Source of the DNA: Bartonella krasnovii
GTDB taxonomy: Bacteria > Pseudomonadota > Alphaproteobacteria > Rhizobiales > Rhizobiaceae
DNA: 64,000 nucleotides
Direction: 5' to 3'
Assembly: GCF_003606345.3 (NCBI RefSeq)
Contig: NZ_CP031844.2
Coordinates: 1,523,501 to 1,587,500, forward strand
Of this stretch, positions 1 through 64,000 are shown one piece after another. The position numbers and the translations under genes were made by a program. Below the pieces are notes generated by a model that worked only from the letters and a program-made list of their open reading frames with translations, was not told the DNA's origin and made no database searches. Numbering within the stretch: the first letter of the stretch is position 1; the number at the start of each line of letters is the position of its first letter.

Positions 1-1475
1 CGCTTCTGTGAATCTTTTTCAAACAAGGCTTCCATTACCTTTTTGTTCATATCTTCATCAAAATACCCAAGGCACCAACTAAGGTAACCCGTATTTTTAG
101 CTTCAAACCGATTATCGGGATTAAAAATAAGACGTGAAGCCATTGTATGAGGATCCGCAGAATCGTTATTCCATCCAACAAAAATTGTATCAAAACTGCG
201 TGCATAAAGTTTTGAAAACAACTGTGTCCCCACAAAATGTTCAATCTTAAAGTTCACACCTATCTTTTTTGCATTATCTTGAATAGACTGTGCAATAGGC
301 AAAGCAAAAGGATAGGGAGAAGTCCCTGCATAAATATTAGCCTCAAAACCATTCGGATAACCTGCTTCCGTTAAAAGCTGCTTAGCTTTTTGAAGATCAA
401 GTTTAAAGGGTTGTCCTTCTTTTTCATCCAATGCCCCAAGATTCCCAATGGGAATAAAGCTTGCCCGTGGAATACCAACACCTTTAAGAAGAGTCTTTCC
501 TAAAGTGTCATAATCGATAAGATAGCGCATCGCTAAACGTACTTTTTCATTGGCAAAAATGGGGTTTGTTGCATTGAAGCCCCATATTATCATGGACGGT
601 GCCAACACTTTTTCGACTTTAATATCTGTTGTTGCTTGAAGATCGGCTATATCCTCTGGCGTTACATTACGAGCCACATCAATATCGTGTTTTTCCAACA
701 ACAAACGTTGTGTACCCGGCTCTGCAATATGACGAATGAGAATTTGCTTCAACTTGGGTTCCTCTCCCCAATAATGAGAGCTTGCCCGCAACAAAATCGC
801 ATCTCCAGAACGCCAGTTCACTAACTGATAAGGACCAACACAAGCCGCATGACTTGCCAAATAGCGATTGCCCATATCACCATCTTGTTCGTGTTTCATA
901 ATTGTCTCACGATCAAGCAAAGCAGCAAGACGAAGTGTAACCATATGGCTAAGGATGAGCTGTGCTGGATAAAGCTTATCAAATTTCATCACCACGGTCT
1001 TATCATCTGGGGCTTGGAGAGTAGAATCAACATTTTGTTCCGTAATTCCATACTCGTTGAACATTGCCGCTGCAGACAATTTTAACTTAACAATCCGCTT
1101 CATACTCCAAACAAGATCATGGGCACCAGCAGGACGACCATCATTAAATTTCAGACCATCACGCAGATGAAAAGTAAGCACTGTCCCTTTGCCATCATCC
1201 GAAACATCCCAACTTTTTGCCAAAGAAGGAACAACTTTAGCAGCATCGTCTGTTGCAGAATCGATCAAATTATCACAAATATTGCTAATAATTTCATTGC
1301 CATAACGTTCATTGATCTGCGCAGGATCAAAAGTCTCAATTGAATCAAGATTCAAAGCCATTACAAGGGTATCGGTCGGTGTTTTTGCTGAAACTGGTTG
1401 TACAACCATCCCCAAAGCTATAAGAGCAGAAACAAAAGGACTACTCCCTTTTAATATTTTTCTTTTTAAATTCAT
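1..1475 (-). CDS. Peptide-type ABC transporter substrate-binding protein, copy 1 (partial, runs off the window)
   Basis: Reverse-strand gene whose 3' end lies outside the window; about 491 codons are visible without a stop. It encodes a periplasmic solute-binding protein of the SBP_bac_5 (DppA/OppA) family, which delivers peptides or similar ligands to an ABC permease. The ATG at 1475 is followed by a basic stretch and a hydrophobic signal peptide ending near AKTPTDT, the same as in its neighbour. The reading frame matches copy 2 (2361-3986) throughout, including the motif DAEMN-KV near the window edge. The two genes are tandem paralogs. Ligand is unknown; family members in related bacteria bind peptides or haem. 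No permease gene is visible in the window. Confidence 0.85.
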   Translation of the reverse strand, partial: MNLKRKILKGSSPFVSALIALGMVVQPVSAKTPTDTLVMALNLDSIETFDPAQINERYGNEIISNICDNLIDSATDDAAKVVPSLAKSWDVSDDGKGTVLTFHLRDGLKFNDGRPAGAHDLVWSMKRIVKLKLSAAAMFNEYGITEQNVDSTLQAPDDKTVVMKFDKLYPAQLILSHMVTLRLAALLDRETIMKHEQDGDMGNRYLASHAACVGPYQLVNWRSGDAILLRASSHYWGEEPKLKQILIRHIAEPGTQRLLLEKHDIDVARNVTPEDIADLQATTDIKVEKVLAPSMIIWGFNATNPIFANEKVRLAMRYLIDYDTLGKTLLKGVGIPRASFIPIGNLGALDEKEGQPFKLDLQKAKQLLTEAGYPNGFEANIYAGTSPYPFALPIAQSIQDNAKKIGVNFKIEHFVGTQLFSKLYARSFDTIFVGWNNDSADPHTMASRLIFNPDNRFEAKNTGYLSWCLGYFDEDMNKKVMEALFEKDSQK

Positions 1476-2360
1476 AGATTTCTTCCTTTAAAGTTTATTA
1501 TATAAATTTCCCACATCGCAAAAACACGCAAAGTAATAAAATGGAACGAACCATAAGCACCGAAAGATAAAGCTTTAAAACCTTTCCCCAAAACCTTCTT
1601 GTTCATCATTCCTCTTGTCCATACTTGTAAACCAAACCATACAAAAGAAAACACACTGATATACGATGCCCCCACCAATAACAGAGCCATTCATGATCTC
1701 TTAATGTCTACGATTGAAATCTATAAGATTAAGATTCCTTTTCTCTCTTACTGAGAAAGGTTGTCTCTTCTAACATTTTTGAATGTCATCAAAGTATCCC
1801 CTGTTAGCTCAAGTCCCTTAATAAAAAGAGCCTTCATAAGAATTTGAAACTCTGGTAAAACAGAAAATTTCGTTAATTTGCTAAGCACAACGACTTTTAT
1901 TCCTTCTTCAAGTTTTTGCCTCACTCACTGTAAAACAATACCTTCCAATTGTCATCTCATCATCTTTCAAAGCAAAGAAAAGATGGACAACATAAAGAAC
2001 TAATATTCCACCCCCTCCCAATATACTTTCATAAAGAATTTTTTCTTCAACATGTAAATCCTCTTATCCTTTAGTAATATTAAACCATACAACATTGGCT
2101 GCACTGACTTTTTCAGGAAATAATCAGCAAATAAATTGCCCCTTTTCAATCCAGAGAAGTTAAAATCTTCAGTCTTAATATCCCCACAAACACACCCTCA
2201 ATGAGAAAAAACTCTTCATAGAAGGCCTTGAAAAGAGATTCAACAATATACTCACCCCTCATCCATAAATTCGACGTATTGTAAAACTCGAAAACTTATA
2301 CAAAACGCCGAATATATTATGATAATACTCTTTATTTATTTGAGAGCATTGAAGACACAC
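1476..2360. other. Non-coding gap between the tandem binding-protein genes, duplicated with them
   Basis: No convincing gene. The stretch up to about 1900 resembles the DNA upstream of the second copy (about 3987-4400), for example the shared block GTTAGCTCAAG at 1804 and 4326. The duplication therefore included several hundred bases of upstream DNA. Short open frames that end next to each binding-protein start are also paralogous to each other but look like chance or decayed frames. Confidence 0.6.
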
Positions 2361-3986
2361 CTATTTTTCAATTGCACTATAAAAAATACGCGGCGCACTA
2401 TTCCAAACCCATTTTTTGACATCAGATGTCATCGCGATAACACTATATTTCTGATAGATAAACGCATAAGGGCCTTTTTGCATCAATTCACGTTGTAAAT
2501 CAGCATAGAGTTGTGCCCGTTTTTGTGGATCTTTTTGAAATAAAGCCTCTTCAACTTTTTGATTCATTTCTGCGTCAAAATACCCATGCGTCCAACTAGG
2601 ATAGGCTGTATTTTTTGCCTCAAACCGATTATCCGGATTATAAACAAGACGTAAAGCCATTGTATGCGGATCCGTAGAATCATTATTCCATCCGATAAAA
2701 GTCGTATCAAAAGCTCGGGCATCTACCTTTGAAAACAACTGTGTCCCTGCCACACGTTCAATTTTAAGATGCACACCCGCCTGTGCTGCACTATCTTGGA
2801 GTGACTGAGCAAGAGCTAAAGTATAAGGAGTATTTGAGACGAGAAAATTTGCTTCAAAGCCATTCGGATAACCAGCTTCTGCTAAAAGTTTCTTGGCTTT
2901 TTGAATATCAAGTTTAAAGGGTTGCCCTTCTTTTTCATCCAAAGCCCCAAAGTTACCAAGAGGAATAAAACTTGCCCGTGGAATACCAACACCTTTGAGA
3001 AGCTTCTTACCAAAACCTTCATAGTCTATGAGATAGCGCATCGCCAAACGTACTTTTTCTTTAGCAAAAATGGGATTTGTCATGTTGAATCCCCAGTACA
3101 TCATGGTTGGCACTAACACCTTTTCCACTTTAACATCTGTTGTTTTTTGTAGATCTGCAAGATCTTCAGGGGTCAAATTACGAGCAACGTCGATATCATG
3201 TTTTTGCAACAATAAACGTTGTGTTCCAGGTTCTGCAACATGACGAATGAGTATCTGCTTCAATTTTGGTGCATCTCCCCAATAATGAGAGCTTGCTCGC
3301 AACAAAAGAGCTTCTCCAGGGCGCCAACTTTTTAACTCATAAGGACCAACACAAGCCGCATGTGTTTTCAAATATTGATTGCCCAGATCGCCATCTTTTT
3401 CATGCTTCATAATGGTCTCACGATCAAGCAAAGCCGTTACATGGTTTGCAACAACATTATTAAGAATAAGCTCTGCTGGATAAGGCTTATCAAATTTCAT
3501 CACCACTGTTTTTTCATCAGGCGCTTGCAAAGCATCATCAATATTTTTCTCTGTAATGCCATATTCATTAAAAGTTGCCGCATCAGCCATTTTTAATTTG
3601 ACAATCCGCTTCATCCCCCAAACAAGATCATTAGCGTTGGCTGCTCTACCATCATTAAACTTCAAACCATCACGCAAATGAAAAGTAATTACCGTACTGT
3701 GATCACCCCCTGAAATATCCCAGTGTGTTGCTAAAGCTGGAACTATTTTCGTTGGATCATCTGTCGCAGTACTGACCAAATTATCACAAACATTTCCAAT
3801 AATTTCACTCCCATAAACATCATTAATTTGAGCCGGATCAAACGTACTAACCGCATCGAGATTCCAAGCCATCACAAGGGTATCGGTCGGTGTTTTTGCT
3901 GCAACTTGCTGTACAACCATCCCCAGTGCTATAAGAACAGAAACAAGAGAACCGCTATTTTTCAATATTTTTCTTTTCAAGTTCAT
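2361..3986 (-). CDS. Peptide-type ABC transporter substrate-binding protein, copy 2
   Basis: Complete 541-residue periplasmic binding protein of the SBP_bac_5 (DppA/OppA) family. Residues 1 to about 30 form a signal peptide (basic MNLKRK, hydrophobic core, AxA-like end at VAAK). The family layout follows: a domain starting near TDTLVMAWNLD, the segment HLRDGLKFNDG near residue 105, and the closing lobe with NPDNRFEAKN and YADLQRELMQKGPY near the C terminus. Length is normal for the family. It lies upstream of, and parallel to, copy 1 with an 885 bp gap, so the two are probably transcribed separately. Expected role is capture of peptides or a related ligand in the periplasm; the specific ligand cannot be read from the sequence. 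Confidence 0.88.
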   Translation of the reverse strand: MNLKRKILKNSGSLVSVLIALGMVVQQVAAKTPTDTLVMAWNLDAVSTFDPAQINDVYGSEIIGNVCDNLVSTATDDPTKIVPALATHWDISGGDHSTVITFHLRDGLKFNDGRAANANDLVWGMKRIVKLKMADAATFNEYGITEKNIDDALQAPDEKTVVMKFDKPYPAELILNNVVANHVTALLDRETIMKHEKDGDLGNQYLKTHAACVGPYELKSWRPGEALLLRASSHYWGDAPKLKQILIRHVAEPGTQRLLLQKHDIDVARNLTPEDLADLQKTTDVKVEKVLVPTMMYWGFNMTNPIFAKEKVRLAMRYLIDYEGFGKKLLKGVGIPRASFIPLGNFGALDEKEGQPFKLDIQKAKKLLAEAGYPNGFEANFLVSNTPYTLALAQSLQDSAAQAGVHLKIERVAGTQLFSKVDARAFDTTFIGWNNDSTDPHTMALRLVYNPDNRFEAKNTAYPSWTHGYFDAEMNQKVEEALFQKDPQKRAQLYADLQRELMQKGPYAFIYQKYSVIAMTSDVKKWVWNSAPRIFYSAIEK

Positions 3987-5058
3987 AGACTTTTCCTTTT
4001 AATGTTTATTATATAATTCCCACGCAATAAGAACGTGTAAAATAAGGTGAACTATAGGTTCTGAGAAACAAAGGTTTAAAAAATTCAAATAGCACTCCTT
4101 GACTAACTGCTCTTCCTGCCACACTCATAAGCCACCCCTCGCACCGATATGCGCCGAAAAACAATTTAATATAAATAAATGGCATAACCGATAACAAAAT
4201 CTACTGATGATATAACAACGTCTACCATTTAAAATATTAAGACAGAAACTCTTTCTCTCTTGTCAAGTAAGCTCATCTCTTCTTTTTTCTTCTAGCGTTT
4301 TTTCCGTCATCAAAGCACTCCTCCTGTTAGCTCAAGCACCTTAATAATAAAGAGCCTTAATAACAGCTTGCTCTTTCAACAAAACAGAAAAATTCACCCA
4401 TTTTTAATATTGAGCACCTCTCCGCCTTCTACAAAATGAACTTTTAATTCTCCACTCAATAACAAGCTCCTCATTATATCTTATTTCAAAGTAAAAAGAG
4501 CACGCGCACCATAAAACCCTGATATTTACTCACGTTCTCGTACAGAAAAAACTTTTTTCAACATCCTGTTTTAATCCCACTGCTCCTTTAACAACACCCA
4601 ATTCATTGCTTGTATTTTTCAGCAAAAAATATCTTTTCAATTCACTAAGGTTGAAATATCTAAATATAATACCTATATAAGCACAGCATTACTAGAATAG
4701 ATAGTCTTTTTTTAAGTAAATTTCCTTGAAATATTATTTTTATACAGGGGATAATAATAAACCCGTTATAAAATCTTCAACGGACGAAAACTTTCACTCT
4801 AATGCAAAATACCAGAATGTTCTAAAAATTCCCTTACAACTTATTAGAAGAAAAGGATTTTTTCATTTAATAAAAAAAAGTGCCATGAAAATACCGCCAA
4901 AAATACAATAGAACACGTGTGTATTTCAACGATAAGCATCGACATTACACCAGTACAAAAGTGGTGAAAAAAGTGAGAAAATGTTTTTTCTTTATGCTAA
5001 CAATATTACTGTCCAATGATAATACAAAAAAACTCTAAAGATTCGAAAGTATATTTAA
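3987..5058. other. Long AT-rich gap, partly paralogous to 1476-2360
   Basis: I see no supported gene. The first 400 bases are the paralogous upstream region of the binding-protein gene. The rest is AT-rich with stop codons in all frames; a 61-codon frame at 4726 has no ribosome site and biased AT composition, and I do not accept it. Confidence 0.5.
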
Positions 5059-5340
5059 ATGAGCCGAAAGAAAAAAATGTCAAATTCTTTTCATGTATTT
5101 CTTAAAGAAACATTCAGCCGTGTTAGTCTCAAGTTACTTATTCTTTCATTCTCCATGGGTGTTATAATGAAATTTTTTGGATGGACACCTCACAACCTCA
5201 TACAGAAAATAATAGATTTTCTTCAGTCTTTATGGAAAACAGGATTTATAACGCTTACAAATTTCTTCCACATAACCATGATGGGAGCTATTATTGTTGT
5301 GCCTATTTTTCTTGTCTTACGCATTTTTCATAAAAAATAA
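5059..5340 (+). CDS. Small inner-membrane protein, DUF6460-like
   Basis: A 93-residue protein with a basic N terminus and two hydrophobic segments, roughly residues 25-42 and 72-88. The pattern with a central FGWTP motif (residues 39-43), a middle amphipathic segment and a C-terminal GAIIVVPIFLVLR membrane segment is what I know from the short DUF6460 proteins of Rhizobiales. Function is unknown. It stands alone, converging on the reverse-strand pair that ends at 5364. The start at 5059 has no strong ribosome site; the ATG at 5086 is an alternative. Confidence 0.6.
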   Translation: MSRKKKMSNSFHVFLKETFSRVSLKLLILSFSMGVIMKFFGWTPHNLIQKIIDFLQSLWKTGFITLTNFFHITMMGAIIVVPIFLVLRIFHKK

Positions 5341-5363
5341 ACGCCTTAAATATTCTTCTTGCA

Positions 5364-6176
5364 CTAGTCTTTGCGAAAAATAAAACGACATAAAAATCCT
5401 GTGCTTACAGCGATAATCACCGCAACAATACCATAGAGAAAACGATAGTTGTGCGCCGCATAGAAAATTGTATAAGCAATATGCGCCTTAACAATTTCAA
5501 GAGTCGTTGTTGCACTATCAATAAACTGTCCATCACGAAAAAGATAAGCACGAGCCTTATAATGTCCAACAGGAATATTGGCGGGTAAGCGAAAATGTGC
5601 TGTAAAAAGTTTATCAGAACCAAAACGAACACCGCCTACTTCTTCATAATAAAGGCTTTTAGCTTTTTGCAGTTTTGTAAGTTCATCACGAAAGATTTGT
5701 ACTTTTTTCTGATCTTGTTCATCTGTCTGCAATGGCAAATAGGGTATCCCTAACCCCAAACGTTTATAATCTTCAATGCTGGTAATATCATCAATCTCAC
5801 GCGTTGTGACCATAGAGTAAAAAAGAGGAACATTCTTAAAAATAAGGGAATCCGTATTAACCCATACGCCAGCATTGCGTTTTTTTTCCCGCATGACCAT
5901 TGGGCGGTTTTGTCCTTCCAAGCTTACAATAACATCATAACGGTTCTGTTGAGAATATAATGGATCAATATTTTCTAAAACACCAGCAATATAGAGATCA
6001 CGACCAGCAAAATTTGTATCCACCGTAATTGTATTTGTTGTTACAATAATTTGGACAGTTTCGTGATCAATTTGATCAATAAATGTTTTTTCTGTCGTCC
6101 CAACATGTGACCATGTAGAAAAAGAAATAAAACAAAAGCAACTTGCAATGATGCATAAAGAAAACAATTTACCCAT
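5364..6176 (-). CDS. TIGR02186-like membrane-anchored periplasmic protein
   Basis: A 270-residue protein with a signal peptide or N-terminal membrane segment (residues 5-22), a long periplasmic part and a C-terminal membrane helix (about 242-263) followed by basic residues. The overall plan and the segment around FAGRDLYIAGV match the alphaproteobacterial TIGR02186/Alph_Pro_TM family, whose members sit beside TauE/SafE-type permeases. It does so here: it begins 2 bases after the stop of the upstream permease gene, so the two are one operon. The likely role is as a partner of that transporter; the biochemical function is unknown. Confidence 0.75.
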   Translation of the reverse strand: MGKLFSLCIIASCFCFISFSTWSHVGTTEKTFIDQIDHETVQIIVTTNTITVDTNFAGRDLYIAGVLENIDPLYSQQNRYDVIVSLEGQNRPMVMREKKRNAGVWVNTDSLIFKNVPLFYSMVTTREIDDITSIEDYKRLGLGIPYLPLQTDEQDQKKVQIFRDELTKLQKAKSLYYEEVGGVRFGSDKLFTAHFRLPANIPVGHYKARAYLFRDGQFIDSATTTLEIVKAHIAYTIFYAAHNYRFLYGIVAVIIAVSTGFLCRFIFRKD

Positions 6177-6178
6177 TT

Positions 6179-7105
6179 TTATCTCATAAGAATATCCAGA
6201 GAGAAAAGATTATCAGGGCGTACAAATAATTGAAAAGCAAGACGCATACACACAATCAACACCAAACATGCAAGAGCCATACGCAATTGTTCAGCCTTTA
6301 ACTTCCGTCCAGCCCGAGTTCCATATTGTGCACCAATACTTCCTCCAAGCATTAACAAAAAAGCCAAGACAATATCAACGGATTGATGAGTTATACTTTG
6401 CAAAATTGTCGTGAAAGAAGACACAAATGTAATCTGAAAAAGTGAAGTCCCTATCACAACACTGGTTGGAACACGCAGCAAATAAATCAATGCAGGGATC
6501 ATAAAAAAACCCCCACCAATTCCCATAATAGAAGACAACAACCCTACAATGAGACCAATCCCTAACACTGGAATAATGCTAACATAGATCATAGATGCTC
6601 GAAAACGCATTTTTAACGGTAAGCGATGAATCCAGTTATGTCGATGGCGACCTACAAGACGAACACTGGCCTTATCCACCTTACGCTTGCGCATCATATC
6701 ATACCAACTTTCAACAATCATCAAGCTTCCTATACTTCCAAGAAGAATCACATAAAGAAGCGAAATCATGAGGTCTAATTGACCTAACTTTTTCAAAACA
6801 GAAAAAATCGCAATCCCGATTAACGAACCAACCCCTCCTCCAATCGCCAAAAGAATACCAAGCTTGATATCAAGAGTCCGTCGTCTAAAATGTGTAATCG
6901 CCCCCGTTACAGATGATGCAATCATCTGGTTAGCTCCTGTTCCAACCGCAATAGCAGGGGGAATATTATAAAAAATCAATAAAGGCGTGATGAGAAACCC
7001 CCCACCAATACCAAAAAGACCTGAAAAAAAACCAGCAATGACTCCCATACCAATCAAGATCAGCATATTGAGTGACATTTCAGCAATTGGCAAATAAATA
7101 CTCAC
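6179..7105 (-). CDS. TSUP-family permease (sulfite exporter TauE/SafE type)
   Basis: A 308-residue polytopic membrane protein. It carries the two internal repeats typical of the TSUP (TauE/SafE) family: GLFGIGGGFLITP near residues 29-41 and IMGIGGGFFMIP near residue 190. Around eight membrane segments can be picked out. Family members move sulfite, sulfonates or other small organic anions across the inner membrane; the substrate here is not evident. It is the promoter-proximal gene of a two-gene operon with the TIGR02186-like gene. The family and pairing are clear; the substrate is not. Confidence 0.85.
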   Translation of the reverse strand: MSIYLPIAEMSLNMLILIGMGVIAGFFSGLFGIGGGFLITPLLIFYNIPPAIAVGTGANQMIASSVTGAITHFRRRTLDIKLGILLAIGGGVGSLIGIAIFSVLKKLGQLDLMISLLYVILLGSIGSLMIVESWYDMMRKRKVDKASVRLVGRHRHNWIHRLPLKMRFRASMIYVSIIPVLGIGLIVGLLSSIMGIGGGFFMIPALIYLLRVPTSVVIGTSLFQITFVSSFTTILQSITHQSVDIVLAFLLMLGGSIGAQYGTRAGRKLKAEQLRMALACLVLIVCMRLAFQLFVRPDNLFSLDILMR

Positions 7106-7284
7106 AGACAGAACCTTTAAGATAATCTGAGGCTTTTAACAATTGGAGAATCTTTCTCCAACTTATCCCCTTTGTCCAATAATCTCTATTGCGTGTTTAA
7201 AAGGATAATTTCAATCGTTATCGCTTTCGTACAATTACGAATGCGCAATACATTTCACATCTATTAACATCAACAGCGTACAAG

Positions 7285-8139
7285 CTAAAAAAAACGCGCT
7301 CCTTTTAAAAAGCTATAAAAACATAACGTTATCACACCTATAAATGCAACGGTTAAAAAACAAAGGACACTGTTTTTTACAAAATAAGATAAAAAAGAGA
7401 GATATCTGCGAGACTGTGCTTTTAAGGTAGGAGAAAAATCATTCTCAAGACAATGATGAGATACTGAGCAATGGTTAGATGTTGGAACCTCCATACCCTT
7501 CTCTTCTATCACAATATGCTCCGCTGCTTCTTCAGTCTTTTTAAAAGAAGACTTCAAAGCATCTCTGGGCAAAGGTGCATCACTGGGCAGAGAACTTTTA
7601 TTTTCTTGCTGTAACACATTTTCAGCATTTGTTTGGAGGGAACTTATACTGTTTTGTCCTGAAAAATTTTGCACCTTTTGCAGGAATAAGCGTTCTTGAT
7701 TTTCTTCACATTCCATCTGAGCAAGTTTCTGTACAACAGAATCAGATAATTTTGAATGAGGCATCTGTCGTGTTATCGCAGCTTCTTTTAAGCTTTTTTT
7801 TTCACTCTGTAAACTTTGAACAAGTGTCTTAATCTGCTCTAAAGACTCAAAAATTCTCTTTTCCCTTTGGCGACGAATATAATATTCAGCCAAAATGGCC
7901 CGACTAATATCATCTAAGTAAGATTTAAAATGTTCTTCGACAACTCCCTGCGGATTCAAAGGACGGGATGAATGTTTCATTTGCATTTGTGCATAAACAG
8001 TACGTAATTTTTGAGCAATATCCGACATTGTTACTTCCACAGGCGTATCCACTCTCCCCTTCTGCTTAATAAAAGAAGAAGGTTGATCTCTCCGAACCTG
8101 ATTGGCAACCTGGTCGTTCGTATGCCCCTTCGTATTCAC
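7285..8139 (-). CDS. Unknown protein with coiled-coil centre and C-terminal membrane anchor
   Basis: I do not recognise this 284-residue protein. The N-terminal third is polar. Residues 80-135 are rich in Glu, Lys, Arg and Gln and likely helical (EYYIRRQREKRIFESLEQIK). The middle is Ser/Glu-rich and looks disordered. Residues about 250-275 form one strong membrane segment close to the C terminus, followed by KGARFF. This suggests a cytoplasmic protein held by a tail anchor. It stands alone, between the TSUP operon and the divergent etf genes. Codon use is like its neighbours. Real gene is likely on length; function unknown. Confidence 0.6.
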   Translation of the reverse strand: MNTKGHTNDQVANQVRRDQPSSFIKQKGRVDTPVEVTMSDIAQKLRTVYAQMQMKHSSRPLNPQGVVEEHFKSYLDDISRAILAEYYIRRQREKRIFESLEQIKTLVQSLQSEKKSLKEAAITRQMPHSKLSDSVVQKLAQMECEENQERLFLQKVQNFSGQNSISSLQTNAENVLQQENKSSLPSDAPLPRDALKSSFKKTEEAAEHIVIEEKGMEVPTSNHCSVSHHCLENDFSPTLKAQSRRYLSFLSYFVKNSVLCFLTVAFIGVITLCFYSFLKGARFF

Positions 8140-8675
8140 AAATGCCTACCCCTCATTAACCTTTTTGAAAAGAATCACAAGAAATGATGAGAAAGTATGC
8201 TCTATTTTAGTAAATAGAGCTTTAAGAATTCCCTCAAAATTTTTGTTAGAAATATTTTTCCCACTCTTTATCTAAAATATTTGTCTAATATTCATCCCAA
8301 CTATTTGAAAGAAAGATCTTAATTTTTCTGCCCTTAAGGTTTAAAGCGTCAGATCATTCCTCATTTTTATTTTTTTGCTTCATTTTTCATCGTATAAAGT
8401 CCCTATTGCACCATCATAAACAAAGCCTATAAAACAAAAAAAAGAATATTCTTCCAAGACAGATTAATTTTTTTACTTTTTATTCAAGCAAATAAGGCAA
8501 TTATAAAAATGCAAAAGAGATGACGATTGAAAATGACGACAAGAAAGTACACGTAAACATAAAAAGACTTATATGAAAGAGAACACAAGTTATAAATGAA
8601 GACTTCATTCTAAACAATTTGGTTTCTTATGAATATTGCTATAAACTTTTGATTAGACCAACAAAGAGGATCATC
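8140..8675. other. Divergent intergenic region with a short perfect hairpin
   Basis: No gene is supported in these 536 bases between the reverse-strand gene at 8139 and etfB. A perfect 9 bp inverted repeat, GCTCTATTT and its complement with a 4-base loop, lies at 8199-8220. It has no U-tract on either side of the kind expected of a terminator, and it sits in the leader of the reverse-strand gene. Confidence 0.5.
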
Positions 8676-9422
8676 ATGAAGATAATTGTCGCTGTCAAAC
8701 GTGTTGTTGATTATAACATCAAGATACGCGTCAAACCCGATAATACAGGCGTTGATCTGTCTCACGTGAAAATGTCTATGAATCCCTTTGACGAGATAGC
8801 CGTTGAGGAAGCAATTCGCCAAAAAGAATCTGGTAAAATTTCAGAAGTTGTTCTTGTTTCAATTGGACCAGAAGCAGCCCAAGAAACTTTACGAACAGGG
8901 CTTGCCATGGGGGCTGATCGGGCACTTCTTGTCACAACAGATGAGACACTTGAACCTTTAAGCATCGCTAAGGTTCTCAAAGCCATTGTTAATGAAGAAA
9001 AACCCGATATGGTCTTTTTAGGAAAACAAGCAATTGATGATGATAGCAACCAAACTGGACAAATGCTCGCCGCTCTTCTTGGTTGGGGACAGGCAACCTT
9101 TGCCTCACATCTTAACATAGAAAATGGGCATGCTACCGTTACACGTGAGGTTGATAATGGAACACAAACCCTTTGCCTTCCCCTTCCCATAGTTATGACG
9201 ACCGATCTACGGCTCAATGAACCGCGTTACACCTCTCTCCCCAATATCATGAAAGCAAAAAAGAAAAACATTGAACAAAAAGCTCTTGCTGATCTTGGCA
9301 TCGACACGAAAGCACGGCTCACAATTTTAAGTGTTGAAGAGCCCAAACCTCGTCAATCTGGAATTAAAGTTGCTAATGTAACAGAACTTGTCAACGCACT
9401 AAAACAAAAAAACTGCATTTAA
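8676..9422 (+). CDS. etfB: Electron transfer flavoprotein, beta subunit
   Basis: A 248-residue protein with the classic ETF beta start [12 protein letters not shown] and the AMP-binding fold seen in the family. ETF is a soluble FAD/AMP heterodimer that takes electrons from acyl-CoA and related dehydrogenases and passes them to ETF:quinone oxidoreductase. The segment [12 protein letters not shown] and the C-terminal PRQSGIKV, which contacts the alpha subunit, are present. I chose the ATG at 8676, which follows the purine-rich AAGAGGATC, over a longer frame beginning at 8619, because the family starts exactly there. The alpha subunit follows 45 bp downstream and etfQO after that, so the complete electron path is encoded together. 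Confidence 0.96.
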
Positions 9423-9467
9423 TATTCTCTAGAGTAAAAGCAATACGCACATAAAAAGGTAAAAATT

Positions 9468-10388
9468 ATGGCAATTCTTTTATTAGCCGATCACCATACA
9501 GAAGAAACCGCAAAAGTACTCACCGCTGCGCACGCACTGGGAGGCGATATCGATATTTTAGTTTGTGGAGAAAACATTCAAACGATAGCAGAAAAGAGTG
9601 CTAAACTTAATGGTGTGCGGCAAGTTCTTACTGCTGAAGCTGACTATTTAGCCCATCAACTGGCCGAGCCTATGGCCAATACAATTGTCACACTCGCCAA
9701 TGATTATGATGTGATCATGGCGCCATCCAGCAGTACTGGAAAAAATGTGATGCCGCGCGTAGCAGCCCTTCTTGATCTTATGCAAATTTCAGATATTACC
9801 GCCGTTCTTTCACCCGATACCTTCAAACGGCCCATTTATGCAGGCAATGCAATTGAAACTGTCCGCAGCCATGATCATAAAAAGATTATTACCGTTCGCA
9901 CAGCCTCTTTTACACCAACGCCTTCCCAAAATAATTCTGCACCCATTAAAACAATAACACCAGCGCCCAATCCCAATCTTTCGTCTTTCGTAAAAGCAGA
10001 AACCAACAAAAGTGATCGTCCTGATCTTACCTCTGCACGTATTATTATATCAGGTGGACGAGGTCTTGGTTCACAAGAACAATTTATGGCCCTTCTTCTT
10101 CCTCTTGCAAATAAATTAAATGCTGCTTTAGGCGCCAGTCGCGCAGCAGTTGACGCAGGCTATGCTCCCAATGATTGGCAAATTGGACAAACAGGAAAAG
10201 TTGTTGCCCCTAAGCTCTATATCGCTGTTGGCATTTCCGGTGCAATCCAGCATTTAGCCGGTATAATGGATGCACAAACTATTGTTGCCATTAATAAAGA
10301 TGAAGAAGCACCCATTATGCAAATTGCCGATTACGCCCTTGTCGGAGATCTCCACCAAATTATTCCAGAATTGGAGAAAGCTTTATAA
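9468..10388 (+). CDS. etfA: Electron transfer flavoprotein, alpha subunit
   Basis: A 306-residue protein. Its N-terminal domain resembles the beta subunit fold, and its C-terminal half is the FAD-binding domain, with [11 protein letters not shown] (near residue 195), [12 protein letters not shown], and [19 protein letters not shown] near residues 240-260, all standard for EtfA. Together with EtfB it forms the ETF heterodimer that collects electrons from flavoprotein dehydrogenases. It lies 45 bp after etfB in an evident operon. The last codons are partly repeated 166 bp downstream (10483-10561), a short duplication that does not disturb this gene. Confidence 0.96.
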
Positions 10389-10482
10389 GCTATGAATGCC
10401 TCTCAGCATCTTCAATAGGAAGAGATGAATTTTCACAAAAGTCATTGTTCAAACAGAGCTAACACCAATAGAACTTTTCGCC

Positions 10483-10561
10483 ATGCAAATCGTTGTTTTA
10501 CCTCTTGTGGGCAATCCACGCCAAACTATTCCAGAATGGGAGAAAACTTTATAAGCCATGA
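10483..10561 (+). repeat. 79 bp degenerate repeat of the etfA 3' end
   Basis: The segment 10483-10561 matches 10317-10395 over the same length, 166 bp apart. It includes CCAGAAT-GGAGAAA, CTTTATAAGC and the following ATGA. The copy carries the old etfA stop and supplies the start codon of etfQO (ATG at 10558). Confidence 0.7.
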
Positions 10562-12219
10562 AAGCACCTCTGCATGACCAACGTGAAAGTATGGAGTTTG
10601 ACATTGTCATTGTCGGGGCAGGTCCTGCAGGGCTTTCTGCTGCAATTCGTCTGAAACAAATTAATCCTGAGCTTTCTGTCACAATTGTTGAAAAAGGGGC
10701 TGAAGTTGGAGCCCATATTCTCTCTGGCGCCGTTGTTGACCCCATCGGTATTGATACACTCTTACCAAAATGGAGAAGTGATCACGACCATCCTTTCACA
10801 ACCCCTGTTACCCGTGACCAGTTTTTTTTTCTAAAGCCTCAAAAAGCGACACGATTACCCAATATCTTGTACCCAAAAATCTTATCCAATGACGGGTGTT
10901 ATATCGTTTCACTTGGGAATGTTTGCCGCTGGCTAAGCAAAAAAGCCGAAGCACTGGGTGTCGAAATTTATCCAGGTTTTTCTGCAACAGAGACCATCCA
11001 GAATGAGAGCGGAGCCATCATTGGTGTCCTCACCAGTGATATGGGACTTAATAAAGATGAAACCCCGGGAAAAAATTATATGCCTGGTATGGCATTATTG
11101 GCAAAATATACACTAATTGCGGAAGGCGCACGCGGCTCCATTACAAAACAACTGATACAAACATTCAACCTTAGCAAAAATCGAGAACCCCAAAAGTTTG
11201 GTCTTGGTCTCAAAGAGCTCTGGGAAATTGAACCGCAAAAACACCAGCGCGGTTTAGTTCAACATTTCACCGGTTGGCCCTTAGACAATAATACCGGCGG
11301 GGGTGGTTTTCTTTATCACCAAGAAAACAATATCATTTCCATCGGTTTTGTTGTGCACTTAGATTATAAAAATCCTTATCTTTCTCCCTTTGAAGAGTTT
11401 CAACGTTTTAAAACCCATCCAAAACTCTATGAAATTTTCAAAGGGGCAAAACGTCTTTCCTATGGGGCGCGTGTAATCAGTGAAGGTGGGTGGCAATCTG
11501 TACCAAAACTCACCTTTCCTGGTGGGGTTCTTATTGGCTGCTCTGCTGGCTTTGTCAATGTTCCTCGTATCAAAGGATCACACAATGCCATCTTATCGGG
11601 CATATTAGCCGCCGATAAAATTGCGACCGCTCTTGCGCAAGGTCGTGCCCATGATGAAGTCAAAGAAATCGAAGAACAATGGCGAAAAGGGCCCATTGGC
11701 AAAGATCTTTATAAAGTGCGAAATGCCAAACCGCTTTGGGCAAAATATGGCACAAAATATGGGATTAAACTTGCCGGTTTTGATATGTGGTGGCAACAAT
11801 TGTTCGGATTTTCCTTATTTAAAACGCTCTCCCATGGCAAGGAAGATTATGCCTGTCTTGAACCAGCAGAAAAATTTCACCCCATTGCTTACCCAAAACC
11901 CGATGGTATTATAACTTTTGACCGCCTTACAAGTGTTGCCCTTTCCAATACGCACCATGAAGAAAATCAACCTTGTCATTTAAAAATAGCCTCATTAGAA
12001 AAACAAAAAGACTCCGAATATGCAATCTATGGAGGACCTTCCATACGCTATTGCCCCGCCGCTGTCTACGAATGGCTAGAGTCTCATGATCATCTAACAT
12101 ATAGGATCAATGCTTCAAATTGCATACATTGTAAAACGTGCGACCTCAAAGATCCAAACCAAAATATCACCTGGACCTGTCCGCAAGGGGGCGAAGGTCC
12201 CTTCTATCCTAATATGTAA
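10558..12219 (+). CDS. Electron transfer flavoprotein:ubiquinone oxidoreductase
   Basis: A 553-residue membrane-associated flavo-iron-sulfur protein that oxidises reduced ETF and reduces ubiquinone. Seen directly: the FAD dinucleotide fold GAGPAGLSAA near residues 20-29, the family motif AHILSGAVVDP near residue 57, and a C-terminal 4Fe-4S site with four cysteines in CIHCKTC and TCPQGGEGPFYPNM, the usual C-terminal end. Length is normal for ETF-QO. It follows etfA on the same strand after 169 bp. The start at 10558 lies in the repeat of the etfA tail. The internal ATG at 10591, just before EFDIVIVGAG, is a possible alternative start. Confidence 0.95.
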   Translation: MKAPLHDQRESMEFDIVIVGAGPAGLSAAIRLKQINPELSVTIVEKGAEVGAHILSGAVVDPIGIDTLLPKWRSDHDHPFTTPVTRDQFFFLKPQKATRLPNILYPKILSNDGCYIVSLGNVCRWLSKKAEALGVEIYPGFSATETIQNESGAIIGVLTSDMGLNKDETPGKNYMPGMALLAKYTLIAEGARGSITKQLIQTFNLSKNREPQKFGLGLKELWEIEPQKHQRGLVQHFTGWPLDNNTGGGGFLYHQENNIISIGFVVHLDYKNPYLSPFEEFQRFKTHPKLYEIFKGAKRLSYGARVISEGGWQSVPKLTFPGGVLIGCSAGFVNVPRIKGSHNAILSGILAADKIATALAQGRAHDEVKEIEEQWRKGPIGKDLYKVRNAKPLWAKYGTKYGIKLAGFDMWWQQLFGFSLFKTLSHGKEDYACLEPAEKFHPIAYPKPDGIITFDRLTSVALSNTHHEENQPCHLKIASLEKQKDSEYAIYGGPSIRYCPAAVYEWLESHDHLTYRINASNCIHCKTCDLKDPNQNITWTCPQGGEGPFYPNM

Positions 12220-12514
12220 CCCCTCCCCCAATATCATCATTGTTCATTTTCCTAAAATTGAAAGAGACAAAACACAATGGATCAAAATATTTTCCTTAAG
12301 ATCAAAAATCTATCGATGACCTTCATACATTAAGCTCTTTTACAATACAAAAAGTTATTCTATTGTGAAGTGACCAACTATTTAAGTAAGGAGGCACGAG
12401 CAAATAAGCCGTTGTAATGATAAAAATGTGCTGGTAAAAAGTGAGCAAAAATAGCCTATGAGTATAGATAAAAATCTTATTGCGGTAAGGGGAATTTGAT
12501 GAAGAGAAAAGAGC

Positions 12515-13405
12515 ATGTGTGAAAAAGCATATTTTATAGGTGCGCATGCTTATTCAGCTCCCATCATAGAGCCAGGGCTTTATCTTGTAGCAACGCCTAT
12601 TGGAAATCTTGCAGATATTACGCTTCGTGCTCTGCAAGTTCTAGCAGGCGTTGATATTTTAGCGTGTGAGGATACGCGGGTAACACGTGTTTTGTTGGAA
12701 CGTTACGGTATTCAAAAAAAAGCTTTTCTCTATCATGAATATAATGCGCAAAAAGCAGGTCCAAAGCTCTTAGCAGCTTTAGCAGAAAACAAAACGATAG
12801 CGCTCATTTCAGATGCGGGAACACCGCTTATTTCTGATCCTGGATTTCGATTAGTCGAAGAAGCCCGTAAGGAGGGTCATAAAATTATTCCGATTCCTGG
12901 CGCCTCCGCTCTTTTAGCTGCTCTGATACCGACAGGACTTCCAACTGACAGTTTTTTCTTTGCAGGTTTTTTGAGTGCCCGCAAAGCACAGCGCCAAAAA
13001 CGATTGGAACAATTAAAAGAGATTCCAGCGACTTTGATTTTTTATGAATCACCGCATCGTCTTATTGAAACTTTACAAGATATGGTCTCACTTTTTTCGG
13101 CGGATCGACCTGCCGCCATTTGTCGTGAATTAACAAAAAAGTTTGAAACTATAGATGTTTCTAATTTGGGAAGTTTGTTGGAAAATTACAAAAAACAGAC
13201 ACAGATTCGTGGAGAAATTGTCGTGCTTGTTGGAGAGTCATCATTTTCTTCTGTAAATGTAATAAGTGATCAAGAAGTTGATGAAATGTTATTGGAACAC
13301 GCACAAACACATTCCACGGCTCAAGCCGCAGCTTTGGTTGCAAAAAAGACTGGACTTAAAAAGCAGGAACTTTTTCAGCGGTTAATTTTTCTAAAAAATA
13401 TGTAA
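12515..13405 (+). CDS. rsmI: 16S rRNA (cytidine(1402)-2'-O)-methyltransferase RsmI
   Basis: A 296-residue TP-methylase (tetrapyrrole methylase fold) enzyme that methylates the ribose of C1402 in the decoding centre of 16S rRNA using SAM. Family signatures are present: [17 protein letters not shown] near residues 24-40, ACEDTRVT near residue 50, [12 protein letters not shown] near residue 95 and [11 protein letters not shown]. The C-terminal helical extension is also present. It is followed after 4 bp by a YraN/UPF0102 gene, a pairing common in proteobacteria, so the two are likely cotranscribed. Confidence 0.95.
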
Positions 13406-13409
13406 AATA

Positions 13410-13787
13410 ATGCGTAAAACCATACAAAAAAAACAGAGACAAAAATCTTTTTATCGGGGAGTTCGTGCAGAAAAGTTAGCCGCTTGGTGGTTGCGTTTCA
13501 AAGGATTTCACATAGCTGCAATGCGTTTTAAAACAAAGTGTGGGGAAATTGATTTAATTGCACGGCGTGGAAATCTTGTGTTAATTGTTGAAGTTAAAGC
13601 ACGTTCAACGTTGGCAGAAGCAATGGAAGCGGTTTCCCATATGAATGAAAGGCGAATTGAGGCAGCAGCCGATATTTGGCTCGCACGACAAAAAGATTAT
13701 GCCCTTTTATCTGTACGCTTTGATTTGATAGCAATTTTACCTTGGCGCTTACCACAACATATCCCCGCATTTTTTACCTCTGATTAA
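13410..13787 (+). CDS. YraN family protein (UPF0102), nuclease-like fold
   Basis: A 125-residue protein of the UPF0102/YraN family. It shows the family core [10 protein letters not shown] followed by LIVEVKARS (residues about 49-71), a restriction-endonuclease-like (PD-(D/E)xK) arrangement with D and ExK residues. The cellular role is not firmly known; a nucleic-acid processing role is an inference from the fold. It starts 4 bp after rsmI, so translation is probably coupled. Confidence 0.88.
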
Positions 13788-13895
13788 TAAGAGGCGAGCC
13801 ACGTTTTAACCATACTCAATAAAAAACATTTCGTTTTCATGTGTATATGCGTTAAAAAAAATCTATAACCGTTTGAGCGCTATAAGGAGTGAAAT

Positions 13896-14141
13896 ATGGA
13901 TGATTATGAAAAGTTTGCAACAGGTTTGCTCATTATTTTTGGAGCGCTGATTATTGGTGGTTTAATGGCAATGCATATTGTCCTGATGAATAAACCAGGT
14001 TTTTTATTTGCATTAGCTGCAGCTGTTATGGGTTGGTTTTCTGCTTTTGCCGTTCTGTTTGACAAACCAAAAATCTATTTGGGGTTGATTATTCTTGCAA
14101 TGCTCTGCGTTGCTTCTTCAATTAGCATTTATGTTAGTTAA
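13896..14141 (+). CDS. Small membrane protein of unknown function
   Basis: An 81-residue, very hydrophobic protein with three likely membrane segments (about residues 7-27, 33-53 and 60-79). A strong ribosome site, AAGGAG, lies 6 bases before the ATG, and this supports a real gene. I do not recognise the family. It sits between the rsmI-yraN pair and proC on the same strand. Confidence 0.65.
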   Translation: MDDYEKFATGLLIIFGALIIGGLMAMHIVLMNKPGFLFALAAAVMGWFSAFAVLFDKPKIYLGLIILAMLCVASSISIYVS

Positions 14142-14196
14142 AATGTCTCAGCTATTGATTGAGATTCCTTTTAAAAGGTAAAACTGAGGAATAAAA

Positions 14197-14988
14197 ATGA
14201 AACTTGGCTTTTTGGGAACAGGTACAATCAGCGCTTGCATAATTAATGGCCTCATGACAAGCGCCTTTAATGTTTCTTCCATTATTGTTTCACCGCGCAA
14301 TGCACAAATAGCAGAGCGTCTTTCACACACTTATGATAAGGTTATGATTGCTGAAAATAACCAAGCGTTGCTCGATGTGAGTGAGTGTGTTTTTCTCTGT
14401 TTACCAAACCAAATTGCAGAAAGCGTTTTGCGTTCTCTTCGTTTTCGTCCAGAGCAACTGGTTATTTCCGTTCTCGCTATGGCAAAAGCAGCAGAAGTGG
14501 AAACGTGGATCAACCATAAAGTTTATCGCGCTGTTCCGTTACCTTTTGTCGCAGAGTGCAAAAATTTGACACCCATTTATCCCGATCACCCCTTTTTACG
14601 CACCTTATTTGATACATTGGGGGGCACATTGGTACTAGAAGAAGAAGAACAGTTTAATCTTTTTATGACAGCGGGCTCTCTGATGGGCGTATATTTTAAT
14701 TTTATAGAAACAGCCCATCAATGGTTTATAACACAAGGGTTGAAAAAACAGCAATCAGCAGAGTTTCTCACCATGATGTTTGGAAATCTTACGGATGAAA
14801 TGCGTAAAATTATAGCAACGGATCGCTCTGCCTCTCTTAATTTTGCACTGCTTGAAAAAGAGTTTTCAACAAAGGGGGGAACAAATGAATTTTTGTCAAA
14901 TTATTTTTCTCGTCAAGGGGGAGGCAGAGCTTTAACAACAGCTCTTGAGGCAACTTTACAAAAAATGAACGCTTCTAAAAAGACTTGA
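14197..14988 (+). CDS. proC: Pyrroline-5-carboxylate reductase
   Basis: A 263-residue protein with an N-terminal Rossmann NAD(P) site (KLGFLGTGTIS) and the ProC plan, including VFLCLPNQIAE near residue 66, the conserved AVPLPF segment and a C-terminal helical dimerisation domain with FSTKGGTNE near residue 227. That last motif corresponds to the family segment around the active site (xTPGGTTxxG). The enzyme makes L-proline from pyrroline-5-carboxylate. The C-terminal motif is somewhat divergent from the textbook form, so a proC-like paralog is possible. Ribosome site ACTGAGGA precedes the ATG. Confidence 0.82.
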   Translation: MKLGFLGTGTISACIINGLMTSAFNVSSIIVSPRNAQIAERLSHTYDKVMIAENNQALLDVSECVFLCLPNQIAESVLRSLRFRPEQLVISVLAMAKAAEVETWINHKVYRAVPLPFVAECKNLTPIYPDHPFLRTLFDTLGGTLVLEEEEQFNLFMTAGSLMGVYFNFIETAHQWFITQGLKKQQSAEFLTMMFGNLTDEMRKIIATDRSASLNFALLEKEFSTKGGTNEFLSNYFSRQGGGRALTTALEATLQKMNASKKT

Positions 14989-15675
14989 GCAACATTTTTT
15001 TCATCTCAATTAAGAGAGAACTATGGATCAATTGATTTAGCTTTTTGTGAACATGAATTGATAAAATTATCTGCTATAGATCTTTCAAGAGCAGGACACA
15101 CGGGCTTTTTAAATGTCTACCCCTTCTTTCATTTCCCCCTCCATTTAATTAACATGGATAGAAATAAATCTTTTGTCTCATTTTACTTTTTCTTATCATA
15201 AAATAAAAAATGTTTGTTTGTCTATTGTAAAGGAGAAACAACATTGAGAGAGCAAAAAATATAATGGATATTATTTATTGAAGTAAAAATGGTATGAAAT
15301 CTATACACTTCACAAGAGTTTTTACGTTATAGCATTCACAAGCCTTCTCGTGAGACGGTTGAGCCGCTTTGAGGATATTCTCTTTAAAACAAACCTTGTA
15401 TAAGAAACATCAATATATTCTTGAGAATTTTGTTGTTACGTAAAAAACATATCCAATAAAAACCAAGAAAAATGAAAAAACGTGAAAAAATGCGTCGTCT
15501 TCACTTTTTAAAAGATCTTTCTTTCGATGCTTTTGAACGTAGAAAAAACGAATAAAAAGGTGATGATAGAAAATCATTTTTTCCGGATTAGAATTCATAT
15601 TTTCCTTACAAAGGAGAAACTATTTTGATGTCTTTCATCGTTGTGTTTTAGCAAATTCTCTTAAACAAACTACAT
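14989..15675. other. AT-rich gap between convergent proC and mrp
   Basis: No supported gene in about 690 bases. The stretch 15311-15420 weakly resembles relic sequence near 21920-22030 and 29255-29345. A 62-codon reverse-strand frame at 15410-15598 has no family features and I do not accept it. Confidence 0.45.
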
Positions 15676-16737
15676 TCAAAAGAGTTTATTTTTTATTTGA
15701 TCAACAATTGTACGATATAGTTGAGCATGCTCGCCATCAGGCTGAGCAACAAAAATAGGCACCCCCTCATCTGAAGAAAATCGTAAAGCTGCATCAAGCG
15801 GTATTTCTGCTAAGAACGGGACCTCTCGACGTTCCGCCTCTCCCCGTGCTCCACCATGACCAAAAATATCGTAGCGTTTTCCTGTATCAGGAGCGATAAA
15901 ATAACTCATATTTTCAATCAGTCCTAAAATAGGAACATTGACTTTCATGAACATTTCTATCGCTTTACGTGCATCAACTAAAGCAAGATCCTGCGGCGTA
16001 GAAACAACCAGTGCCCCCGTTAATTGTACCTGCTGTGCAAGTGTTAATTGTGCATCCCCTGTACCCGGCGGCATATCAACGACTAAAACGTCTAAAGGCC
16101 CCCATACAACATCTCGTAACAATTGCGTTACAGCAGCCATAACCATAGGACCACGCCATACCACCGGTTTTTCTTCCTCAACCAAAAATCCCATCGACAT
16201 TAATTTAAGACCAAATTTTTCAAGAGGTTGAATCTTTTTTTCTCCCATGAGCAGTGGTTTTTGATTAACAAGTCCTGTCAAACGTGGCAAAGATGGACCA
16301 TAGATATCTGCATCCATAATCCCTATTTTGAAACCTGAATCTTGTAAAGCTAAGGCGATATTGATCGCCATCGTCGATTTTCCTACCCCCCCTTTTCCAG
16401 AAGCAATAGCAATGACATGACGTACACCTTCTATAGGCATTTTCACAGGCAAGAGATTCGCTCTGCGTCGAGGTGCTCCCTTTGTTGTTTTTTCTGCTGT
16501 AAGCGTAACAACAACAGATTGGACCCCCTCCAAAGCACACACTAACTCTTCTGCAGAACGGCGCAATGATTCCCATTCTTGCACACGTCCATCAGGAACT
16601 GTAATGGAAAAGAAAACCTTGCCATCAGCAATTAATATTTCTGAAAGCAGCCCCAACGATACAATATCTCTTTCAAGATCTGGTCCTTTGATTTTACGTA
16701 GCACGTTACGGACAACCTCACTTGTGATAAGATCCAC
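15676..16737 (-). CDS. apbC: Mrp/ApbC family Fe-S carrier P-loop ATPase
   Basis: A 353-residue protein with an N-terminal MIP18/DUF59 domain (about residues 1-85) followed by a MinD/Mrp-type P-loop ATPase with GKGGVGKST near residues 113-121 and DMPPGTGDAQLTLAQ near residue 220. Mrp/ApbC proteins carry or deliver iron-sulfur clusters. The segment ENMSYFIAPDTGKRYDIFG lacks the CxxC present in many homologs such as the E. coli protein; this is usual in alphaproteobacterial versions as I recall them. It stands alone on the reverse strand. Symbols mrp and apbC are both in use. Confidence 0.92.
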   Translation of the reverse strand: MDLITSEVVRNVLRKIKGPDLERDIVSLGLLSEILIADGKVFFSITVPDGRVQEWESLRRSAEELVCALEGVQSVVVTLTAEKTTKGAPRRRANLLPVKMPIEGVRHVIAIASGKGGVGKSTMAINIALALQDSGFKIGIMDADIYGPSLPRLTGLVNQKPLLMGEKKIQPLEKFGLKLMSMGFLVEEEKPVVWRGPMVMAAVTQLLRDVVWGPLDVLVVDMPPGTGDAQLTLAQQVQLTGALVVSTPQDLALVDARKAIEMFMKVNVPILGLIENMSYFIAPDTGKRYDIFGHGGARGEAERREVPFLAEIPLDAALRFSSDEGVPIFVAQPDGEHAQLYRTIVDQIKNKLF

Positions 16738-17087
16738 GCTCTTTCCTCTCTATAAAACACCAACAAATACAAGCATAAGAACGAAAAATACTGACAGGTT
16801 CATCCCTTAACATTTTCGACTTTAGTTAAGAGTTATAAAGTATAAATGACTTATATTTTATCTCTTTAAAAACACAAAAATTGAGAAAAACTCTCATATC
16901 AAAGTATTTTTAAATTAAGCATACAACAATCTATCATGCTTTCTTGTAAGCCTTTAACGCCTTCGTCATTTATTTTTTTTAGACTCAATCGCTATTTTCT
17001 TACATTTTCAAAGTATCATAAACAAAGTGTTACAAACAGTTATAAGGTGTCTTATATTTTTTCAAGTGAGAGAAAAACAATCTAAGA
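16738..17087. other. Divergent intergenic region between mrp and rpmH
   Basis: About 350 AT-rich bases without a supported gene. They hold the promoter side of mrp and the upstream region of the rpmH operon. Confidence 0.5.
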
Positions 17088-17116
17088 TTGACTTTTTTCA
17101 TATTTTTTCTTATGGA
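17088..17116 (+). promoter_or_regulatory. Likely sigma-70 type promoter of rpmH-rnpA-yidC
   Basis: TTGACT at 17088 and TATGGA at 17111 are separated by 17 bases, about 100 bp before rpmH. The match to the housekeeping consensus and the position support a promoter; no transcript data are available. Confidence 0.5.
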
Positions 17117-17212
17117 TTAACGGCTGTCTGATAGGATAAAATTGTTCATCACGCGCAAAACTGCTCATAAAACGAAGATTAAGAAGGGCCGCACTCCGCG
17201 GTATTTAAATAA

Positions 17213-17347
17213 ATGAAACGTACGTACCAACCATCTAAACTTGTCCGTAAACGCCGCCATGGATTTCGTGCACGCATGGCAACAGCTGGAGGACGTAAAG
17301 TTATTGCTGCAAGACGTGCTCGTGGACGTAAGCGGCTCTCTGCTTAA
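17213..17347 (+). CDS. rpmH: 50S ribosomal protein L34
   Basis: A 44-residue, highly basic protein beginning [18 protein letters not shown] and ending RKRLSA, the invariant plan of bacterial L34. It is a small protein of the large ribosomal subunit. The reading frame is too short for the usual gene-length cut-off but is unmistakable. It is followed by rnpA, the standard bacterial order. Confidence 0.97.
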
Positions 17348-17466
17348 CCATTTAAATTTTCACAACCGTTAAGGACTGCTCATTATTTCTTCGTTGTGAA
17401 ACTTTTGTTATGAACCTCTACTGCTTGGTCAGCCAAGCATTTAGTGAAATTGCGAAATGTTCTTTT

Positions 17467-17859
17467 ATGAAGAAAAAACATCCCTGCCGTATTCGCAAAA
17501 GAGCAGATTTTTTGGCTGTCCGTACAGGAGAGAAACGACGTGGTCCTTTATTTTTACTCGAAGTTAAATCTCGTGAACAAACAACAGAAAGAAAATCTTC
17601 TCTTGTTGCGCGTGTAGGCTTCACTGTTACCCGTAAAAACGGTAATGCTGTAAAGCGTAATCGTATCAAAAGGCGCTTGCGTGAAGCCGTGAGAGTTGGT
17701 GTAACAAATCACATGGAAGCAGGGACTGATTATGTCATTGTAGCGTATCGTGATGCATTATATGCGCCTTTCACATCTTTGATTAGTGAATTAAATCGGC
17801 GAATAAAACCAAAAACAAAATATCAGCAACGACAACAAGGGAATACGAATGGAATATAA
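17467..17859 (+). CDS. rnpA: Ribonuclease P protein component
   Basis: The basic protein cofactor of RNase P, which matures tRNA 5' ends together with the RnpB RNA. The family RNR motif is present: [16 protein letters not shown] near residues 60-75 (counted from the chosen start), after [11 protein letters not shown] chose the ATG at 17467 ([15 protein letters not shown]), where the family begins, giving 130 residues. The frame is open further upstream to 17410, which would add 19 residues without resemblance to RnpA. The 3' end overlaps yidC by 11 bp, indicating coupled translation. Confidence 0.94.
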
Positions 17860-19693
17860 CCGCAATTTCTTTATCGCTATTGGCTTATCTTTCGTAGTGC
17901 TCATCGCATGGCAATTTCTTCATGTTGCTCCCAAACAAGCAAAGTTACAAAAACAACAAGTCATCGCACAACAACAGCAATTGTCAAAACAACAGTCAAC
18001 CCTTTCTACTCCCACGACGAATTCTTCTGACAATCCCTCAACGCATCAAGCAACATCGCTCATCGAGCACCCAATGACTCCTGAAGTCCGGAAAGCTGTA
18101 TTAGCTAAAACAGAGCGTGTCGAGATCAAAACCAATGAATTGGAAGGCTCTATTAATCTTGTTGGTGCACAGTTTGATGATCTTCTCCTCAAGAGATATC
18201 GTGTAACCGTCGATAAAAAATCACCGGAAATCGATTTACTAAATCCTCAAGGGTTCAAAACGACCTACTTGGCCGAATTTGGTTTTACAAGTGCATCTTT
18301 GCCAGCAAAAGCCTTACCACAATCCGATACACAGTGGCAAATAGAGGGGAACAATACAACCCTGACCCCTTCAACACCCATCACTTTAATTTATAATAAC
18401 GGACAGGGACAAATCTTCCGCCGTACCCTTTCTGTTGATGATCATTACATGTTTACCATTGAGGATTCTATCAGCAATGAAAGTGATCAACCGATTTATC
18501 TCTCATCCTATGCTCGCGTTGCACGTGCAGCACCACCAGAACATACAAATGCCACTTATTTGCTTCACGAGGGGATGATCGGTATAGCTGGGGATTCGCT
18601 CAAAACTGAAAAATATAAAACCTTAGCAGAGCTTGATCCAAATCCTGATAATGGACAAAAGAGCATGACTTTTTCCAAAGTAACAGGAGGCTGGATTGGT
18701 ATTACCGATAAATATTGGGCTGTAGCGGTTATTCCCCCGCAAGATAAAGAATATACAAGCCGTTTTATTTATTTTGATCGTTTGCAAACGCATTATCAAT
18801 CTGACTTGCTAGGATCGCCTTTAACGATTGCCCCCAATGAAACAAAAACTGTTACAAATCGCCTTTTTGCTGGTGCAAAACAAGTTGAAATCATTAATCA
18901 CTATCAAAATGACCTAAAAATCAATAAGTTTGCTCTCTTAATTGATTGGGGTTGGTTTGATTTCATCACAAAACCCATGTTTGCCCTCATTGATATTCTT
19001 TATAAGCAAACAGGAAATTTTGGTATTGCCATCCTTCTGGTCACAGTCCTTTTAAAAACACTTCTTTTCCCTCTCGCCAATAAATCTTATAAATCCATGG
19101 CGCGTATGAAACTTCTACAACCGCGATTACTAGAAATAAAAGAAAAATATCCCGATGACCGAAACAAACAACAGCAAGCAATCATAGAACTGTATAAAAC
19201 CGAAAAAATAAATCCCCTTGCCGGTTGTTGGCCGATGTTGGTTCAATTTCCAATATTTTTTGCTCTTTATAAAGTTCTCTATATCACCATTGAAATGCGC
19301 CATGCTCCTTTCTTTGGCTGGATTCAAGATTTAGCGGCCCCAGATCCAACGTCTCTTTTCAACTTGTTTGGTCTCCTGCCATATACAACGCCAGCATTTC
19401 TTATGATTGGTGCATGGCCTTTGATTATGGGAATAACGATGTTTCTACAAATGCGTATGAATCCCGCTCCTCAAGACCAGACTCAAGCGATAATCTTCAC
19501 ATGGATGCCTGTTGTCTTTACTTTTATGCTCGCCTCTTTCCCTGTTGGTCTTGTCATCTATTGGGCATGGAACAATATATTGTCAATCATTCAGCAAGGT
19601 ATCATGATGAAGCGCCAAGGAGTTAAAATTGAGCTTTTTGATAACTTGAAAGTCATGTGGAAAAAAACACCCAAAAAAGAAGCGCAAGAATGA
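17849..19693 (+). CDS. yidC: Membrane protein insertase YidC
   Basis: A 614-residue inner-membrane insertase and chaperone. It has an N-terminal membrane segment (residues about 6-25), a Gln-rich linker, a large periplasmic domain (about 60-350) and the conserved C-terminal 60KD_IMP core with five membrane helices, including [19 protein letters not shown] and the cytoplasmic loop [22 protein letters not shown]. Length is typical for Gram-negative YidC. It overlaps rnpA by 11 bp at its start and the GTPase gene by 4 bp at its end (ATGA), so these genes form a tight operon. Confidence 0.97.
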
Positions 19694-20334
19694 CAAGAGA
19701 TTCTTCCCTTTCTGGAATTTTTTCTCGCAATTGGGTTTTTATTCGCGGTGTCCCCGCAATACGCTTTCTTCCCCCTGAAGGACCACCAGAAATCGCATTT
19801 GCGGGACGTTCCAATGTTGGAAAATCATCTTTAATCAACGCACTCGTCCAGCAAAAAGGCTTAGCACGAACCTCAAATACACCAGGACGCACTCAAGAGC
19901 TTAATTATTTTGTCCCCGATGGCTTCAGTGGACAACAAGGAGACCTTCCCCCTTTCGCATTGGTAGATATGCCAGGTTATGGTTTTGCTGCTGCGCCTAA
20001 AAATCTGGTTGATGCTTGGACAAATTTGATTTTTAGCTATTTACGGGGACGCACAACACTAAAGCGTGTGTACCTCTTGATTGATTCACGACACGGAATC
20101 AAAAATAATGATGAAGACGTTCTTGCACTCCTTGATAAGGCAGCCGTTTCTTACCAAATTGTTTTAACAAAAAGCGATAAAATCAAATCAAATGCTTTGG
20201 AAAAATTAATGGTGACCACACAAACAAAACTTCTCAAACGTCCAGCAGCCTATCCTGAAATCCTTGCGACCTCTTCAGAAAAATCATACGGTTTGGAAGA
20301 ATTACGTGCTGCTATTTTACAAACCATTGCATAA
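19690..20334 (+). CDS. engB: Ribosome biogenesis GTP-binding protein EngB/YsxC/YihA
   Basis: A 214-residue TRAFAC GTPase needed for 50S subunit assembly. G1 is GRSNVGKSS (near residues 38-46), G3 is DMPGYG (near 93) and G4 is TKSD (near 160); RLI-type lead-in IAFAG precedes G1. The start at 19690 overlaps the yidC stop as ATGA; an open frame further upstream to 19657 lies within yidC and is less likely. In many alphaproteobacteria argB follows; here a GST-like gene does. Confidence 0.95.
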
Positions 20335-20474
20335 GAGAAGGCATTCATATTATTAACAATTTATTAAGCATAATTGCCAGCGGCTGCTAATGATCTTGTA
20401 CTTCTCATCAAGCATCTTTATAAAAAAAGATGACTTGAAAGAATTCTTATCCACTCTACTTAATTGTGTAAATT

Positions 20475-21167
20475 ATGCTGACACTTTTTCACTCTCCTCT
20501 CTCCACTGCTTCGCGCTTCATACGCCTCATTCTTGGGGAATATGGTGTAACCACTCAACTGATTGAAGAATATGAATGGGCGAGAAGACACGAATTTCTT
20601 GCTCTCAATCCCGCCGGTCATGTTCCTGTTTTTCTCGATGAACACGAAGTTCCATTATCAGGTCCCTTTGTTATCTGTGAATATTTAGATGAAACCCATG
20701 GAAGTTTACGACAAGAAAATAAACTCTTTCCAGAAAATCCTTTAGATCGTGCGGAAGTACGCCGTCTTAATGACTGGTTTTTAAATAAATTTGAAAATGA
20801 AGCAACGCGCCATATTGTACGAGAAAGAATCCATAAACGTGAAATGCCCCTCTCCATTGGCGGAGGCGCTCCTAATTCGCAGATTTTACGCAATGCACGG
20901 GCCAATATTCCACCCCATATGAACTATCTCAATTGGCTGTGTGCCTCTCGCGATAGCTTAGTGGGTTCTTCCTTGTCCTATGCTGATCTAGCAGCAGCCG
21001 CTTCTGTTTCTGTCCTTGACTTTTTAGGAGAAATTGACTGGGAACAATCCCCTGCTGCCAAAGATTGGTATATGCGAATTAAATCACGACCCTCTTTTCG
21101 TTCTCTTTTAACAGATCGTGTTCGCGGAATTGTTGCAAGTACTCACTATGCTGATCTTGATTTCTAG
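20475..21167 (+). CDS. Glutathione S-transferase family protein, FzlA-like
   Basis: A 230-residue GST-fold protein: thioredoxin-like N-terminal domain (MLTLFHSPLSTASRFIRLIL, with ALNPAGHVPVF and the cis-Pro segment near residue 52) and an all-helical C-terminal domain with YADLAAAASVSVLDFLGEIDW. The helical insertion and the absence of a clear catalytic Ser/Cys/Tyr motif recall FzlA, an alphaproteobacterial GST-like protein that binds FtsZ and supports division. That assignment is an inference; a plain glutathione transferase is the conservative call. Confidence 0.78.
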   Translation: MLTLFHSPLSTASRFIRLILGEYGVTTQLIEEYEWARRHEFLALNPAGHVPVFLDEHEVPLSGPFVICEYLDETHGSLRQENKLFPENPLDRAEVRRLNDWFLNKFENEATRHIVRERIHKREMPLSIGGGAPNSQILRNARANIPPHMNYLNWLCASRDSLVGSSLSYADLAAAASVSVLDFLGEIDWEQSPAAKDWYMRIKSRPSFRSLLTDRVRGIVASTHYADLDF

Positions 21168-22293
21168 TCTCCTCTCACAAATACAAGTAAAAATAAATTT
21201 TATCTAAAGAAAGCTTCTCGGTTTATAAATTTTATGCCTGCCTATAAAAATATAAGAATAGATTGCTTCATGATCTTATTGAAGAGAAAATAAGAATCCA
21301 TCATACTCTCTTATTTCAACCCCTCTTATCATACTCTCCCCCAAAATCATTTTTATAAAAAGATCCATATAGAGATAAAATATTTCACAAAGGAGTTTAA
21401 AGTCTCTCTTTAAAGACAAGAGCTGCAGCACCATTAGAAAGTGAGGACAATAAAATAACAATAGTTAATGCTTAAGTTTCCCTCCTCTCTTTCCAATCTA
21501 TGAAAAAACGCCCCCCCATACATAACGACTTACTCTTAATACAAAAAGCGTTATCACGTGTTTTTACAAAATAACAATTTTTGCCAACTCGCTTTCCTAA
21601 AAGATAAAGAATCCAACCAACGCCCATGTGTCGACGATTCAACTTCTCAGACATCTTCCTGTTTCTTCCTCTTTTTATGTGTTTTTATTGATAGATAGCA
21701 TTTTGATTTAAAATGATAATTTTTAAAATTGAATCATAAACTTCAAATATTTTTCTTATGCGTTATAAGCGGGATTGGTGTGTGAAAAAATTATCTTATA
21801 AAAAAAATAAAAGTATCTATGAACATTTCCAGGGTCCAAGAGCTAGCAAAGCGTATGATGATGCCAATTTTCGCTTTTATGAAACGTAGCGGTATAGAAT
21901 AGATTTTATATTATTCATGGAGATTTTTTCGTTATACCCTTCAAGCGCACCATCATAAAACGAGCTTTAAGAGCATTAAGACCAATATTTCTTTAAGACG
22001 AGCGCATAAGTTAAGTATATTTTGTTTGAAATATTCTTCTTTACATGAAGAACGTGCCCCACTATTAGGCTTTTCATGCAAGCTTTACTCTATCCATCAC
22101 ATGATCTAACAAAAAATATCTCTCTGTAAATTTGTAAATCTTATACCACTTTCCCTAGACGATAGAATTTTACAGTACAAAAGGATAAATTAAAGCAGAA
22201 AAAAATTTTTCCCTATAAAGAAAAAGAACGGTTGGAAAGAAGTCAAGAATTTGCCTATACTACGGGGCATTAAAGTACTATAAGGAGATGAAA
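21168..22293. other. 1.1 kb gap with relic sequence
   Basis: No supported gene. The part from about 21761 to 22060 shares blocks with 29199-29390, such as CGTTATAAGCGGG versus CGTCATAAGCGGA, a GAGCTTTAAGAG-like block, AGCGCATAA and AACGTGCCCC. It looks like a decayed dispersed element or gene. Two reverse-strand frames of 60 codons (21276-21654) lack family features. Confidence 0.45.
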
Positions 22294-23106
22294 ATGCGCC
22301 TTACAGTTGTTGGTGCAAATGGAAGAATGGGACGTGAACTCATTACAGCAACCGGACTTAGAAAAGATGTAGAGCTTTGTGCTGTTCTTGTGCGCAAAGG
22401 CTCACCTTTTGTAGGAAAAGATGCCTCTACCTTAATTGGTTCAGATTCTCTTGGGGTTTGTATCACAGATGATCCCGAAAAAGCTTTTTCAAACACAGAA
22501 GGGATTGTAGATTTTTCACAACCCCAAGCGAGTATTCTTTATGCTCATTATGCGGCTCAAAGAAAACTTGTCCATATTATAGGCACCACAGGATTTAGCA
22601 AAACAGAAGAAGAAAAAATTGCAGAGTTTGCGAAACATACAACAATTGTCAAATCCGGAAATATGAGCCTTGGAATAAATCTTTTAGCCAACCTTGTAAA
22701 GAAAGCAGCCAAAGCATTAGAAGCCAATGATTTTGATATTGAAATTTACGAAATGCATCATGCAAACAAAGTTGATGCCCCTTCTGGAACAGCCCTTCTT
22801 CTTGGACAAGCAGCAGCTGAAGGTCGAAATGTTATGCTGCAAGATGTACGTGTCAACGAACGCAATGGCCATACAGGGAAACGCGAAAAAGGCTCCATTG
22901 GCTTTTCTTGTTCACGGGGTGGAACAGTTGTTGGCGAACACAATGTCATTTTTGCCGGTTCCCATGAGCGCATTATTCTTTCCCATACAGCACAAGAACG
23001 CTCCATCTTTGCCAATGGCGCATTAAAAGCAGCTTTATGGGCAAAAAACCATGGAAATGGTCTTTATTCAATGCTCGATGTCTTGGGATTAAACGATGAA
23101 TTTTAA
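22294..23106 (+). CDS. dapB: 4-hydroxy-tetrahydrodipicolinate reductase
   Basis: A 270-residue enzyme of lysine and diaminopimelate synthesis that reduces 4-hydroxy-tetrahydrodipicolinate with NAD(P)H. Seen: Rossmann motif [11 protein letters not shown] near the start, GTTGFSKTE near residue 100, and the family signature [16 protein letters not shown] near residues 152-167. The start was set by the ribosome site: TAAGGAG ends at 22287 directly against an ATG at 22288, so the second ATG at 22294, 6 bases downstream, is the better start. The gene gpmA follows after 28 bp on the same strand. Confidence 0.95.
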
Positions 23107-23134
23107 ACAATCAATAAAATAGAGGCAATTCATA

Positions 23135-23755
23135 ATGGGACGCACACTTGTACTCATCCGTCACGGACAAAGCGAATGGAATCTCAAAAATCTTTTTACG
23201 GGTTGGAAAGACCCTGATTTAACAGAAAAAGGTCATGCTGAAGCGATAGCAGCAGGAAAAAAACTGAAAGAATCTGGTTTAAAGTTTGATATCGCATATA
23301 CATCTGCTTTACAGCGTGCCCAAAAAACAGCTCAGCACATTTTAGAGCAAATGGGACAATCAAATTTAGAAGTGATCAAAAACTCTGCATTAAATGAACG
23401 TAATTATGGAGATCTCGCTGGTTTAAATAAAGATGAAGTGCGCCAACAATGGGGGCAAGAGCAAGTGCAAATGTGGCGCCGCTCCTATACGATTGCCCCC
23501 CCGAATGGAGAAAGTCTACGCGATACCGGTGCACGCATTTGGCCTTATTATCTTTATCATATCCAGCCTCATATTTTGCGTTCTCAAACTGTTTTGATCG
23601 CAGCACATGGAAATTCTCTTCGTGCCCTTATTATGGCGCTTGAAGGTCTTACCAGTGAGCAAATTATATCTCAAGAATTAGCAACCGGTATTCCTATTCT
23701 TTACACCTTTAATCCCGATTCAACCATTGCATCAAAGACAATCATCACACCTTAA
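23135..23755 (+). CDS. gpmA: 2,3-bisphosphoglycerate-dependent phosphoglycerate mutase
   Basis: A 206-residue histidine phosphatase superfamily enzyme of glycolysis that interconverts 3- and 2-phosphoglycerate. The phosphohistidine motif [10 protein letters not shown] lies at residues 7-16, followed by [13 protein letters not shown]; the second catalytic histidine is in [11 protein letters not shown]. It is shorter than the E. coli enzyme (about 250 residues), as is usual in Rhizobiales. Ribosome site AGAGGC precedes the ATG. Likely cotranscribed with dapB. Confidence 0.95.
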
Positions 23756-23830
23756 ACTTTCAAAACCATGATGCCCTCCAAAAGTTTAATTCAATCATTT
23801 TAAACAAAGAAAATAAATTCTATAATTTTA

Positions 23831-23859
23831 TTGACAGAATTGCTTCATGCGCTTAGATG
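23831..23859 (+). promoter_or_regulatory. Likely promoter of tRNA-Leu
   Basis: TTGACA at 23831 and TAGATG at 23854 are spaced by 17 bases, with the tRNA 5' end 11 bases downstream, the usual distance for a tRNA transcription start. Confidence 0.55.
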
Positions 23860-23869
23860 ATTTTTATAA

Positions 23870-23954
23870 GCCCAGATGGCGGAATTGGTAGACGCGCAGG
23901 TTTCAGGTACCTGTGCCGCAAGGCGTGGAGGTTCGAGTCCTCTTCCGGGCACCA
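23870..23954 (+). tRNA. tRNA-Leu (anticodon CAG)
   Basis: Complete class II tRNA of 85 bases with an encoded CCA. Acceptor GCCCAGA pairs with TCCGGGC (one G-U type pair), the D-arm holds GGTAGACGC, the anticodon stem CAGGT/ACCTG frames the loop TTCAGGT with anticodon CAG (reads CUG), a long variable arm TGCCGCAAGGCGT follows, and the T-arm is GGAGGTTCGAGTCCTCT. Confidence 0.97.
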
Positions 23955-24657
23955 TTAACTTTATATCAACAGTAACTTTTTTATTTTATATACATTCTTT
24001 TATGTGAGAGCCATATAGATAAACATAAGAGCATAGGATTTTTTTAACACGTCCCACAATTATTTAAAATCAAGACTTCTTTTGAAGGTATTTTTTCTAT
24101 CCTTAAAGCCCAAAGGATCTACGCTGCTAAAAAATCAAAATCTTTAAAGATCTCTCTAGAGCAGCATGTTCTTTTCATTGCGTATAATTTGTTATTTTTA
24201 AACGTAAAGGATACCCAAATAAAATTGAAGAAATAATTTTTTTAACATACCTCAAAGTCTGTTCTAGACAGATTCTAGTAATTTTTTTAAGTATTGGAAA
24301 GCCCTCTTGCGTCAAACCATTTAAAACTCTCATACACATGATAACAGTTTCATGTTGCAACAGAGTAAAAAGTTTGATTATGAAATTCTTTTGAGAAAAG
24401 CAGCCCCCTTTTCTAAAAAGAAATGCCCTTTTCTTGATCTAAGAACTCTATGATTTTGGCTTCCATACCAATGTAGGTACAGACTTTTGCCAATCTGCAA
24501 CAGAAGATAAAAATTCTAAAGACACATCTGAGTTCTATTTTTGAACCCTCTTTTTTTATTCTATCGAAAACATGAAAAAATCTATTCAATCATCAGTATG
24601 AAACATCTTCATGCTTTAAAACGGGTACTATAAAAAAATTGAAACTCTGTGCCGTTT
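23955..24657. other. AT-rich gap after tRNA-Leu
   Basis: No supported gene in about 700 bases. A 61-codon reverse frame at 24175-24360 has no ribosome site or recognisable feature. Being next to a tRNA this is a plausible integration site, but I see no direct repeat of the tRNA 3' end here. Confidence 0.4.
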
Positions 24658-24849
24658 TTATTGTTCTTTCTTGAATAATCCCTCGATTGCTGCATCTCGT
24701 TCTTTAATCACTTTTTCTAACTCTGCAGCAACCTTTTTATACAATTTCGAACGCTTAAGAAAAGAATAATAAAGCGTGATAATTGCTATGTTTAAAACAC
24801 AACTAATAATTATTATCGCGAAAACAAACAGTATCATAAGAACCGTCAT
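24658..24849 (-). CDS. Small single-span membrane protein, unknown
   Basis: A 63-residue protein: a strongly hydrophobic N-terminal half (residues 2-30) followed by a charged, probably coiled-coil tail (KKVAAELEKVIKERDAAIEG). AAGGAG lies 7 bases before the ATG, good support for translation. It is the last of four reverse-strand genes (26105 to 24658). The plan, one membrane helix plus a charged cytoplasmic or periplasmic helix, is repeated in the 49-residue neighbour at 25281-25430. Family and function are not recognised. Confidence 0.55.
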   Translation of the reverse strand: MTVLMILFVFAIIIISCVLNIAIITLYYSFLKRSKLYKKVAAELEKVIKERDAAIEGLFKKEQ

Positions 24850-24879
24850 TTTTTTCTCCTTTTTTGTACTATAAGAGCT

Positions 24880-25230
24880 TTATCTCGCTGCTGAAGAGTA
24901 TCTTCTAATTGTTGAAGTGTTTTTTTCAATTTCTTTGTCAATCGTATGTGTAAAATTAAAATAATCGGAGAAGCTATAGAAAAACATAAAAAAAATGAAT
25001 GCGATAAAAATACATATAAAAGTCAAAATATCGAACTCTCTATCGGCCTCACCCAACATCCGGACAACAGAACCTAAAGCCATACTGATAACAAATATGC
25101 AGAAGATTATTTTATAATCCTTCGATGAAAGCGCTATAGCTTCTTTAAACGCTAAAACTCTAGATTCTGTATCAAATGCTGAAGAAGCTTCCGAAACCTT
25201 TTCATCCAGATTTTGAAATGTCTCATTCAA
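24880..25230 (-). CDS. Two-span membrane protein, unknown
   Basis: A 116-residue protein with a polar N terminus, two hydrophobic segments (about residues 40-58 and 68-88) and a polar C-terminal tail. The frame begins with TTG at 25230; an in-frame stop lies about 57 bases upstream and no ATG is available between, so the start is either this TTG or another rare codon. It lies 30 bp before the 63-residue gene and 50 bp after the 49-residue gene, all on the reverse strand. I do not recognise the family. Confidence 0.5.
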   Translation of the reverse strand: MNETFQNLDEKVSEASSAFDTESRVLAFKEAIALSSKDYKIIFCIFVISMALGSVVRMLGEADREFDILTFICIFIAFIFFMFFYSFSDYFNFTHTIDKEIEKNTSTIRRYSSAAR

Positions 25231-25280
25231 TGGTTGTGTTTCTTTGGTCGTGTTTCTTGCCTTTTCATGCTGGTCTCATT

Positions 25281-25430
25281 TTATTTTTCATTTTCGGAGT
25301 GTGTTTCTCGCGCGTTTTTATCTCTTTTCCATCTTTCTTTTTCCGCTCTTTCACAGTTCCTGTTACACAAAAAACAAAGAGTCCCTATAATAACCGTAAC
25401 GGATATGATGAGTACTATTGCAAATCCCAC
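25281..25430 (-). CDS. Very small single-span membrane protein (49 residues)
   Basis: Found by reading the gap between the two neighbouring genes. GTG at 25430, preceded by AAAGGA 7 bases upstream, opens a 49-codon frame ending in TAA at 25281. The product has a hydrophobic segment (VGFAIVLIISVTVIIGTLCF), a CNRNC pair of cysteines and a highly charged tail (ERAEKERWKRDKNARE). This is the same plan as the 63-residue protein at 24658. Its position fills the only gap in the reverse-strand cluster. Function is unknown; a chance frame cannot be fully excluded at this length. Confidence 0.5.
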   Translation of the reverse strand: MGFAIVLIISVTVIIGTLCFLCNRNCERAEKERWKRDKNARETHSENEK

Positions 25431-25514
25431 CGTTTATTCCTTTTTCAATGACATCGTTGTTGGATCATCTCATGCATTCTTCCCCATCGCATCAATGAAC
25501 AACCTTCTGTTTCT

Positions 25515-26105
25515 TTATCGCGATATTTTTTTCAGACTTTGAAGTTTATTGTTTAAACGATCAACTTCGTGATCAAGCCTTTCAAGTTCTTTATTGAGTC
25601 CATCAATATGCCCATGATGTTTAGAAATCACTTCTAAAGTATGTAATGACTGAGACTGATCCTTAAGCTGATCGACTTTGTTTAAAACGCGAAAGGCTTC
25701 TGTTCTTTTCTCAACATGCTCAAATAGCGTAAAAACCTTCTCAAGCCGCTCAAAAATTGCAGCATTTCGTTTTTGCGTTATCTCATATTTATAAGTAAGT
25801 TGTTTGTTGTTTGGCATCGTTTTCAGCAATGCCAAATAGAGTTCCTGCTGTTCAAGAGCTATTCTCTTCAAATCCTCTACCGCTACCCCTAATACCTTCA
25901 TTGTATCATTCCATCCCCGTTGCGCATTTTCCTTTTCAAACTCAACGGAATCCAGCCTCTGAACAGCATCATCCCGCTCCTTAACGACTTGGGAACAAAA
26001 TAATTTATCCACGCCCGTATAACCATGCGATGCGGAAACAAGGTATGTCAGCAAAAATATGATAAGCAATAAGCCTTTTCTCAACAGAATTTTTTTTGTA
26101 AACAT
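25515..26105 (-). CDS. Exported coiled-coil protein, unknown
   Basis: A 196-residue protein with an N-terminal signal peptide or signal anchor (hydrophobic residues 11-25, then ASHGY) and a long polar region rich in heptad-like patterns. Coiled coil is likely at about 40-70 and again at about 150-195 (LNKELERLDHEVDRLNNKL). It is the first gene of a four-gene reverse-strand cluster with three small membrane proteins. The combination could be an envelope-associated complex. No catalytic motif is seen, and I do not recognise the family. Confidence 0.6.
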   Translation of the reverse strand: MFTKKILLRKGLLLIIFLLTYLVSASHGYTGVDKLFCSQVVKERDDAVQRLDSVEFEKENAQRGWNDTMKVLGVAVEDLKRIALEQQELYLALLKTMPNNKQLTYKYEITQKRNAAIFERLEKVFTLFEHVEKRTEAFRVLNKVDQLKDQSQSLHTLEVISKHHGHIDGLNKELERLDHEVDRLNNKLQSLKKISR

Positions 26106-26600
26106 TTTTCTATTTTCTCGTATAAAATACCTTAAAATAAATACCTAAATTCTCATCAAAAGATTCGAAATTAAATTTATTCAATCTCTTTAGAATAATC
26201 TACGATAAAAATAAAAGGGGTAAATTATACAAAAAATAAACCTATAAAAACGAATTTATTCAACAGAGTAGTTACGAACTTTTTCTGTTGAGTGAGATAT
26301 CTCTATCAGAACAAGTTAATCATTTTAATATATAAATAATTCAAAAGTGTTATTTTGATTAATAAATACGCTGACAATTATGAAAATACTATATATACAA
26401 AAACAGACAAAACGGCTAACTGATAGGATACATCATTTTCTCAAAACTCATCTATAAATACTTTTATAAATACTTTTTGTAAAAATATTCACTTTACATC
26501 ATAAAACTCATTGACAATAATCACTTTTTTACATCCTTATTCTCTCACTTAAATGATGAATATGAGTTATGAAAGCATAATTTTTAAAGGGAGGAGGATC
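26106..26600. other. AT-rich divergent region upstream of the microcin C-like locus
   Basis: No gene in these 495 bases. A TTGACA hexamer at 26511 could be the -35 of the mccA-like gene, but I find no good -10 at the right distance. Confidence 0.4.
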
Positions 26601-26624
26601 ATGGATCATACAGAATGTAACTAA
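26601..26624 (+). CDS. Microcin C-like heptapeptide gene (mccA-like)
   Basis: A seven-codon reading frame, ATG to TAA, encoding MDHTECN. It is preceded by an unusually strong ribosome site (AAGGGAGGAGG at 26587-26597, 3 bases before the ATG). The microcin C precursor MccA of E. coli is also a seven-residue peptide with a C-terminal Asn, the residue that MccB adenylates through an N-P bond. Here the peptide gene sits about 75 bp upstream of a clear mccB relic, with a stem-loop between, as in the E. coli locus. Length, C-terminal Asn, ribosome site and position agree. That the peptide is still made into a toxin is unlikely because mccB is broken. Confidence 0.75.
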   Translation: MDHTECN

Positions 26625-26627
26625 TGA

Positions 26628-26663
26628 CTAGAAAAAATTCTTTTCCCTGGAATTATTTTCTAG
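26628..26663 (+). terminator. Stem-loop between the mccA-like gene and mccB relic
   Basis: CTAGAAAA at 26628 pairs with TTTTCTAG at 26656-26663, and the inner AATTC pairs with GAATT; one unpaired A interrupts the stem. The loop is TTTTCCCTG. A hairpin in this place in microcin C operons limits read-through from mccA into mccB and stabilises the short message; I infer the same here. There is no clean U-tract, so attenuation rather than full termination is possible. Confidence 0.65.
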
Positions 26664-26699
26664 AAAGAAGTTGGTTTGATCTACAAGTGGGGAGGAAAA

Positions 26700-27758
26700 A
26701 TGAAATAACAGTATCTTTTGGAAAAATACACACGTATTGTTGTTCGTGAAAAGGATGCCATTTTCGGTGCTGGTTCAAAACATTCATTATCAATGATAAG
26801 AGATTTGGGATAACTTACTCCTTATTGCAGCACAATGGATCAAAAAAAAAGACTGTCGATGAGGTTTATAATTCACTATCGTCTGTTATGCTAAAAGAAA
26901 ATTTTAATCGTGCGTTTAATTTTCTTGTTTCTAATCATTTTCTTGTCCAAGCTGAAACATCAAACAATATTCTCAATAGTCGCTATTCTAGAAGTCATCT
27001 CCATTACCAAAGTTATGGTATGCATCCAGTCTCTATCCAGCATACTCTTTTGCAAAAAAGTGTCGTCATTTTAGGCTGTGGTGGGATTGGTAATCATGTA
27101 TCAGCAATGCTTGCAGCCTCTGGTGTTGGGAAATTGACTCTTGTTGACAATGATGTGATCGAGTTGGCCAATCTTACGAGGCAAATTCTTTTTACTGAAG
27201 ATACTAGGTCTTCCGAAAACAAAAGTTCTTAAGCCTAAACTGCTACGAAGAAACAGCCAAAGTGAAATTCATGAATTACAAATGTTGATGACTGAAAAAG
27301 AGGACATTAAAAAGCTCCCCAAAGCTGATGTATGGATTATTTCTGCTGATTTTTCTGATCAGCTAGGAGTATGGATCAATGAATGGTGTGTAAAAAATAA
27401 ACAAGCCTATATAAATTCTGGTTATGTTAATGATATAGCTGTCGTTGGTCCATTTTACATACCTGGGCAAACTGGTTGTTACGCATGCAGCGCATCTATA
27501 GGCAATCTTCCAGCAAAAAGTGATCATCTTATTTATGAGGCTTGTGTTATGATTAATAATAACTTCAAAGTTGCTACATTTCCTCCTGTGAATACTCTTT
27601 CAGCCGCCATGTGTGCCAACGATGCTCTTAAATTTTGGGGTGGTTATGGAAGCCTTCTTTCCACTGATCAAAGCGTGGGAATATGGAGCAGCCAGCTCTT
27701 CATAGAAGAACGCTCTCTCAAGAAAAATCCTCACTGTAAGGTTTGTGGAACAACATAA
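26700..27758 (+). pseudogene. mccB-like adenylyltransferase (ThiF/E1 fold), broken
   Basis: MccB joins AMP to the C-terminal Asn of the microcin C peptide. The relic aligns in order with MccB: an N-terminal peptide clamp (QYLLEKYTRI, then WDNLLLIAAQWIKKK), the crossover YSR-HLHYQSYG, the ATP site ILGCGGIGNH, LVDNDVIELANLTRQILF, and zinc cysteines in TGCYAC and CKVCG. It is disrupted at four places: TAA at codon 3 (26706), a frame change near 26810, an extra A in an A9 run (26842-26850), and a frame change near 27205. The longest intact parts are 26825-27232 and 27282-27758. A strong ribosome site, GGGGAGGAAAA, precedes the ATG at 26700. The identity is clear; loss of function is likely. Confidence 0.85.
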
Positions 27759-28977
27759 ATGAACAGACCACGCACCCTTGCTCTCACCTATGGCTCTTAT
27801 AATGCCGTACGCATGCTCATTGGTGTCTACCATACGATTTTTTTTAATGTCGATGGGGGTGAGTCTCGCACAATTAGCACTACTTCAAGTTGTCTTTTCC
27901 ACAACTATTCTCCTGCTTGATTTTCCTTGTTCTGTTTTAACGGACAGATATCGACGTAAATATTCCGTGATAGCTGGTGTCTTTATGACAGGAGTATTTT
28001 ATCTTCTCTGCCTTCAAGCTCCTCATATGACAGCGCTTATTATTGCGCAAATTCTCTATGCAGCAGGCATTTGCATCATTGTCAGCGCCATTGACGGATG
28101 GATTTACCATTCTCTTGGTGATAAACACGATCACTTTTCGCATTATGCGCACCTTTATCACCAAGTGAATTCTTTCGGGAGTATTTTCAGTGGAATTGTA
28201 GGCATTGGAACGATTTATTACTCTGGACAATATTTTATGGGATATATTATCTCATGCCTCATGATGGGGATTATTTTTTGGGTCTTCCTTATTATTCCTG
28301 AAGAAAAGAAATCAACGATTGAAACACACAAAACAAAAACAATCTTGCACAATGCCAAGGAAACGCTCTGGATCTTTCAAAACACCGTGGGTGGAGCATG
28401 GTTTATTTTCCTCATGTGTCTTTTTAGCGCTGGAATTCAGATTATTTATCATTTTTGGCAACCAATTATCCTTGTAGGAGAAAAAATTGATCACCTCAAT
28501 GGCTCGCAAATGTTGGTCCTTATGTGCTGTCATATTGGAGCCTTTTCAGCACAGTATTTTTCAAATTTACTGATGTCGAAATATCATGTCCTTGATAAAA
28601 AATATAAGAATTCTATCAAATATTTTTCCTTCTTTTCTTCTCTGATGTGCACCGCACTTTATTTTTTCGTTCATAACAATCAAACAGTTGCATCCGTCAT
28701 TGCCTTCTCTTTAATCCATGGATTTATTTGCACTGTCCCGATAGGAGCAAAAAGCTTATTTTTCTCAGAGCTAAGTCAAACACAAACGCAGCATATTTCT
28801 GGTGTTGTTGGTGCTGTATCTTTTAGCGGCAGACTATTTTCAATTACCGTATTAAGTATTATTTCTTTTCTTCCTGCAAAAGTTTCTCCCTCTTATTATC
28901 TCATCTTACCGACCCTTACTTTTTTCACGTGTGGTTTGGTCATCATGAGATGGATAAAACATTCTCAAAAGTCTTGA
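27759..28977 (+). pseudogene. mccC-like MFS exporter with an N-terminal frameshift
   Basis: Major facilitator superfamily permease of about 400 residues and 12 membrane segments, with the motif A variant LDFPCSVLTDRYRRK near residue 50. In microcin C loci the gene after mccB is the exporter MccC, and this position is exact: ATG at 27759 directly follows the mccB stop. That start reads MNRPRTLALTYGSYNAVRM into the first helix, then changes frame at a run of eight T (27838-27845); one T fewer restores MSMGVSLAQLALLQ. The remainder, to 28977, is open. A shortened product from a later start is possible, but it would lack the first helix. Phase variation at the T run is a weaker alternative. Confidence 0.75.
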
Positions 28978-30282
28978 TGAGCGGAAAACCATAAAATTAT
29001 CACCCACAAAGTTTTTTTCTAAAAAAAATTCTTCTAAAAGAGATCGAGGCTTCCTTAGCCCCTTAATACATCGAGCTTTCAACAGACAACATCTCCATAA
29101 CGCAATAATTTATAAAGATCATCGACCAAACTCAAATATCGTAAGATTTTTTCATCAAATCTATTTTATCTTGAATCAATCAAAATCATTTTCCTACACG
29201 TCATAAGCGGAAAGAGCCTTATGGGTAAAAACGATTTAGAAAGGAAAGAAGCCTTTTTATTCTATCCCATTCACAGGTTTCATTGCGAAATGAGCTTAAG
29301 AGAGATATCTTTAAAACCAGCGCATAAATTGGTAATATTCGTATTATATTAAGGGTGTAATCCCAAACAGAATAGACAAAACGTGCCCCCCATGATTTTC
29401 ATTATTTCACGGACAAAACTGTTACAGATTGGTGAAAGTTGTAAAAGTTGAATTCATAAGATAATGAGTGATGATAAAATGGGTATCTTTTTCGCTTTGA
29501 TATTTTTTAAAATGAAATGATCTTCCCATTTTTTAAAAATCATTCTCTCATAAGTTACAATATTTTTTCCCCTATTTGGCCTATAAAAGCTGATACAATG
29601 GTTAAAAAAATTAAACGGTTAAAACAATAAACTGTCTTAAATATTATCTTAACATATCCCGCTGTGTTAGAAGTCGATATTGATTGACATGCCATAGAAA
29701 AAGCAAAAACATCATAAAACAACAAATATGCCATCAATAGATTGGAGAAATATAGGGATATAAAACACTTTGTGAAACCATACCCGTAATCCATCTAGCT
29801 TTACGCCCACTTAATTCTTATAAGCGTTTGTGCTGCTTCCTATATTTATAAAAATCCGCAGACAATCTTTCACTAAAAAATTGGCATAGCGATTTGCATG
29901 AAATCGATTAAGTTTGAAACATCTCTTATTGGTTTTGCTTTAATTTCCACTCTTAGAAAGCATTTTTTGTCATTTGTTTCATGAAATATAGAAAGCCCAG
30001 GTATAAAAAAACAACACAAAAATTAAGAAAAAGGGTTAAGAAAACAAGTAGTAATACGCGCGGATCATGTAACCGCTAATAAGGTTTTGCGCATAAAAAC
30101 ATTGTTTGGCTGAACTGAAAATAAAAGAGCATCGCCCTCTATCAAAACAGTTGATAAAAAGTATCTAACAATAGAAGCAATTAAAAAAACAACAAAAATT
30201 GGGGAGGATAAAGAAAAGATTAAGTTAAAAGAACAAAAGGAAGCAAAATTTTCCAATTAATATACTGATTATTACTGAATAA
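28978..30282. other. 1.3 kb gap with relic sequence
   Basis: No supported gene. The part at about 29199-29390 resembles 21761-22060 (shared CGT-ATAAGCGG, GAGCTT-AAGAG, AGCGCATAA and AACGTGCCCC blocks). Reverse frames at 29555-29794 and 30065-30256 are hydrophobic, AT-driven and lack ribosome sites. Confidence 0.45.
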
Positions 30283-30373
30283 TGGCGGAGAGGAAGAGAT
30301 TCGAACTCTCGAGAGCCTTTTGAGCCCTACTCCCTTAGCAGGGGAGCGCCTTCGACCACTCGGCCACCTCTCC
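30283..30373 (-). tRNA. tRNA-Ser (anticodon GCT)
   Basis: Class II tRNA of 91 bases with encoded CCA on the reverse strand. Acceptor GGAGAGG pairs with CCTCTCC, the D-arm holds GGTCGAAGGC, the anticodon loop CTGCTAA gives anticodon GCT (reads AGC/AGU), a long variable arm follows, and the T-arm is GAGAGTTCGAATCTCTT. Confidence 0.97.
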
Positions 30374-30380
30374 AAGGAGT

Positions 30381-30409
30381 TGCATAAATGGTATCAATAA
30401 AAAGTTCAA
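30381..30409 (-). promoter_or_regulatory. Likely promoter of tRNA-Ser
   Basis: On the reverse strand TTGAAC (30409-30404) and TATGCA (30386-30381) are 17 bases apart, and the tRNA begins 7 bases downstream of the second hexamer. Confidence 0.5.
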
Positions 30410-30684
30410 GACATTTTCTATTTTTTTCCCAAATATCTGAAATTTTTCTTGATTGATTCCATAGGGATCAAAAGTTAATGAAACAAAAATTGTGTCTTTT
30501 TTACAACATCTTCTTGAATAGTACGTGGATACATTACAAAAAGTTCATTTCATATTTGAAACTCTCGAAATATTCGTATAGCTAGAATGATAAGTACCGC
30601 GTATTTTACTTATGCCTTTATCTTTAATGTATTAGGCAAGTGATATTCTTTAAAAGAAGATTAAACGGACCTCGGAGATCCCAT

Positions 30685-31896
30685 ATGAATATAAAATCCC
30701 TCTTTTTAAGCTCTACAGCAGCTTTTTTAGCAATTTCTGGAGCACATGCTGCTTCAAAAGTTGTTGCCGAACCTGAACCCGTAGAATATGTTCGCGTTTG
30801 TGATGCCTACGGAAAAGGATATTTCTATATCCCTGGAACAGAAACCTGCATGCGTTTATCAGGGAGTGTTCGTGCTGATTTTGTCGGCGGTGGTAATATT
30901 GATGCAACCACCGAAGCTGAGCTAAACAACAAAAGAAAAACCTATGGCTCATCATCACGGCTCACCCTTGTTTTTCAAGCTGCTTCTGAAACAGAAATGG
31001 GAACCCTTCGTTCATATGCGAGAATTTTCTCAAGCTGGGGAGATGGTAAAGAGAAAGCTGGAGCAAGGCTTTCAGCCGCTTACATTGAGCTTGGTGGATT
31101 TCGTGTAGGTCTTGATGATACCATTTTCAACAGCTGGACTGGTGGTTATGGAAATGTTCTCAATGATGATAGCATAGCACCTGCTGGTACAACACGCACC
31201 AATTTTATTTCCTATACCTTTAACGGTGATGCCGGATTTTCTGCTATTATCGGATTTGAAGTAGGCAATAATTCAGATTCTCTTCCTGAAGTACACGTAG
31301 CAACAATAGGAAGCGGCTATATTGAGAAAGATGGGAAAGTTATTCCTATCACAGAAGATACTCGTCCAAGTAAAGCAATTAAAAATTACACCCCTAATGT
31401 GGTTTTGGGTATAAAGTTTATGCAGAAATGGGGTGGTTTTTCAGCCGTTGCTGCATATGATGCTTACTACAAAAAGTGGGCTGGCAAAATACGTGCAGAT
31501 TTCAATGTTAACGACCGTTTCAACCTATGGGTAATGGCTGGTTATAAAAATGGTGTTGATTACTACACCGAAAATGCAGATGGTGAGTTATCACGACGCA
31601 GCACAACGATCTATGCAAACTGGGGCGGTAAATGGGCGGCTTGGGCCGGTGCCACTTACAAACTCACGCCAAAAGCAGATTTGAATGCTCAAATTTCTTA
31701 TAGTGCTGTAAAAACCTTTGCAACGTCTGTCAATATTGCATACACGCTGGTTCCAGGTCTTGTGATTACACCTGAATTGACCTACGTTTCTTGGAACGAT
31801 GATCGCGTTATAAAGGATGCAAATAATAATGATAAACCTTTCTTTCATGGAAAAAATGCATTCCAAGGTATGATCCGTTTACAGCGTTCATTCTAA
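30685..31896 (+). CDS. Outer-membrane porin (Omp2b/Omp43-like, Porin_2 family)
   Basis: A 403-residue outer-membrane beta-barrel. Signal peptide residues 1-22 end at SGAHAA. The mature start contains VEYVRVCDAYGKGYFYIPGTETC followed by LSGSVRADF, the hallmark of Rhizobiales Porin_2 proteins such as Brucella Omp2b and Bartonella Omp43. It ends with the terminal beta strand signal IRLQRSF (final Phe). The start at 30685 has CGGAG 8 bases upstream; an open frame 15 codons longer adds nothing resembling the family. A rho-independent terminator follows. Expected role is a general diffusion pore; in Bartonella such porins are also major surface antigens. Confidence 0.93.
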   Translation: MNIKSLFLSSTAAFLAISGAHAASKVVAEPEPVEYVRVCDAYGKGYFYIPGTETCMRLSGSVRADFVGGGNIDATTEAELNNKRKTYGSSSRLTLVFQAASETEMGTLRSYARIFSSWGDGKEKAGARLSAAYIELGGFRVGLDDTIFNSWTGGYGNVLNDDSIAPAGTTRTNFISYTFNGDAGFSAIIGFEVGNNSDSLPEVHVATIGSGYIEKDGKVIPITEDTRPSKAIKNYTPNVVLGIKFMQKWGGFSAVAAYDAYYKKWAGKIRADFNVNDRFNLWVMAGYKNGVDYYTENADGELSRRSTTIYANWGGKWAAWAGATYKLTPKADLNAQISYSAVKTFATSVNIAYTLVPGLVITPELTYVSWNDDRVIKDANNNDKPFFHGKNAFQGMIRLQRSF

Positions 31897-31916
31897 TTTT
31901 ATTAAGCTAGAGCTTT

Positions 31917-31953
31917 GAAAAACTGGCGACATAAGTCGCCAGTTTTTATTTTT
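31917..31953 (+). terminator. Rho-independent terminator after the porin gene
   Basis: AACTGGCGAC and GTCGCCAGTT form a 10 bp GC-rich stem with a 4-base ATAA loop, followed by TTTATTTTT. It lies 20 bases after the porin stop. Confidence 0.9.
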
Positions 31954-32352
31954 AAAATCAAATATCATAAGCAACCTTTCCGGATACTTATTTTCTTAAT
32001 CCTTCTGACAAAAATGACTTAATTTTACAAAAATATTATCAAGAAGTTAACCTTATAAGCTTGATAAAAATAACTTCATACGGTTTACCCGTCCATCAAT
32101 TCAAACAATCTCTTCCTTGCTCTTTAAAGCATACCCTCCATTGCTTTATTATCTAATTGATCTTTCTTTTGGTAAATTATAATCTAACCTTTATAATTTA
32201 AGGCATGATCTTCTCAGATAAGTCCTACCCTGAATACTCAGTTTAACTGCACTGAACAAGAAACCTCACTCCTCTCAAAGCACAAAAATACCTACCGGCA
32301 TCAGTTTGTAAGTAATTCAATTGCTCTGGGGAGAAACTTGAGGGGGATATTT
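31954..32352. other. Gap after the porin terminator
   Basis: About 400 AT-rich bases in which I see no gene or signal I can support. Confidence 0.4.
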
Positions 32353-32559
32353 ATGATTCATTTGTATAAAGGGCTGACAGACAAGTCTCATCCTGAATAT
32401 TTTTCCACCTTTATTTTTAAAATACTTCAATTAAATTTCGTATTCTTTATGTCTCTTGTATCATGGCCTTCAATGATGTTATTTTACAGCATGATAGACG
32501 ATACACTTCACAGAGAATTCTATACTCTTTACGAATACTGTTGCAAAATATGTGTGTGA
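32353..32559 (+). CDS. Possible small membrane protein
   Basis: A 68-codon frame whose ATG at 32353 is preceded by the strong ribosome site GAGGGGGA at 7 bases. The product has one hydrophobic segment (residues about 27-46) and a Cys-containing C terminus. No family is recognised and codon use is AT-driven, so this may be a chance frame; the ribosome site is the only positive evidence. Confidence 0.28.
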   Translation: MIHLYKGLTDKSHPEYFSTFIFKILQLNFVFFMSLVSWPSMMLFYSMIDDTLHREFYTLYEYCCKICV

Positions 32560-32877
32560 TACACACCCCCAAAATATTCTAAAACAAACAGGTAAACACG
32601 CAATAGAAGTCCTTTTTGTTTGAGGCATTCTATCTTGCATGATCCCATTATACACAGCCTCTTAACTGTAGATGCTTTTAAAGGAATAAGAATAAGAAAC
32701 AGTAAAACTTCATCTCTATAAACCATAAAGTCTTCCATAGAGTTATGTTTCCATAAAATGCCTTATGCCACGCATACAATTTTAAAAACGATAAACGCTC
32801 TTTTATATGAAACCAATCAGCAAAAATAAGCGCTCACACGTCATCATAAAATATCTTTTAATTCAAACGAACTGAAT
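32560..32877. other. Gap before the amidase gene
   Basis: About 320 bases with nothing I can support; a 69-codon reverse frame lies here but has no features. Confidence 0.4.
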
Positions 32878-33678
32878 TCACGAAAAATATTTATCAACCA
32901 ATGCATAAAGAATTGCCGCTGTTTCAATATCGAGAATCCCGTCATAGTTTTCTTGACGAAAATGAAGTTGAAAAGCTCGAATTAAATTTTTATATCCTAT
33001 TTCAGTAGATGCCACGGAAACATCATACCCATAACATTGCAGCTTTGCCAAAGCCTCCTCCTTAGAGGGAAAACTCTTAGAAAATTGTTCTTGATAGTGA
33101 TTTTTGGGCTCATCATCATACCATGCCCCTATCCCAACTTTATAAAGTTCTTTCCACGGAAAAGCTGCTCCCGGATCACTTTTTCTTCCAATGGCAATAT
33201 CGCTATGCCCCACAACATCCGTTGGCATAATATCAGGATACCGTTGAAGAATATTCAATGCAAGCTCTTTAACGGCATCAATTTGTATTGGATTATAGGG
33301 AGGAAAGCTCTCGCCATTATGCTTCATTAAATCAACGGTCTCTTCTAAAGACTCAGAATGACCCGTTGCTAAATTAACGATTTCAATGCCAATAGATGTA
33401 TCATTGAGATGACTATGCCCAGCCCATGAGCTAACACCCGCATGCCACGCACGCTCGTTCTCATCAACCAGATTAAAAATACGCATATCCTTAAACCCAG
33501 CCTCACGATATGTCTGCTCTGAAGGGTCAGGAATAAGATAGTGTGCACTAACCTTTTCCCCTGTAAGAGCCATGACCGAGGCTTTAAAATCAATAGACGT
33601 ATAATGCATGACAAGAAAACGAACCCGACGATTAAAACTCTTAATAGAACGATAACTGTTGTAATCAATCGGATACAT
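32878..33678 (-). CDS. N-acetylmuramoyl-L-alanine amidase, AmiD-like, with peptidoglycan-binding domain
   Basis: A 266-residue amidase_2 (type 2, zinc) enzyme with a C-terminal PG_binding_1 domain. Zinc ligands are visible in VMHYTS (near residue 25) and VGHSDIAIGRKSDPG (near residues 155-169, which also carries the catalytic Lys region). WHAGVSSW and SIGIEIVN are the usual core strands. The C terminus (about 205-260, LIRAFQLHFRQ-NYDGILDIETAAIL) is the three-helix peptidoglycan-binding module. It cleaves the amide bond between MurNAc and the stem peptide, in turnover or recycling of muropeptides. No clear signal peptide is present, so cytoplasmic or unusual export is possible. Confidence 0.88.
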   Translation of the reverse strand: MYPIDYNSYRSIKSFNRRVRFLVMHYTSIDFKASVMALTGEKVSAHYLIPDPSEQTYREAGFKDMRIFNLVDENERAWHAGVSSWAGHSHLNDTSIGIEIVNLATGHSESLEETVDLMKHNGESFPPYNPIQIDAVKELALNILQRYPDIMPTDVVGHSDIAIGRKSDPGAAFPWKELYKVGIGAWYDDEPKNHYQEQFSKSFPSKEEALAKLQCYGYDVSVASTEIGYKNLIRAFQLHFRQENYDGILDIETAAILYALVDKYFS

Positions 33679-34888
33679 AAAGGCCCTTTCTTTTTTTCAC
33701 TAAAAAACACCGTGTATCACAACAAAGAGGACACAACCCATTGAAAAAATTGCAATGAACCTTTTATCAAGATGAATTACGTCAAAAATTTGTTCACCGA
33801 CAACATTAACAAACGCACTGTATCAAATATTTTTCACACAAATTCTCTCACAATGATCAATTGAAAAGAAAATAAAAGTATTAAACAATCATTCCTTAAA
33901 TCTTCACGTCTTACAGAAAAAAGAGCTGTTCCTGCTATCCAATTGAGAAACATTTCCTCAAAGCGAGCATTCAACGATCACGCAATCTAAATAAAAGCAT
34001 AAAGGAAATACTTTATGAAATTTTTACAGCAAATTAAGAGCAGATAACTGAACAGAACATATTTGCAATCAACGTTTCACGGATATATTTTTCAATAAAA
34101 TTTGTAAAGCTTTTCTATCAATGATACTGTTTCCTGTCTTCTCACACTATCTCTTTCTGATTTATAAAAAATAACGATTATTTAAAACGTTTGAGAAACA
34201 CAAAGTCTCTGAATTTTCTTCATATGCTCCTAATGAAAAATAACATATTAATTGACAATGACTATTAATCTTTTTTTGCATTTTAGATGGAATAACCAGA
34301 TAAATCCTCTTCTATTGAATTAATCAAAACTATTTATTTTCACATCAAAAGCAGAGTTTAATAGTTAGATAAAAACAACACCGTATGATGCATGTATCTC
34401 ATCCTCTTAATCTAAAGAGAAAAATTTATTGCAACATTGTGTGCTAGAAAAGTGACACTACGAAAATCCAATTCAGCACATAGACCTTCAATATTTTTGC
34501 TGATAACATAAAAATGAAAAGGCCACTGGAAACCAATGATGTATCTTACGAAATATCTATCAGCAAACGGGCCTAACTTTTAGCACGAGAGAAGAACGGG
34601 AAAAAGATATAGAAATCGATGTTCTCTTAAATGAGGGACAAACTCTTTTGCGACGTTTCCTTAACTGACAACAACAGCAAACAAAAGAATATCGCATTCA
34701 GTAATTTTTACCAAAATTTTTCACCAGATCGCTTAAGAAAGACAACCTCCTTCATGTTTTTCAACATTCCCACCTTATATCACCATAAGTGAATTCAATG
34801 AACAACTTTTATGGGCTTTAAAACCTTCAATGCCCCTTGCAGATTTCTGGTCCCAGCCCATTACCTAAGAGCACAAGAAATTTCTTTT
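33679..34888. other. 1.2 kb gap without a supported gene
   Basis: AT-rich, with stops in all frames. A stretch near 34500-34670 has short runs that look protein-like but no continuous frame, so it may be a decayed gene. I cannot name it. Confidence 0.4.
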
Positions 34889-35620
34889 TCATAATCCCTC
34901 CATCCATTCGCTAACGATTGCATTCGTCATAACAGGATTATCATCCCACAAACGCGTACCAGCCCTAGAAATTATTCGATATTCATGATTGACACATTGG
35001 CTTTTTGTTTGATTATCAACCGTTGCAAGTTGCGATTTTTCACCCACCAACGCTAAAAACTTACCCGTATATTTAACAATCTCATCTCTAGCATCCAATG
35101 CCAATAAGAGTTTAAATCCTCTTGTCATCCGTTCAATAGCTATGCTTTTTTGATCTTTCGGAATTTCCAAGGCAACTCTTTTTTTAGTGACACCATGAGA
35201 ATGCATAAAAACATTGAGTGTTTCCAAAGCGCCCGTCAAATCATTATTTTCTAAGTGAATTAAAATATCTCCAAGACGCCGTTGCAAAAGCTTATCTGGA
35301 TAGCCAGGTGCATTGATAGCAAGTACAGCCCGCACATTAGGAAGCCGTGATGCCAATATTTGTACCAACATTCCAGCCATAGAAAATCCCACAAACACCG
35401 CAGGCTCTTTAAAATACTTTTCGAGTTCTTCTATCATAAAAGATAAAGTATCGACAGCAGAATGATTGAGAAAATGAGAACTCTTAGGAAAAAGAGAGAG
35501 TGTATCCAGCAGCGTTACTTGGAATCCTTTTGTCGCGCAGAGCTTTGTCAAAGAAGCACAAAAAGCTCCCTCATCCCAAATGGGCATCACAGGAGAAAGA
35601 ATAACAACATGACAGCTCAT
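34889..35620 (-). CDS. Alpha/beta hydrolase
   Basis: A 243-residue protein with the alpha/beta hydrolase nucleophile elbow GFSMAG (near residue 90), preceded by a beta strand (AVFVGF) and followed by a helix (MLVQILASRL). The N terminus begins HVVILSPVMPIWD. The substrate is not evident and the catalytic acid and histidine are not obvious. The chosen ATG at 35620 has GAGGAGC 10 bases upstream; the frame is open for ten more codons to a GTG at 35650 without support. Confidence 0.75.
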   Translation of the reverse strand: MSCHVVILSPVMPIWDEGAFCASLTKLCATKGFQVTLLDTLSLFPKSSHFLNHSAVDTLSFMIEELEKYFKEPAVFVGFSMAGMLVQILASRLPNVRAVLAINAPGYPDKLLQRRLGDILIHLENNDLTGALETLNVFMHSHGVTKKRVALEIPKDQKSIAIERMTRGFKLLLALDARDEIVKYTGKFLALVGEKSQLATVDNQTKSQCVNHEYRIISRAGTRLWDDNPVMTNAIVSEWMEGL

Positions 35621-35874
35621 TGATCGATTGCTCCTCTTGCTCCAACACACACATCAGAGCCCAAACTCTTTCTCCTAAATGTCATGAAAATACAAAAGTA
35701 TGTTGAAACTTTACGTCCCCCATAACAACCAATTTTTTTAAATTCAACCGAAGTTTATGATCAATTTTAACCCCGCTCGATTAAACAACTGAATAAAAAA
35801 ATCACTCAATAACAGAGTCCAGAAGCGTGTAAAACATCAGAAATATTTCTGCATAATACGCTCTATCATTTTAC

Positions 35875-37083
35875 TCAACTTATTTCTGAGGTCATAAAAT
35901 GACGCGCTTTTTGAATATAAATAATAAAACCAATCATGCAACACACGGCTAACAAAGTTGCCATAGCCCGCGGGCTATGACCAGAGATTTTTCCGATAAG
36001 CGCCGCACTGAGTGCTGCACTTCCCAATTGCAAAGAGCCCATAACACCAGAAGCCGCCCCCGCCGCTTGCGGATGCGATGAAATAGCCAACGCTGTGCCT
36101 AAGGGTAATAAAAAACCATTGCCAAAAGTAAGAACAGCAATCGCCATAAAACTTGTCACAAGAGGCCATGGACTTAGATACATTTGCAAAGCAAAAAGCA
36201 CTCCGCCTATCACAAAAATAACGTACCCTCTCCCCACAGTCTTTTCCATAGACTCGCGTTCGAAAAACCACCGCGCCAAAAAATTTCCCAAAATATAGGG
36301 CAATGAGACACCAATATAGCTATAACTGATATAGATCGGCGATAAACCCAAAGTCGTGAGTAAAAAAGGCGATTCCACAATATAAGCAAAATAGGCCGCG
36401 TAAGAAAAACACGGAATAAGTGCATAAAAAATAAATTGTTTATTTCTGAGAACGCCTAGATATCCCTTCATAAACCCTATCGGAGAAAAAGGTTGTCGCT
36501 TTTGGAGGGGGAGGGTTTCAGTTAGCACAAAACAACACAATAAAATGGTCAAAAATATAAAAACACTTAAAAAGATAAAAGTGGCTTGCCAATGAAAAGC
36601 TTGTATTAAAAGTCCACCAATGAAAGGTGCAAGTGCTGGTGACATTCCAATAAAGGGGAAAACAATCAAATAAAGTTTTCCTGCTGCTTTTTTATCCAAC
36701 AAATCATTGATAATCGCGCGACTTAAAACAAGTCCCGCACAAGCTCCAAGACCTTGCAAGAAACGTAAGACAAGAAAAGCATGAATATGAACCGTATAAA
36801 TCACACCAATTGTTGTGAATAACCATAAGAATAAGCCTAATAGAAGTGTTTTTTTACGCCCAAAATTATCACTCAGAGGTCCATAAATAAGCTGTCCAAG
36901 TGCCAATGCAAACAAAAAAACAGCCACTGCACTTTGAATTTGAGATTGAGTCACTTGATAATACTGACGCATATCCCCCAGTGCTGGTAAAAAAATATCT
37001 GTAGAGATTAATCCCCCTGTCGATAAACATACAATAAATATAATAAATGACAAAGTATATTTACGATTCATAAATAAAATCAC
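35875..37083 (-). CDS. Bcr/CflA family multidrug efflux MFS transporter
   Basis: A 402-residue permease with 12 predicted membrane segments. The family start (GGLISTDIFLPALGDM) and motif A, GPLSDNFGRKKTLLLG near residue 70, mark the Bcr/CflA subgroup of the MFS. FLQGLGACAGLVLSRAII is motif C-like. These proteins export drugs such as bicyclomycin or sulfonamides; the substrate here is unknown. It stands alone, with a very AT-rich upstream region containing an inverted repeat. Confidence 0.9.
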   Translation of the reverse strand: MILFMNRKYTLSFIIFIVCLSTGGLISTDIFLPALGDMRQYYQVTQSQIQSAVAVFLFALALGQLIYGPLSDNFGRKKTLLLGLFLWLFTTIGVIYTVHIHAFLVLRFLQGLGACAGLVLSRAIINDLLDKKAAGKLYLIVFPFIGMSPALAPFIGGLLIQAFHWQATFIFLSVFIFLTILLCCFVLTETLPLQKRQPFSPIGFMKGYLGVLRNKQFIFYALIPCFSYAAYFAYIVESPFLLTTLGLSPIYISYSYIGVSLPYILGNFLARWFFERESMEKTVGRGYVIFVIGGVLFALQMYLSPWPLVTSFMAIAVLTFGNGFLLPLGTALAISSHPQAAGAASGVMGSLQLGSAALSAALIGKISGHSPRAMATLLAVCCMIGFIIYIQKARHFMTSEIS

Positions 37084-37158
37084 ATTTTTAAAGTTAGAGA
37101 TTAATTAATATTTAATTGAAAATGAAAAATATAATGATATTTTTATCTTATATAGATA

Positions 37159-37186
37159 AATAATAATGATTAAAAGCGTTATTATT
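37159..37186. promoter_or_regulatory. AT-rich inverted repeat upstream of the MFS gene
   Basis: AATAATAA at 37159 and its complement TTATTATT at 37179 face each other across 12 bases, about 75 bp before the transporter start. It could be an operator, but in AT-rich DNA such repeats arise by chance. Confidence 0.25.
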
Positions 37187-38997
37187 TTACCTTATGAAAT
37201 AAATTGCTATTATTTTTTAATAAATAAAATTCTATTCTCCATGCTTCACATGCAAAAATTCAATCCATGAAGAATCTTCCTTTACACACACTTTGCCCAA
37301 TCTTCCGTTACTTTTTCCATTGATAGCATAAGAAAAAGCACACCCCCTCTTCACAGTAAAAATCCCACTTTCTATACACGATCCATCAAAGTTAATTGAT
37401 AAAATGCAAAGCATAAAAACAACCTCAGACACCTCTCCCCCAAAATCGCTATGGTATAAACAGAGCAACAAACTTAATCAGCGCAATTTTTCAAATATCA
37501 AAAATATTTTGGATTTCTCATTAAAAGAAGTGTTCGAAATAATAATCAGTATCAATAGCAATCTGAAAATGGCTTTGAAAAATTCATTCACAAGCTATTT
37601 CAAAGGTTTTAACCATGAAATAAAGAGCCTAAAAATACACATGGAAAAAATAATGAGTGTCTGTATTTTCAACAACATCATACCGGAAAAATGCAAAAAA
37701 AGTCTTTATAGAGATATATTTAAAATACAGAATATAAAAGACATAAGGAAATCTTTAGCGACTATACACCAATAACAGCGCATCCCCCTTCTAATACACA
37801 GATTCAAATAAACATTATAAATTATGGTACCTTCGTACAAAACAGTTCATCAGAATCTATGTATATTACACCTTATCAAAAAGGTGAAGACAAAACAAAA
37901 AAATCAACGTTGGATATAGTCTTATAAATTGTTAAACATTGCCTCAAAAATTTTGAATCTGTCCTCTTGGTGTTGGGAGTTTTTACTCAAAAGCTTGAAA
38001 TAGTTTTTCAAGCATTATGGCTAAGTAAAAAAACAAGGAGGAGAGCGTACAATCAAACGATCTTCTCCCCTCTTCACTTATCTCAGCTTTTTAAAGCTTT
38101 TCAAATTAAAGCGTATCAATATTATTGATCATCAAAACATACTATTCGTCATAAAAACAACGCATAAAGATGAAAATTATAGCGACCATGATTTCTTAAA
38201 AAAAAGCAAACAACAACGATAAAATTTTACTTTTTATCCTCAAACACAAGGAACATCATCAACAACCAAAAGAATACTCACGCAAGAATAATGATACTTT
38301 TTATGAAAAGTAAAAAGCGCATGCATTTCCTATAAAATACTGAATGATCAATCAATATGCGCCTAAAACATCAATATCTCTCTTGATGCTGCGGATTATC
38401 TGTTGATCAAAATATTATCATAAAAACACTCTTTTTGAATTTTCCAACAGAACCCTGATAGAACAAGCCAATGACATCATTTTACACAACCAGCGCATAA
38501 TGTAAAAAAAACGTTCAATCTGTTTGCATCTTAGACGCTCAACAAAATTCTCCATGAATCGCTCTAAAAACTTCAAAAGCAAATAAATCTTCTGATGATA
38601 TATAATCTTTTGCTTTGGTTAATTCGTTTCCCCCCCTTAAGAGGTTAAAAGAGCAAAAAAACCTCGGTAGACCAAAACTTTAGCAGACAATTGAGATCTT
38701 ACAGCATTGCCCCCACAACCTACAGCACAAGCAACAGCTTGAACAGCTTCTCTCTCCCCCACAACACGAGGTGCCAAAAGTTATGCTGTCTCACAAAATC
38801 TCATAAGAGATAAAATGATCACACGAACACATCTTTCCTCAAACATACATTAGATCTTTAGAGTTTGTATATTCAACATTTTTCCTCTCATAAAATGTTG
38901 CAGTGTTTTTCTCTTCATTTTAGCGTCTCTCCATCTATTTTGGAACATAATTGTCCACAAGGCATTCTATCTCCAGCATCAGTAAAGGAGATAAAAC
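37187..38997. other. 1.8 kb gap with doubtful frames and a possible relic
   Basis: No well-supported gene. A 123-codon forward frame (37404-37775) and an overlapping reverse frame (37232-37471) exclude each other and lack ribosome sites. On the reverse strand about 38650-38790 reads LAPRVVGEREAVQAVACAVG followed by GGNAVRSQLSAK, which looks like the remains of a coding region cut by stops. Confidence 0.4.
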
Positions 38998-40086
38998 ATG
39001 GAAACCCGCATTCCTGAAGACACCCCCTTCGATTCACATTTTCTAGAGAAAACATCCCTAGAGACCGACTACCCATTTTTTCAACCACCTATTTCATGGT
39101 CTGCAATCTTTGCCGGACTTCTAACAGCTCTTGCCACCTCAATCTGCCTCTCTTTTCTAGTCGCAGCATTAGGCTTGAGCCAAATGGATTTCACTTCTTC
39201 AAACCCTTTTGAAGGCTCTTTCTTTTCCTTTGGTATAGGATCTCTTATCGTAACATTGATAAGCCTTGCCTTGGGCGGTTTTGTTGCCGGGCGTTTTGCT
39301 GAATCCTCAGGAGCCCTGCATGGCTTTCTCACTTGGGCTCTCTTAACACTGCTGATGACCCTCCAAGCCATCCACGTGGTTTCAAGCACCGCAAAAATAG
39401 GTGCTCAAGCAGCCCTAGAAAATAGCTCTATGCTTCAACAAACCGTGGACAGCTTTAAAACAAAGGTTGCTCCCCTGCTGACAAAATTAAACAGCGAGGA
39501 TTTTGCAAAGTTTTTAACAAAAAACAGCGACAATGGTATCAATTTTGATAAACTCCGCGACGAGCTGCGTACAGTTCTCAACAAAAGCGACATCCCTGCC
39601 CTCAATCCTGAGCGCTTAAAAACATCCTATCAGGCAGCACTCAGTGATATTGGGGAGGCAATCACAGCTTTTAAAAATGATCCTTCGTATTACCGTACCA
39701 CTCTGAAAAATCTAGAAGAGCGCCTTTCTGATCGTATAGAAGATTTGACAGCAAAATTTAATCGAAGCGATATCATCAATGCCCTTATGAACGATGGCAT
39801 GACACGTGCTGATGCACAAACAGCCGCCAACAAAGCCATTCATGTTTATCAAAGGGCAGAGGAAAAAACTGCAAAAGCGATAAAAGTGCTTGAAGAAAGG
39901 ACTGAAACCCTCTCTGACAATCTTGAAGGAGCTATTAAAGGTGCCAAAAACACCGCCACAAAAGTCACCAACACAGCCTCCAAGATGGGCTGGTGGGGCT
40001 TTTTAGGTAGCCTGATAGGCGCTATAATTTCCAGTGTTCTTGGTTATTATGGTTACAGAAGCCGTAAGGATTCTTTCACGCTTTAA
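38998..40086 (+). CDS. Conserved membrane protein with long periplasmic or cytoplasmic helical domain
   Basis: A 362-residue protein. Residues 32-130 hold three hydrophobic segments with a Gly/Ala-rich pattern (SWSAIFAGLLTALATS, GGFVAGRFAESSGALHGFLTWALL), a module seen in uncharacterised Rhizobiales membrane proteins. Residues 135-315 are polar and probably helical, and a last membrane segment (about 332-352) is followed by YRSRKDSFTL. Ribosome site AAGGAG lies 8 bases before the ATG. Function is unknown. A terminator follows the gene. I infer an envelope role from the topology only. Confidence 0.7.
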   Translation: METRIPEDTPFDSHFLEKTSLETDYPFFQPPISWSAIFAGLLTALATSICLSFLVAALGLSQMDFTSSNPFEGSFFSFGIGSLIVTLISLALGGFVAGRFAESSGALHGFLTWALLTLLMTLQAIHVVSSTAKIGAQAALENSSMLQQTVDSFKTKVAPLLTKLNSEDFAKFLTKNSDNGINFDKLRDELRTVLNKSDIPALNPERLKTSYQAALSDIGEAITAFKNDPSYYRTTLKNLEERLSDRIEDLTAKFNRSDIINALMNDGMTRADAQTAANKAIHVYQRAEEKTAKAIKVLEERTETLSDNLEGAIKGAKNTATKVTNTASKMGWWGFLGSLIGAIISSVLGYYGYRSRKDSFTL

Positions 40087-40118
40087 AAGCTTATATTCTA
40101 TAAATCAAGAAACACTTC

Positions 40119-40151
40119 AAAAAGCTGTACAAACTGTACAGCTTTTTTTTA
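40119..40151 (+). terminator. Rho-independent terminator
   Basis: AAAGCTGTAC and GTACAGCTTT form a 10 bp stem around AAACT, followed by a run of T, 33 bases after the membrane protein gene. Confidence 0.85.
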
Positions 40152-40408
40152 TCATTGGCTTGAAATGTTTTTTGTATAACATGACAACCTCTACATTACT
40201 TTACCATACCCCACACAAAGTCTCTCAAAGTTTAAATTTTAAAACAAAACACATAAATAATAAGAATGTAGCGTTCTCATCGTCTCTATAAATCAAACAT
40301 CTTTCAAAAAGAACAATCTATCCTTTTAATAAGAACACAGAGTACGCTTCAATTATATGAAGTCTATCTCTTAAAAAGAATAAGAAATATCTTAAATCAA
40401 CATAAGAT
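40152..40408. other. Upstream region of the peptide cassette
   Basis: About 260 AT-rich bases without a gene. Confidence 0.4.
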
Positions 40409-40436
40409 TTGACAAAAAAAAAATCTATGCTAGGCT
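40409..40436 (+). promoter_or_regulatory. Possible promoter of the JmjC peptide cassette
   Basis: TTGACA at 40409 is followed after 16 bases by TAGGCT at 40431. The second hexamer is a moderate match. The position, about 65 bp before the peptide gene, fits. Confidence 0.4.
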
Positions 40437-40501
40437 CTAAATTCTGGTAATTTTTATTTAAATTATCATGTATTTATAATTATAATATGAGGGAGGAATA
40501 T

Positions 40502-40651
40502 ATGAATATTTCACTTAATGAAGTAGAAGATGTTATTGAATTGTCTGCTGATGAAGTTGTGCCAACTGTGACAAATGATAAGTATGCACAGCGTAACGAT
40601 GTTCAGGTTTATCAAGATGAGCTTGATATGAATGGTTCGCTGGAAGTTTAA
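40502..40651 (+). CDS. 49-residue acidic peptide, candidate RiPP precursor
   Basis: ATG at 40502 follows the near-perfect ribosome site GAGGGAGGAA. The 49-codon product begins MNISLNEVEDVIELSADEVV and ends DELDMNGSLEV; it is strongly acidic, has no Cys, Ser/Thr are few and a single Arg lies at position 31. It is the first gene of a same-strand series: JmjC-type oxygenase, exporter, winged-helix-type protein and methyltransferase. A short leader-like peptide ahead of modifying enzymes and an exporter is the layout of ribosomally made, modified peptides. The acidic N-terminal half could be the recognition leader. This is an inference; a regulatory small protein is the main alternative. Confidence 0.6.
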   Translation: MNISLNEVEDVIELSADEVVPTVTNDKYAQRNDVQVYQDELDMNGSLEV

Positions 40652-40715
40652 TAATATATTGTTGATAAAGATCTCTTTATACATCTAACTTTAAAAGTTA
40701 AGCATATTTAAAAAC

Positions 40716-41906
40716 ATGTTTGAATTATTTTCAGAGGGTTTTGCTCAAAAAGTTTGGGCAAAACAAGCAGCTGAATTGTCAATTTCACACATCCCTTTCA
40801 TGGAAAGGGATGTATTAGATGCTCTAAGGCAATACGCTCTGCATCCTCATAAACTCTTAGCTCTTAATCCTAAATCCGAAGTCGTAACGGTGGTTAATGG
40901 AGTGCGGAGTCCACAACCTCTTCCAAACCTTCTTGTTTTAGATACGGATAAAACGATAGAAGAATATACTGCCCGCGTTGACCAATATGCCGAAGGACAA
41001 GAATGGTCGGTCATGTATTATGGGTTATATGCTGCAACCCCGTTGCTGTGGGACGCCGCAAAACAATTTGCAGATCAATTAGCACATTCTTTGGGGTATA
41101 GACCTGGTGGACGCGTGGATATTGACTGCTTTATTGGCCGGTATTCTTCTACCCATGTTGGAATCCATGTGGATCACGCTCATAATTTTGGTTTTACTCT
41201 ACAGGATGGTAAAACGATGTTTGCATGGCCCAGCACACGAAGAGACCTTCAAGGGCTAAAATATCCTGAATATAAGGAACATAAATCAACAGCAACTGCG
41301 CTGCAAAATCGAACAGATCGTGTTGCCTATTTCCCTCATGATGCTTTCCATGTTGCCGAAACGAGAGAAAAGGTTGCTGTAAATATCAATATCGCTTTTT
41401 GGGAAACAGCGCACGATGCACAACACCATAAAAATTATGTCACGCATTTACTCCGTCTTAATGATCGAACGCGCCATGATATCCGCACATCAGGAAGAGC
41501 AAGTTTAAACCCTGATAATGCTTTTCAACACTCTGCGCTAAGCTCTGCCATCGCAAAGGGTACCTTAAAACGCCATATGCTGGTTTCTCAATTAATAAGC
41601 GATACAAGTTCACGTTTATGTGTTGGTCGCCCTCTTATTGAGGTCTCTGAAATTGAAAATGAAATCACTCTTCGCGCATCCGCAACCCTCCAATGGGTGC
41701 CCTTAAGGGAAACAAATGAACTCCTCATCGCTGCCAACGGGCATTGCACAAATTTTGAGTATAGCTCTCATCTAGAGCACTTCCTTTCTCAACTTTCATC
41801 AGGAAAAAAATTAGATCTAGCAAAATTAAATGATAAATCCTATAAATATGCACAGAATGAAATTTTAAAAGCTGTAAAAGCTTTAGCACGTTGGGGAGCA
41901 TTGTGA
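40716..41906 (+). CDS. JmjC/cupin-type 2-oxoglutarate oxygenase-like protein with winged-helix-like C terminus
   Basis: A 396-residue protein. The central part has the iron-binding facial triad of JmjC-type oxygenases: HVD at residues 151-153 (after THVGI) and a distal His in DAFHVAET at 212, with a beta-strand pattern around each (FGFTLQDGKTMFAWP, VAVNINIAFW). Such enzymes hydroxylate side chains in proteins or peptides using Fe(II) and 2-oxoglutarate. Residues about 280-396 (GRPLIEV to the C-terminal ALARWGAL) look like a PqqD- or winged-helix-type domain, which could bind a leader peptide. It follows the 49-residue peptide gene by 64 bp and overlaps the exporter gene. Fold assignment is by motif only. 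Confidence 0.65.
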   Translation: MFELFSEGFAQKVWAKQAAELSISHIPFMERDVLDALRQYALHPHKLLALNPKSEVVTVVNGVRSPQPLPNLLVLDTDKTIEEYTARVDQYAEGQEWSVMYYGLYAATPLLWDAAKQFADQLAHSLGYRPGGRVDIDCFIGRYSSTHVGIHVDHAHNFGFTLQDGKTMFAWPSTRRDLQGLKYPEYKEHKSTATALQNRTDRVAYFPHDAFHVAETREKVAVNINIAFWETAHDAQHHKNYVTHLLRLNDRTRHDIRTSGRASLNPDNAFQHSALSSAIAKGTLKRHMLVSQLISDTSSRLCVGRPLIEVSEIENEITLRASATLQWVPLRETNELLIAANGHCTNFEYSSHLEHFLSQLSSGKKLDLAKLNDKSYKYAQNEILKAVKALARWGAL

Positions 41907-43099
41907 CAAAGAAAAAGTCCATGATGTTCGCCCAAATGGGACTTTTCCTCGTTTTGGGCTTAAGCAGTTTTGCTGATGAAACAGTTCAAGTCACTCTTAT
42001 TCTACACTTAGCAAAAAATACATCCTCCATTTCAATGCTTCTGTTAGCGGGATTTATCGGAGCAATTTGCGCAGGACCTATTGCCCCGCATCTTTTGCAT
42101 CATTTCAAACCTGCACGAACAGTACCCATTATTTTATTATTTCAAGCAATATTCGTAGCTATAGCTGCAATGACTAATCAATTTTGGTCTTATATTACTA
42201 TTGCTTTTGCACTAGGTTGTACTAGTTCACTCTTTTGGTCCTCAATCCTTGTTACTGTACCTGACTTTGCAAACAATGATCACCAATTAGACCGCATTAA
42301 TCGCATCATCCAAACGGTTCGTAATCTTGGTTATATTGTCGGACCACTGTTAGGGGGTGTATTATATGGTCTATCAAACGGGCAAAAAGGGCTCTTTGCA
42401 CTCTCAATCATGGTTCTCTGTGCAGCCTTGATCACCACATGCTGTTTTAAAAGTTTAAAAATGCATGTACCAACAACAAACATGACACAGCACAGCAAAA
42501 AGAAGCTAGATTTAACGGGACTCTTGCGTAAAAAAAAGGTTGTCTATGCTCTTGCTCCTCTTATTATCACCATTATCCTCACTTCTACTCTAAGCGTATT
42601 GCTGATTGTTCGTATGCGCACTGAACTAAACTTAAGTGGAGAAATCTATGGAGTAATTGCAAGCATGTCGAGCCTCGGACTCGTGGTTGGTCCACTCTGC
42701 TTCTCCAGCCTTTTCCACCGCTTTGGCAATGCCGCTGGAGCATCATTGGCTGCCGCAACCATTGGCTTTGGAATTTTTTGTTTATCCTTAACACAGCTCA
42801 TATGGTTGATGATGTTGTCATCTTTCATCCGTGGGAGTGCCAACGGCGTGCAAAATGCTCTGATGGCAAGTTTTATGATGAAAGCTATTCGGAAAGAACA
42901 ACGAAACAATCAGATGCCCGCCTATATCTTCATCATACAAACAGCCGTATGTATTGGTTTTATTAGTGCAGGTTTTGTAAAAGTGCACCACACCCAATAC
43001 ACACTCCTTATCATCAGTATCGCTACCATGATCACAGGCATCTTAGGCTTTATCGTAAACCGCGCTCTACAAAAAAAGGAAGGGGATCATGCTGAATAG
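41903..43099 (+). CDS. MFS exporter of the JmjC cassette
   Basis: A 398-residue permease with 12 likely membrane segments (for example LFLVLGLSSFADE, LLLAGFIGAICAGPIAPHLL and LGYIVGPLLGGVLYG, which is the MFS motif C region). The GTG at 41903 overlaps the upstream stop (GTGA) and has GGGGAGC 5 bases upstream, so I prefer it to a TTG at 41891. The overlap means translation is coupled to the oxygenase. Likely role is export of the product made by the cassette. Confidence 0.82.
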   Translation: MTKKKSMMFAQMGLFLVLGLSSFADETVQVTLILHLAKNTSSISMLLLAGFIGAICAGPIAPHLLHHFKPARTVPIILLFQAIFVAIAAMTNQFWSYITIAFALGCTSSLFWSSILVTVPDFANNDHQLDRINRIIQTVRNLGYIVGPLLGGVLYGLSNGQKGLFALSIMVLCAALITTCCFKSLKMHVPTTNMTQHSKKKLDLTGLLRKKKVVYALAPLIITIILTSTLSVLLIVRMRTELNLSGEIYGVIASMSSLGLVVGPLCFSSLFHRFGNAAGASLAAATIGFGIFCLSLTQLIWLMMLSSFIRGSANGVQNALMASFMMKAIRKEQRNNQMPAYIFIIQTAVCIGFISAGFVKVHHTQYTLLIISIATMITGILGFIVNRALQKKEGDHAE

Positions 43100-43331
43100 A
43101 CTTTGCCATCTTTTCTCTCACACAAACCATGCACAAAAACAATATGACAATCACCAGCCCATCAAATTCCGCTCACATTCTAATAAAATCATTGTATCTC
43201 CCCTGCCCATAGCAACCAATAGGACTTTGATAAACCACTCTGTGTGGAGCAGTAAACAACCATTCCCGCAGCAATATGGGAACTTTAAAGTAAAACAAAA
43301 ATCGGTTACATCATGCAACAAGATCCTATAG
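43089..43331 (+). CDS. Coupled 80-residue protein, unknown
   Basis: ATG at 43089 overlaps the exporter stop by 11 bp and has AAGGAAGGGG immediately upstream; the frame then overlaps the next gene by 19 bp. The product is rich in His, Asn, Gln, Ser and Lys, with no hydrophobic helix and no family I know. The overlaps at both ends, as in its neighbours, argue that it is translated. It may be a second peptide substrate or a small accessory protein, or the remnant of a longer gene. Confidence 0.45.
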   Translation: MLNRLCHLFSHTNHAQKQYDNHQPIKFRSHSNKIIVSPLPIATNRTLINHSVWSSKQPFPQQYGNFKVKQKSVTSCNKIL

Positions 43332-43987
43332 GCTTAAATTTTTACCATGGAACAGGCGGTTATGTATGGCAATTAGCAGACACCATACAACATGACTTGA
43401 ATGAAAACATCCACACCCTTGCCTTACAAAAACCCACACCACCTCTCGCAATCAATTCTTTTTCCGTTTACCCATATAAATTACCCCCCTCAGCACACGT
43501 TCAATGGGCAAAGGACGTACAAATCATAAAAAATAAACCGGCTCTCATTGGCAAACGTCAAATACAACCTATCACCGCTGTTTCCACCAAAAGCAGAGCT
43601 TTTGGTGGATTTGATTTACTAACATTTGCAGCACTTTATGATGGCTGTTCTGTTCAATCCTTGAAAGAAATCAAACTCAACGGTTGCCTTTTTGACGCAG
43701 AAAATCTTTTGATATCCTTGTTGCGACACGGTCTCATTCAAACAGACCAACAGGACTTTTCGCCGGATCATGCAACAGCTCTTGTACGAGAACCAACATG
43801 TCGTCTTGTCCATTCTCCTCTTGGGTCCCTTGCCATTAATCAGCTCAACGGGCGCACAATCCGTCTAAATGAAAAAACCAAACCTCTCTTGCAAAAAGCT
43901 ACAACAGAGATACATCTTCAACACCCCATAGAACAAACAATAACATTTTTTGTCAAAGCAGGAATGTTGCGCTTGGTAAAAGAATAA
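43313..43987 (+). CDS. Winged-helix/RRE-like protein of the peptide cassette
   Basis: A 224-residue protein without catalytic motifs. The second half shows two similar modules: about residues 95-145 (FGGFDLLTFAALYDGCSVQSL to LISLLRHGLIQ) and about 160-224 (CRLVHSPLGSLAINQLNGRTI to FFVKAGMLRLV). Each has the strand-helix-helix-strand pattern and the closing hydrophobic hairpin of PqqD-type winged-helix domains, which serve as peptide recognition elements (RRE) in RiPP pathways. I infer a substrate-binding scaffold role. DNA binding is the alternative reading of a winged helix. It overlaps the preceding ORF and ends 10 bp before the methyltransferase gene. Confidence 0.5.
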   Translation: MQQDPIGLNFYHGTGGYVWQLADTIQHDLNENIHTLALQKPTPPLAINSFSVYPYKLPPSAHVQWAKDVQIIKNKPALIGKRQIQPITAVSTKSRAFGGFDLLTFAALYDGCSVQSLKEIKLNGCLFDAENLLISLLRHGLIQTDQQDFSPDHATALVREPTCRLVHSPLGSLAINQLNGRTIRLNEKTKPLLQKATTEIHLQHPIEQTITFFVKAGMLRLVKE

Positions 43988-43997
43988 GGATCAAAAG

Positions 43998-45239
43998 ATG
44001 CCCCTCATAAGACCTGGTATGGGAACAGAAAACAGTATTAATCTTCTTCACACGCTCATTCAAATGGCAAGGCCACGTACCGTCATTGAGATCGGTGCGG
44101 GGGATAGCACATGCATGATTGCTAAAGCACTGCAAAAAGCAAAACAAGCATGGCAACAGGATAAAAAACTTTTAGAATCCTCCACGTGGGAAGAACGTAC
44201 GGCTTTTCTTGACCCTTCAGGTGTCCTTGAGAATTATCAACCACGATTGATCACCATTGATGATTTTTCAGTAGAAGGTCAATCCGCTGAAGAAGCATGG
44301 CAAAAACTGCTCCAAGACGAGGACATCGAAAAAGACATGGTAACATTCATCCATGAGAATTTCTTCTCTCTTGATGATGCAACGCTCAAGTCTTGGGGAC
44401 CCGTAGATTTTGCTTGGCTTGATGCTGGAACGCCCGCAGATGATGTGCGATTTGTTACCACCCTTTGGGAACATATCACCGCTGGGGGTTATCTCTGTTT
44501 GCATGAACCAACCATAACCACACCCGTTGCTCTTGATGGAGCACAACGGGTGCGACGTGTGAGAACTCCTTTGTGGGAAGAAATTCTCTACCGTCTTGAT
44601 GGATCCTATGAAGCCTTAACCCTCCCCGAAAACCATAAATATCGCCAAAGTGGTCTAGGGATTATTCGCAAACGCACCCCTACCGAACAAATTGTACGCG
44701 CACAATCGCTCCAAGCAGAACTTATAGAAATCAATGAACCGCCCCTTCGCAATGATCTTTTGCCCATGGGACAAGAAACCCTTCACAAACGGAGTAAAGC
44801 CAATTCATTGATCTCTGCCATGACCTCACCGACATTGCGCGCTGTTTACGCTGCCATTATCCTTGGTGCGAAAAATCTTTCTGATATCCTCAAAACTGTC
44901 GATTGTGATGCCAAAACCATTCATAAATCTATCAACCGTCTTTTAAATCTTGGTCTTATTCAAAATACAACAGAAGGATTTCAAGCCGAAGGAACGCTTT
45001 GGCAAGCACTAGAAGATAAAAATGAGCGAGAAAGGGAAAATTTAAACGACCGCCATTTAGAAACAGAAGAAATGCTTACAAAAATTGTAGAAACCTTTCA
45101 AAGAGAAAAAATCTATAGCGAAAAGGAAGTCTCCAAGATATGCAATCTCTTTACGGTAGATTTTGCCAGATTACGACGCACCCTCATTGAGAGAGGATTT
45201 TTACAACGCCATGGGGGCAAATATCAACGCATACGCTAA
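43998..45239 (+). CDS. Class I SAM-dependent methyltransferase with winged-helix C terminus
   Basis: A 413-residue protein. The N-terminal 230 residues form a Rossmann methyltransferase: motif I VIEIGAGDST near residue 29-38, an acidic strand end near LITIDDFS, and FAWLDAGTPADD near residue 138, similar to the class I O-methyltransferase-like (Methyltransf_24) layout. About residues 270-330 hold a winged helix (LRAVYAAIILGAKNLSDI to LLNLGLIQ) and a second helical domain follows to the C terminus. The ribosome site AAGGA precedes the ATG. It is the last gene of the JmjC cassette and could methylate the product or a peptide carboxylate. Confidence 0.7.
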   Translation: MPLIRPGMGTENSINLLHTLIQMARPRTVIEIGAGDSTCMIAKALQKAKQAWQQDKKLLESSTWEERTAFLDPSGVLENYQPRLITIDDFSVEGQSAEEAWQKLLQDEDIEKDMVTFIHENFFSLDDATLKSWGPVDFAWLDAGTPADDVRFVTTLWEHITAGGYLCLHEPTITTPVALDGAQRVRRVRTPLWEEILYRLDGSYEALTLPENHKYRQSGLGIIRKRTPTEQIVRAQSLQAELIEINEPPLRNDLLPMGQETLHKRSKANSLISAMTSPTLRAVYAAIILGAKNLSDILKTVDCDAKTIHKSINRLLNLGLIQNTTEGFQAEGTLWQALEDKNERERENLNDRHLETEEMLTKIVETFQREKIYSEKEVSKICNLFTVDFARLRRTLIERGFLQRHGGKYQRIR

Positions 45240-45365
45240 AAGAGAATTGAAAAACGTTAGCGAACTCTATCGTTTTTCTTCTCTATTTCAAGAGGATGAA
45301 TAACCTTCCACTAAAAAAATATAATTTCATTAAAAGGTTACAAAATCATTCATCTCATTCATATG

Positions 45366-45394
45366 TTGACAATCTATGGAGATGAGATTAGCGT
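45366..45394 (+). promoter_or_regulatory. Possible promoter of the oxoamine synthase gene
   Basis: TTGACA at 45366 with a weak TAGCGT 17 bases downstream. The TTGACA is also kept in the decayed copy at 61231. Confidence 0.3.
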
Positions 45395-45410
45395 GTTCTC
45401 TTCGTAAGAG

Positions 45411-46666
45411 ATGCAATGGGGAAAAACAAAAATACGGGATGTCAATTGGTTATCCAATAGGATTAAGAACAGTCAAAGCCATCAGGAGAGAATATGGGAT
45501 CAAGGTCTCAATGACCTGACAATTGTTGCACGAACATCAGGGCGCAGTATTGTTGCTCAATCTGGGGAAGCTTATATTGATTTTATGTCATGTTCGTATC
45601 TAGGACTAGAACGTCATCCAGCATTAAGTGATGCCGTAAAATCTTCTGTAGAGAGATTTGGTGTGCAATATGCAGCTGCACGAACGCGTGCGAAATGTAT
45701 ATTATTTGATGAACTTGAGTTAAAGCTAAACACCATTTTTCTCGATTCCCACTCTGTTATATTTAATTCCGTAGGTGCAACCCATCTTACAGTTATGCCC
45801 ATCTTAGGTTCAGGAGAACTTCCAGGATATCCTATAACAGCAAATGGTATGTATGGATTATAGATAAAGAAACGCATGCATCGGTGCAAATTTTACGTGG
45901 TATACTTGAACAATTTGGAAGTTATATAAGAATCCCATTTAAAGATATTACAGCACTAGAGAAAAGCCTACAGGAAAGTAAATTACAAAATAGAACGCCT
46001 GTTTTGGTATCTGACTCTCTCGGTTCTATGGGAGGAGCAAATGACATTAAAAAATTAACAGAATTAGCGAAACTGTACAACGGATACTATTACGCAGATG
46101 ATGCACACGGTACCTCAATTATCGGAAAAAATGGCTGTGGTTATACACTGCATTTATTAGAAGAATACAAAAAAAATCTTATTTTAATTTCTTCCTTGTC
46201 AAAAGCATTTGGTTCCCATGGTGGTTCAGCATCATTTAGCAACAAAGAAGCTGCATCTTTTATTAAAAAATATGCGCTTAACTATATTTTTAGTGGTCCA
46301 CCTTTTCTCCCAGGAATAGCAGCTTGCCTTGCTTCTGGAGATATTCATCTTTCACAAGAAATGAACCAACTTCAATGTAAACTGCACGAAAATATCTCTT
46401 ATTTTGATCAAAGAGTCTCCAACATTGAGGTACAGGAAAAGTTGAGTCCCATTAGATCTATCTTTATGGGTGCTGAAGACAAAGCGATAAGTGCCTCATA
46501 TAATTTAAGAAAGCGCGGTTTTTTGGTTACAGCGGCAATGTATCCAACAGTGGCTAAAAAGAAAAGCATCATTCGCGTGGCGATATCAGCAGCACATACT
46601 AAACATGATCTCGAAACATTTGCAACAAATATGAATGAATTGACAGAGCTCTCCTCCACTTACTGA
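45411..46666 (+). pseudogene. PLP-dependent alpha-oxoamine synthase family enzyme, frameshifted
   Basis: Aminotransferase class I/II protein of the alpha-oxoamine synthase group (relatives of BioF, ALA synthase, serine palmitoyltransferase and CqsA), which condense an acyl donor with an amino acid. Order of motifs: YIDFMSCSYLGLERHP, SVGATHLTVMPIL, then after the break DKETHAS, SDSLGSMGG, YYADDAHG (PLP-binding Asp) and SSLSKAFGSHGG (Schiff-base Lys). The frame changes near 45845: 45411-45863 ends in a stop, while the continuation reads VWIIDKETHAS and runs open to 46666. One indel separates the halves. It is either a fresh pseudogene or a sequencing error. It heads the second cassette. Confidence 0.82.
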
Positions 46667-46757
46667 GATCATAACAGCTTATAAAAATGCGCCCGCAATA
46701 TTACAATTAAAGCCTATGGCTTTGAAACCAACACATAGAAAAGATTTCTTCTAAATC

Positions 46758-46916
46758 ATGCAAACGCAACTAAAACCACAAGATCGTTTTAATCAGCTCA
46801 TGGCTAAAATAATAAAGAAACGCACTCAACACCAATATCAATCGTTAGCGGCTTTATACATTCTCAAAGTCGATGAAATAATTAAAATATTTTCTCTTTA
46901 TCAAATATCGTCATGA
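46758..46916 (+). CDS. Possible 52-residue basic peptide before the ATP-grasp gene
   Basis: A 52-codon frame, ATG 46758 to TGA 46914-46916, ending 13 bp before the ATP-grasp gene. The product starts MQTQLKPQDRFNQLM, is basic and Gln-rich, and has no recognised family. There is no strong ribosome site. It could be a small substrate or accessory protein; a chance frame is about as likely. Confidence 0.3.
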   Translation: MQTQLKPQDRFNQLMAKIIKKRTQHQYQSLAALYILKVDEIIKIFSLYQISS

Positions 46917-46929
46917 AAAGGATTTAGCA

Positions 46930-47895
46930 ATGGAACTTTATTGGATTGTTGCGCAAGAAGAATATGCCAACGCACAAGATATAGAATATTCCTATTCAGA
47001 ATACACAGAAGAGTTTAATAAAAGAGGCATCAAATTCCAGTTTTTAAAATTAGAAGACTGCCTTATCAAAGCAAATCATGCAGATGAATTTATTTTTCTA
47101 TATCAAGGTATTCCACTAAATCCAGATCACTCTGCATATATTTTATCCAAAGCAGATCTAAACCCACAAGCAAGAGCCATCAGTCTCACATTAAGAAATT
47201 ATTTTAGGATAAGTGGTACACACCTTCTTAACGAATGCATTTATGGCATAGAAAATCTTGAGTGGGATAAGATTGCGCAAATGGCATTAGCACGTAAGCT
47301 AGGAGCTCCAGTGCTTCCATTCACGATGTGTGGCTATCATAAACAAACAGTTCCTACAATCACATCTTTTGTTTCATCAGAATATGAATCTTTTATTTTC
47401 AAACCCGTTGGCTCAGGAATGGGATTTGGTGTCATTAAATCAGATGGATTACAACATGCAATGAGTATAGGAAATCTGATCTCAACTTCTTCTTCTGAAT
47501 ATTTTTTAATGCCTTTTGTAAAGGATGCACAAGATGTAAGATTTTTCTTTATATCAGGAAAACTCTGTTTTGTGAAATTCCGCACACCTCAAGGAGACGG
47601 TTATATTGGAAATGTTGCACGCGGGGGCAAAAATACAATTCTTACTGAAGAAACTTTTATAAGCGCATATGGCAAGGAAAAATTCTATCCTGAAATGCTC
47701 GATATTTCTAAAAACATCGTCGAAAAAACAAAAAACAATCTTCTTGCAGTGGACTGGCTGGTGAATCAAGAAGGATACTATTTCAACGAAATGTGCACAG
47801 CAGAAACAGGGCTAACAAAACTTCCTCAAGAGATACAACAAAATGTATTTGATCATTTAACGACACTTCTATGGAAATTCCATGGACAAAAATAA
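46930..47895 (+). CDS. ATP-grasp ligase
   Basis: A 321-residue protein with the ATP-grasp plan of RimK-type ligases: a pre-ATP domain (residues 1-105), a lysine strand FIFKPVGSGMGFGV near residues 154-167, the strand FLMPFVKDAQDVRFFFISGKL near 195, RGGKNT near 234 and the metal-binding strand AVDWLVNQEGYYFNEM near 275-290. ATP-grasp enzymes form amide or ester bonds through an acyl phosphate. The gene overlaps the following MFS gene by 14 bp, so synthesis and export are coupled. Substrate is unknown; in context it may join an amino acid to the product of the oxoamine synthase. Confidence 0.8.
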   Translation: MELYWIVAQEEYANAQDIEYSYSEYTEEFNKRGIKFQFLKLEDCLIKANHADEFIFLYQGIPLNPDHSAYILSKADLNPQARAISLTLRNYFRISGTHLLNECIYGIENLEWDKIAQMALARKLGAPVLPFTMCGYHKQTVPTITSFVSSEYESFIFKPVGSGMGFGVIKSDGLQHAMSIGNLISTSSSEYFLMPFVKDAQDVRFFFISGKLCFVKFRTPQGDGYIGNVARGGKNTILTEETFISAYGKEKFYPEMLDISKNIVEKTKNNLLAVDWLVNQEGYYFNEMCTAETGLTKLPQEIQQNVFDHLTTLLWKFHGQK

Positions 47896-49060
47896 AATTA
47901 CTTTTTTCATCTATAGCGCAGTTTTTCTTTCTGAATTTTCCTTTTTCTTTGTACTTCCTCTCCTTGGAAACTCTTCTCTCATAACTGCTGCCAATGTTGC
48001 GTTTTATCTCGCTGGATCGGTAATCCTTGAAAGCATTCTCATGATAACCACAACGGGTTTATTAGAAAGATTTTCGCGTAAACTCTTAATGGCTACCGCC
48101 TTTATTTTAAGGAGTACCGCTTTCCTGTGCGTTATACTATCGCTCAAACCTTCTGCATGGTTGATCTTTTTTACCTTAACGGCTTTTTCGAAAGCAATTT
48201 CAAAGCCATTTTTGAGAGAAATTTTATCAGAACATCTCAAGGGAAGTGCTCTTAAGCGCGCTTTAACCCTCTATTCGTTTTTTCAAAACGCTGCTGTCGT
48301 TATCGCCCCACTTGTTGCAACGATTGCCATAAAATATAACGCATCAGCTTTTCTCATGGCTTTTTTTGCACTTATTGGTTTGTATTTTTGTGTTCTATCT
48401 CTCAAAATTGTTTATCACTACCCCCATAAAAAATCATCCGTTGAAAAGGATAAAAAAACAAAAAAAACTCTTCTTTTTTCTTTAAAAACAATAATACATA
48501 ATCGTTCTATTGCTTATTTGTTGGTTGCGGCTTTGCTCTGTGCGTTCCTCATGGGAATTTTCATCACCACCACGACGCTTCTCAGTAAATTTGACAGCAA
48601 TCTGGCCCCTTATAGTGGGGTTTTCTTTTCAATTGTTGGCATCAGCATTTGTATCTGGCAGGGGGTGATCAATAAACATCTCACCCTTTCCGATAAATCA
48701 ACTTTTTATCTGCTCTGCTTTATGGGAGGTTTCTCCTCATTTTTCCTCATGGGTGGTGTCTTTACCGCTGTGACTGCGTTAATTGCCTACAGTGTCTATG
48801 AATCTGTCATGATTCCAGAGATATACTATCAATCAGGGAAAACAATCGCATCCGTTTCTTCCAGTGTTCTTTTTAGTTATATTCTTGTTGTTTCAAATAT
48901 TGGCCAAGCTATAGGCTCATGGACAAGTGGATGGATCATCAGCCATTTCAACAATCATATCGCTTTGCTTTTTGCCATGATTGTTGGTGTCTCGGCCTTT
49001 GCCTCTTGCCTTTGCCTCATGCAAACTAAAAAAAATAAGGAACTTCAATGTTGCATATAA
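47882..49060 (+). CDS. MFS transporter of the ATP-grasp cassette
   Basis: A 392-residue permease with 12 predicted membrane segments, including an N-terminal helix (ITFFIYSAVFLSEFSFFFVLPLLG) and a motif-A-like loop ERFSRKLLMA near residue 62. It overlaps the ATP-grasp gene upstream (14 bp) and the adenylating-enzyme gene downstream (13 bp). This tight packing suggests a single function, probably export of the cassette's product. No close family is recognised. Confidence 0.8.
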   Translation: MDKNKITFFIYSAVFLSEFSFFFVLPLLGNSSLITAANVAFYLAGSVILESILMITTTGLLERFSRKLLMATAFILRSTAFLCVILSLKPSAWLIFFTLTAFSKAISKPFLREILSEHLKGSALKRALTLYSFFQNAAVVIAPLVATIAIKYNASAFLMAFFALIGLYFCVLSLKIVYHYPHKKSSVEKDKKTKKTLLFSLKTIIHNRSIAYLLVAALLCAFLMGIFITTTTLLSKFDSNLAPYSGVFFSIVGISICIWQGVINKHLTLSDKSTFYLLCFMGGFSSFFLMGGVFTAVTALIAYSVYESVMIPEIYYQSGKTIASVSSSVLFSYILVVSNIGQAIGSWTSGWIISHFNNHIALLFAMIVGVSAFASCLCLMQTKKNKELQCCI

Positions 49061-50115
49061 TTTTTGCAACCGGTGGCACAACAAGAGTGCCTAGAACACT
49101 TCGCCACAAATGGCTCAATTATGAGTTTGTAACACACTCTGCGGCAAAGAAGCTCGAAACTGTTTTTAAAAACTGCTCCGTAAGCTCCGTTGCCAATTGC
49201 CTCACAGCTGGAGGATTGTGGGGTGGTTTTTTATTTGCACATGAAATTTGTCGCCTTCTCAAAGTAACATATTATCCATTTGCCTCTATGGTTGATCCTG
49301 AAACTCTGAGTTCAGCTATCGAAGAATTCTCTATCGATACCATCATATGCCTGCCAAGTTTTGCGGATAAACTTATTACGATATCTCGGAAGCAAAAATT
49401 AAAATGTCTAAAAAACCTATTCTATCTTGGAGAAATCTTTCAACCTGAATCTGTATTGAAAATAAAAGACATAATCCCTGAATTGCATATTAAGCCTCTT
49501 AGCTTTACCACCCAAGAAACTGGTCCTATAGGGTTTCAGTGTTCCGAGATTAATGGTGACATTTATCATCTTGTACGACACATTCAAGTAAAGTCAAATC
49601 CTGAAAATGATGAATTAATTGTCTCTGTTTTTTATCCTGAAGACGCACCATACCTTGAACACGCTACAGGTGATGTTGTTCATATTGCATATGATCAATC
49701 ATGCGATTGTGGCTATCATGGCCATACCTTACACCTGAAAGGAAGAACACCAACTTTTTATAATATTATGGGAACTTCAATTTCTGTACACGATTTTACA
49801 AATGTCTTAAATCTTCAAGGTTGCACTCTTTTGGCTACAGATATTCAACTCATTATAGTCAATCAATGTGAGAATGGTGTTGGCATTTTATTGTTTATTG
49901 ATTCACGTTACAATATTGAAAGAAATGCCCTTTTATCATCCCTTTCATCCTCTTATCTGATAAAAGACATTATCAATAAATCACAATTTTTCCATGTTTG
50001 CTTTATGCGGAAATCTCAATTTATTCGCTCCTCAAGCTCTGAAAAAATAAAATCCTTTTTTCAAACGACTGAATATCCTATAGTGTTTGATGGTAACTTC
50101 GTGAAAATTAAATAA
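49048..50115 (+). CDS. PaaK-like AMP-dependent ligase (adenylating enzyme), short form
   Basis: A 355-residue protein of the ANL/PaaK group. The phosphate-binding motif appears at the very N terminus as FATGGTTRVPRTL (residues 5-17; family form TSGTTGxPK). Further on come FYLGEIFQP, FTTQETGPIG near residue 153 (the A5-like motif) and a Cys pair in SCDCGYHGHTLHLKGRTP (near residue 225-240), as in PaaK-type ligases. Full PaaK enzymes have about 90 residues before the first motif; these are missing, so it may use a reduced N-terminal domain. The likely role is to activate a carboxylate as an acyl-AMP. It overlaps the MFS stop by 13 bp. Confidence 0.7.
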   Translation: MLHIIFATGGTTRVPRTLRHKWLNYEFVTHSAAKKLETVFKNCSVSSVANCLTAGGLWGGFLFAHEICRLLKVTYYPFASMVDPETLSSAIEEFSIDTIICLPSFADKLITISRKQKLKCLKNLFYLGEIFQPESVLKIKDIIPELHIKPLSFTTQETGPIGFQCSEINGDIYHLVRHIQVKSNPENDELIVSVFYPEDAPYLEHATGDVVHIAYDQSCDCGYHGHTLHLKGRTPTFYNIMGTSISVHDFTNVLNLQGCTLLATDIQLIIVNQCENGVGILLFIDSRYNIERNALLSSLSSSYLIKDIINKSQFFHVCFMRKSQFIRSSSSEKIKSFFQTTEYPIVFDGNFVKIK

Positions 50116-50245
50116 GTTGAGATTAGCATAACCGAATCACATTCATCCCAATATCACAGCCTTCACAAACAAACTGTTCATTCTCAAAACCTTTGACTTA
50201 TAGAACAGAACCAATATTGTAAAGATATCTGCAGGGAGCATAACA

Positions 50246-51607
50246 ATGCAAAAGAGCGATTCCTATGCCAAATCAGAAAAGTCTGTCATTTATACCGTCA
50301 TTATCTCCAGTATACTTCCCTTACTGGATGGCAGCATTGTTAATGTCATTCTTCCTGACCTTGCGCGTTATTTTTTAACAGAGAACGATAATATACAATG
50401 GGTCGTAACCTCCTATTTTCTGGCGACTGTTCCTGGATTATTGATTGCAGCTTTTGTACAGGGGAGAATAGGAATCAAAAAGACTTGGCTTCTTGCAAAC
50501 TTCATTTTTATGCTTGGATCACTTGGGGTAGGATTAAGCTATGATTTTCAAACCATTATATTTGCCCGTATCGTTCAAGGTTTTGGAACAGGCCTTTTGT
50601 TGCCCTTAACCCAAACCATTATTGCCTTACAATTTGGGAAGGAACGGTTTCGCCAAGCTATGAGCTCCGTAGCCGTACCAACGGTTTTTGCTCCTGCCTT
50701 TGGTCCACTGGTGGGTGCCTCAATTGCTCAGTATGTCTCTTGGCGTTTGTTATTTTTTATCAATATTCCACTTATTTTCTTAGCACTCGCCATTGGCGTA
50801 AAACATTTAAAAAACAACGAAACAACAAAAATAAAATTTAACTCACTTGCATTTTTAGCGTTTTCCATATCCCTTATTTCATTTTTTTACCTCACAGATG
50901 CCGCAAATAGAAATAATAATACCGTATATATCATAGTACTTATAGCAGTCATCTCTCTCATATTCTTCATTGTTTTTAATCAGACAGCAAAAAACAAACT
51001 CATCGTCTTTAGCGGATTTAAAAATGCGCGCTACACATTGCTTATGATCATGGGGCTTATTGCTTCATTTCTTTTTTACAGCTTCCTCGTTTATTTCCCA
51101 TTAGCCCTTGCCACGGGAGAAAGCCATGAAAATACTCTTCTTATTATCGGAGCGGTCCTTGCACTGCAAGGGGTAGGCGCATGGATTGGAAGAAAATTCA
51201 TTTACCAGAAATGGAAAGAAAAATCGCCCTTTTTCATGATAGCTATTGGTTTGCTGATATCAAGCTTTGGGTTATTATGCTTTGGCTATCACATAAGCTT
51301 AGATGGGTTTGGTTTTTTACTAAGAGGCGTAGGACTTGGCATTACCACCATTGTATGCCTATCTGCCCCTATTCAATATGTCGATCCTTTATACGTTAAA
51401 GATACAGCAGTTATCACCCGCATATTACAACAAATAGGCGGTGCTTTGGGAGGCGTTTTCTCTGGCTATTTGCTCCATTTGCTAACAAAGGGACAGCTTA
51501 CCCTCAACCAAACATATCTCATATTCTTTCTCTTCTCTATCAGTGTATTTTTACTGTTTTTCCTCGTACTCTCCTTATCACCTAAGAAGAAGAACGCAAA
51601 TTTATGA
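50246..51607 (+). CDS. DHA2-family MFS drug exporter
   Basis: A 453-residue permease with about 14 membrane segments, the EmrB/QacA (DHA2) layout. Seen: LDGSIVNVILPDLARYF near residue 28 (family motif D1), VVTSYFLATVPGLLIA, and motif C-like VPTVFAPAFGPLVGASIAQYVSWRLLFFINIP. The ribosome site GCAGGGAGC precedes the ATG. It follows the adenylating enzyme by 130 bp on the same strand and closes the second cassette; it may give self-resistance or a second export route. Confidence 0.87.
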   Translation: MQKSDSYAKSEKSVIYTVIISSILPLLDGSIVNVILPDLARYFLTENDNIQWVVTSYFLATVPGLLIAAFVQGRIGIKKTWLLANFIFMLGSLGVGLSYDFQTIIFARIVQGFGTGLLLPLTQTIIALQFGKERFRQAMSSVAVPTVFAPAFGPLVGASIAQYVSWRLLFFINIPLIFLALAIGVKHLKNNETTKIKFNSLAFLAFSISLISFFYLTDAANRNNNTVYIIVLIAVISLIFFIVFNQTAKNKLIVFSGFKNARYTLLMIMGLIASFLFYSFLVYFPLALATGESHENTLLIIGAVLALQGVGAWIGRKFIYQKWKEKSPFFMIAIGLLISSFGLLCFGYHISLDGFGFLLRGVGLGITTIVCLSAPIQYVDPLYVKDTAVITRILQQIGGALGGVFSGYLLHLLTKGQLTLNQTYLIFFLFSISVFLLFFLVLSLSPKKKNANL

Positions 51608-52020
51608 GATCCTTGTTGAAACACTATAATATTTGCAATGTAATAAAATTATACGGTATTTAGCACTATTGGAAAAAACAACGTGACTAATTCTTATATC
51701 TCAGGCAAAATATAAAAAATTCTATAGTCACAAGCCATTTAAAAAAATATTTTTTATAAGTCTTTTGCACTTATTATACAGACATAAAAAACCATATCAT
51801 GACTCGCAATACAAGTAGCTGACATAAGGAATTCCACATGGAGTTACCAAAATAGTCTTTTACAAATTGTAATATTAGAGCAAAAAGTTTACTTGCTAAA
51901 TTATACAAAAATAAAATAGGAAATGCATTTTAACAAATGTAAAAGAAAATCATTTTATAAAACAAAGTGCAAAAAACCACAAAATACCCGACACAAGCTT
52001 AAAAGACAATAAAAAAACAC
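51608..52020. other. Upstream region of the restriction-modification island
   Basis: No gene. The last 98 bases (51923-52020) recur almost unchanged at 54058-54155 before the second mod gene, offset by 2135 bp, so they probably carry the mod promoter. Confidence 0.6.
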
Positions 52021-53901
52021 GTGAGCAATATGGAAAAGCTAGACGGCAAAAGCATGGATATCGTGGAACAAAATATTAAACAGTTTAAACAACTGTTTCC
52101 TGAAGTATTTTCAGAAGGAAAAATTAAATTCGACCAGCTACAAGAGCTTTTAGGAAATTATATCATTAAAGATGAAGACCATTATAATTTCACATGGCAT
52201 GGTAAACGTGCAGCAAGTCGTCTTGCTCAAACACCAAGTACAGGAACACTACGCCCTTGTAAACAAGAAAGTATAGATTGGGACACTACACAAAATCTCT
52301 TCATTGAAGGTGATAATCTTGAAGTTTTGAAACTTTTGCAAAAATCATATCACCGCCAAGTCAAAATGATTTATATCGACCCTCCCTATAATACGGGTAA
52401 TGATTTTGTTTATAAAGACGACTTCAAAGACGGCGTACAAAACTATCTTGAAATGACAGGACAATTGGATAATGAAGGCAAAAAAATAGGAACGAATTCC
52501 AACAGTGCAGGACGTTATCATACCAACTGGCTCAATATGATGTACCCACGCCTCAAACTTGCGCGCAACCTGCTTCGTGATGATGGGGTTATTTTTATCT
52601 CTATTGATGATAAAGAACAAGTTAATCTCAAAAAACTTTGCGATGAAGTTTTTGGTGAAGAAAACTTTATAGAATCGTTCGTGTGGCATAAAAAAACCCC
52701 TCCTAATAATGTGATAGTTGGCTCTGTACATGAATATATTTGTATGTACGCAAAAAACAAAGAGTGTTCTGAGTTGTTTTTATTGCCGCGAGATATAGAA
52801 AAAGATCAAGATTACAAAAATCCTGATAATGATCCAAGAGGACGTTGGAAACCAGATAATTTAACTGCAGCCGCTAAAGGTGGTCGTTCTACAAAAAGTC
52901 TACTGTATACAATCACCAACCCCATAACAAAGCAAAAACACAAACCTCCCAAAGGAAGAATGTGGGCAGTTCCATACAATATCATGCAACAAAAAATAAA
53001 CAATGGGACTGTTTATTGGGGAAAAAATAATAGGGGGCGCCCTATGGATAAGCGTTTTTTAAAAGAAACACGCAATGGGCGAGTCGCATCGACTTTATTA
53101 AATGATGTAGGCACAAATAGTTCAGCATCGAAATATCTAAATAAACTGTTTTCTGGACTAGTTTTATTTGAAACTCCAAAACCAGTTAATCTTTTACAAA
53201 GATTGCTGCAAATATCAACCACCCAAAATGATCTCATCCTTGACTTTTTTGCAGGGTCTGGCACCACAGCACATGCGGTGATGCAGTTAAATGCCGAAGA
53301 TGGTGGAAAGCGACGTTGCATTTTAGTGCAACTCCCCGAACCCACAGAAAAAAAATCCGAAGCTTTCAAAGCTGGCTATAAAAATATTGCGGAAATATCC
53401 AAAGAACGCCTTCGCCGTGCTGGGAAAAAAATCAAAGAAGAGCAAAGTGAAAAACTGAATTTAAATGCCAATGGTGACCTTGATACAGGCTTTAAGGTTT
53501 TCAAGCTTGATAGTTCAAACATCAAGCACTGGGAAGCAGATTTCGACACGCTTGGAACAGACCTCATTAATGCCGTAGACTATCTCAAACAGGACCGTTC
53601 CAATGAAGACCTACTTTATGAAATTCTTCTCAAATATGGGCTTGATCTAACTGTTTCCATAGAAATACGTCTCATTGCCCAAAAAAATATCTACATTATT
53701 GGACATGGTGCTTTGATTATCTGTTTAGATACAGATATCGATATGGATGTCATCAAGGGCATTGGCACCCTTAAAGAAGAGCTAAAGCCGGATATTATGC
53801 GCGTTGTGTTCAAAGATGACAGTTTTAAGGATGATGTTATTAAAACCAATGCTCTCATGTGCCTAAAACGCTATGGCATTTCTGATGTTAAAAGCTTATA
53901 G
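52021..53901 (+). CDS. Type III DNA methyltransferase (Mod), copy 1
   Basis: A 626-residue beta-class adenine-type N6 methyltransferase. Motif IV DPPYNTGNDF lies at residues 120-129 and motif I-type DFFAGSGTTAHAVMQ near 410. This order, with the recognition domain between, is the beta class used by type III Mod proteins. Residues 1 to about 215 and from about 405 are shared with copies 2 and 3; residues about 219-400 (ESFVWHKKTPPNN to LLQRLLQIS) are unrelated and should set DNA specificity. Start GTG at 52021 or the ATG at 52030; no strong ribosome site. A shortened res remnant follows, so this copy has no Res of its own. Confidence 0.92.
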   Translation: MSNMEKLDGKSMDIVEQNIKQFKQLFPEVFSEGKIKFDQLQELLGNYIIKDEDHYNFTWHGKRAASRLAQTPSTGTLRPCKQESIDWDTTQNLFIEGDNLEVLKLLQKSYHRQVKMIYIDPPYNTGNDFVYKDDFKDGVQNYLEMTGQLDNEGKKIGTNSNSAGRYHTNWLNMMYPRLKLARNLLRDDGVIFISIDDKEQVNLKKLCDEVFGEENFIESFVWHKKTPPNNVIVGSVHEYICMYAKNKECSELFLLPRDIEKDQDYKNPDNDPRGRWKPDNLTAAAKGGRSTKSLLYTITNPITKQKHKPPKGRMWAVPYNIMQQKINNGTVYWGKNNRGRPMDKRFLKETRNGRVASTLLNDVGTNSSASKYLNKLFSGLVLFETPKPVNLLQRLLQISTTQNDLILDFFAGSGTTAHAVMQLNAEDGGKRRCILVQLPEPTEKKSEAFKAGYKNIAEISKERLRRAGKKIKEEQSEKLNLNANGDLDTGFKVFKLDSSNIKHWEADFDTLGTDLINAVDYLKQDRSNEDLLYEILLKYGLDLTVSIEIRLIAQKNIYIIGHGALIICLDTDIDMDVIKGIGTLKEELKPDIMRVVFKDDSFKDDVIKTNALMCLKRYGISDVKSL

Positions 53902-54155
53902 AGAAGATAGCTATGATAACCGCTTATGTTTTTCATATGAAAAAATATTAGAAAATGTTCAAAATATCCAATTCCGTAACGGTTTAAAGAAAATAAAAGA
54001 ACTAAAAAACTCGACTTTATTGTTAAAATAGAAAACCGTTAGTTATATGCAGAAATAATGCATTTTAACAAATATAAAAGAAAATCATTTTATAAAACAA
54101 AGTGCAAAAAACCACAAAATACCCGACACAAGCTTAAAAGACAATAAAAAAACAC
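53902..54155 (+). pseudogene. Remnant of a res 5' end plus duplicated mod leader
   Basis: About 53915-54035 matches the first part of res with a large internal deletion (GGTAACCGCTTATGTCTTTC-like block, then GAAATATTAGAAAA and AAATATCCA blocks). It then joins the same junction seen after the longer fragment at 56302 (GAAAACC-TTAGTTAT). From 54058 on it repeats the leader of copy 1. It codes for nothing intact. Confidence 0.7.
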
Positions 54156-55997
54156 GTGAGCAATATGGAAAAGCTAGACGGCAAAAGCATGGATATCGTG
54201 GAACAAAATATTAAACAGTTTAAACAACTGTTTCCTGAAGTATTTTCAGAAGGAAAAATTAAATTCGACCAGCTACAAGAGCTTTTAGGAAATTATATCA
54301 TTAAAGATGAAGAGCATTATAATTTCACATGGCATGGAAAACGTGCAGCAAGTCGTCTTGCTCAAACACCAAGTACAGGAACACTACGCCCTTGTAAACA
54401 AGAAAGTATAGATTGGGACACTACACAAAATCTCTTCATTGAAGGTGATAATCTTGAAGTTTTGAAACTTTTGCAAAAATCATATCACCGCCAAGTCAAA
54501 ATGATTTATATCGACCCTCCCTATAATACGGGTAATGATTTTGTTTATAAAGACGACTTCAAAGACGGCGTACAAAACTATCTTGAAATGACAGGACAAT
54601 TGGATAATGAAGGCAAAAAAATAGGAACGAATTCCAACAGTGCAGGACGTTATCATACCAACTGGCTCAATATGATGTACCCACGCCTCAAACTTGCGCG
54701 CAACCTGCTTCATGATGATGGGGTTATTTTTATCTCTATTGATGATAATGAACAGGATAATCTTAAAAAACTTTGTAATGAGATTTTTGGAGAAGAAAAT
54801 TTCATTGCGCAGTTTGCCTGGAGAAAAACAGACAACCAAGCCAACATTGGAAATATTGCGCGGGTTAAAGAATACATTATTCTTTATGCTAAAGACTCAA
54901 AGATCTTAAAATTAAATAAAATGCGCTTAACAGAAAGAGCAAAAAAAGAATATCGATACAAAGATAACCATGGAACTTACAGACGATCTATTTTGCTAGA
55001 TAAAACCAGAGGACGACATTTTTATAAGATAAAAACACCTTCTGGAGCTGCTTTAGAAGGGCCTTGGATGATAAACGAAAAAGATTTTCAAGACCTCTGT
55101 TCCAAAAACGCCATATATTGGGCAACAGGAAAAACTGAACTTCCCTATGGGAAAATTTATCTCCATGAAAACCAAGGACAAATAGCTAACGACTTTCTTT
55201 CTATAGAATTTGGCACCAATCAAGAAGCAGGAATGGCATTAGAAAGCCTGTTTAATGCCCGCTACTTTGATTTTCCTAAACCGCTTTCATTAATAAAACA
55301 TTTTCTAACCATTGCAACCAATGATGACCTAATTCTTGACTTTTTTGCAGGGTCTGGCACCACAGCACATGCGGTGATGCAGTTGAATGCCGAAGATGGT
55401 GGCAAGCGGCGTTGCATTTCTGTGCAACTCCCCGAACCCACAGAAAAAAAATCCGAAGCTTTCAAAGCTGGCTATAAAAATATTGCGGAAATATCCAAAG
55501 AACGCCTTCGCCGTGCTGGGAAAAAAATCAAAGAAGAGCAAAGTAAAAAACTGAATTTAAATGCCAATGGTGACCTTGATACAGGCTTTAAGGTTTTCAA
55601 GCTTGATAGTTCAAACATCAAGCGCTGGGAAGCAGACTTTGATACACTTGATATGAATCTTCTCAATGCTGTTGATCATCTCAAACAAGACCGTTCTAAC
55701 GAAGACCTTCTTTATGAGATCCTTCTCAAATATGGCCTTGACCTAGCTGTCCCCATTGAAACACGTACAACTGCAGGAAAAAATATCTACATCATTGGAC
55801 GTGGCGCTTTGATAGTCTGTTTAGACGAAGATATTGATATGGATCTTGTCCAGGGTATTACCTCTCTTAAAGAGGAGCTACCATCTGAAGTCATACGCGT
55901 TGTTTTCAAAGACAGCAGTTTTAGGGATGATAATGTGAAAACAAATGCTCTCATGAATCTAAAACGCTATGGCTTCACTGATATTAAAAGCTTATAG
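54156..55997 (+). CDS. Type III DNA methyltransferase (Mod), copy 2
   Basis: A 613-residue Mod paralog. N-terminal 215 residues are nearly identical to copies 1 and 3, with DPPYNTGNDF at 120-129. The recognition region differs (AQFAWRKTDNQANIGN to LIKHFLTIA, about residues 219-395), then DFFAGSGTTAHAVMQ resumes the shared part. The C-terminal half, from about the KSEAFKAGYKN segment on, is the same as in copy 3 and differs more from copy 1. It is followed after 11 bp by a truncated res. Expected activity is sequence-specific adenine methylation in complex with a Res from the locus. Confidence 0.92.
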   Translation: MSNMEKLDGKSMDIVEQNIKQFKQLFPEVFSEGKIKFDQLQELLGNYIIKDEEHYNFTWHGKRAASRLAQTPSTGTLRPCKQESIDWDTTQNLFIEGDNLEVLKLLQKSYHRQVKMIYIDPPYNTGNDFVYKDDFKDGVQNYLEMTGQLDNEGKKIGTNSNSAGRYHTNWLNMMYPRLKLARNLLHDDGVIFISIDDNEQDNLKKLCNEIFGEENFIAQFAWRKTDNQANIGNIARVKEYIILYAKDSKILKLNKMRLTERAKKEYRYKDNHGTYRRSILLDKTRGRHFYKIKTPSGAALEGPWMINEKDFQDLCSKNAIYWATGKTELPYGKIYLHENQGQIANDFLSIEFGTNQEAGMALESLFNARYFDFPKPLSLIKHFLTIATNDDLILDFFAGSGTTAHAVMQLNAEDGGKRRCISVQLPEPTEKKSEAFKAGYKNIAEISKERLRRAGKKIKEEQSKKLNLNANGDLDTGFKVFKLDSSNIKRWEADFDTLDMNLLNAVDHLKQDRSNEDLLYEILLKYGLDLAVPIETRTTAGKNIYIIGRGALIVCLDEDIDMDLVQGITSLKEELPSEVIRVVFKDSSFRDDNVKTNALMNLKRYGFTDIKSL

Positions 55998-56008
55998 AAA
56001 AGAGAACG

Positions 56009-56302
56009 ATGAAAATTAAATTTGATGCTAACCAACACCATCAACGCCGTGCATGGGAGTCTGCTGTCGGAATTTTTAAAGGCCAAGAACTTGATAAAAC
56101 CTTGTTCTCTATGCCTTCTTTAACAAAACATGAGTTTGAAGCTTACTTAACAGGAAAAGGCGAAAGAGGCTATGGTAACCGCTTATGTCTTTCACCAGAA
56201 GAAATATTAGAAAACGTTCAAAATATCCAGCTCCGAAATGGGTTAAAACAAACTAAAGAACTAAAGAGCCTCGACTTTACTATTGAAATGGAAAACCATT
56301 AA
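56009..56302 (+). pseudogene. Truncated res (first 94 codons)
   Basis: A 97-codon frame whose first 94 residues equal the start of the full Res at 58225. It ends EMENH where the intact protein continues EMETGTGKT, so the copy stops exactly before the Walker A motif. The short fragment cannot hydrolyse ATP or cut DNA. It marks the boundary of the duplicated mod unit. Confidence 0.85.
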
Positions 56303-56338
56303 TTATGCACAGAAATAATTCAGTTTAATAAAAAGCCC

Positions 56339-58213
56339 GTGAGCATTATGGAAAAACTAAACAGCACAAGCATGGATATCGTGGAACAAAATATTAAACA
56401 GTTTAAACAACTGTTTCCTGAAGTATTTTCAGAAGGAAAAATTAAATTCGACCAGCTACAAGAGCTTTTAGGAAATTATATCATTAAAGATGAAGAGCAT
56501 TATAATTTCACATGGCATGGAAAACGTGCAGCAAGTCGTCTTGCTCAAACACCAAGTACAGGAACACTACGCCCTTGTAAACAAGAAAGTATAGATTGGG
56601 ACACTACACAAAATCTCTTCATTGAAGGTGATAATCTTGAAGTTTTGAAACTTTTGCAAAAATCATATCACCGCCAAGTCAAAATGATTTATATCGACCC
56701 TCCCTATAATACGGGTAATGATTTTGTTTATAAAGACGACTTCAAAGACGGCGTACAAAACTATCTTGAAATGACAGGACAATTGGATAATGAAGGCAAA
56801 AAAATAGGAACGAATTCCAACAGTGCAGGACGTTATCATACCAACTGGCTCAATATGATGTACCCACGCCTCAAACTTGCGCGCAACCTGCTTCGTGATG
56901 ATGGGGTTATTTTTATCTCTATTGATGATAATGAAGTAGCCAACCTCAAAAAACTTTGCGATGAGATTTTTGGAGAAGAAAATTTCATTGCACAATTAAT
57001 TTGGCGTCGCCGAGCACCATCAGGAATGTCAGAAAATAATGTTTCCATAGATCATGAATATGTACTTTGCTACCAGCGTAACGAAACTTTTGAATTTATG
57101 GGAAATGAAAAAAATTTTAATAAATATCAAAATTCTGACAACGACCCAAGAGGGCCATGGATTACAGGCGATTTAACCGTTGGAATGAATGCCTCAATGC
57201 GTCCTAATCAAGCCTATGATCTTATTGATCCTAAAACTGGAAATATCTTTCCCTATAATCCCAATAGGGTCTGGGCTTATGTTCCTGAGAGCATGGAAAG
57301 GCTAATAAAAGAAGGAAAAGTTTTATTTCCTACAGATACAAGTAAACGACCAATGCTTAAACGATTTCAAAATGAACTTAAAAGCAATTATAATCCTTTC
57401 TCTAGTATTATGACGGACATAGTTGGATTAAACACCGAAGCAACCCGGATGATACAAAAAATACTTCATGGAAACATATTTGATTACTCCAAACCAATGT
57501 CTCTTTTAATGACATTGTTAAAACAGATTATATCCAAAAATGATCTTATTCTTGACTTTTTTGCAGGCTCTGGCACCACAGCACATGCAGTCATGCAGTT
57601 AAATGCCGAAGATGGTGGCAAGCGGCGTTGCATTTCTGTGCAATTACCCGAACCAACCGATACAAAATCAGAAGCTTTCAAAGCTGGCTATAAAAATATT
57701 GCGGAAATATCCAAAGAACGCCTTCGCCGTGCTGGGAAAAAAATCAAAGAAGAGCAAAGTAAAAAACTGAATTTAAATGCCAATGGTGACCTTGATACAG
57801 GCTTTAAGGTTTTCAAGCTTGATAGTTCAAACATCAAGCGCTGGGAAGCAGACTTTGATACACTTGATATGAATCTTCTCAATGCTGTTGATCATCTCAA
57901 ACAAGACCGTTCTAACGAAGACCTTCTTTATGAGATCCTTCTCAAATATGGCCTTGACCTAGCTGTCCCCATTGAAACACGTACAACTGCAGGAAAAAAT
58001 ATCTACATCATTGGACGTGGCGCTTTGATAGTCTGTTTAGACGAAGATATTGATATGGATCTTGTCCAGGGTATTACCTCTCTTAAAGAGGAGCTACCAT
58101 CTGAAGTCATACGCGTTGTTTTCAAAGACAGCAGTTTTAGGGATGATAATGTGAAAACAAATGCTCTCATGAATCTAAAACGCTATGGCTTCACTGATAT
58201 TAAAAGCTTATAG
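56339..58213 (+). CDS. Type III DNA methyltransferase (Mod), copy 3
   Basis: A 624-residue Mod paralog directly upstream of the intact res. It shares the N-terminal third (DPPYNTGNDF) and the C-terminal part with the other copies, but has a third, unrelated recognition region (AQLIWRRRAPSGMSENN to LLMTLLKQII, about residues 219-408). The leader that precedes copies 1 and 2 is largely absent here, and the gene follows the truncated res by 36 bp, so it is probably transcribed from upstream together with copy 2. With the adjacent Res it should form the working type III enzyme. Confidence 0.93.
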   Translation: MSIMEKLNSTSMDIVEQNIKQFKQLFPEVFSEGKIKFDQLQELLGNYIIKDEEHYNFTWHGKRAASRLAQTPSTGTLRPCKQESIDWDTTQNLFIEGDNLEVLKLLQKSYHRQVKMIYIDPPYNTGNDFVYKDDFKDGVQNYLEMTGQLDNEGKKIGTNSNSAGRYHTNWLNMMYPRLKLARNLLRDDGVIFISIDDNEVANLKKLCDEIFGEENFIAQLIWRRRAPSGMSENNVSIDHEYVLCYQRNETFEFMGNEKNFNKYQNSDNDPRGPWITGDLTVGMNASMRPNQAYDLIDPKTGNIFPYNPNRVWAYVPESMERLIKEGKVLFPTDTSKRPMLKRFQNELKSNYNPFSSIMTDIVGLNTEATRMIQKILHGNIFDYSKPMSLLMTLLKQIISKNDLILDFFAGSGTTAHAVMQLNAEDGGKRRCISVQLPEPTDTKSEAFKAGYKNIAEISKERLRRAGKKIKEEQSKKLNLNANGDLDTGFKVFKLDSSNIKRWEADFDTLDMNLLNAVDHLKQDRSNEDLLYEILLKYGLDLAVPIETRTTAGKNIYIIGRGALIVCLDEDIDMDLVQGITSLKEELPSEVIRVVFKDSSFRDDNVKTNALMNLKRYGFTDIKSL

Positions 58214-58224
58214 AAAAGAGAACG

Positions 58225-61188
58225 ATGAAAATTAAATTTGATGCTAACCAACACCATCAACGCCGTGCATGGGAGTCTGCTGTCGGAATTTTTAAAGGCC
58301 AAGAACTTGATAAAACCTTGTTCTCTATGCCTTCTTTAACAAAACATGAGTTTGAAGCTTACTTAACAGGAAAAGGCGAAAGAGGCTATGGTAACCGCTT
58401 ATGTCTTTCACCAGAAGAAATATTAGAAAACGTCCAAAATATCCAGCTCCGGAATGGGTTAAAACAAACAAAAGAACTAAAGAGCCTCGACTTTACCATT
58501 GAAATGGAAACAGGAACAGGAAAGACCTATGTATATCTACGATCTATTTTTGAAATGAATAAACACTATGGTTTTTCAAAGTTTATTATTGTTGTTCCCA
58601 GCATTGCAATTAAAGAAGGTGTTTTTAAAACTCTGGAAATGACAAAAACGCATTTTAAAGAGCAATATGAAAATATTCCTTTTGACTACTTTACTTATAA
58701 CTCTAACCGATTAGAACAAGTCCGCAGTTTTGCTCACAATGATTATATCCAAATTATGGTGATCAATATTGATGCTTTTCGCAAAAGTTTTACAGATCCA
58801 TCAAAAGAAACCAGTGCCAATATAATTCACCGCTGGAATGATAAAATGCAAGGGATACCCATTGACCTTATCCAATCTACTCATCCAATCGTAATTATTG
58901 ATGAACCGCAAAGTGTGGATACCACCACCAAATCAGAAGAAGCAATAAAATCTTTTCATCCGCTTTGCATATTTAGATACTCCGCAACACATATTGATAA
59001 ACACAATATGCTTTATAAATTGGATGCTATCGATGCCTATGAACAAAAACTAGTAAAGCAAATTGAAGTCGCCTCTATTCAAGTCAAGGATGGACACAAC
59101 AAAGCATATATTAAGCTACTGGCCGTTGATAATAAGAAAGGACACCGAGCCAAGATTGAACTGGACATTCAGAAAAAAAATACGATAAAACGTTCTGAAA
59201 AATGGGTTAAGCAAGGCGATGACTTGCTTAACATATCAGGAGGACGCTCCCTTTATGATGGCTATGTTGTAAATGATATTTACTGTGAAGAAGGCAATGA
59301 ATATATCGATTTCACCAGCAAGCCAGATATCATTGCCCTACACCATGCGATTGGTGATGTCAATGAAGATGAATATAAGAGACTGCAAATCCGTAAAACG
59401 ATTGAAGAGCACTTAGATAAAGAGCTAAAGCTTACACCCATGGGGATTAAAGTTCTCAGTCTCTTTTTTATTGATAAAGTTGCTCATTATCGTGACTACA
59501 CTGCACAGGAACAAAAAGGAAAATACGCTCTTATTTTTGAAGAAGAATATGCAAAAGCAATTAAAAAACCCAAATATAATAGCCTTTTTTCTGAAATGGA
59601 CACAGATAGTCTTCCTTCACAGGTTCACAATGGTTATTTTTCTTGTGATAAGAGCGGAGTTAAAGATACGAATGGTTCAACAAAAGCTGATGAAGATACC
59701 TATAACCTTATTATGAAAGATAAGGAAAAACTACTTAGTTTTGATTCCAAGTTAAAATTTATTTTTTCTCATTCTGCCCTAAAAGAAGGCTGGGATAATC
59801 CCAACGTTTTCCAAATTTGTACATTGAATGAAACAAAGTCGACCATTAAAAAGCGCCAAGAAATTGGACGAGGACTTCGTATTGCTGTTAATCAAGATGG
59901 CGAACGTGTCCATGGTTTTGAAGTAAACACCTTAACGGTTATGGCCAACGAATCTTATGAAGAATTTGTTGATAGTCTGCAAAAAGAAATAGAAAAAGAA
60001 GAAGGCCTACGCTTCGGCATTATTGAAATGCATAGCTTTGCGAATATTCTCATTGAAAAAGAAAACCAAGAGCATACATTTCTTGGTGCACAAGCGTCAG
60101 AAACCATTTGGTATAATCTCTTAGAAAAGCAATATATTGACCAACATAGTAAAATAACAAATGAACTAAAAAAAGCTTTGCAAGCAGATAATGTGGTACT
60201 TCCTGAACAGTTTGAAGCACAAAGAGAAGCTATTACAGCCATTCTTAAAAAAACTGCAGGCGGACTTAATATCAAAAACAATGAAGATAAGCGTACAGTG
60301 CGCTTAAACAAAGCTGTTTTTGATAGCCCTGAATTCAAAAAACTATGGAATCGTATTAAATACAAAACCATCTATAATGTAGACTTCAATCCAAATGAGC
60401 TGATTAAAAAATGTGCTAACAGTATTCGAAAAAATCTAGTCGTAGGCAAAACAAAATTCAATTACACGCGCGCAAAAACCGAGATCAGCAAAGGCGGTGT
60501 AAATGTAGCTGAAAGTCAGAAAAGCACACATGTATACGATGTGCGTGATTATAAAATTCCAGATATTTTAACCTACCTCCAAAATGAAACCAACCTTAAA
60601 AGACAATCTATTCTTAGTATACTCCGCGAAAGTGGCCGATTAGATGATTTTAAGAATAATCCTCAAAAGTTCATTGATGAGGTAAAAAGACTTATCACAC
60701 GTGAAATGCAACGTTTTATAGTTGATGGTATCAAATACCACAAAATTGGTGACGAACATTTTTACGCACAAGAGCTTTTTGAACAGGAAGAACTGATTGG
60801 ATATTTGAACAAAAACATGATTAAGGCGAATAAAGCAACCCATGACCATGTTGTCTATGATTCAAACATTGAATCCAGCCTTGCACAATCATTTGAAAAA
60901 AACAATGAAATAAAAGTTTACGCAAAACTGCCTGAGTGGTTCAAAATTGATACACCTCTTGGATCATATAATCCCGATTGGGCTATATTATTTGAGCAAG
61001 ATGGAAAAGAAAAGTTGTATTTTGTGGTTGAAAGCAAAGGTGCTATCTTCGAAGATATGTTGCGAGATATGGAAAAAGCAAAAATTCATTGTGGTCGCGA
61101 ACATTTCAAAGCTCTAGGAGGAAATACCCAATATATCGTTACTGATAATTATGAAACTTTTCTCGATCAGGCAATTCAAAAAAAATAA
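58225..61188 (+). CDS. Type III restriction enzyme Res subunit
   Basis: A 987-residue helicase-nuclease, normal length for type III Res. Walker A is in EMETGTGKTYVYL (near residues 93-105), the DEAD-like box is IIDEPQS (near 225), helicase motifs V/VI appear as SALKEGWDNPNVFQ and KKRQEIGRGLRI (near 515-555), and the C-terminal PD-(D/E)xK nuclease has NPDWAILF and VVESKG (near 917-935). It pairs with a Mod dimer and cleaves unmethylated DNA after ATP-driven communication between two sites. It starts 11 bp after mod copy 3, which makes that Mod its direct partner, but the other two Mods have the same ends and could also bind it. Confidence 0.95.
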   Translation: MKIKFDANQHHQRRAWESAVGIFKGQELDKTLFSMPSLTKHEFEAYLTGKGERGYGNRLCLSPEEILENVQNIQLRNGLKQTKELKSLDFTIEMETGTGKTYVYLRSIFEMNKHYGFSKFIIVVPSIAIKEGVFKTLEMTKTHFKEQYENIPFDYFTYNSNRLEQVRSFAHNDYIQIMVINIDAFRKSFTDPSKETSANIIHRWNDKMQGIPIDLIQSTHPIVIIDEPQSVDTTTKSEEAIKSFHPLCIFRYSATHIDKHNMLYKLDAIDAYEQKLVKQIEVASIQVKDGHNKAYIKLLAVDNKKGHRAKIELDIQKKNTIKRSEKWVKQGDDLLNISGGRSLYDGYVVNDIYCEEGNEYIDFTSKPDIIALHHAIGDVNEDEYKRLQIRKTIEEHLDKELKLTPMGIKVLSLFFIDKVAHYRDYTAQEQKGKYALIFEEEYAKAIKKPKYNSLFSEMDTDSLPSQVHNGYFSCDKSGVKDTNGSTKADEDTYNLIMKDKEKLLSFDSKLKFIFSHSALKEGWDNPNVFQICTLNETKSTIKKRQEIGRGLRIAVNQDGERVHGFEVNTLTVMANESYEEFVDSLQKEIEKEEGLRFGIIEMHSFANILIEKENQEHTFLGAQASETIWYNLLEKQYIDQHSKITNELKKALQADNVVLPEQFEAQREAITAILKKTAGGLNIKNNEDKRTVRLNKAVFDSPEFKKLWNRIKYKTIYNVDFNPNELIKKCANSIRKNLVVGKTKFNYTRAKTEISKGGVNVAESQKSTHVYDVRDYKIPDILTYLQNETNLKRQSILSILRESGRLDDFKNNPQKFIDEVKRLITREMQRFIVDGIKYHKIGDEHFYAQELFEQEELIGYLNKNMIKANKATHDHVVYDSNIESSLAQSFEKNNEIKVYAKLPEWFKIDTPLGSYNPDWAILFEQDGKEKLYFVVESKGAIFEDMLRDMEKAKIHCGREHFKALGGNTQYIVTDNYETFLDQAIQKK

Positions 61189-61225
61189 AAGAACTATTCG
61201 AATAACCATTTTGGCTATTTATGCA

Positions 61226-61424
61226 TATGTTGACATATCTATAAAGTTAGCCCCCCTCTTCGTAAAGGATACAATGGAGGAGGCAAGAATACGAGACGTC
61301 AATCGATTATCAAACAGGATAGAAAACAACTAAAACCATCACAAGAGGATACTCGTCAAAGTTTCCAATGACCCTACGAATATTACACAAATATCAGAGT
61401 GCATAATAGAATTTTATCATGTAA
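61226..61424 (+). pseudogene. Decayed copy of the oxoamine synthase promoter and 5' end
   Basis: The stretch aligns with 45361-45594 in the same direction: ATATGTTGACA, a TAAAGGATACAATGG block versus TAAGAGATGCAATGG, ACGAGACGTCAAT versus ACGGGATGTCAAT, AACAGGAT versus AATAGGAT, CAATGACC in both, and ATTTTATCATG versus ATTTTATGTCATG. Many indels destroy the frame. It shows that part of the synthase gene once existed on both sides of the present cassette plus restriction island. Confidence 0.7.
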
Positions 61425-61442
61425 GGCAACCATTACTCAATC

Positions 61443-61833
61443 ATGGAGGGTTCACTAAGTAATATCCCGACTTATCCCAATCTACAATTGATCTACGTCT
61501 CAAACAGAGAGTATTCTACAGCTTTTTACAAATTCATTTTCAAGAAAGAGCCTGTATGCATCTCGCCATGCTATGTTGCATTTTCTTCTTCAGGTGATGG
61601 TCTTTTGCCCTCTGGTCTGGAGGCGATTGCCTGGAAAAAATGTGCCTCATTTTTCAGAAATAGGCATTATATTGCCTCATGGAGAGGCGGTAGATAAACT
61701 CTATGCAGAATGGCAAGAGCAAAGTACTTTTAAGATAAATGTCTTGAAGGAACCGTATACTGATGCATTTGGACAGACCTTCCTCATCAAAGATCCCGAC
61801 GGGCATATTATTCGTGTTTGTTTCCTAGATTAA
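61443..61833 (+). pseudogene. Glyoxalase/VOC-fold protein, frameshifted
   Basis: Vicinal oxygen chelate (glyoxalase/bleomycin resistance) family relic. The first part (61443 to about 61605) reads LQLIYVSNREYSTAFYKFIF, a typical VOC first strand and helix. The last part (about 61630-61833) reads HFSEIGIILPHGEAVDKLY and TDAFGQTFLIKDPDGHIIRV, the typical C-terminal half. Between them the expected FALWSGG is found in the third frame, so at least two frame changes lie in about 61590-61650. A working protein is unlikely. Confidence 0.75.
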
Positions 61834-63638
61834 AAAACTAGACCCGATTTTAATCGCCTGAATTATCATAATTATCTGTTTCTCAAACCTATAAGCTATG
61901 CACGCTAGAGATTTACTTGCGACGCATAGCTTTTTCGTTTAGTGTAGCTCCATTACTTTTAACCCCACAACCTTCATGTTCCCAGAAGCAGTTTAATCGA
62001 CATAGTGGTCAGTCAGCGTTATTACATAGCCAGTGAAACAATACCTAAAAGAGCTTGCAGTATAAGAGTAAGACAAGAAGCCTGCTCGGTAAGGGATGTG
62101 TTTAAACCATTTCGCCATATTGAACATTCCCCCCTGTACCCTATTCAGAATTTTCAGTACACGTTACAATTCCTGCACTCATTTATAAAAAAGTACTAAC
62201 TGGCGATAATTTTTAAGTTTTATATTGGTCACACCAGTCATTTTCACTTTATCACGCTTTTTTCTGCTTTACTAAAAGGGATGGACCGGGAGGGTTTAGG
62301 AATTGTATTCCTTATAGATCTCTACAGTCCTATTTTTATAGGATATTTTTCTGTTTTTAGAAAGTTTGATTTGAGTTAAGCCCGCATTTTAATGTGCTAT
62401 AAAGCCATAAAGATGCAGACAAGCACGCCTACACCACAAATAAATATAAGACGAGTTTTTCCGCCTTTCTATCATGCCCTCTGATATGGAGAAACGCACC
62501 GCACGCCCGATTTAGATATTTCAGCGTTTTTTTTCTTAGGGTACAGAATGGAAAGATTGGCAAAATGGTAAAGTATCAATAAAGTTCACATGACGTTAAG
62601 GGGATATTTTTGTTTTATCTCTCCACTTTTTCTCTTTAGCAAAGGATGTGGGGATTGAGTAAAAGAAGATGTATTTTTGTATATTTTAGCGTTTTTCATT
62701 AAGGATTGAATTTTATAAAGAGCTGTGAGAAAGGCTTTCAATGATCAGCTTTCCCAATTCATAGTTTCAGGTGCGTTTATTTTCCACTCTGTTTTTATCT
62801 GCAATCATTAAGGGTTGCATTTTCCCAATGTTATTTTGTGGCATAACCTAAAGAGGCTATTGGGTTTGTTTTCCGTAAGGAGATTGTACTTTTAAAATTT
62901 TTCCACCGCTATGTGCAGCAAAGTTTAGTACTGATGCATGCATGTGCAATTAATTCACCTCTCCTTACCTCTTTCATTTTTATAGGAAAGAAGATTTCTG
63001 AGAGACACTAGCCTTTTACAGGTTTTCTCCACATTCTTATTCCATGGCAGTTATATGATTCAAAAGATGTGAGAAGAGCTATAGATGATTGTTGATAGGC
63101 GAGAGTATTTTTATATTTTTTTGAGTTATGAACATGTAGCTGATTGCAGAGATTTTTCAACCATTAAGATTTTTGTGCGAGAAAGAGAAAGATGCTCTCG
63201 TTTATCTATAATAGCTAAGGAGAGAAGTGTTTGTACGTTTTTTTCTTATCCATGGCGCTTTTATGAACAAAGATCGTTGTGAAGGGTTTGATGATTATGA
63301 GGACAAAGTATTGAAGAATTTTTAGAGGTCTGTCACTTTTTTTCTGATAGGATTAAGCAGCAAAGAGGCTCTTTTAATTTTTCCAGCAAGGATTTCTAGT
63401 TTTACAATTTTTCTGACGAGTTTTTTAGTCAGTGATATTATCGATGAGCTCATTGTCATGACGCATTGTTTATGGGTCTATTATTCTTTTTAGGCCAAAC
63501 CTTTCCGATATCCTCAAGGGGGGTCGGTTCAGAGGCACAATCATTCAAATTCGGTTTATTTATGGACTCGCCGACTTTTTTTTTCTTAATGTGAGATGAG
63601 ATATGAGGCTGAGATGATTGATTATTTTTGTATTTCTT
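61834..63638. other. 1.8 kb gap without supported genes before the rRNA operon end
   Basis: AT-rich, stops in all frames, several short frames below 70 codons with no ribosome sites. I see no transposase or phage gene. It probably holds decayed sequence plus the transcription end of the rRNA operon, but I could not find a convincing terminator hairpin. Confidence 0.4.
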
Positions 63639-63715
<77 letters not shown>

Positions 63716-63812
63716 ATAAGGTATTGAGATTATTTTTTATAACAGGTTATATACATTATACTATATTATATTTCATTGGCATTGATGAGAGAATATTTCT
63801 ATGCATTTAGCA

Positions 63813-63928
63813 GACCTGGCGGCGACTTACTCTCCCGTGCCTTAAGGCAAAGTACCATCAGCGCTGGAGCGTTTCACGGCCGAGTTCGGGATGGGATCGG
63901 GTGCGTTCACTCCGCCATAACCACCAAG
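63813..63928 (-). rRNA. rrf: 5S ribosomal RNA
   Basis: On the reverse strand the segment begins near GGTGGTTATGGCGG, continues CCCGATCCCATCCCGAACTC (loop region, diagnostic for 5S), and closes near AGTCGCCGCCAGG. Ends are set by pairing of the two termini and are accurate to a few bases. The 23S gene should lie beyond the right edge of the window. Confidence 0.95.
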
Positions 63929-64000
63929 TCAGCAAAATGCATAGAAATTTTGAGAAGCTGGATTTTATATTTAAGAATGAATATAGGAAATGGGAACGAT

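Follow-up and report, generated by a model that had tools for sequence, protein, structure and literature searches.

JmjC enzymes in RiPP pathways have barely been explored in the open-licence literature. The closest described case is the biphenomycin pathway, in which the JmjC enzyme BipG is an Orn gamma-hydroxylase (PMC12707348) and whose bpm cluster also encodes an RRE protein (PMC12257519). In addition, some bacterial homologs of JmjC proteins that carry an RRE have been noted in RiPP-like contexts (PMC12710340), and BtmL, which modulates gene expression for bottromycin, has been described as pairing a wHTH with a DUF2087 domain (PMC7113386). Here we analysed a 64,000-nucleotide stretch of the Bartonella krasnovii genome (the window), in which a short peptide gene stands ahead of a JmjC-type oxygenase gene, an exporter gene and a methyltransferase gene (Table 1). 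Our findings indicate that this cluster very probably directs the biosynthesis of an undescribed RiPP family, in which the JmjC enzyme would hydroxylate a KYAQ core ahead of methylation and export.

Table 1. Features of the cluster in window coordinates.
Feature	Position	Strand	Description
Precursor peptide gene	40502..40651	+	49 codons, MNISLNEVEDVIELSADEVVPTVTNDKYAQRNDVQVYQDELDMNGSLEV; ATG 40502, stop 40649-40651
JmjC-type oxygenase, ribosomal-oxygenase-like	40716..41906	+	396 aa; Fe(II)/2OG as probable cofactors, going by the fold; predicted C-terminal beta3-alpha3 winged helix
MFS exporter	41903..43099	+	GTG start overlaps JmjC stop; PF07690 (MFS_1) E 1.2e-32
80-codon open frame	43089..43331	+	Remnant of a decayed second methyltransferase gene (MT1) rather than a gene of its own
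224-aa protein, putative leader-peptide-binding partner	43313..43987	+	Two predicted RRE-like winged-helix domains, ~residues 56-146 and 150-224
SAM methyltransferase	43998..45239	+	413 aa; Methyltransf_24 E 5.9e-9; DUF2087 E 7.8e-14 in tail (Pfam)

Gene content and the second methyltransferase

All of the frames listed by an earlier note on this DNA are present on the forward strand. Pfam and NCBIfam put a name to only two products of the window cluster, the exporter and the methyltransferase, and neither library gave a family match for the 396-aa, 224-aa or 80-codon products. RiPP families are usually found through known enzyme or RRE profiles, and because the oxygenase and the 224-aa protein have no model in Pfam or NCBIfam, mining by those libraries would miss this cluster. 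Searches of plasmid and viral collections returned no relative and a PDB sequence search no match; in PADLOC the JmjC and 224-aa proteins were without a match, weak matches being returned for the methyltransferase only. Promoter and terminator scans gave no excess over shuffles (14 vs 13.3 and 5 vs 4.3, respectively).

Of 71 Bartonella genomes, 27 have a match to the oxygenase gene, several of them in fragments, and the other 44 have no JmjC match at E <= 0.001. Our Bartonella set of 21 loci comprises the window and 20 of the other 26 matching loci, leaving out G006, G023, G053, G064, G065 and G070, in which the JmjC gene is matched by no more than short pieces of its C-terminal part. In all complete clusters examined, the exporter gene comes after the JmjC gene, and the SAM methyltransferase is conserved along with the cluster.

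The earlier note listed a coupled 80-codon frame after the exporter. DNA comparison with an intact gene of B. doshiae shows it to be a decayed relic of MT1, a class I methyltransferase of ~290-300 aa encoded between the exporter and 224-aa genes. A stretch of 213 bases in the window aligns to the first part of the B. doshiae gene at a local score of 37 (z 15 against 300 approximate dinucleotide shuffles with mean 11.9, sd 1.7 and a largest score of 19.5), and four other loci tested gave z 13.7 to 57. At the protein level, blastp of the 80-codon translation against two MT1 proteins found nothing significant (best E 0.35). The DNA comparison rules the frame out as a gene. Full-length MT1 is encoded in Streptomyces DH37 and in all five Burkholderiaceae loci whose cluster is not truncated (a contig end cuts L054). 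Within the Bartonella set it is intact in one locus of 21, that of B. doshiae (L030, 8328-9206); in the window and the 14 further Bartonella loci compared, only ~200 bases are left in its place, and L038 is cut before this point. With MT1 reduced to a relic, most products in Bartonella would be expected to lack one modification.

The precursor peptide and its repeated cores

The acidic 49-residue peptide with a ribosome site, as the earlier note described it, is borne out by an open frame and by the motif GGGAGG at 40491-40496, and homologs recur upstream of the JmjC gene. A second in-frame ATG, at 40487, would extend the peptide to 54 aa, but GGGAGG suits the start at 40502 alone. The leader would span approximately residues 1-19, where we infer its border with the core; a single core lies around P21 and K27-Y28-A29-Q30. 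The frame is open from ATG through KYAQ, preceding the 396-aa gene, in 18 of the 21 Bartonella loci. It is broken in L023 and L039, and no peptide was found at L040. Most Bartonella copies share the N-terminal stretch MNISL..V...EL, and each precursor there carries the core pattern P-x5-KYAQ once. In the B. bacilliformis-type loci L036 and L037, where the 224-aa and methyltransferase genes are placed divergently and the 396-aa protein retains 46% identity, a 53-codon gene upstream of the oxygenase gene starts MNILLDKVEE and contains VKYAQ. The peptide is under weaker constraint than the enzymes (pN/pS 0.49 across eight complete Bartonella loci); over 13 sequences its ratio is 0.535, and shifting the frame raises it to 0.69 and 0.92. 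These codon statistics are modest on their own, so that the case for the peptide rests on its conservation and on the repeats found in its relatives.

A scan of 84,980 species genomes, which required one of two exact motifs and thus gives lower bounds, yielded at least 22 loci, namely 14 in Bartonella, six in Burkholderia, Paraburkholderia and Pandoraea and two in Streptomyces. The KYAQ peptide is present at seven of nine loci outside Bartonella (six of eight Burkholderiaceae and Streptomyces loci, plus L071), and wherever a precursor gene was found it adjoins the oxygenase gene directly upstream. The outside precursors carry a 17-residue repeat of the type VEPVVANVKYAQRNDVE in 2, 2, 2, 3, 3, 4 or 5 tandem copies, preceded in Burkholderiaceae by a leader resembling MTISL.....HELTA.E. 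Several cores following a single leader, with the same enzymes encoded alongside, are a textbook feature of multi-core RiPP precursors. Cores were picked by their K, Y, A and Q; in all 36 of those tabulated, drawn from 22 precursors, the sixth residue ahead of the lysine is a proline. The earlier note had named absence of the 49-codon gene from homologous clusters as grounds for giving up its reading. We found the opposite: a short precursor gene beside modifying enzymes at 18 of 21 Bartonella and seven of nine other loci, with peptide and KYAQ conserved.

Two loci depart from this pattern. In B. territorii (L052) the enzymes are complete and no peptide was detected at the locus or elsewhere in the genome, and the 34%-identical Streptomyces relative L062 has no KYAQ peptide. 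Separately, L062 holds a 38-codon frame at 4338-4454, a lead as to a candidate peptide. Judging from sampled genomes, the family is rare. Among 299 genomes from the family to which L051 belongs, six gave strong matches, five of which the species scan had also returned, and among 293 from the order of L057 the one strong match was the L057 genome itself; among 397 genomes of the window's order and 398 of its phylum, the window genome was the only one. These four samples held 2, 4, 0 and 2 further weak matches, respectively, and the weak JmjC matches L072-L077, L090 and L091 were left uncounted as cluster members. In the methyltransferase tree the Bartonella rows fall together (99/97), and the JmjC tree leaves a single acquisition by Bartonella unsettled.

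The oxygenase and the winged-helix domains

The 396-aa protein carries the HxD...H iron site that the earlier note had read in it, as H151-x-D153 and H212, and these residues are invariant in all 13 aligned rows. Its assignment to the JmjC enzymes, made in the same note, holds by fold and not by sequence: the predicted model matches the ribosomal oxygenases NO66 and YcfD over its full length, C-terminal winged helix included, and there is no Pfam match. The features of a ribosomal-oxygenase-type JmjC enzyme, namely the fold, the HxD...H site and a C-terminal winged helix, are thus all present in the predicted model. In searches for cupin families, PF08007 among them, Pfam gave no family for the window protein, L057 or L062 and no cupin family for L051. 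The modelled tail runs E325-330, E335-340, E343-348, H351-361, H368-372 and H380-392. The model thereby supports a beta3-alpha3 winged helix in the order of an RRE, following the definition in PMC12710340.

The earlier note further proposed that three proteins of the cluster carry winged-helix domains of the leader-binding type. This claim stands for the JmjC tail, where the model is good, and finds weaker matches in the 224-aa protein; the methyltransferase tail resembles a regulator type, so that there the claim stays a proposal. The domains of the 224-aa model match leader-binding RREs weakly, with lasso B1, TbiB1, ThcOx, PbtF and TigE among the nearest structures. The 39 structure rows of this model comprise 18 ribosomal oxygenases, 13 RiPP or related enzymes (some of which we take to be RREs), seven carbamoyltransferases and one putative regulator. 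The methyltransferase tail has wHTH-like matches below the Pfam cut-off in addition to DUF2087. Among ten pairs of winged-helix domains compared by hhalign, no sequence kinship emerged, the best E value (0.026) joining two pieces of the methyltransferase tail and all other pairs giving E >= 0.48.

Proposed pathway and comparison with known systems

With gene content, conservation and repeats taken from the sequence and folds from predicted models, we infer every chemical step as follows. The leader would be held by the winged-helix tail of the oxygenase and by the two-domain 224-aa protein, and the JmjC oxygenase would hydroxylate one residue of the KYAQ core. Lysine is our tentative first choice of target, on the model of BipG, the JmjC enzyme that hydroxylates ornithine in the biphenomycin pathway, though we place this somewhat below an even chance; tyrosine, glutamine and proline are the other candidates. 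The methyltransferase would next methylate the core, perhaps on the new hydroxyl, and a second methylation would be added in clusters with MT1. Trimming by a protease encoded outside the cluster and export of the product by the MFS protein would complete the pathway. We favor a RiPP pathway because Bartonella, Burkholderiaceae and Streptomyces all keep the peptide next to the same enzymes, because its cores are repeated and it is kept in the rearranged B. bacilliformis-type loci, and because the fold matches to ROX hydroxylases and RREs are joined by purifying selection. Precedents add to this: a JmjC hydroxylase in a RiPP pathway (PMC12707348) and JmjC homologs in RiPP-like contexts (PMC12710340).

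Other explanations fit part of these data. The nearest folds to the oxygenase are ribosomal oxygenases that act on ribosomal proteins, and L052 retains its enzymes with no peptide detected, as might be expected if the oxygenase were a YcfD/NO66-like hydroxylase of ribosomal or other proteins and the peptide an unrelated small gene or an upstream attenuator. We consider this very improbable, however, as the peptide accompanies the enzyme in rearranged loci and in more than one phylum, its core has been amplified in tandem, and the exporter and methyltransferases travel with the oxygenase. It is also conceivable, though unlikely, that the winged-helix proteins are transcription regulators. In that case the operon would be controlled by the 224-aa protein and the methyltransferase tail, leaving the JmjC enzyme as the only one to act on the peptide. 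The structure rows of the 224-aa model, with their single putative regulator against 13 RiPP or related enzymes, speak against such a role, but for the methyltransferase tail, with its BtmL-like wHTH and DUF2087 arrangement, a regulatory role may still apply.

A further explanation accepts a RiPP pathway by origin and holds that it is dead or dying in Bartonella, so that the window cluster makes little or nothing. Eleven of the 21 loci have one or more core genes absent or not intact (contig ends additionally truncate L033 and L038), and the rarity of intact MT1 and the many genomes without a JmjC match point the same way. Yet the window and nine further loci (L021, L022, L024, L027, L028, L029, L030, L036 and L037) have all five of the remaining genes in intact form. 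In addition, the JmjC, 224-aa and methyltransferase genes are, by their pN/pS in eight complete Bartonella loci (0.23, 0.29 and 0.21, respectively), under purifying selection, and we therefore regard decay as quite unlikely. Returning to a functional RiPP pathway, we consider a wider proposal evenly balanced between right and wrong: that the cluster belongs to a new RiPP class which has moved horizontally between Burkholderiaceae, Streptomyces and Bartonella. Its JmjC enzyme would derive from a ribosomal oxygenase, contain an RRE of its own and hydroxylate a KYAQ core present in up to five repeats; one or two methyltransferases would cap that core, and animal-associated Bartonella would export a small KYAQ-derived product. 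If true, this would suggest that the ribosomal-oxygenase winged helix and the RRE are functionally one peptide-holding device. The multi-core relatives offer clean test substrates, and clusters with and without MT1 form a natural series.

The view of the earlier note that no characterised system has this make-up agrees with the open-licence literature searched, where we found none; nor, among the matches listed, was there a description of a KYAQ precursor or RiPP, a JmjC RiPP of this kind or an earlier RiPP pathway in Bartonella, although such descriptions may exist elsewhere. RiPPs themselves are well known, and the window family comes close to a new class. It resembles the biphenomycin pathway (bip/bpm/pbs, BipG/BpmG) in being a RiPP cluster with a JmjC enzyme and an MFS gene, the window enzyme being set beside BipG by description and not by sequence. 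Biphenomycin, however, has an MNIO, a B12 radical SAM enzyme, an arginase and an FRF core, whereas the window cluster has a KYAQ core and a methyltransferase; no MNIO, radical SAM, arginase or TldD family was found among its genes with Pfam and NCBIfam, which sets it apart from the biphenomycin type. With NO66, MINA53 and YcfD the oxygenase shares, in its model, the full-length fold including the C-terminal winged helix, but it has only 10-13% identity to them (VIA rows), has no match to PF08007 and is encoded in a peptide and exporter cluster. The predicted likeness to RREs lies in the beta3-alpha3 order of the JmjC tail and in the RREs among the nearest structures to the 224-aa protein. Finally, the wHTH and DUF2087 arrangement recalls that of BtmL, likewise from a RiPP cluster (PMC7113386), but in the window cluster it is fused to a methyltransferase.

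A possible second RiPP locus in the window

The region at window 26825-28977 looks like a second RiPP locus in a degraded state. Its ThiF/MccB-like adenylating enzyme is divided between two frames; the second frame gave weak, sub-cut-off matches to TOMM leader-binding/SagC models. An MFS gene comes after the split enzyme.

Features outside the main cluster (window coordinates unless a locus is named)
Feature	Coordinates
ThiF/MccB-like adenylating enzyme, two frames	26825-27232, 27282-27758
BioF-like PLP synthase, split	45411-45863, 45884-46666
RimK-like ATP-grasp enzyme, MFS, CoA-ligase-like protein	within 45411-50115
Three tandem DNA methyltransferase genes	52021-58213
Helicase-like gene	within 52021-61188
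Exporter tandem duplication, L027	6203-8694
Distant JmjC, MFS gene, two Pfam-unnamed proteins and 38-codon frame, L062	within 4338-6100, 7642-8844

Neighbors of the main cluster

Immediately 3' of the main cluster, at 45411-50115, lies a further operon, biosynthetic in appearance, with the split BioF-like PLP synthase, the RimK-like ATP-grasp enzyme, an MFS gene and the CoA-ligase-like protein. Several related Bartonella loci have it with disrupted pieces, the extent of the damage differing among them. The three tandem DNA methyltransferase genes, read by eye as highly alike with a variable middle part, are probably type III-like, and the gene following the trio was likewise taken by eye to be helicase-like. 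The exporter gene is tandemly duplicated in the Bartonella cluster L027.

A distant Streptomyces locus

The locus L062 of Streptomyces UNOC14_S4, whose JmjC relative is 34% identical, also holds, in the tabulated regions, two proteins without a Pfam name; a 38-codon frame ends in RKVAQYPLY. This locus is perhaps a sister RiPP type with a different core.
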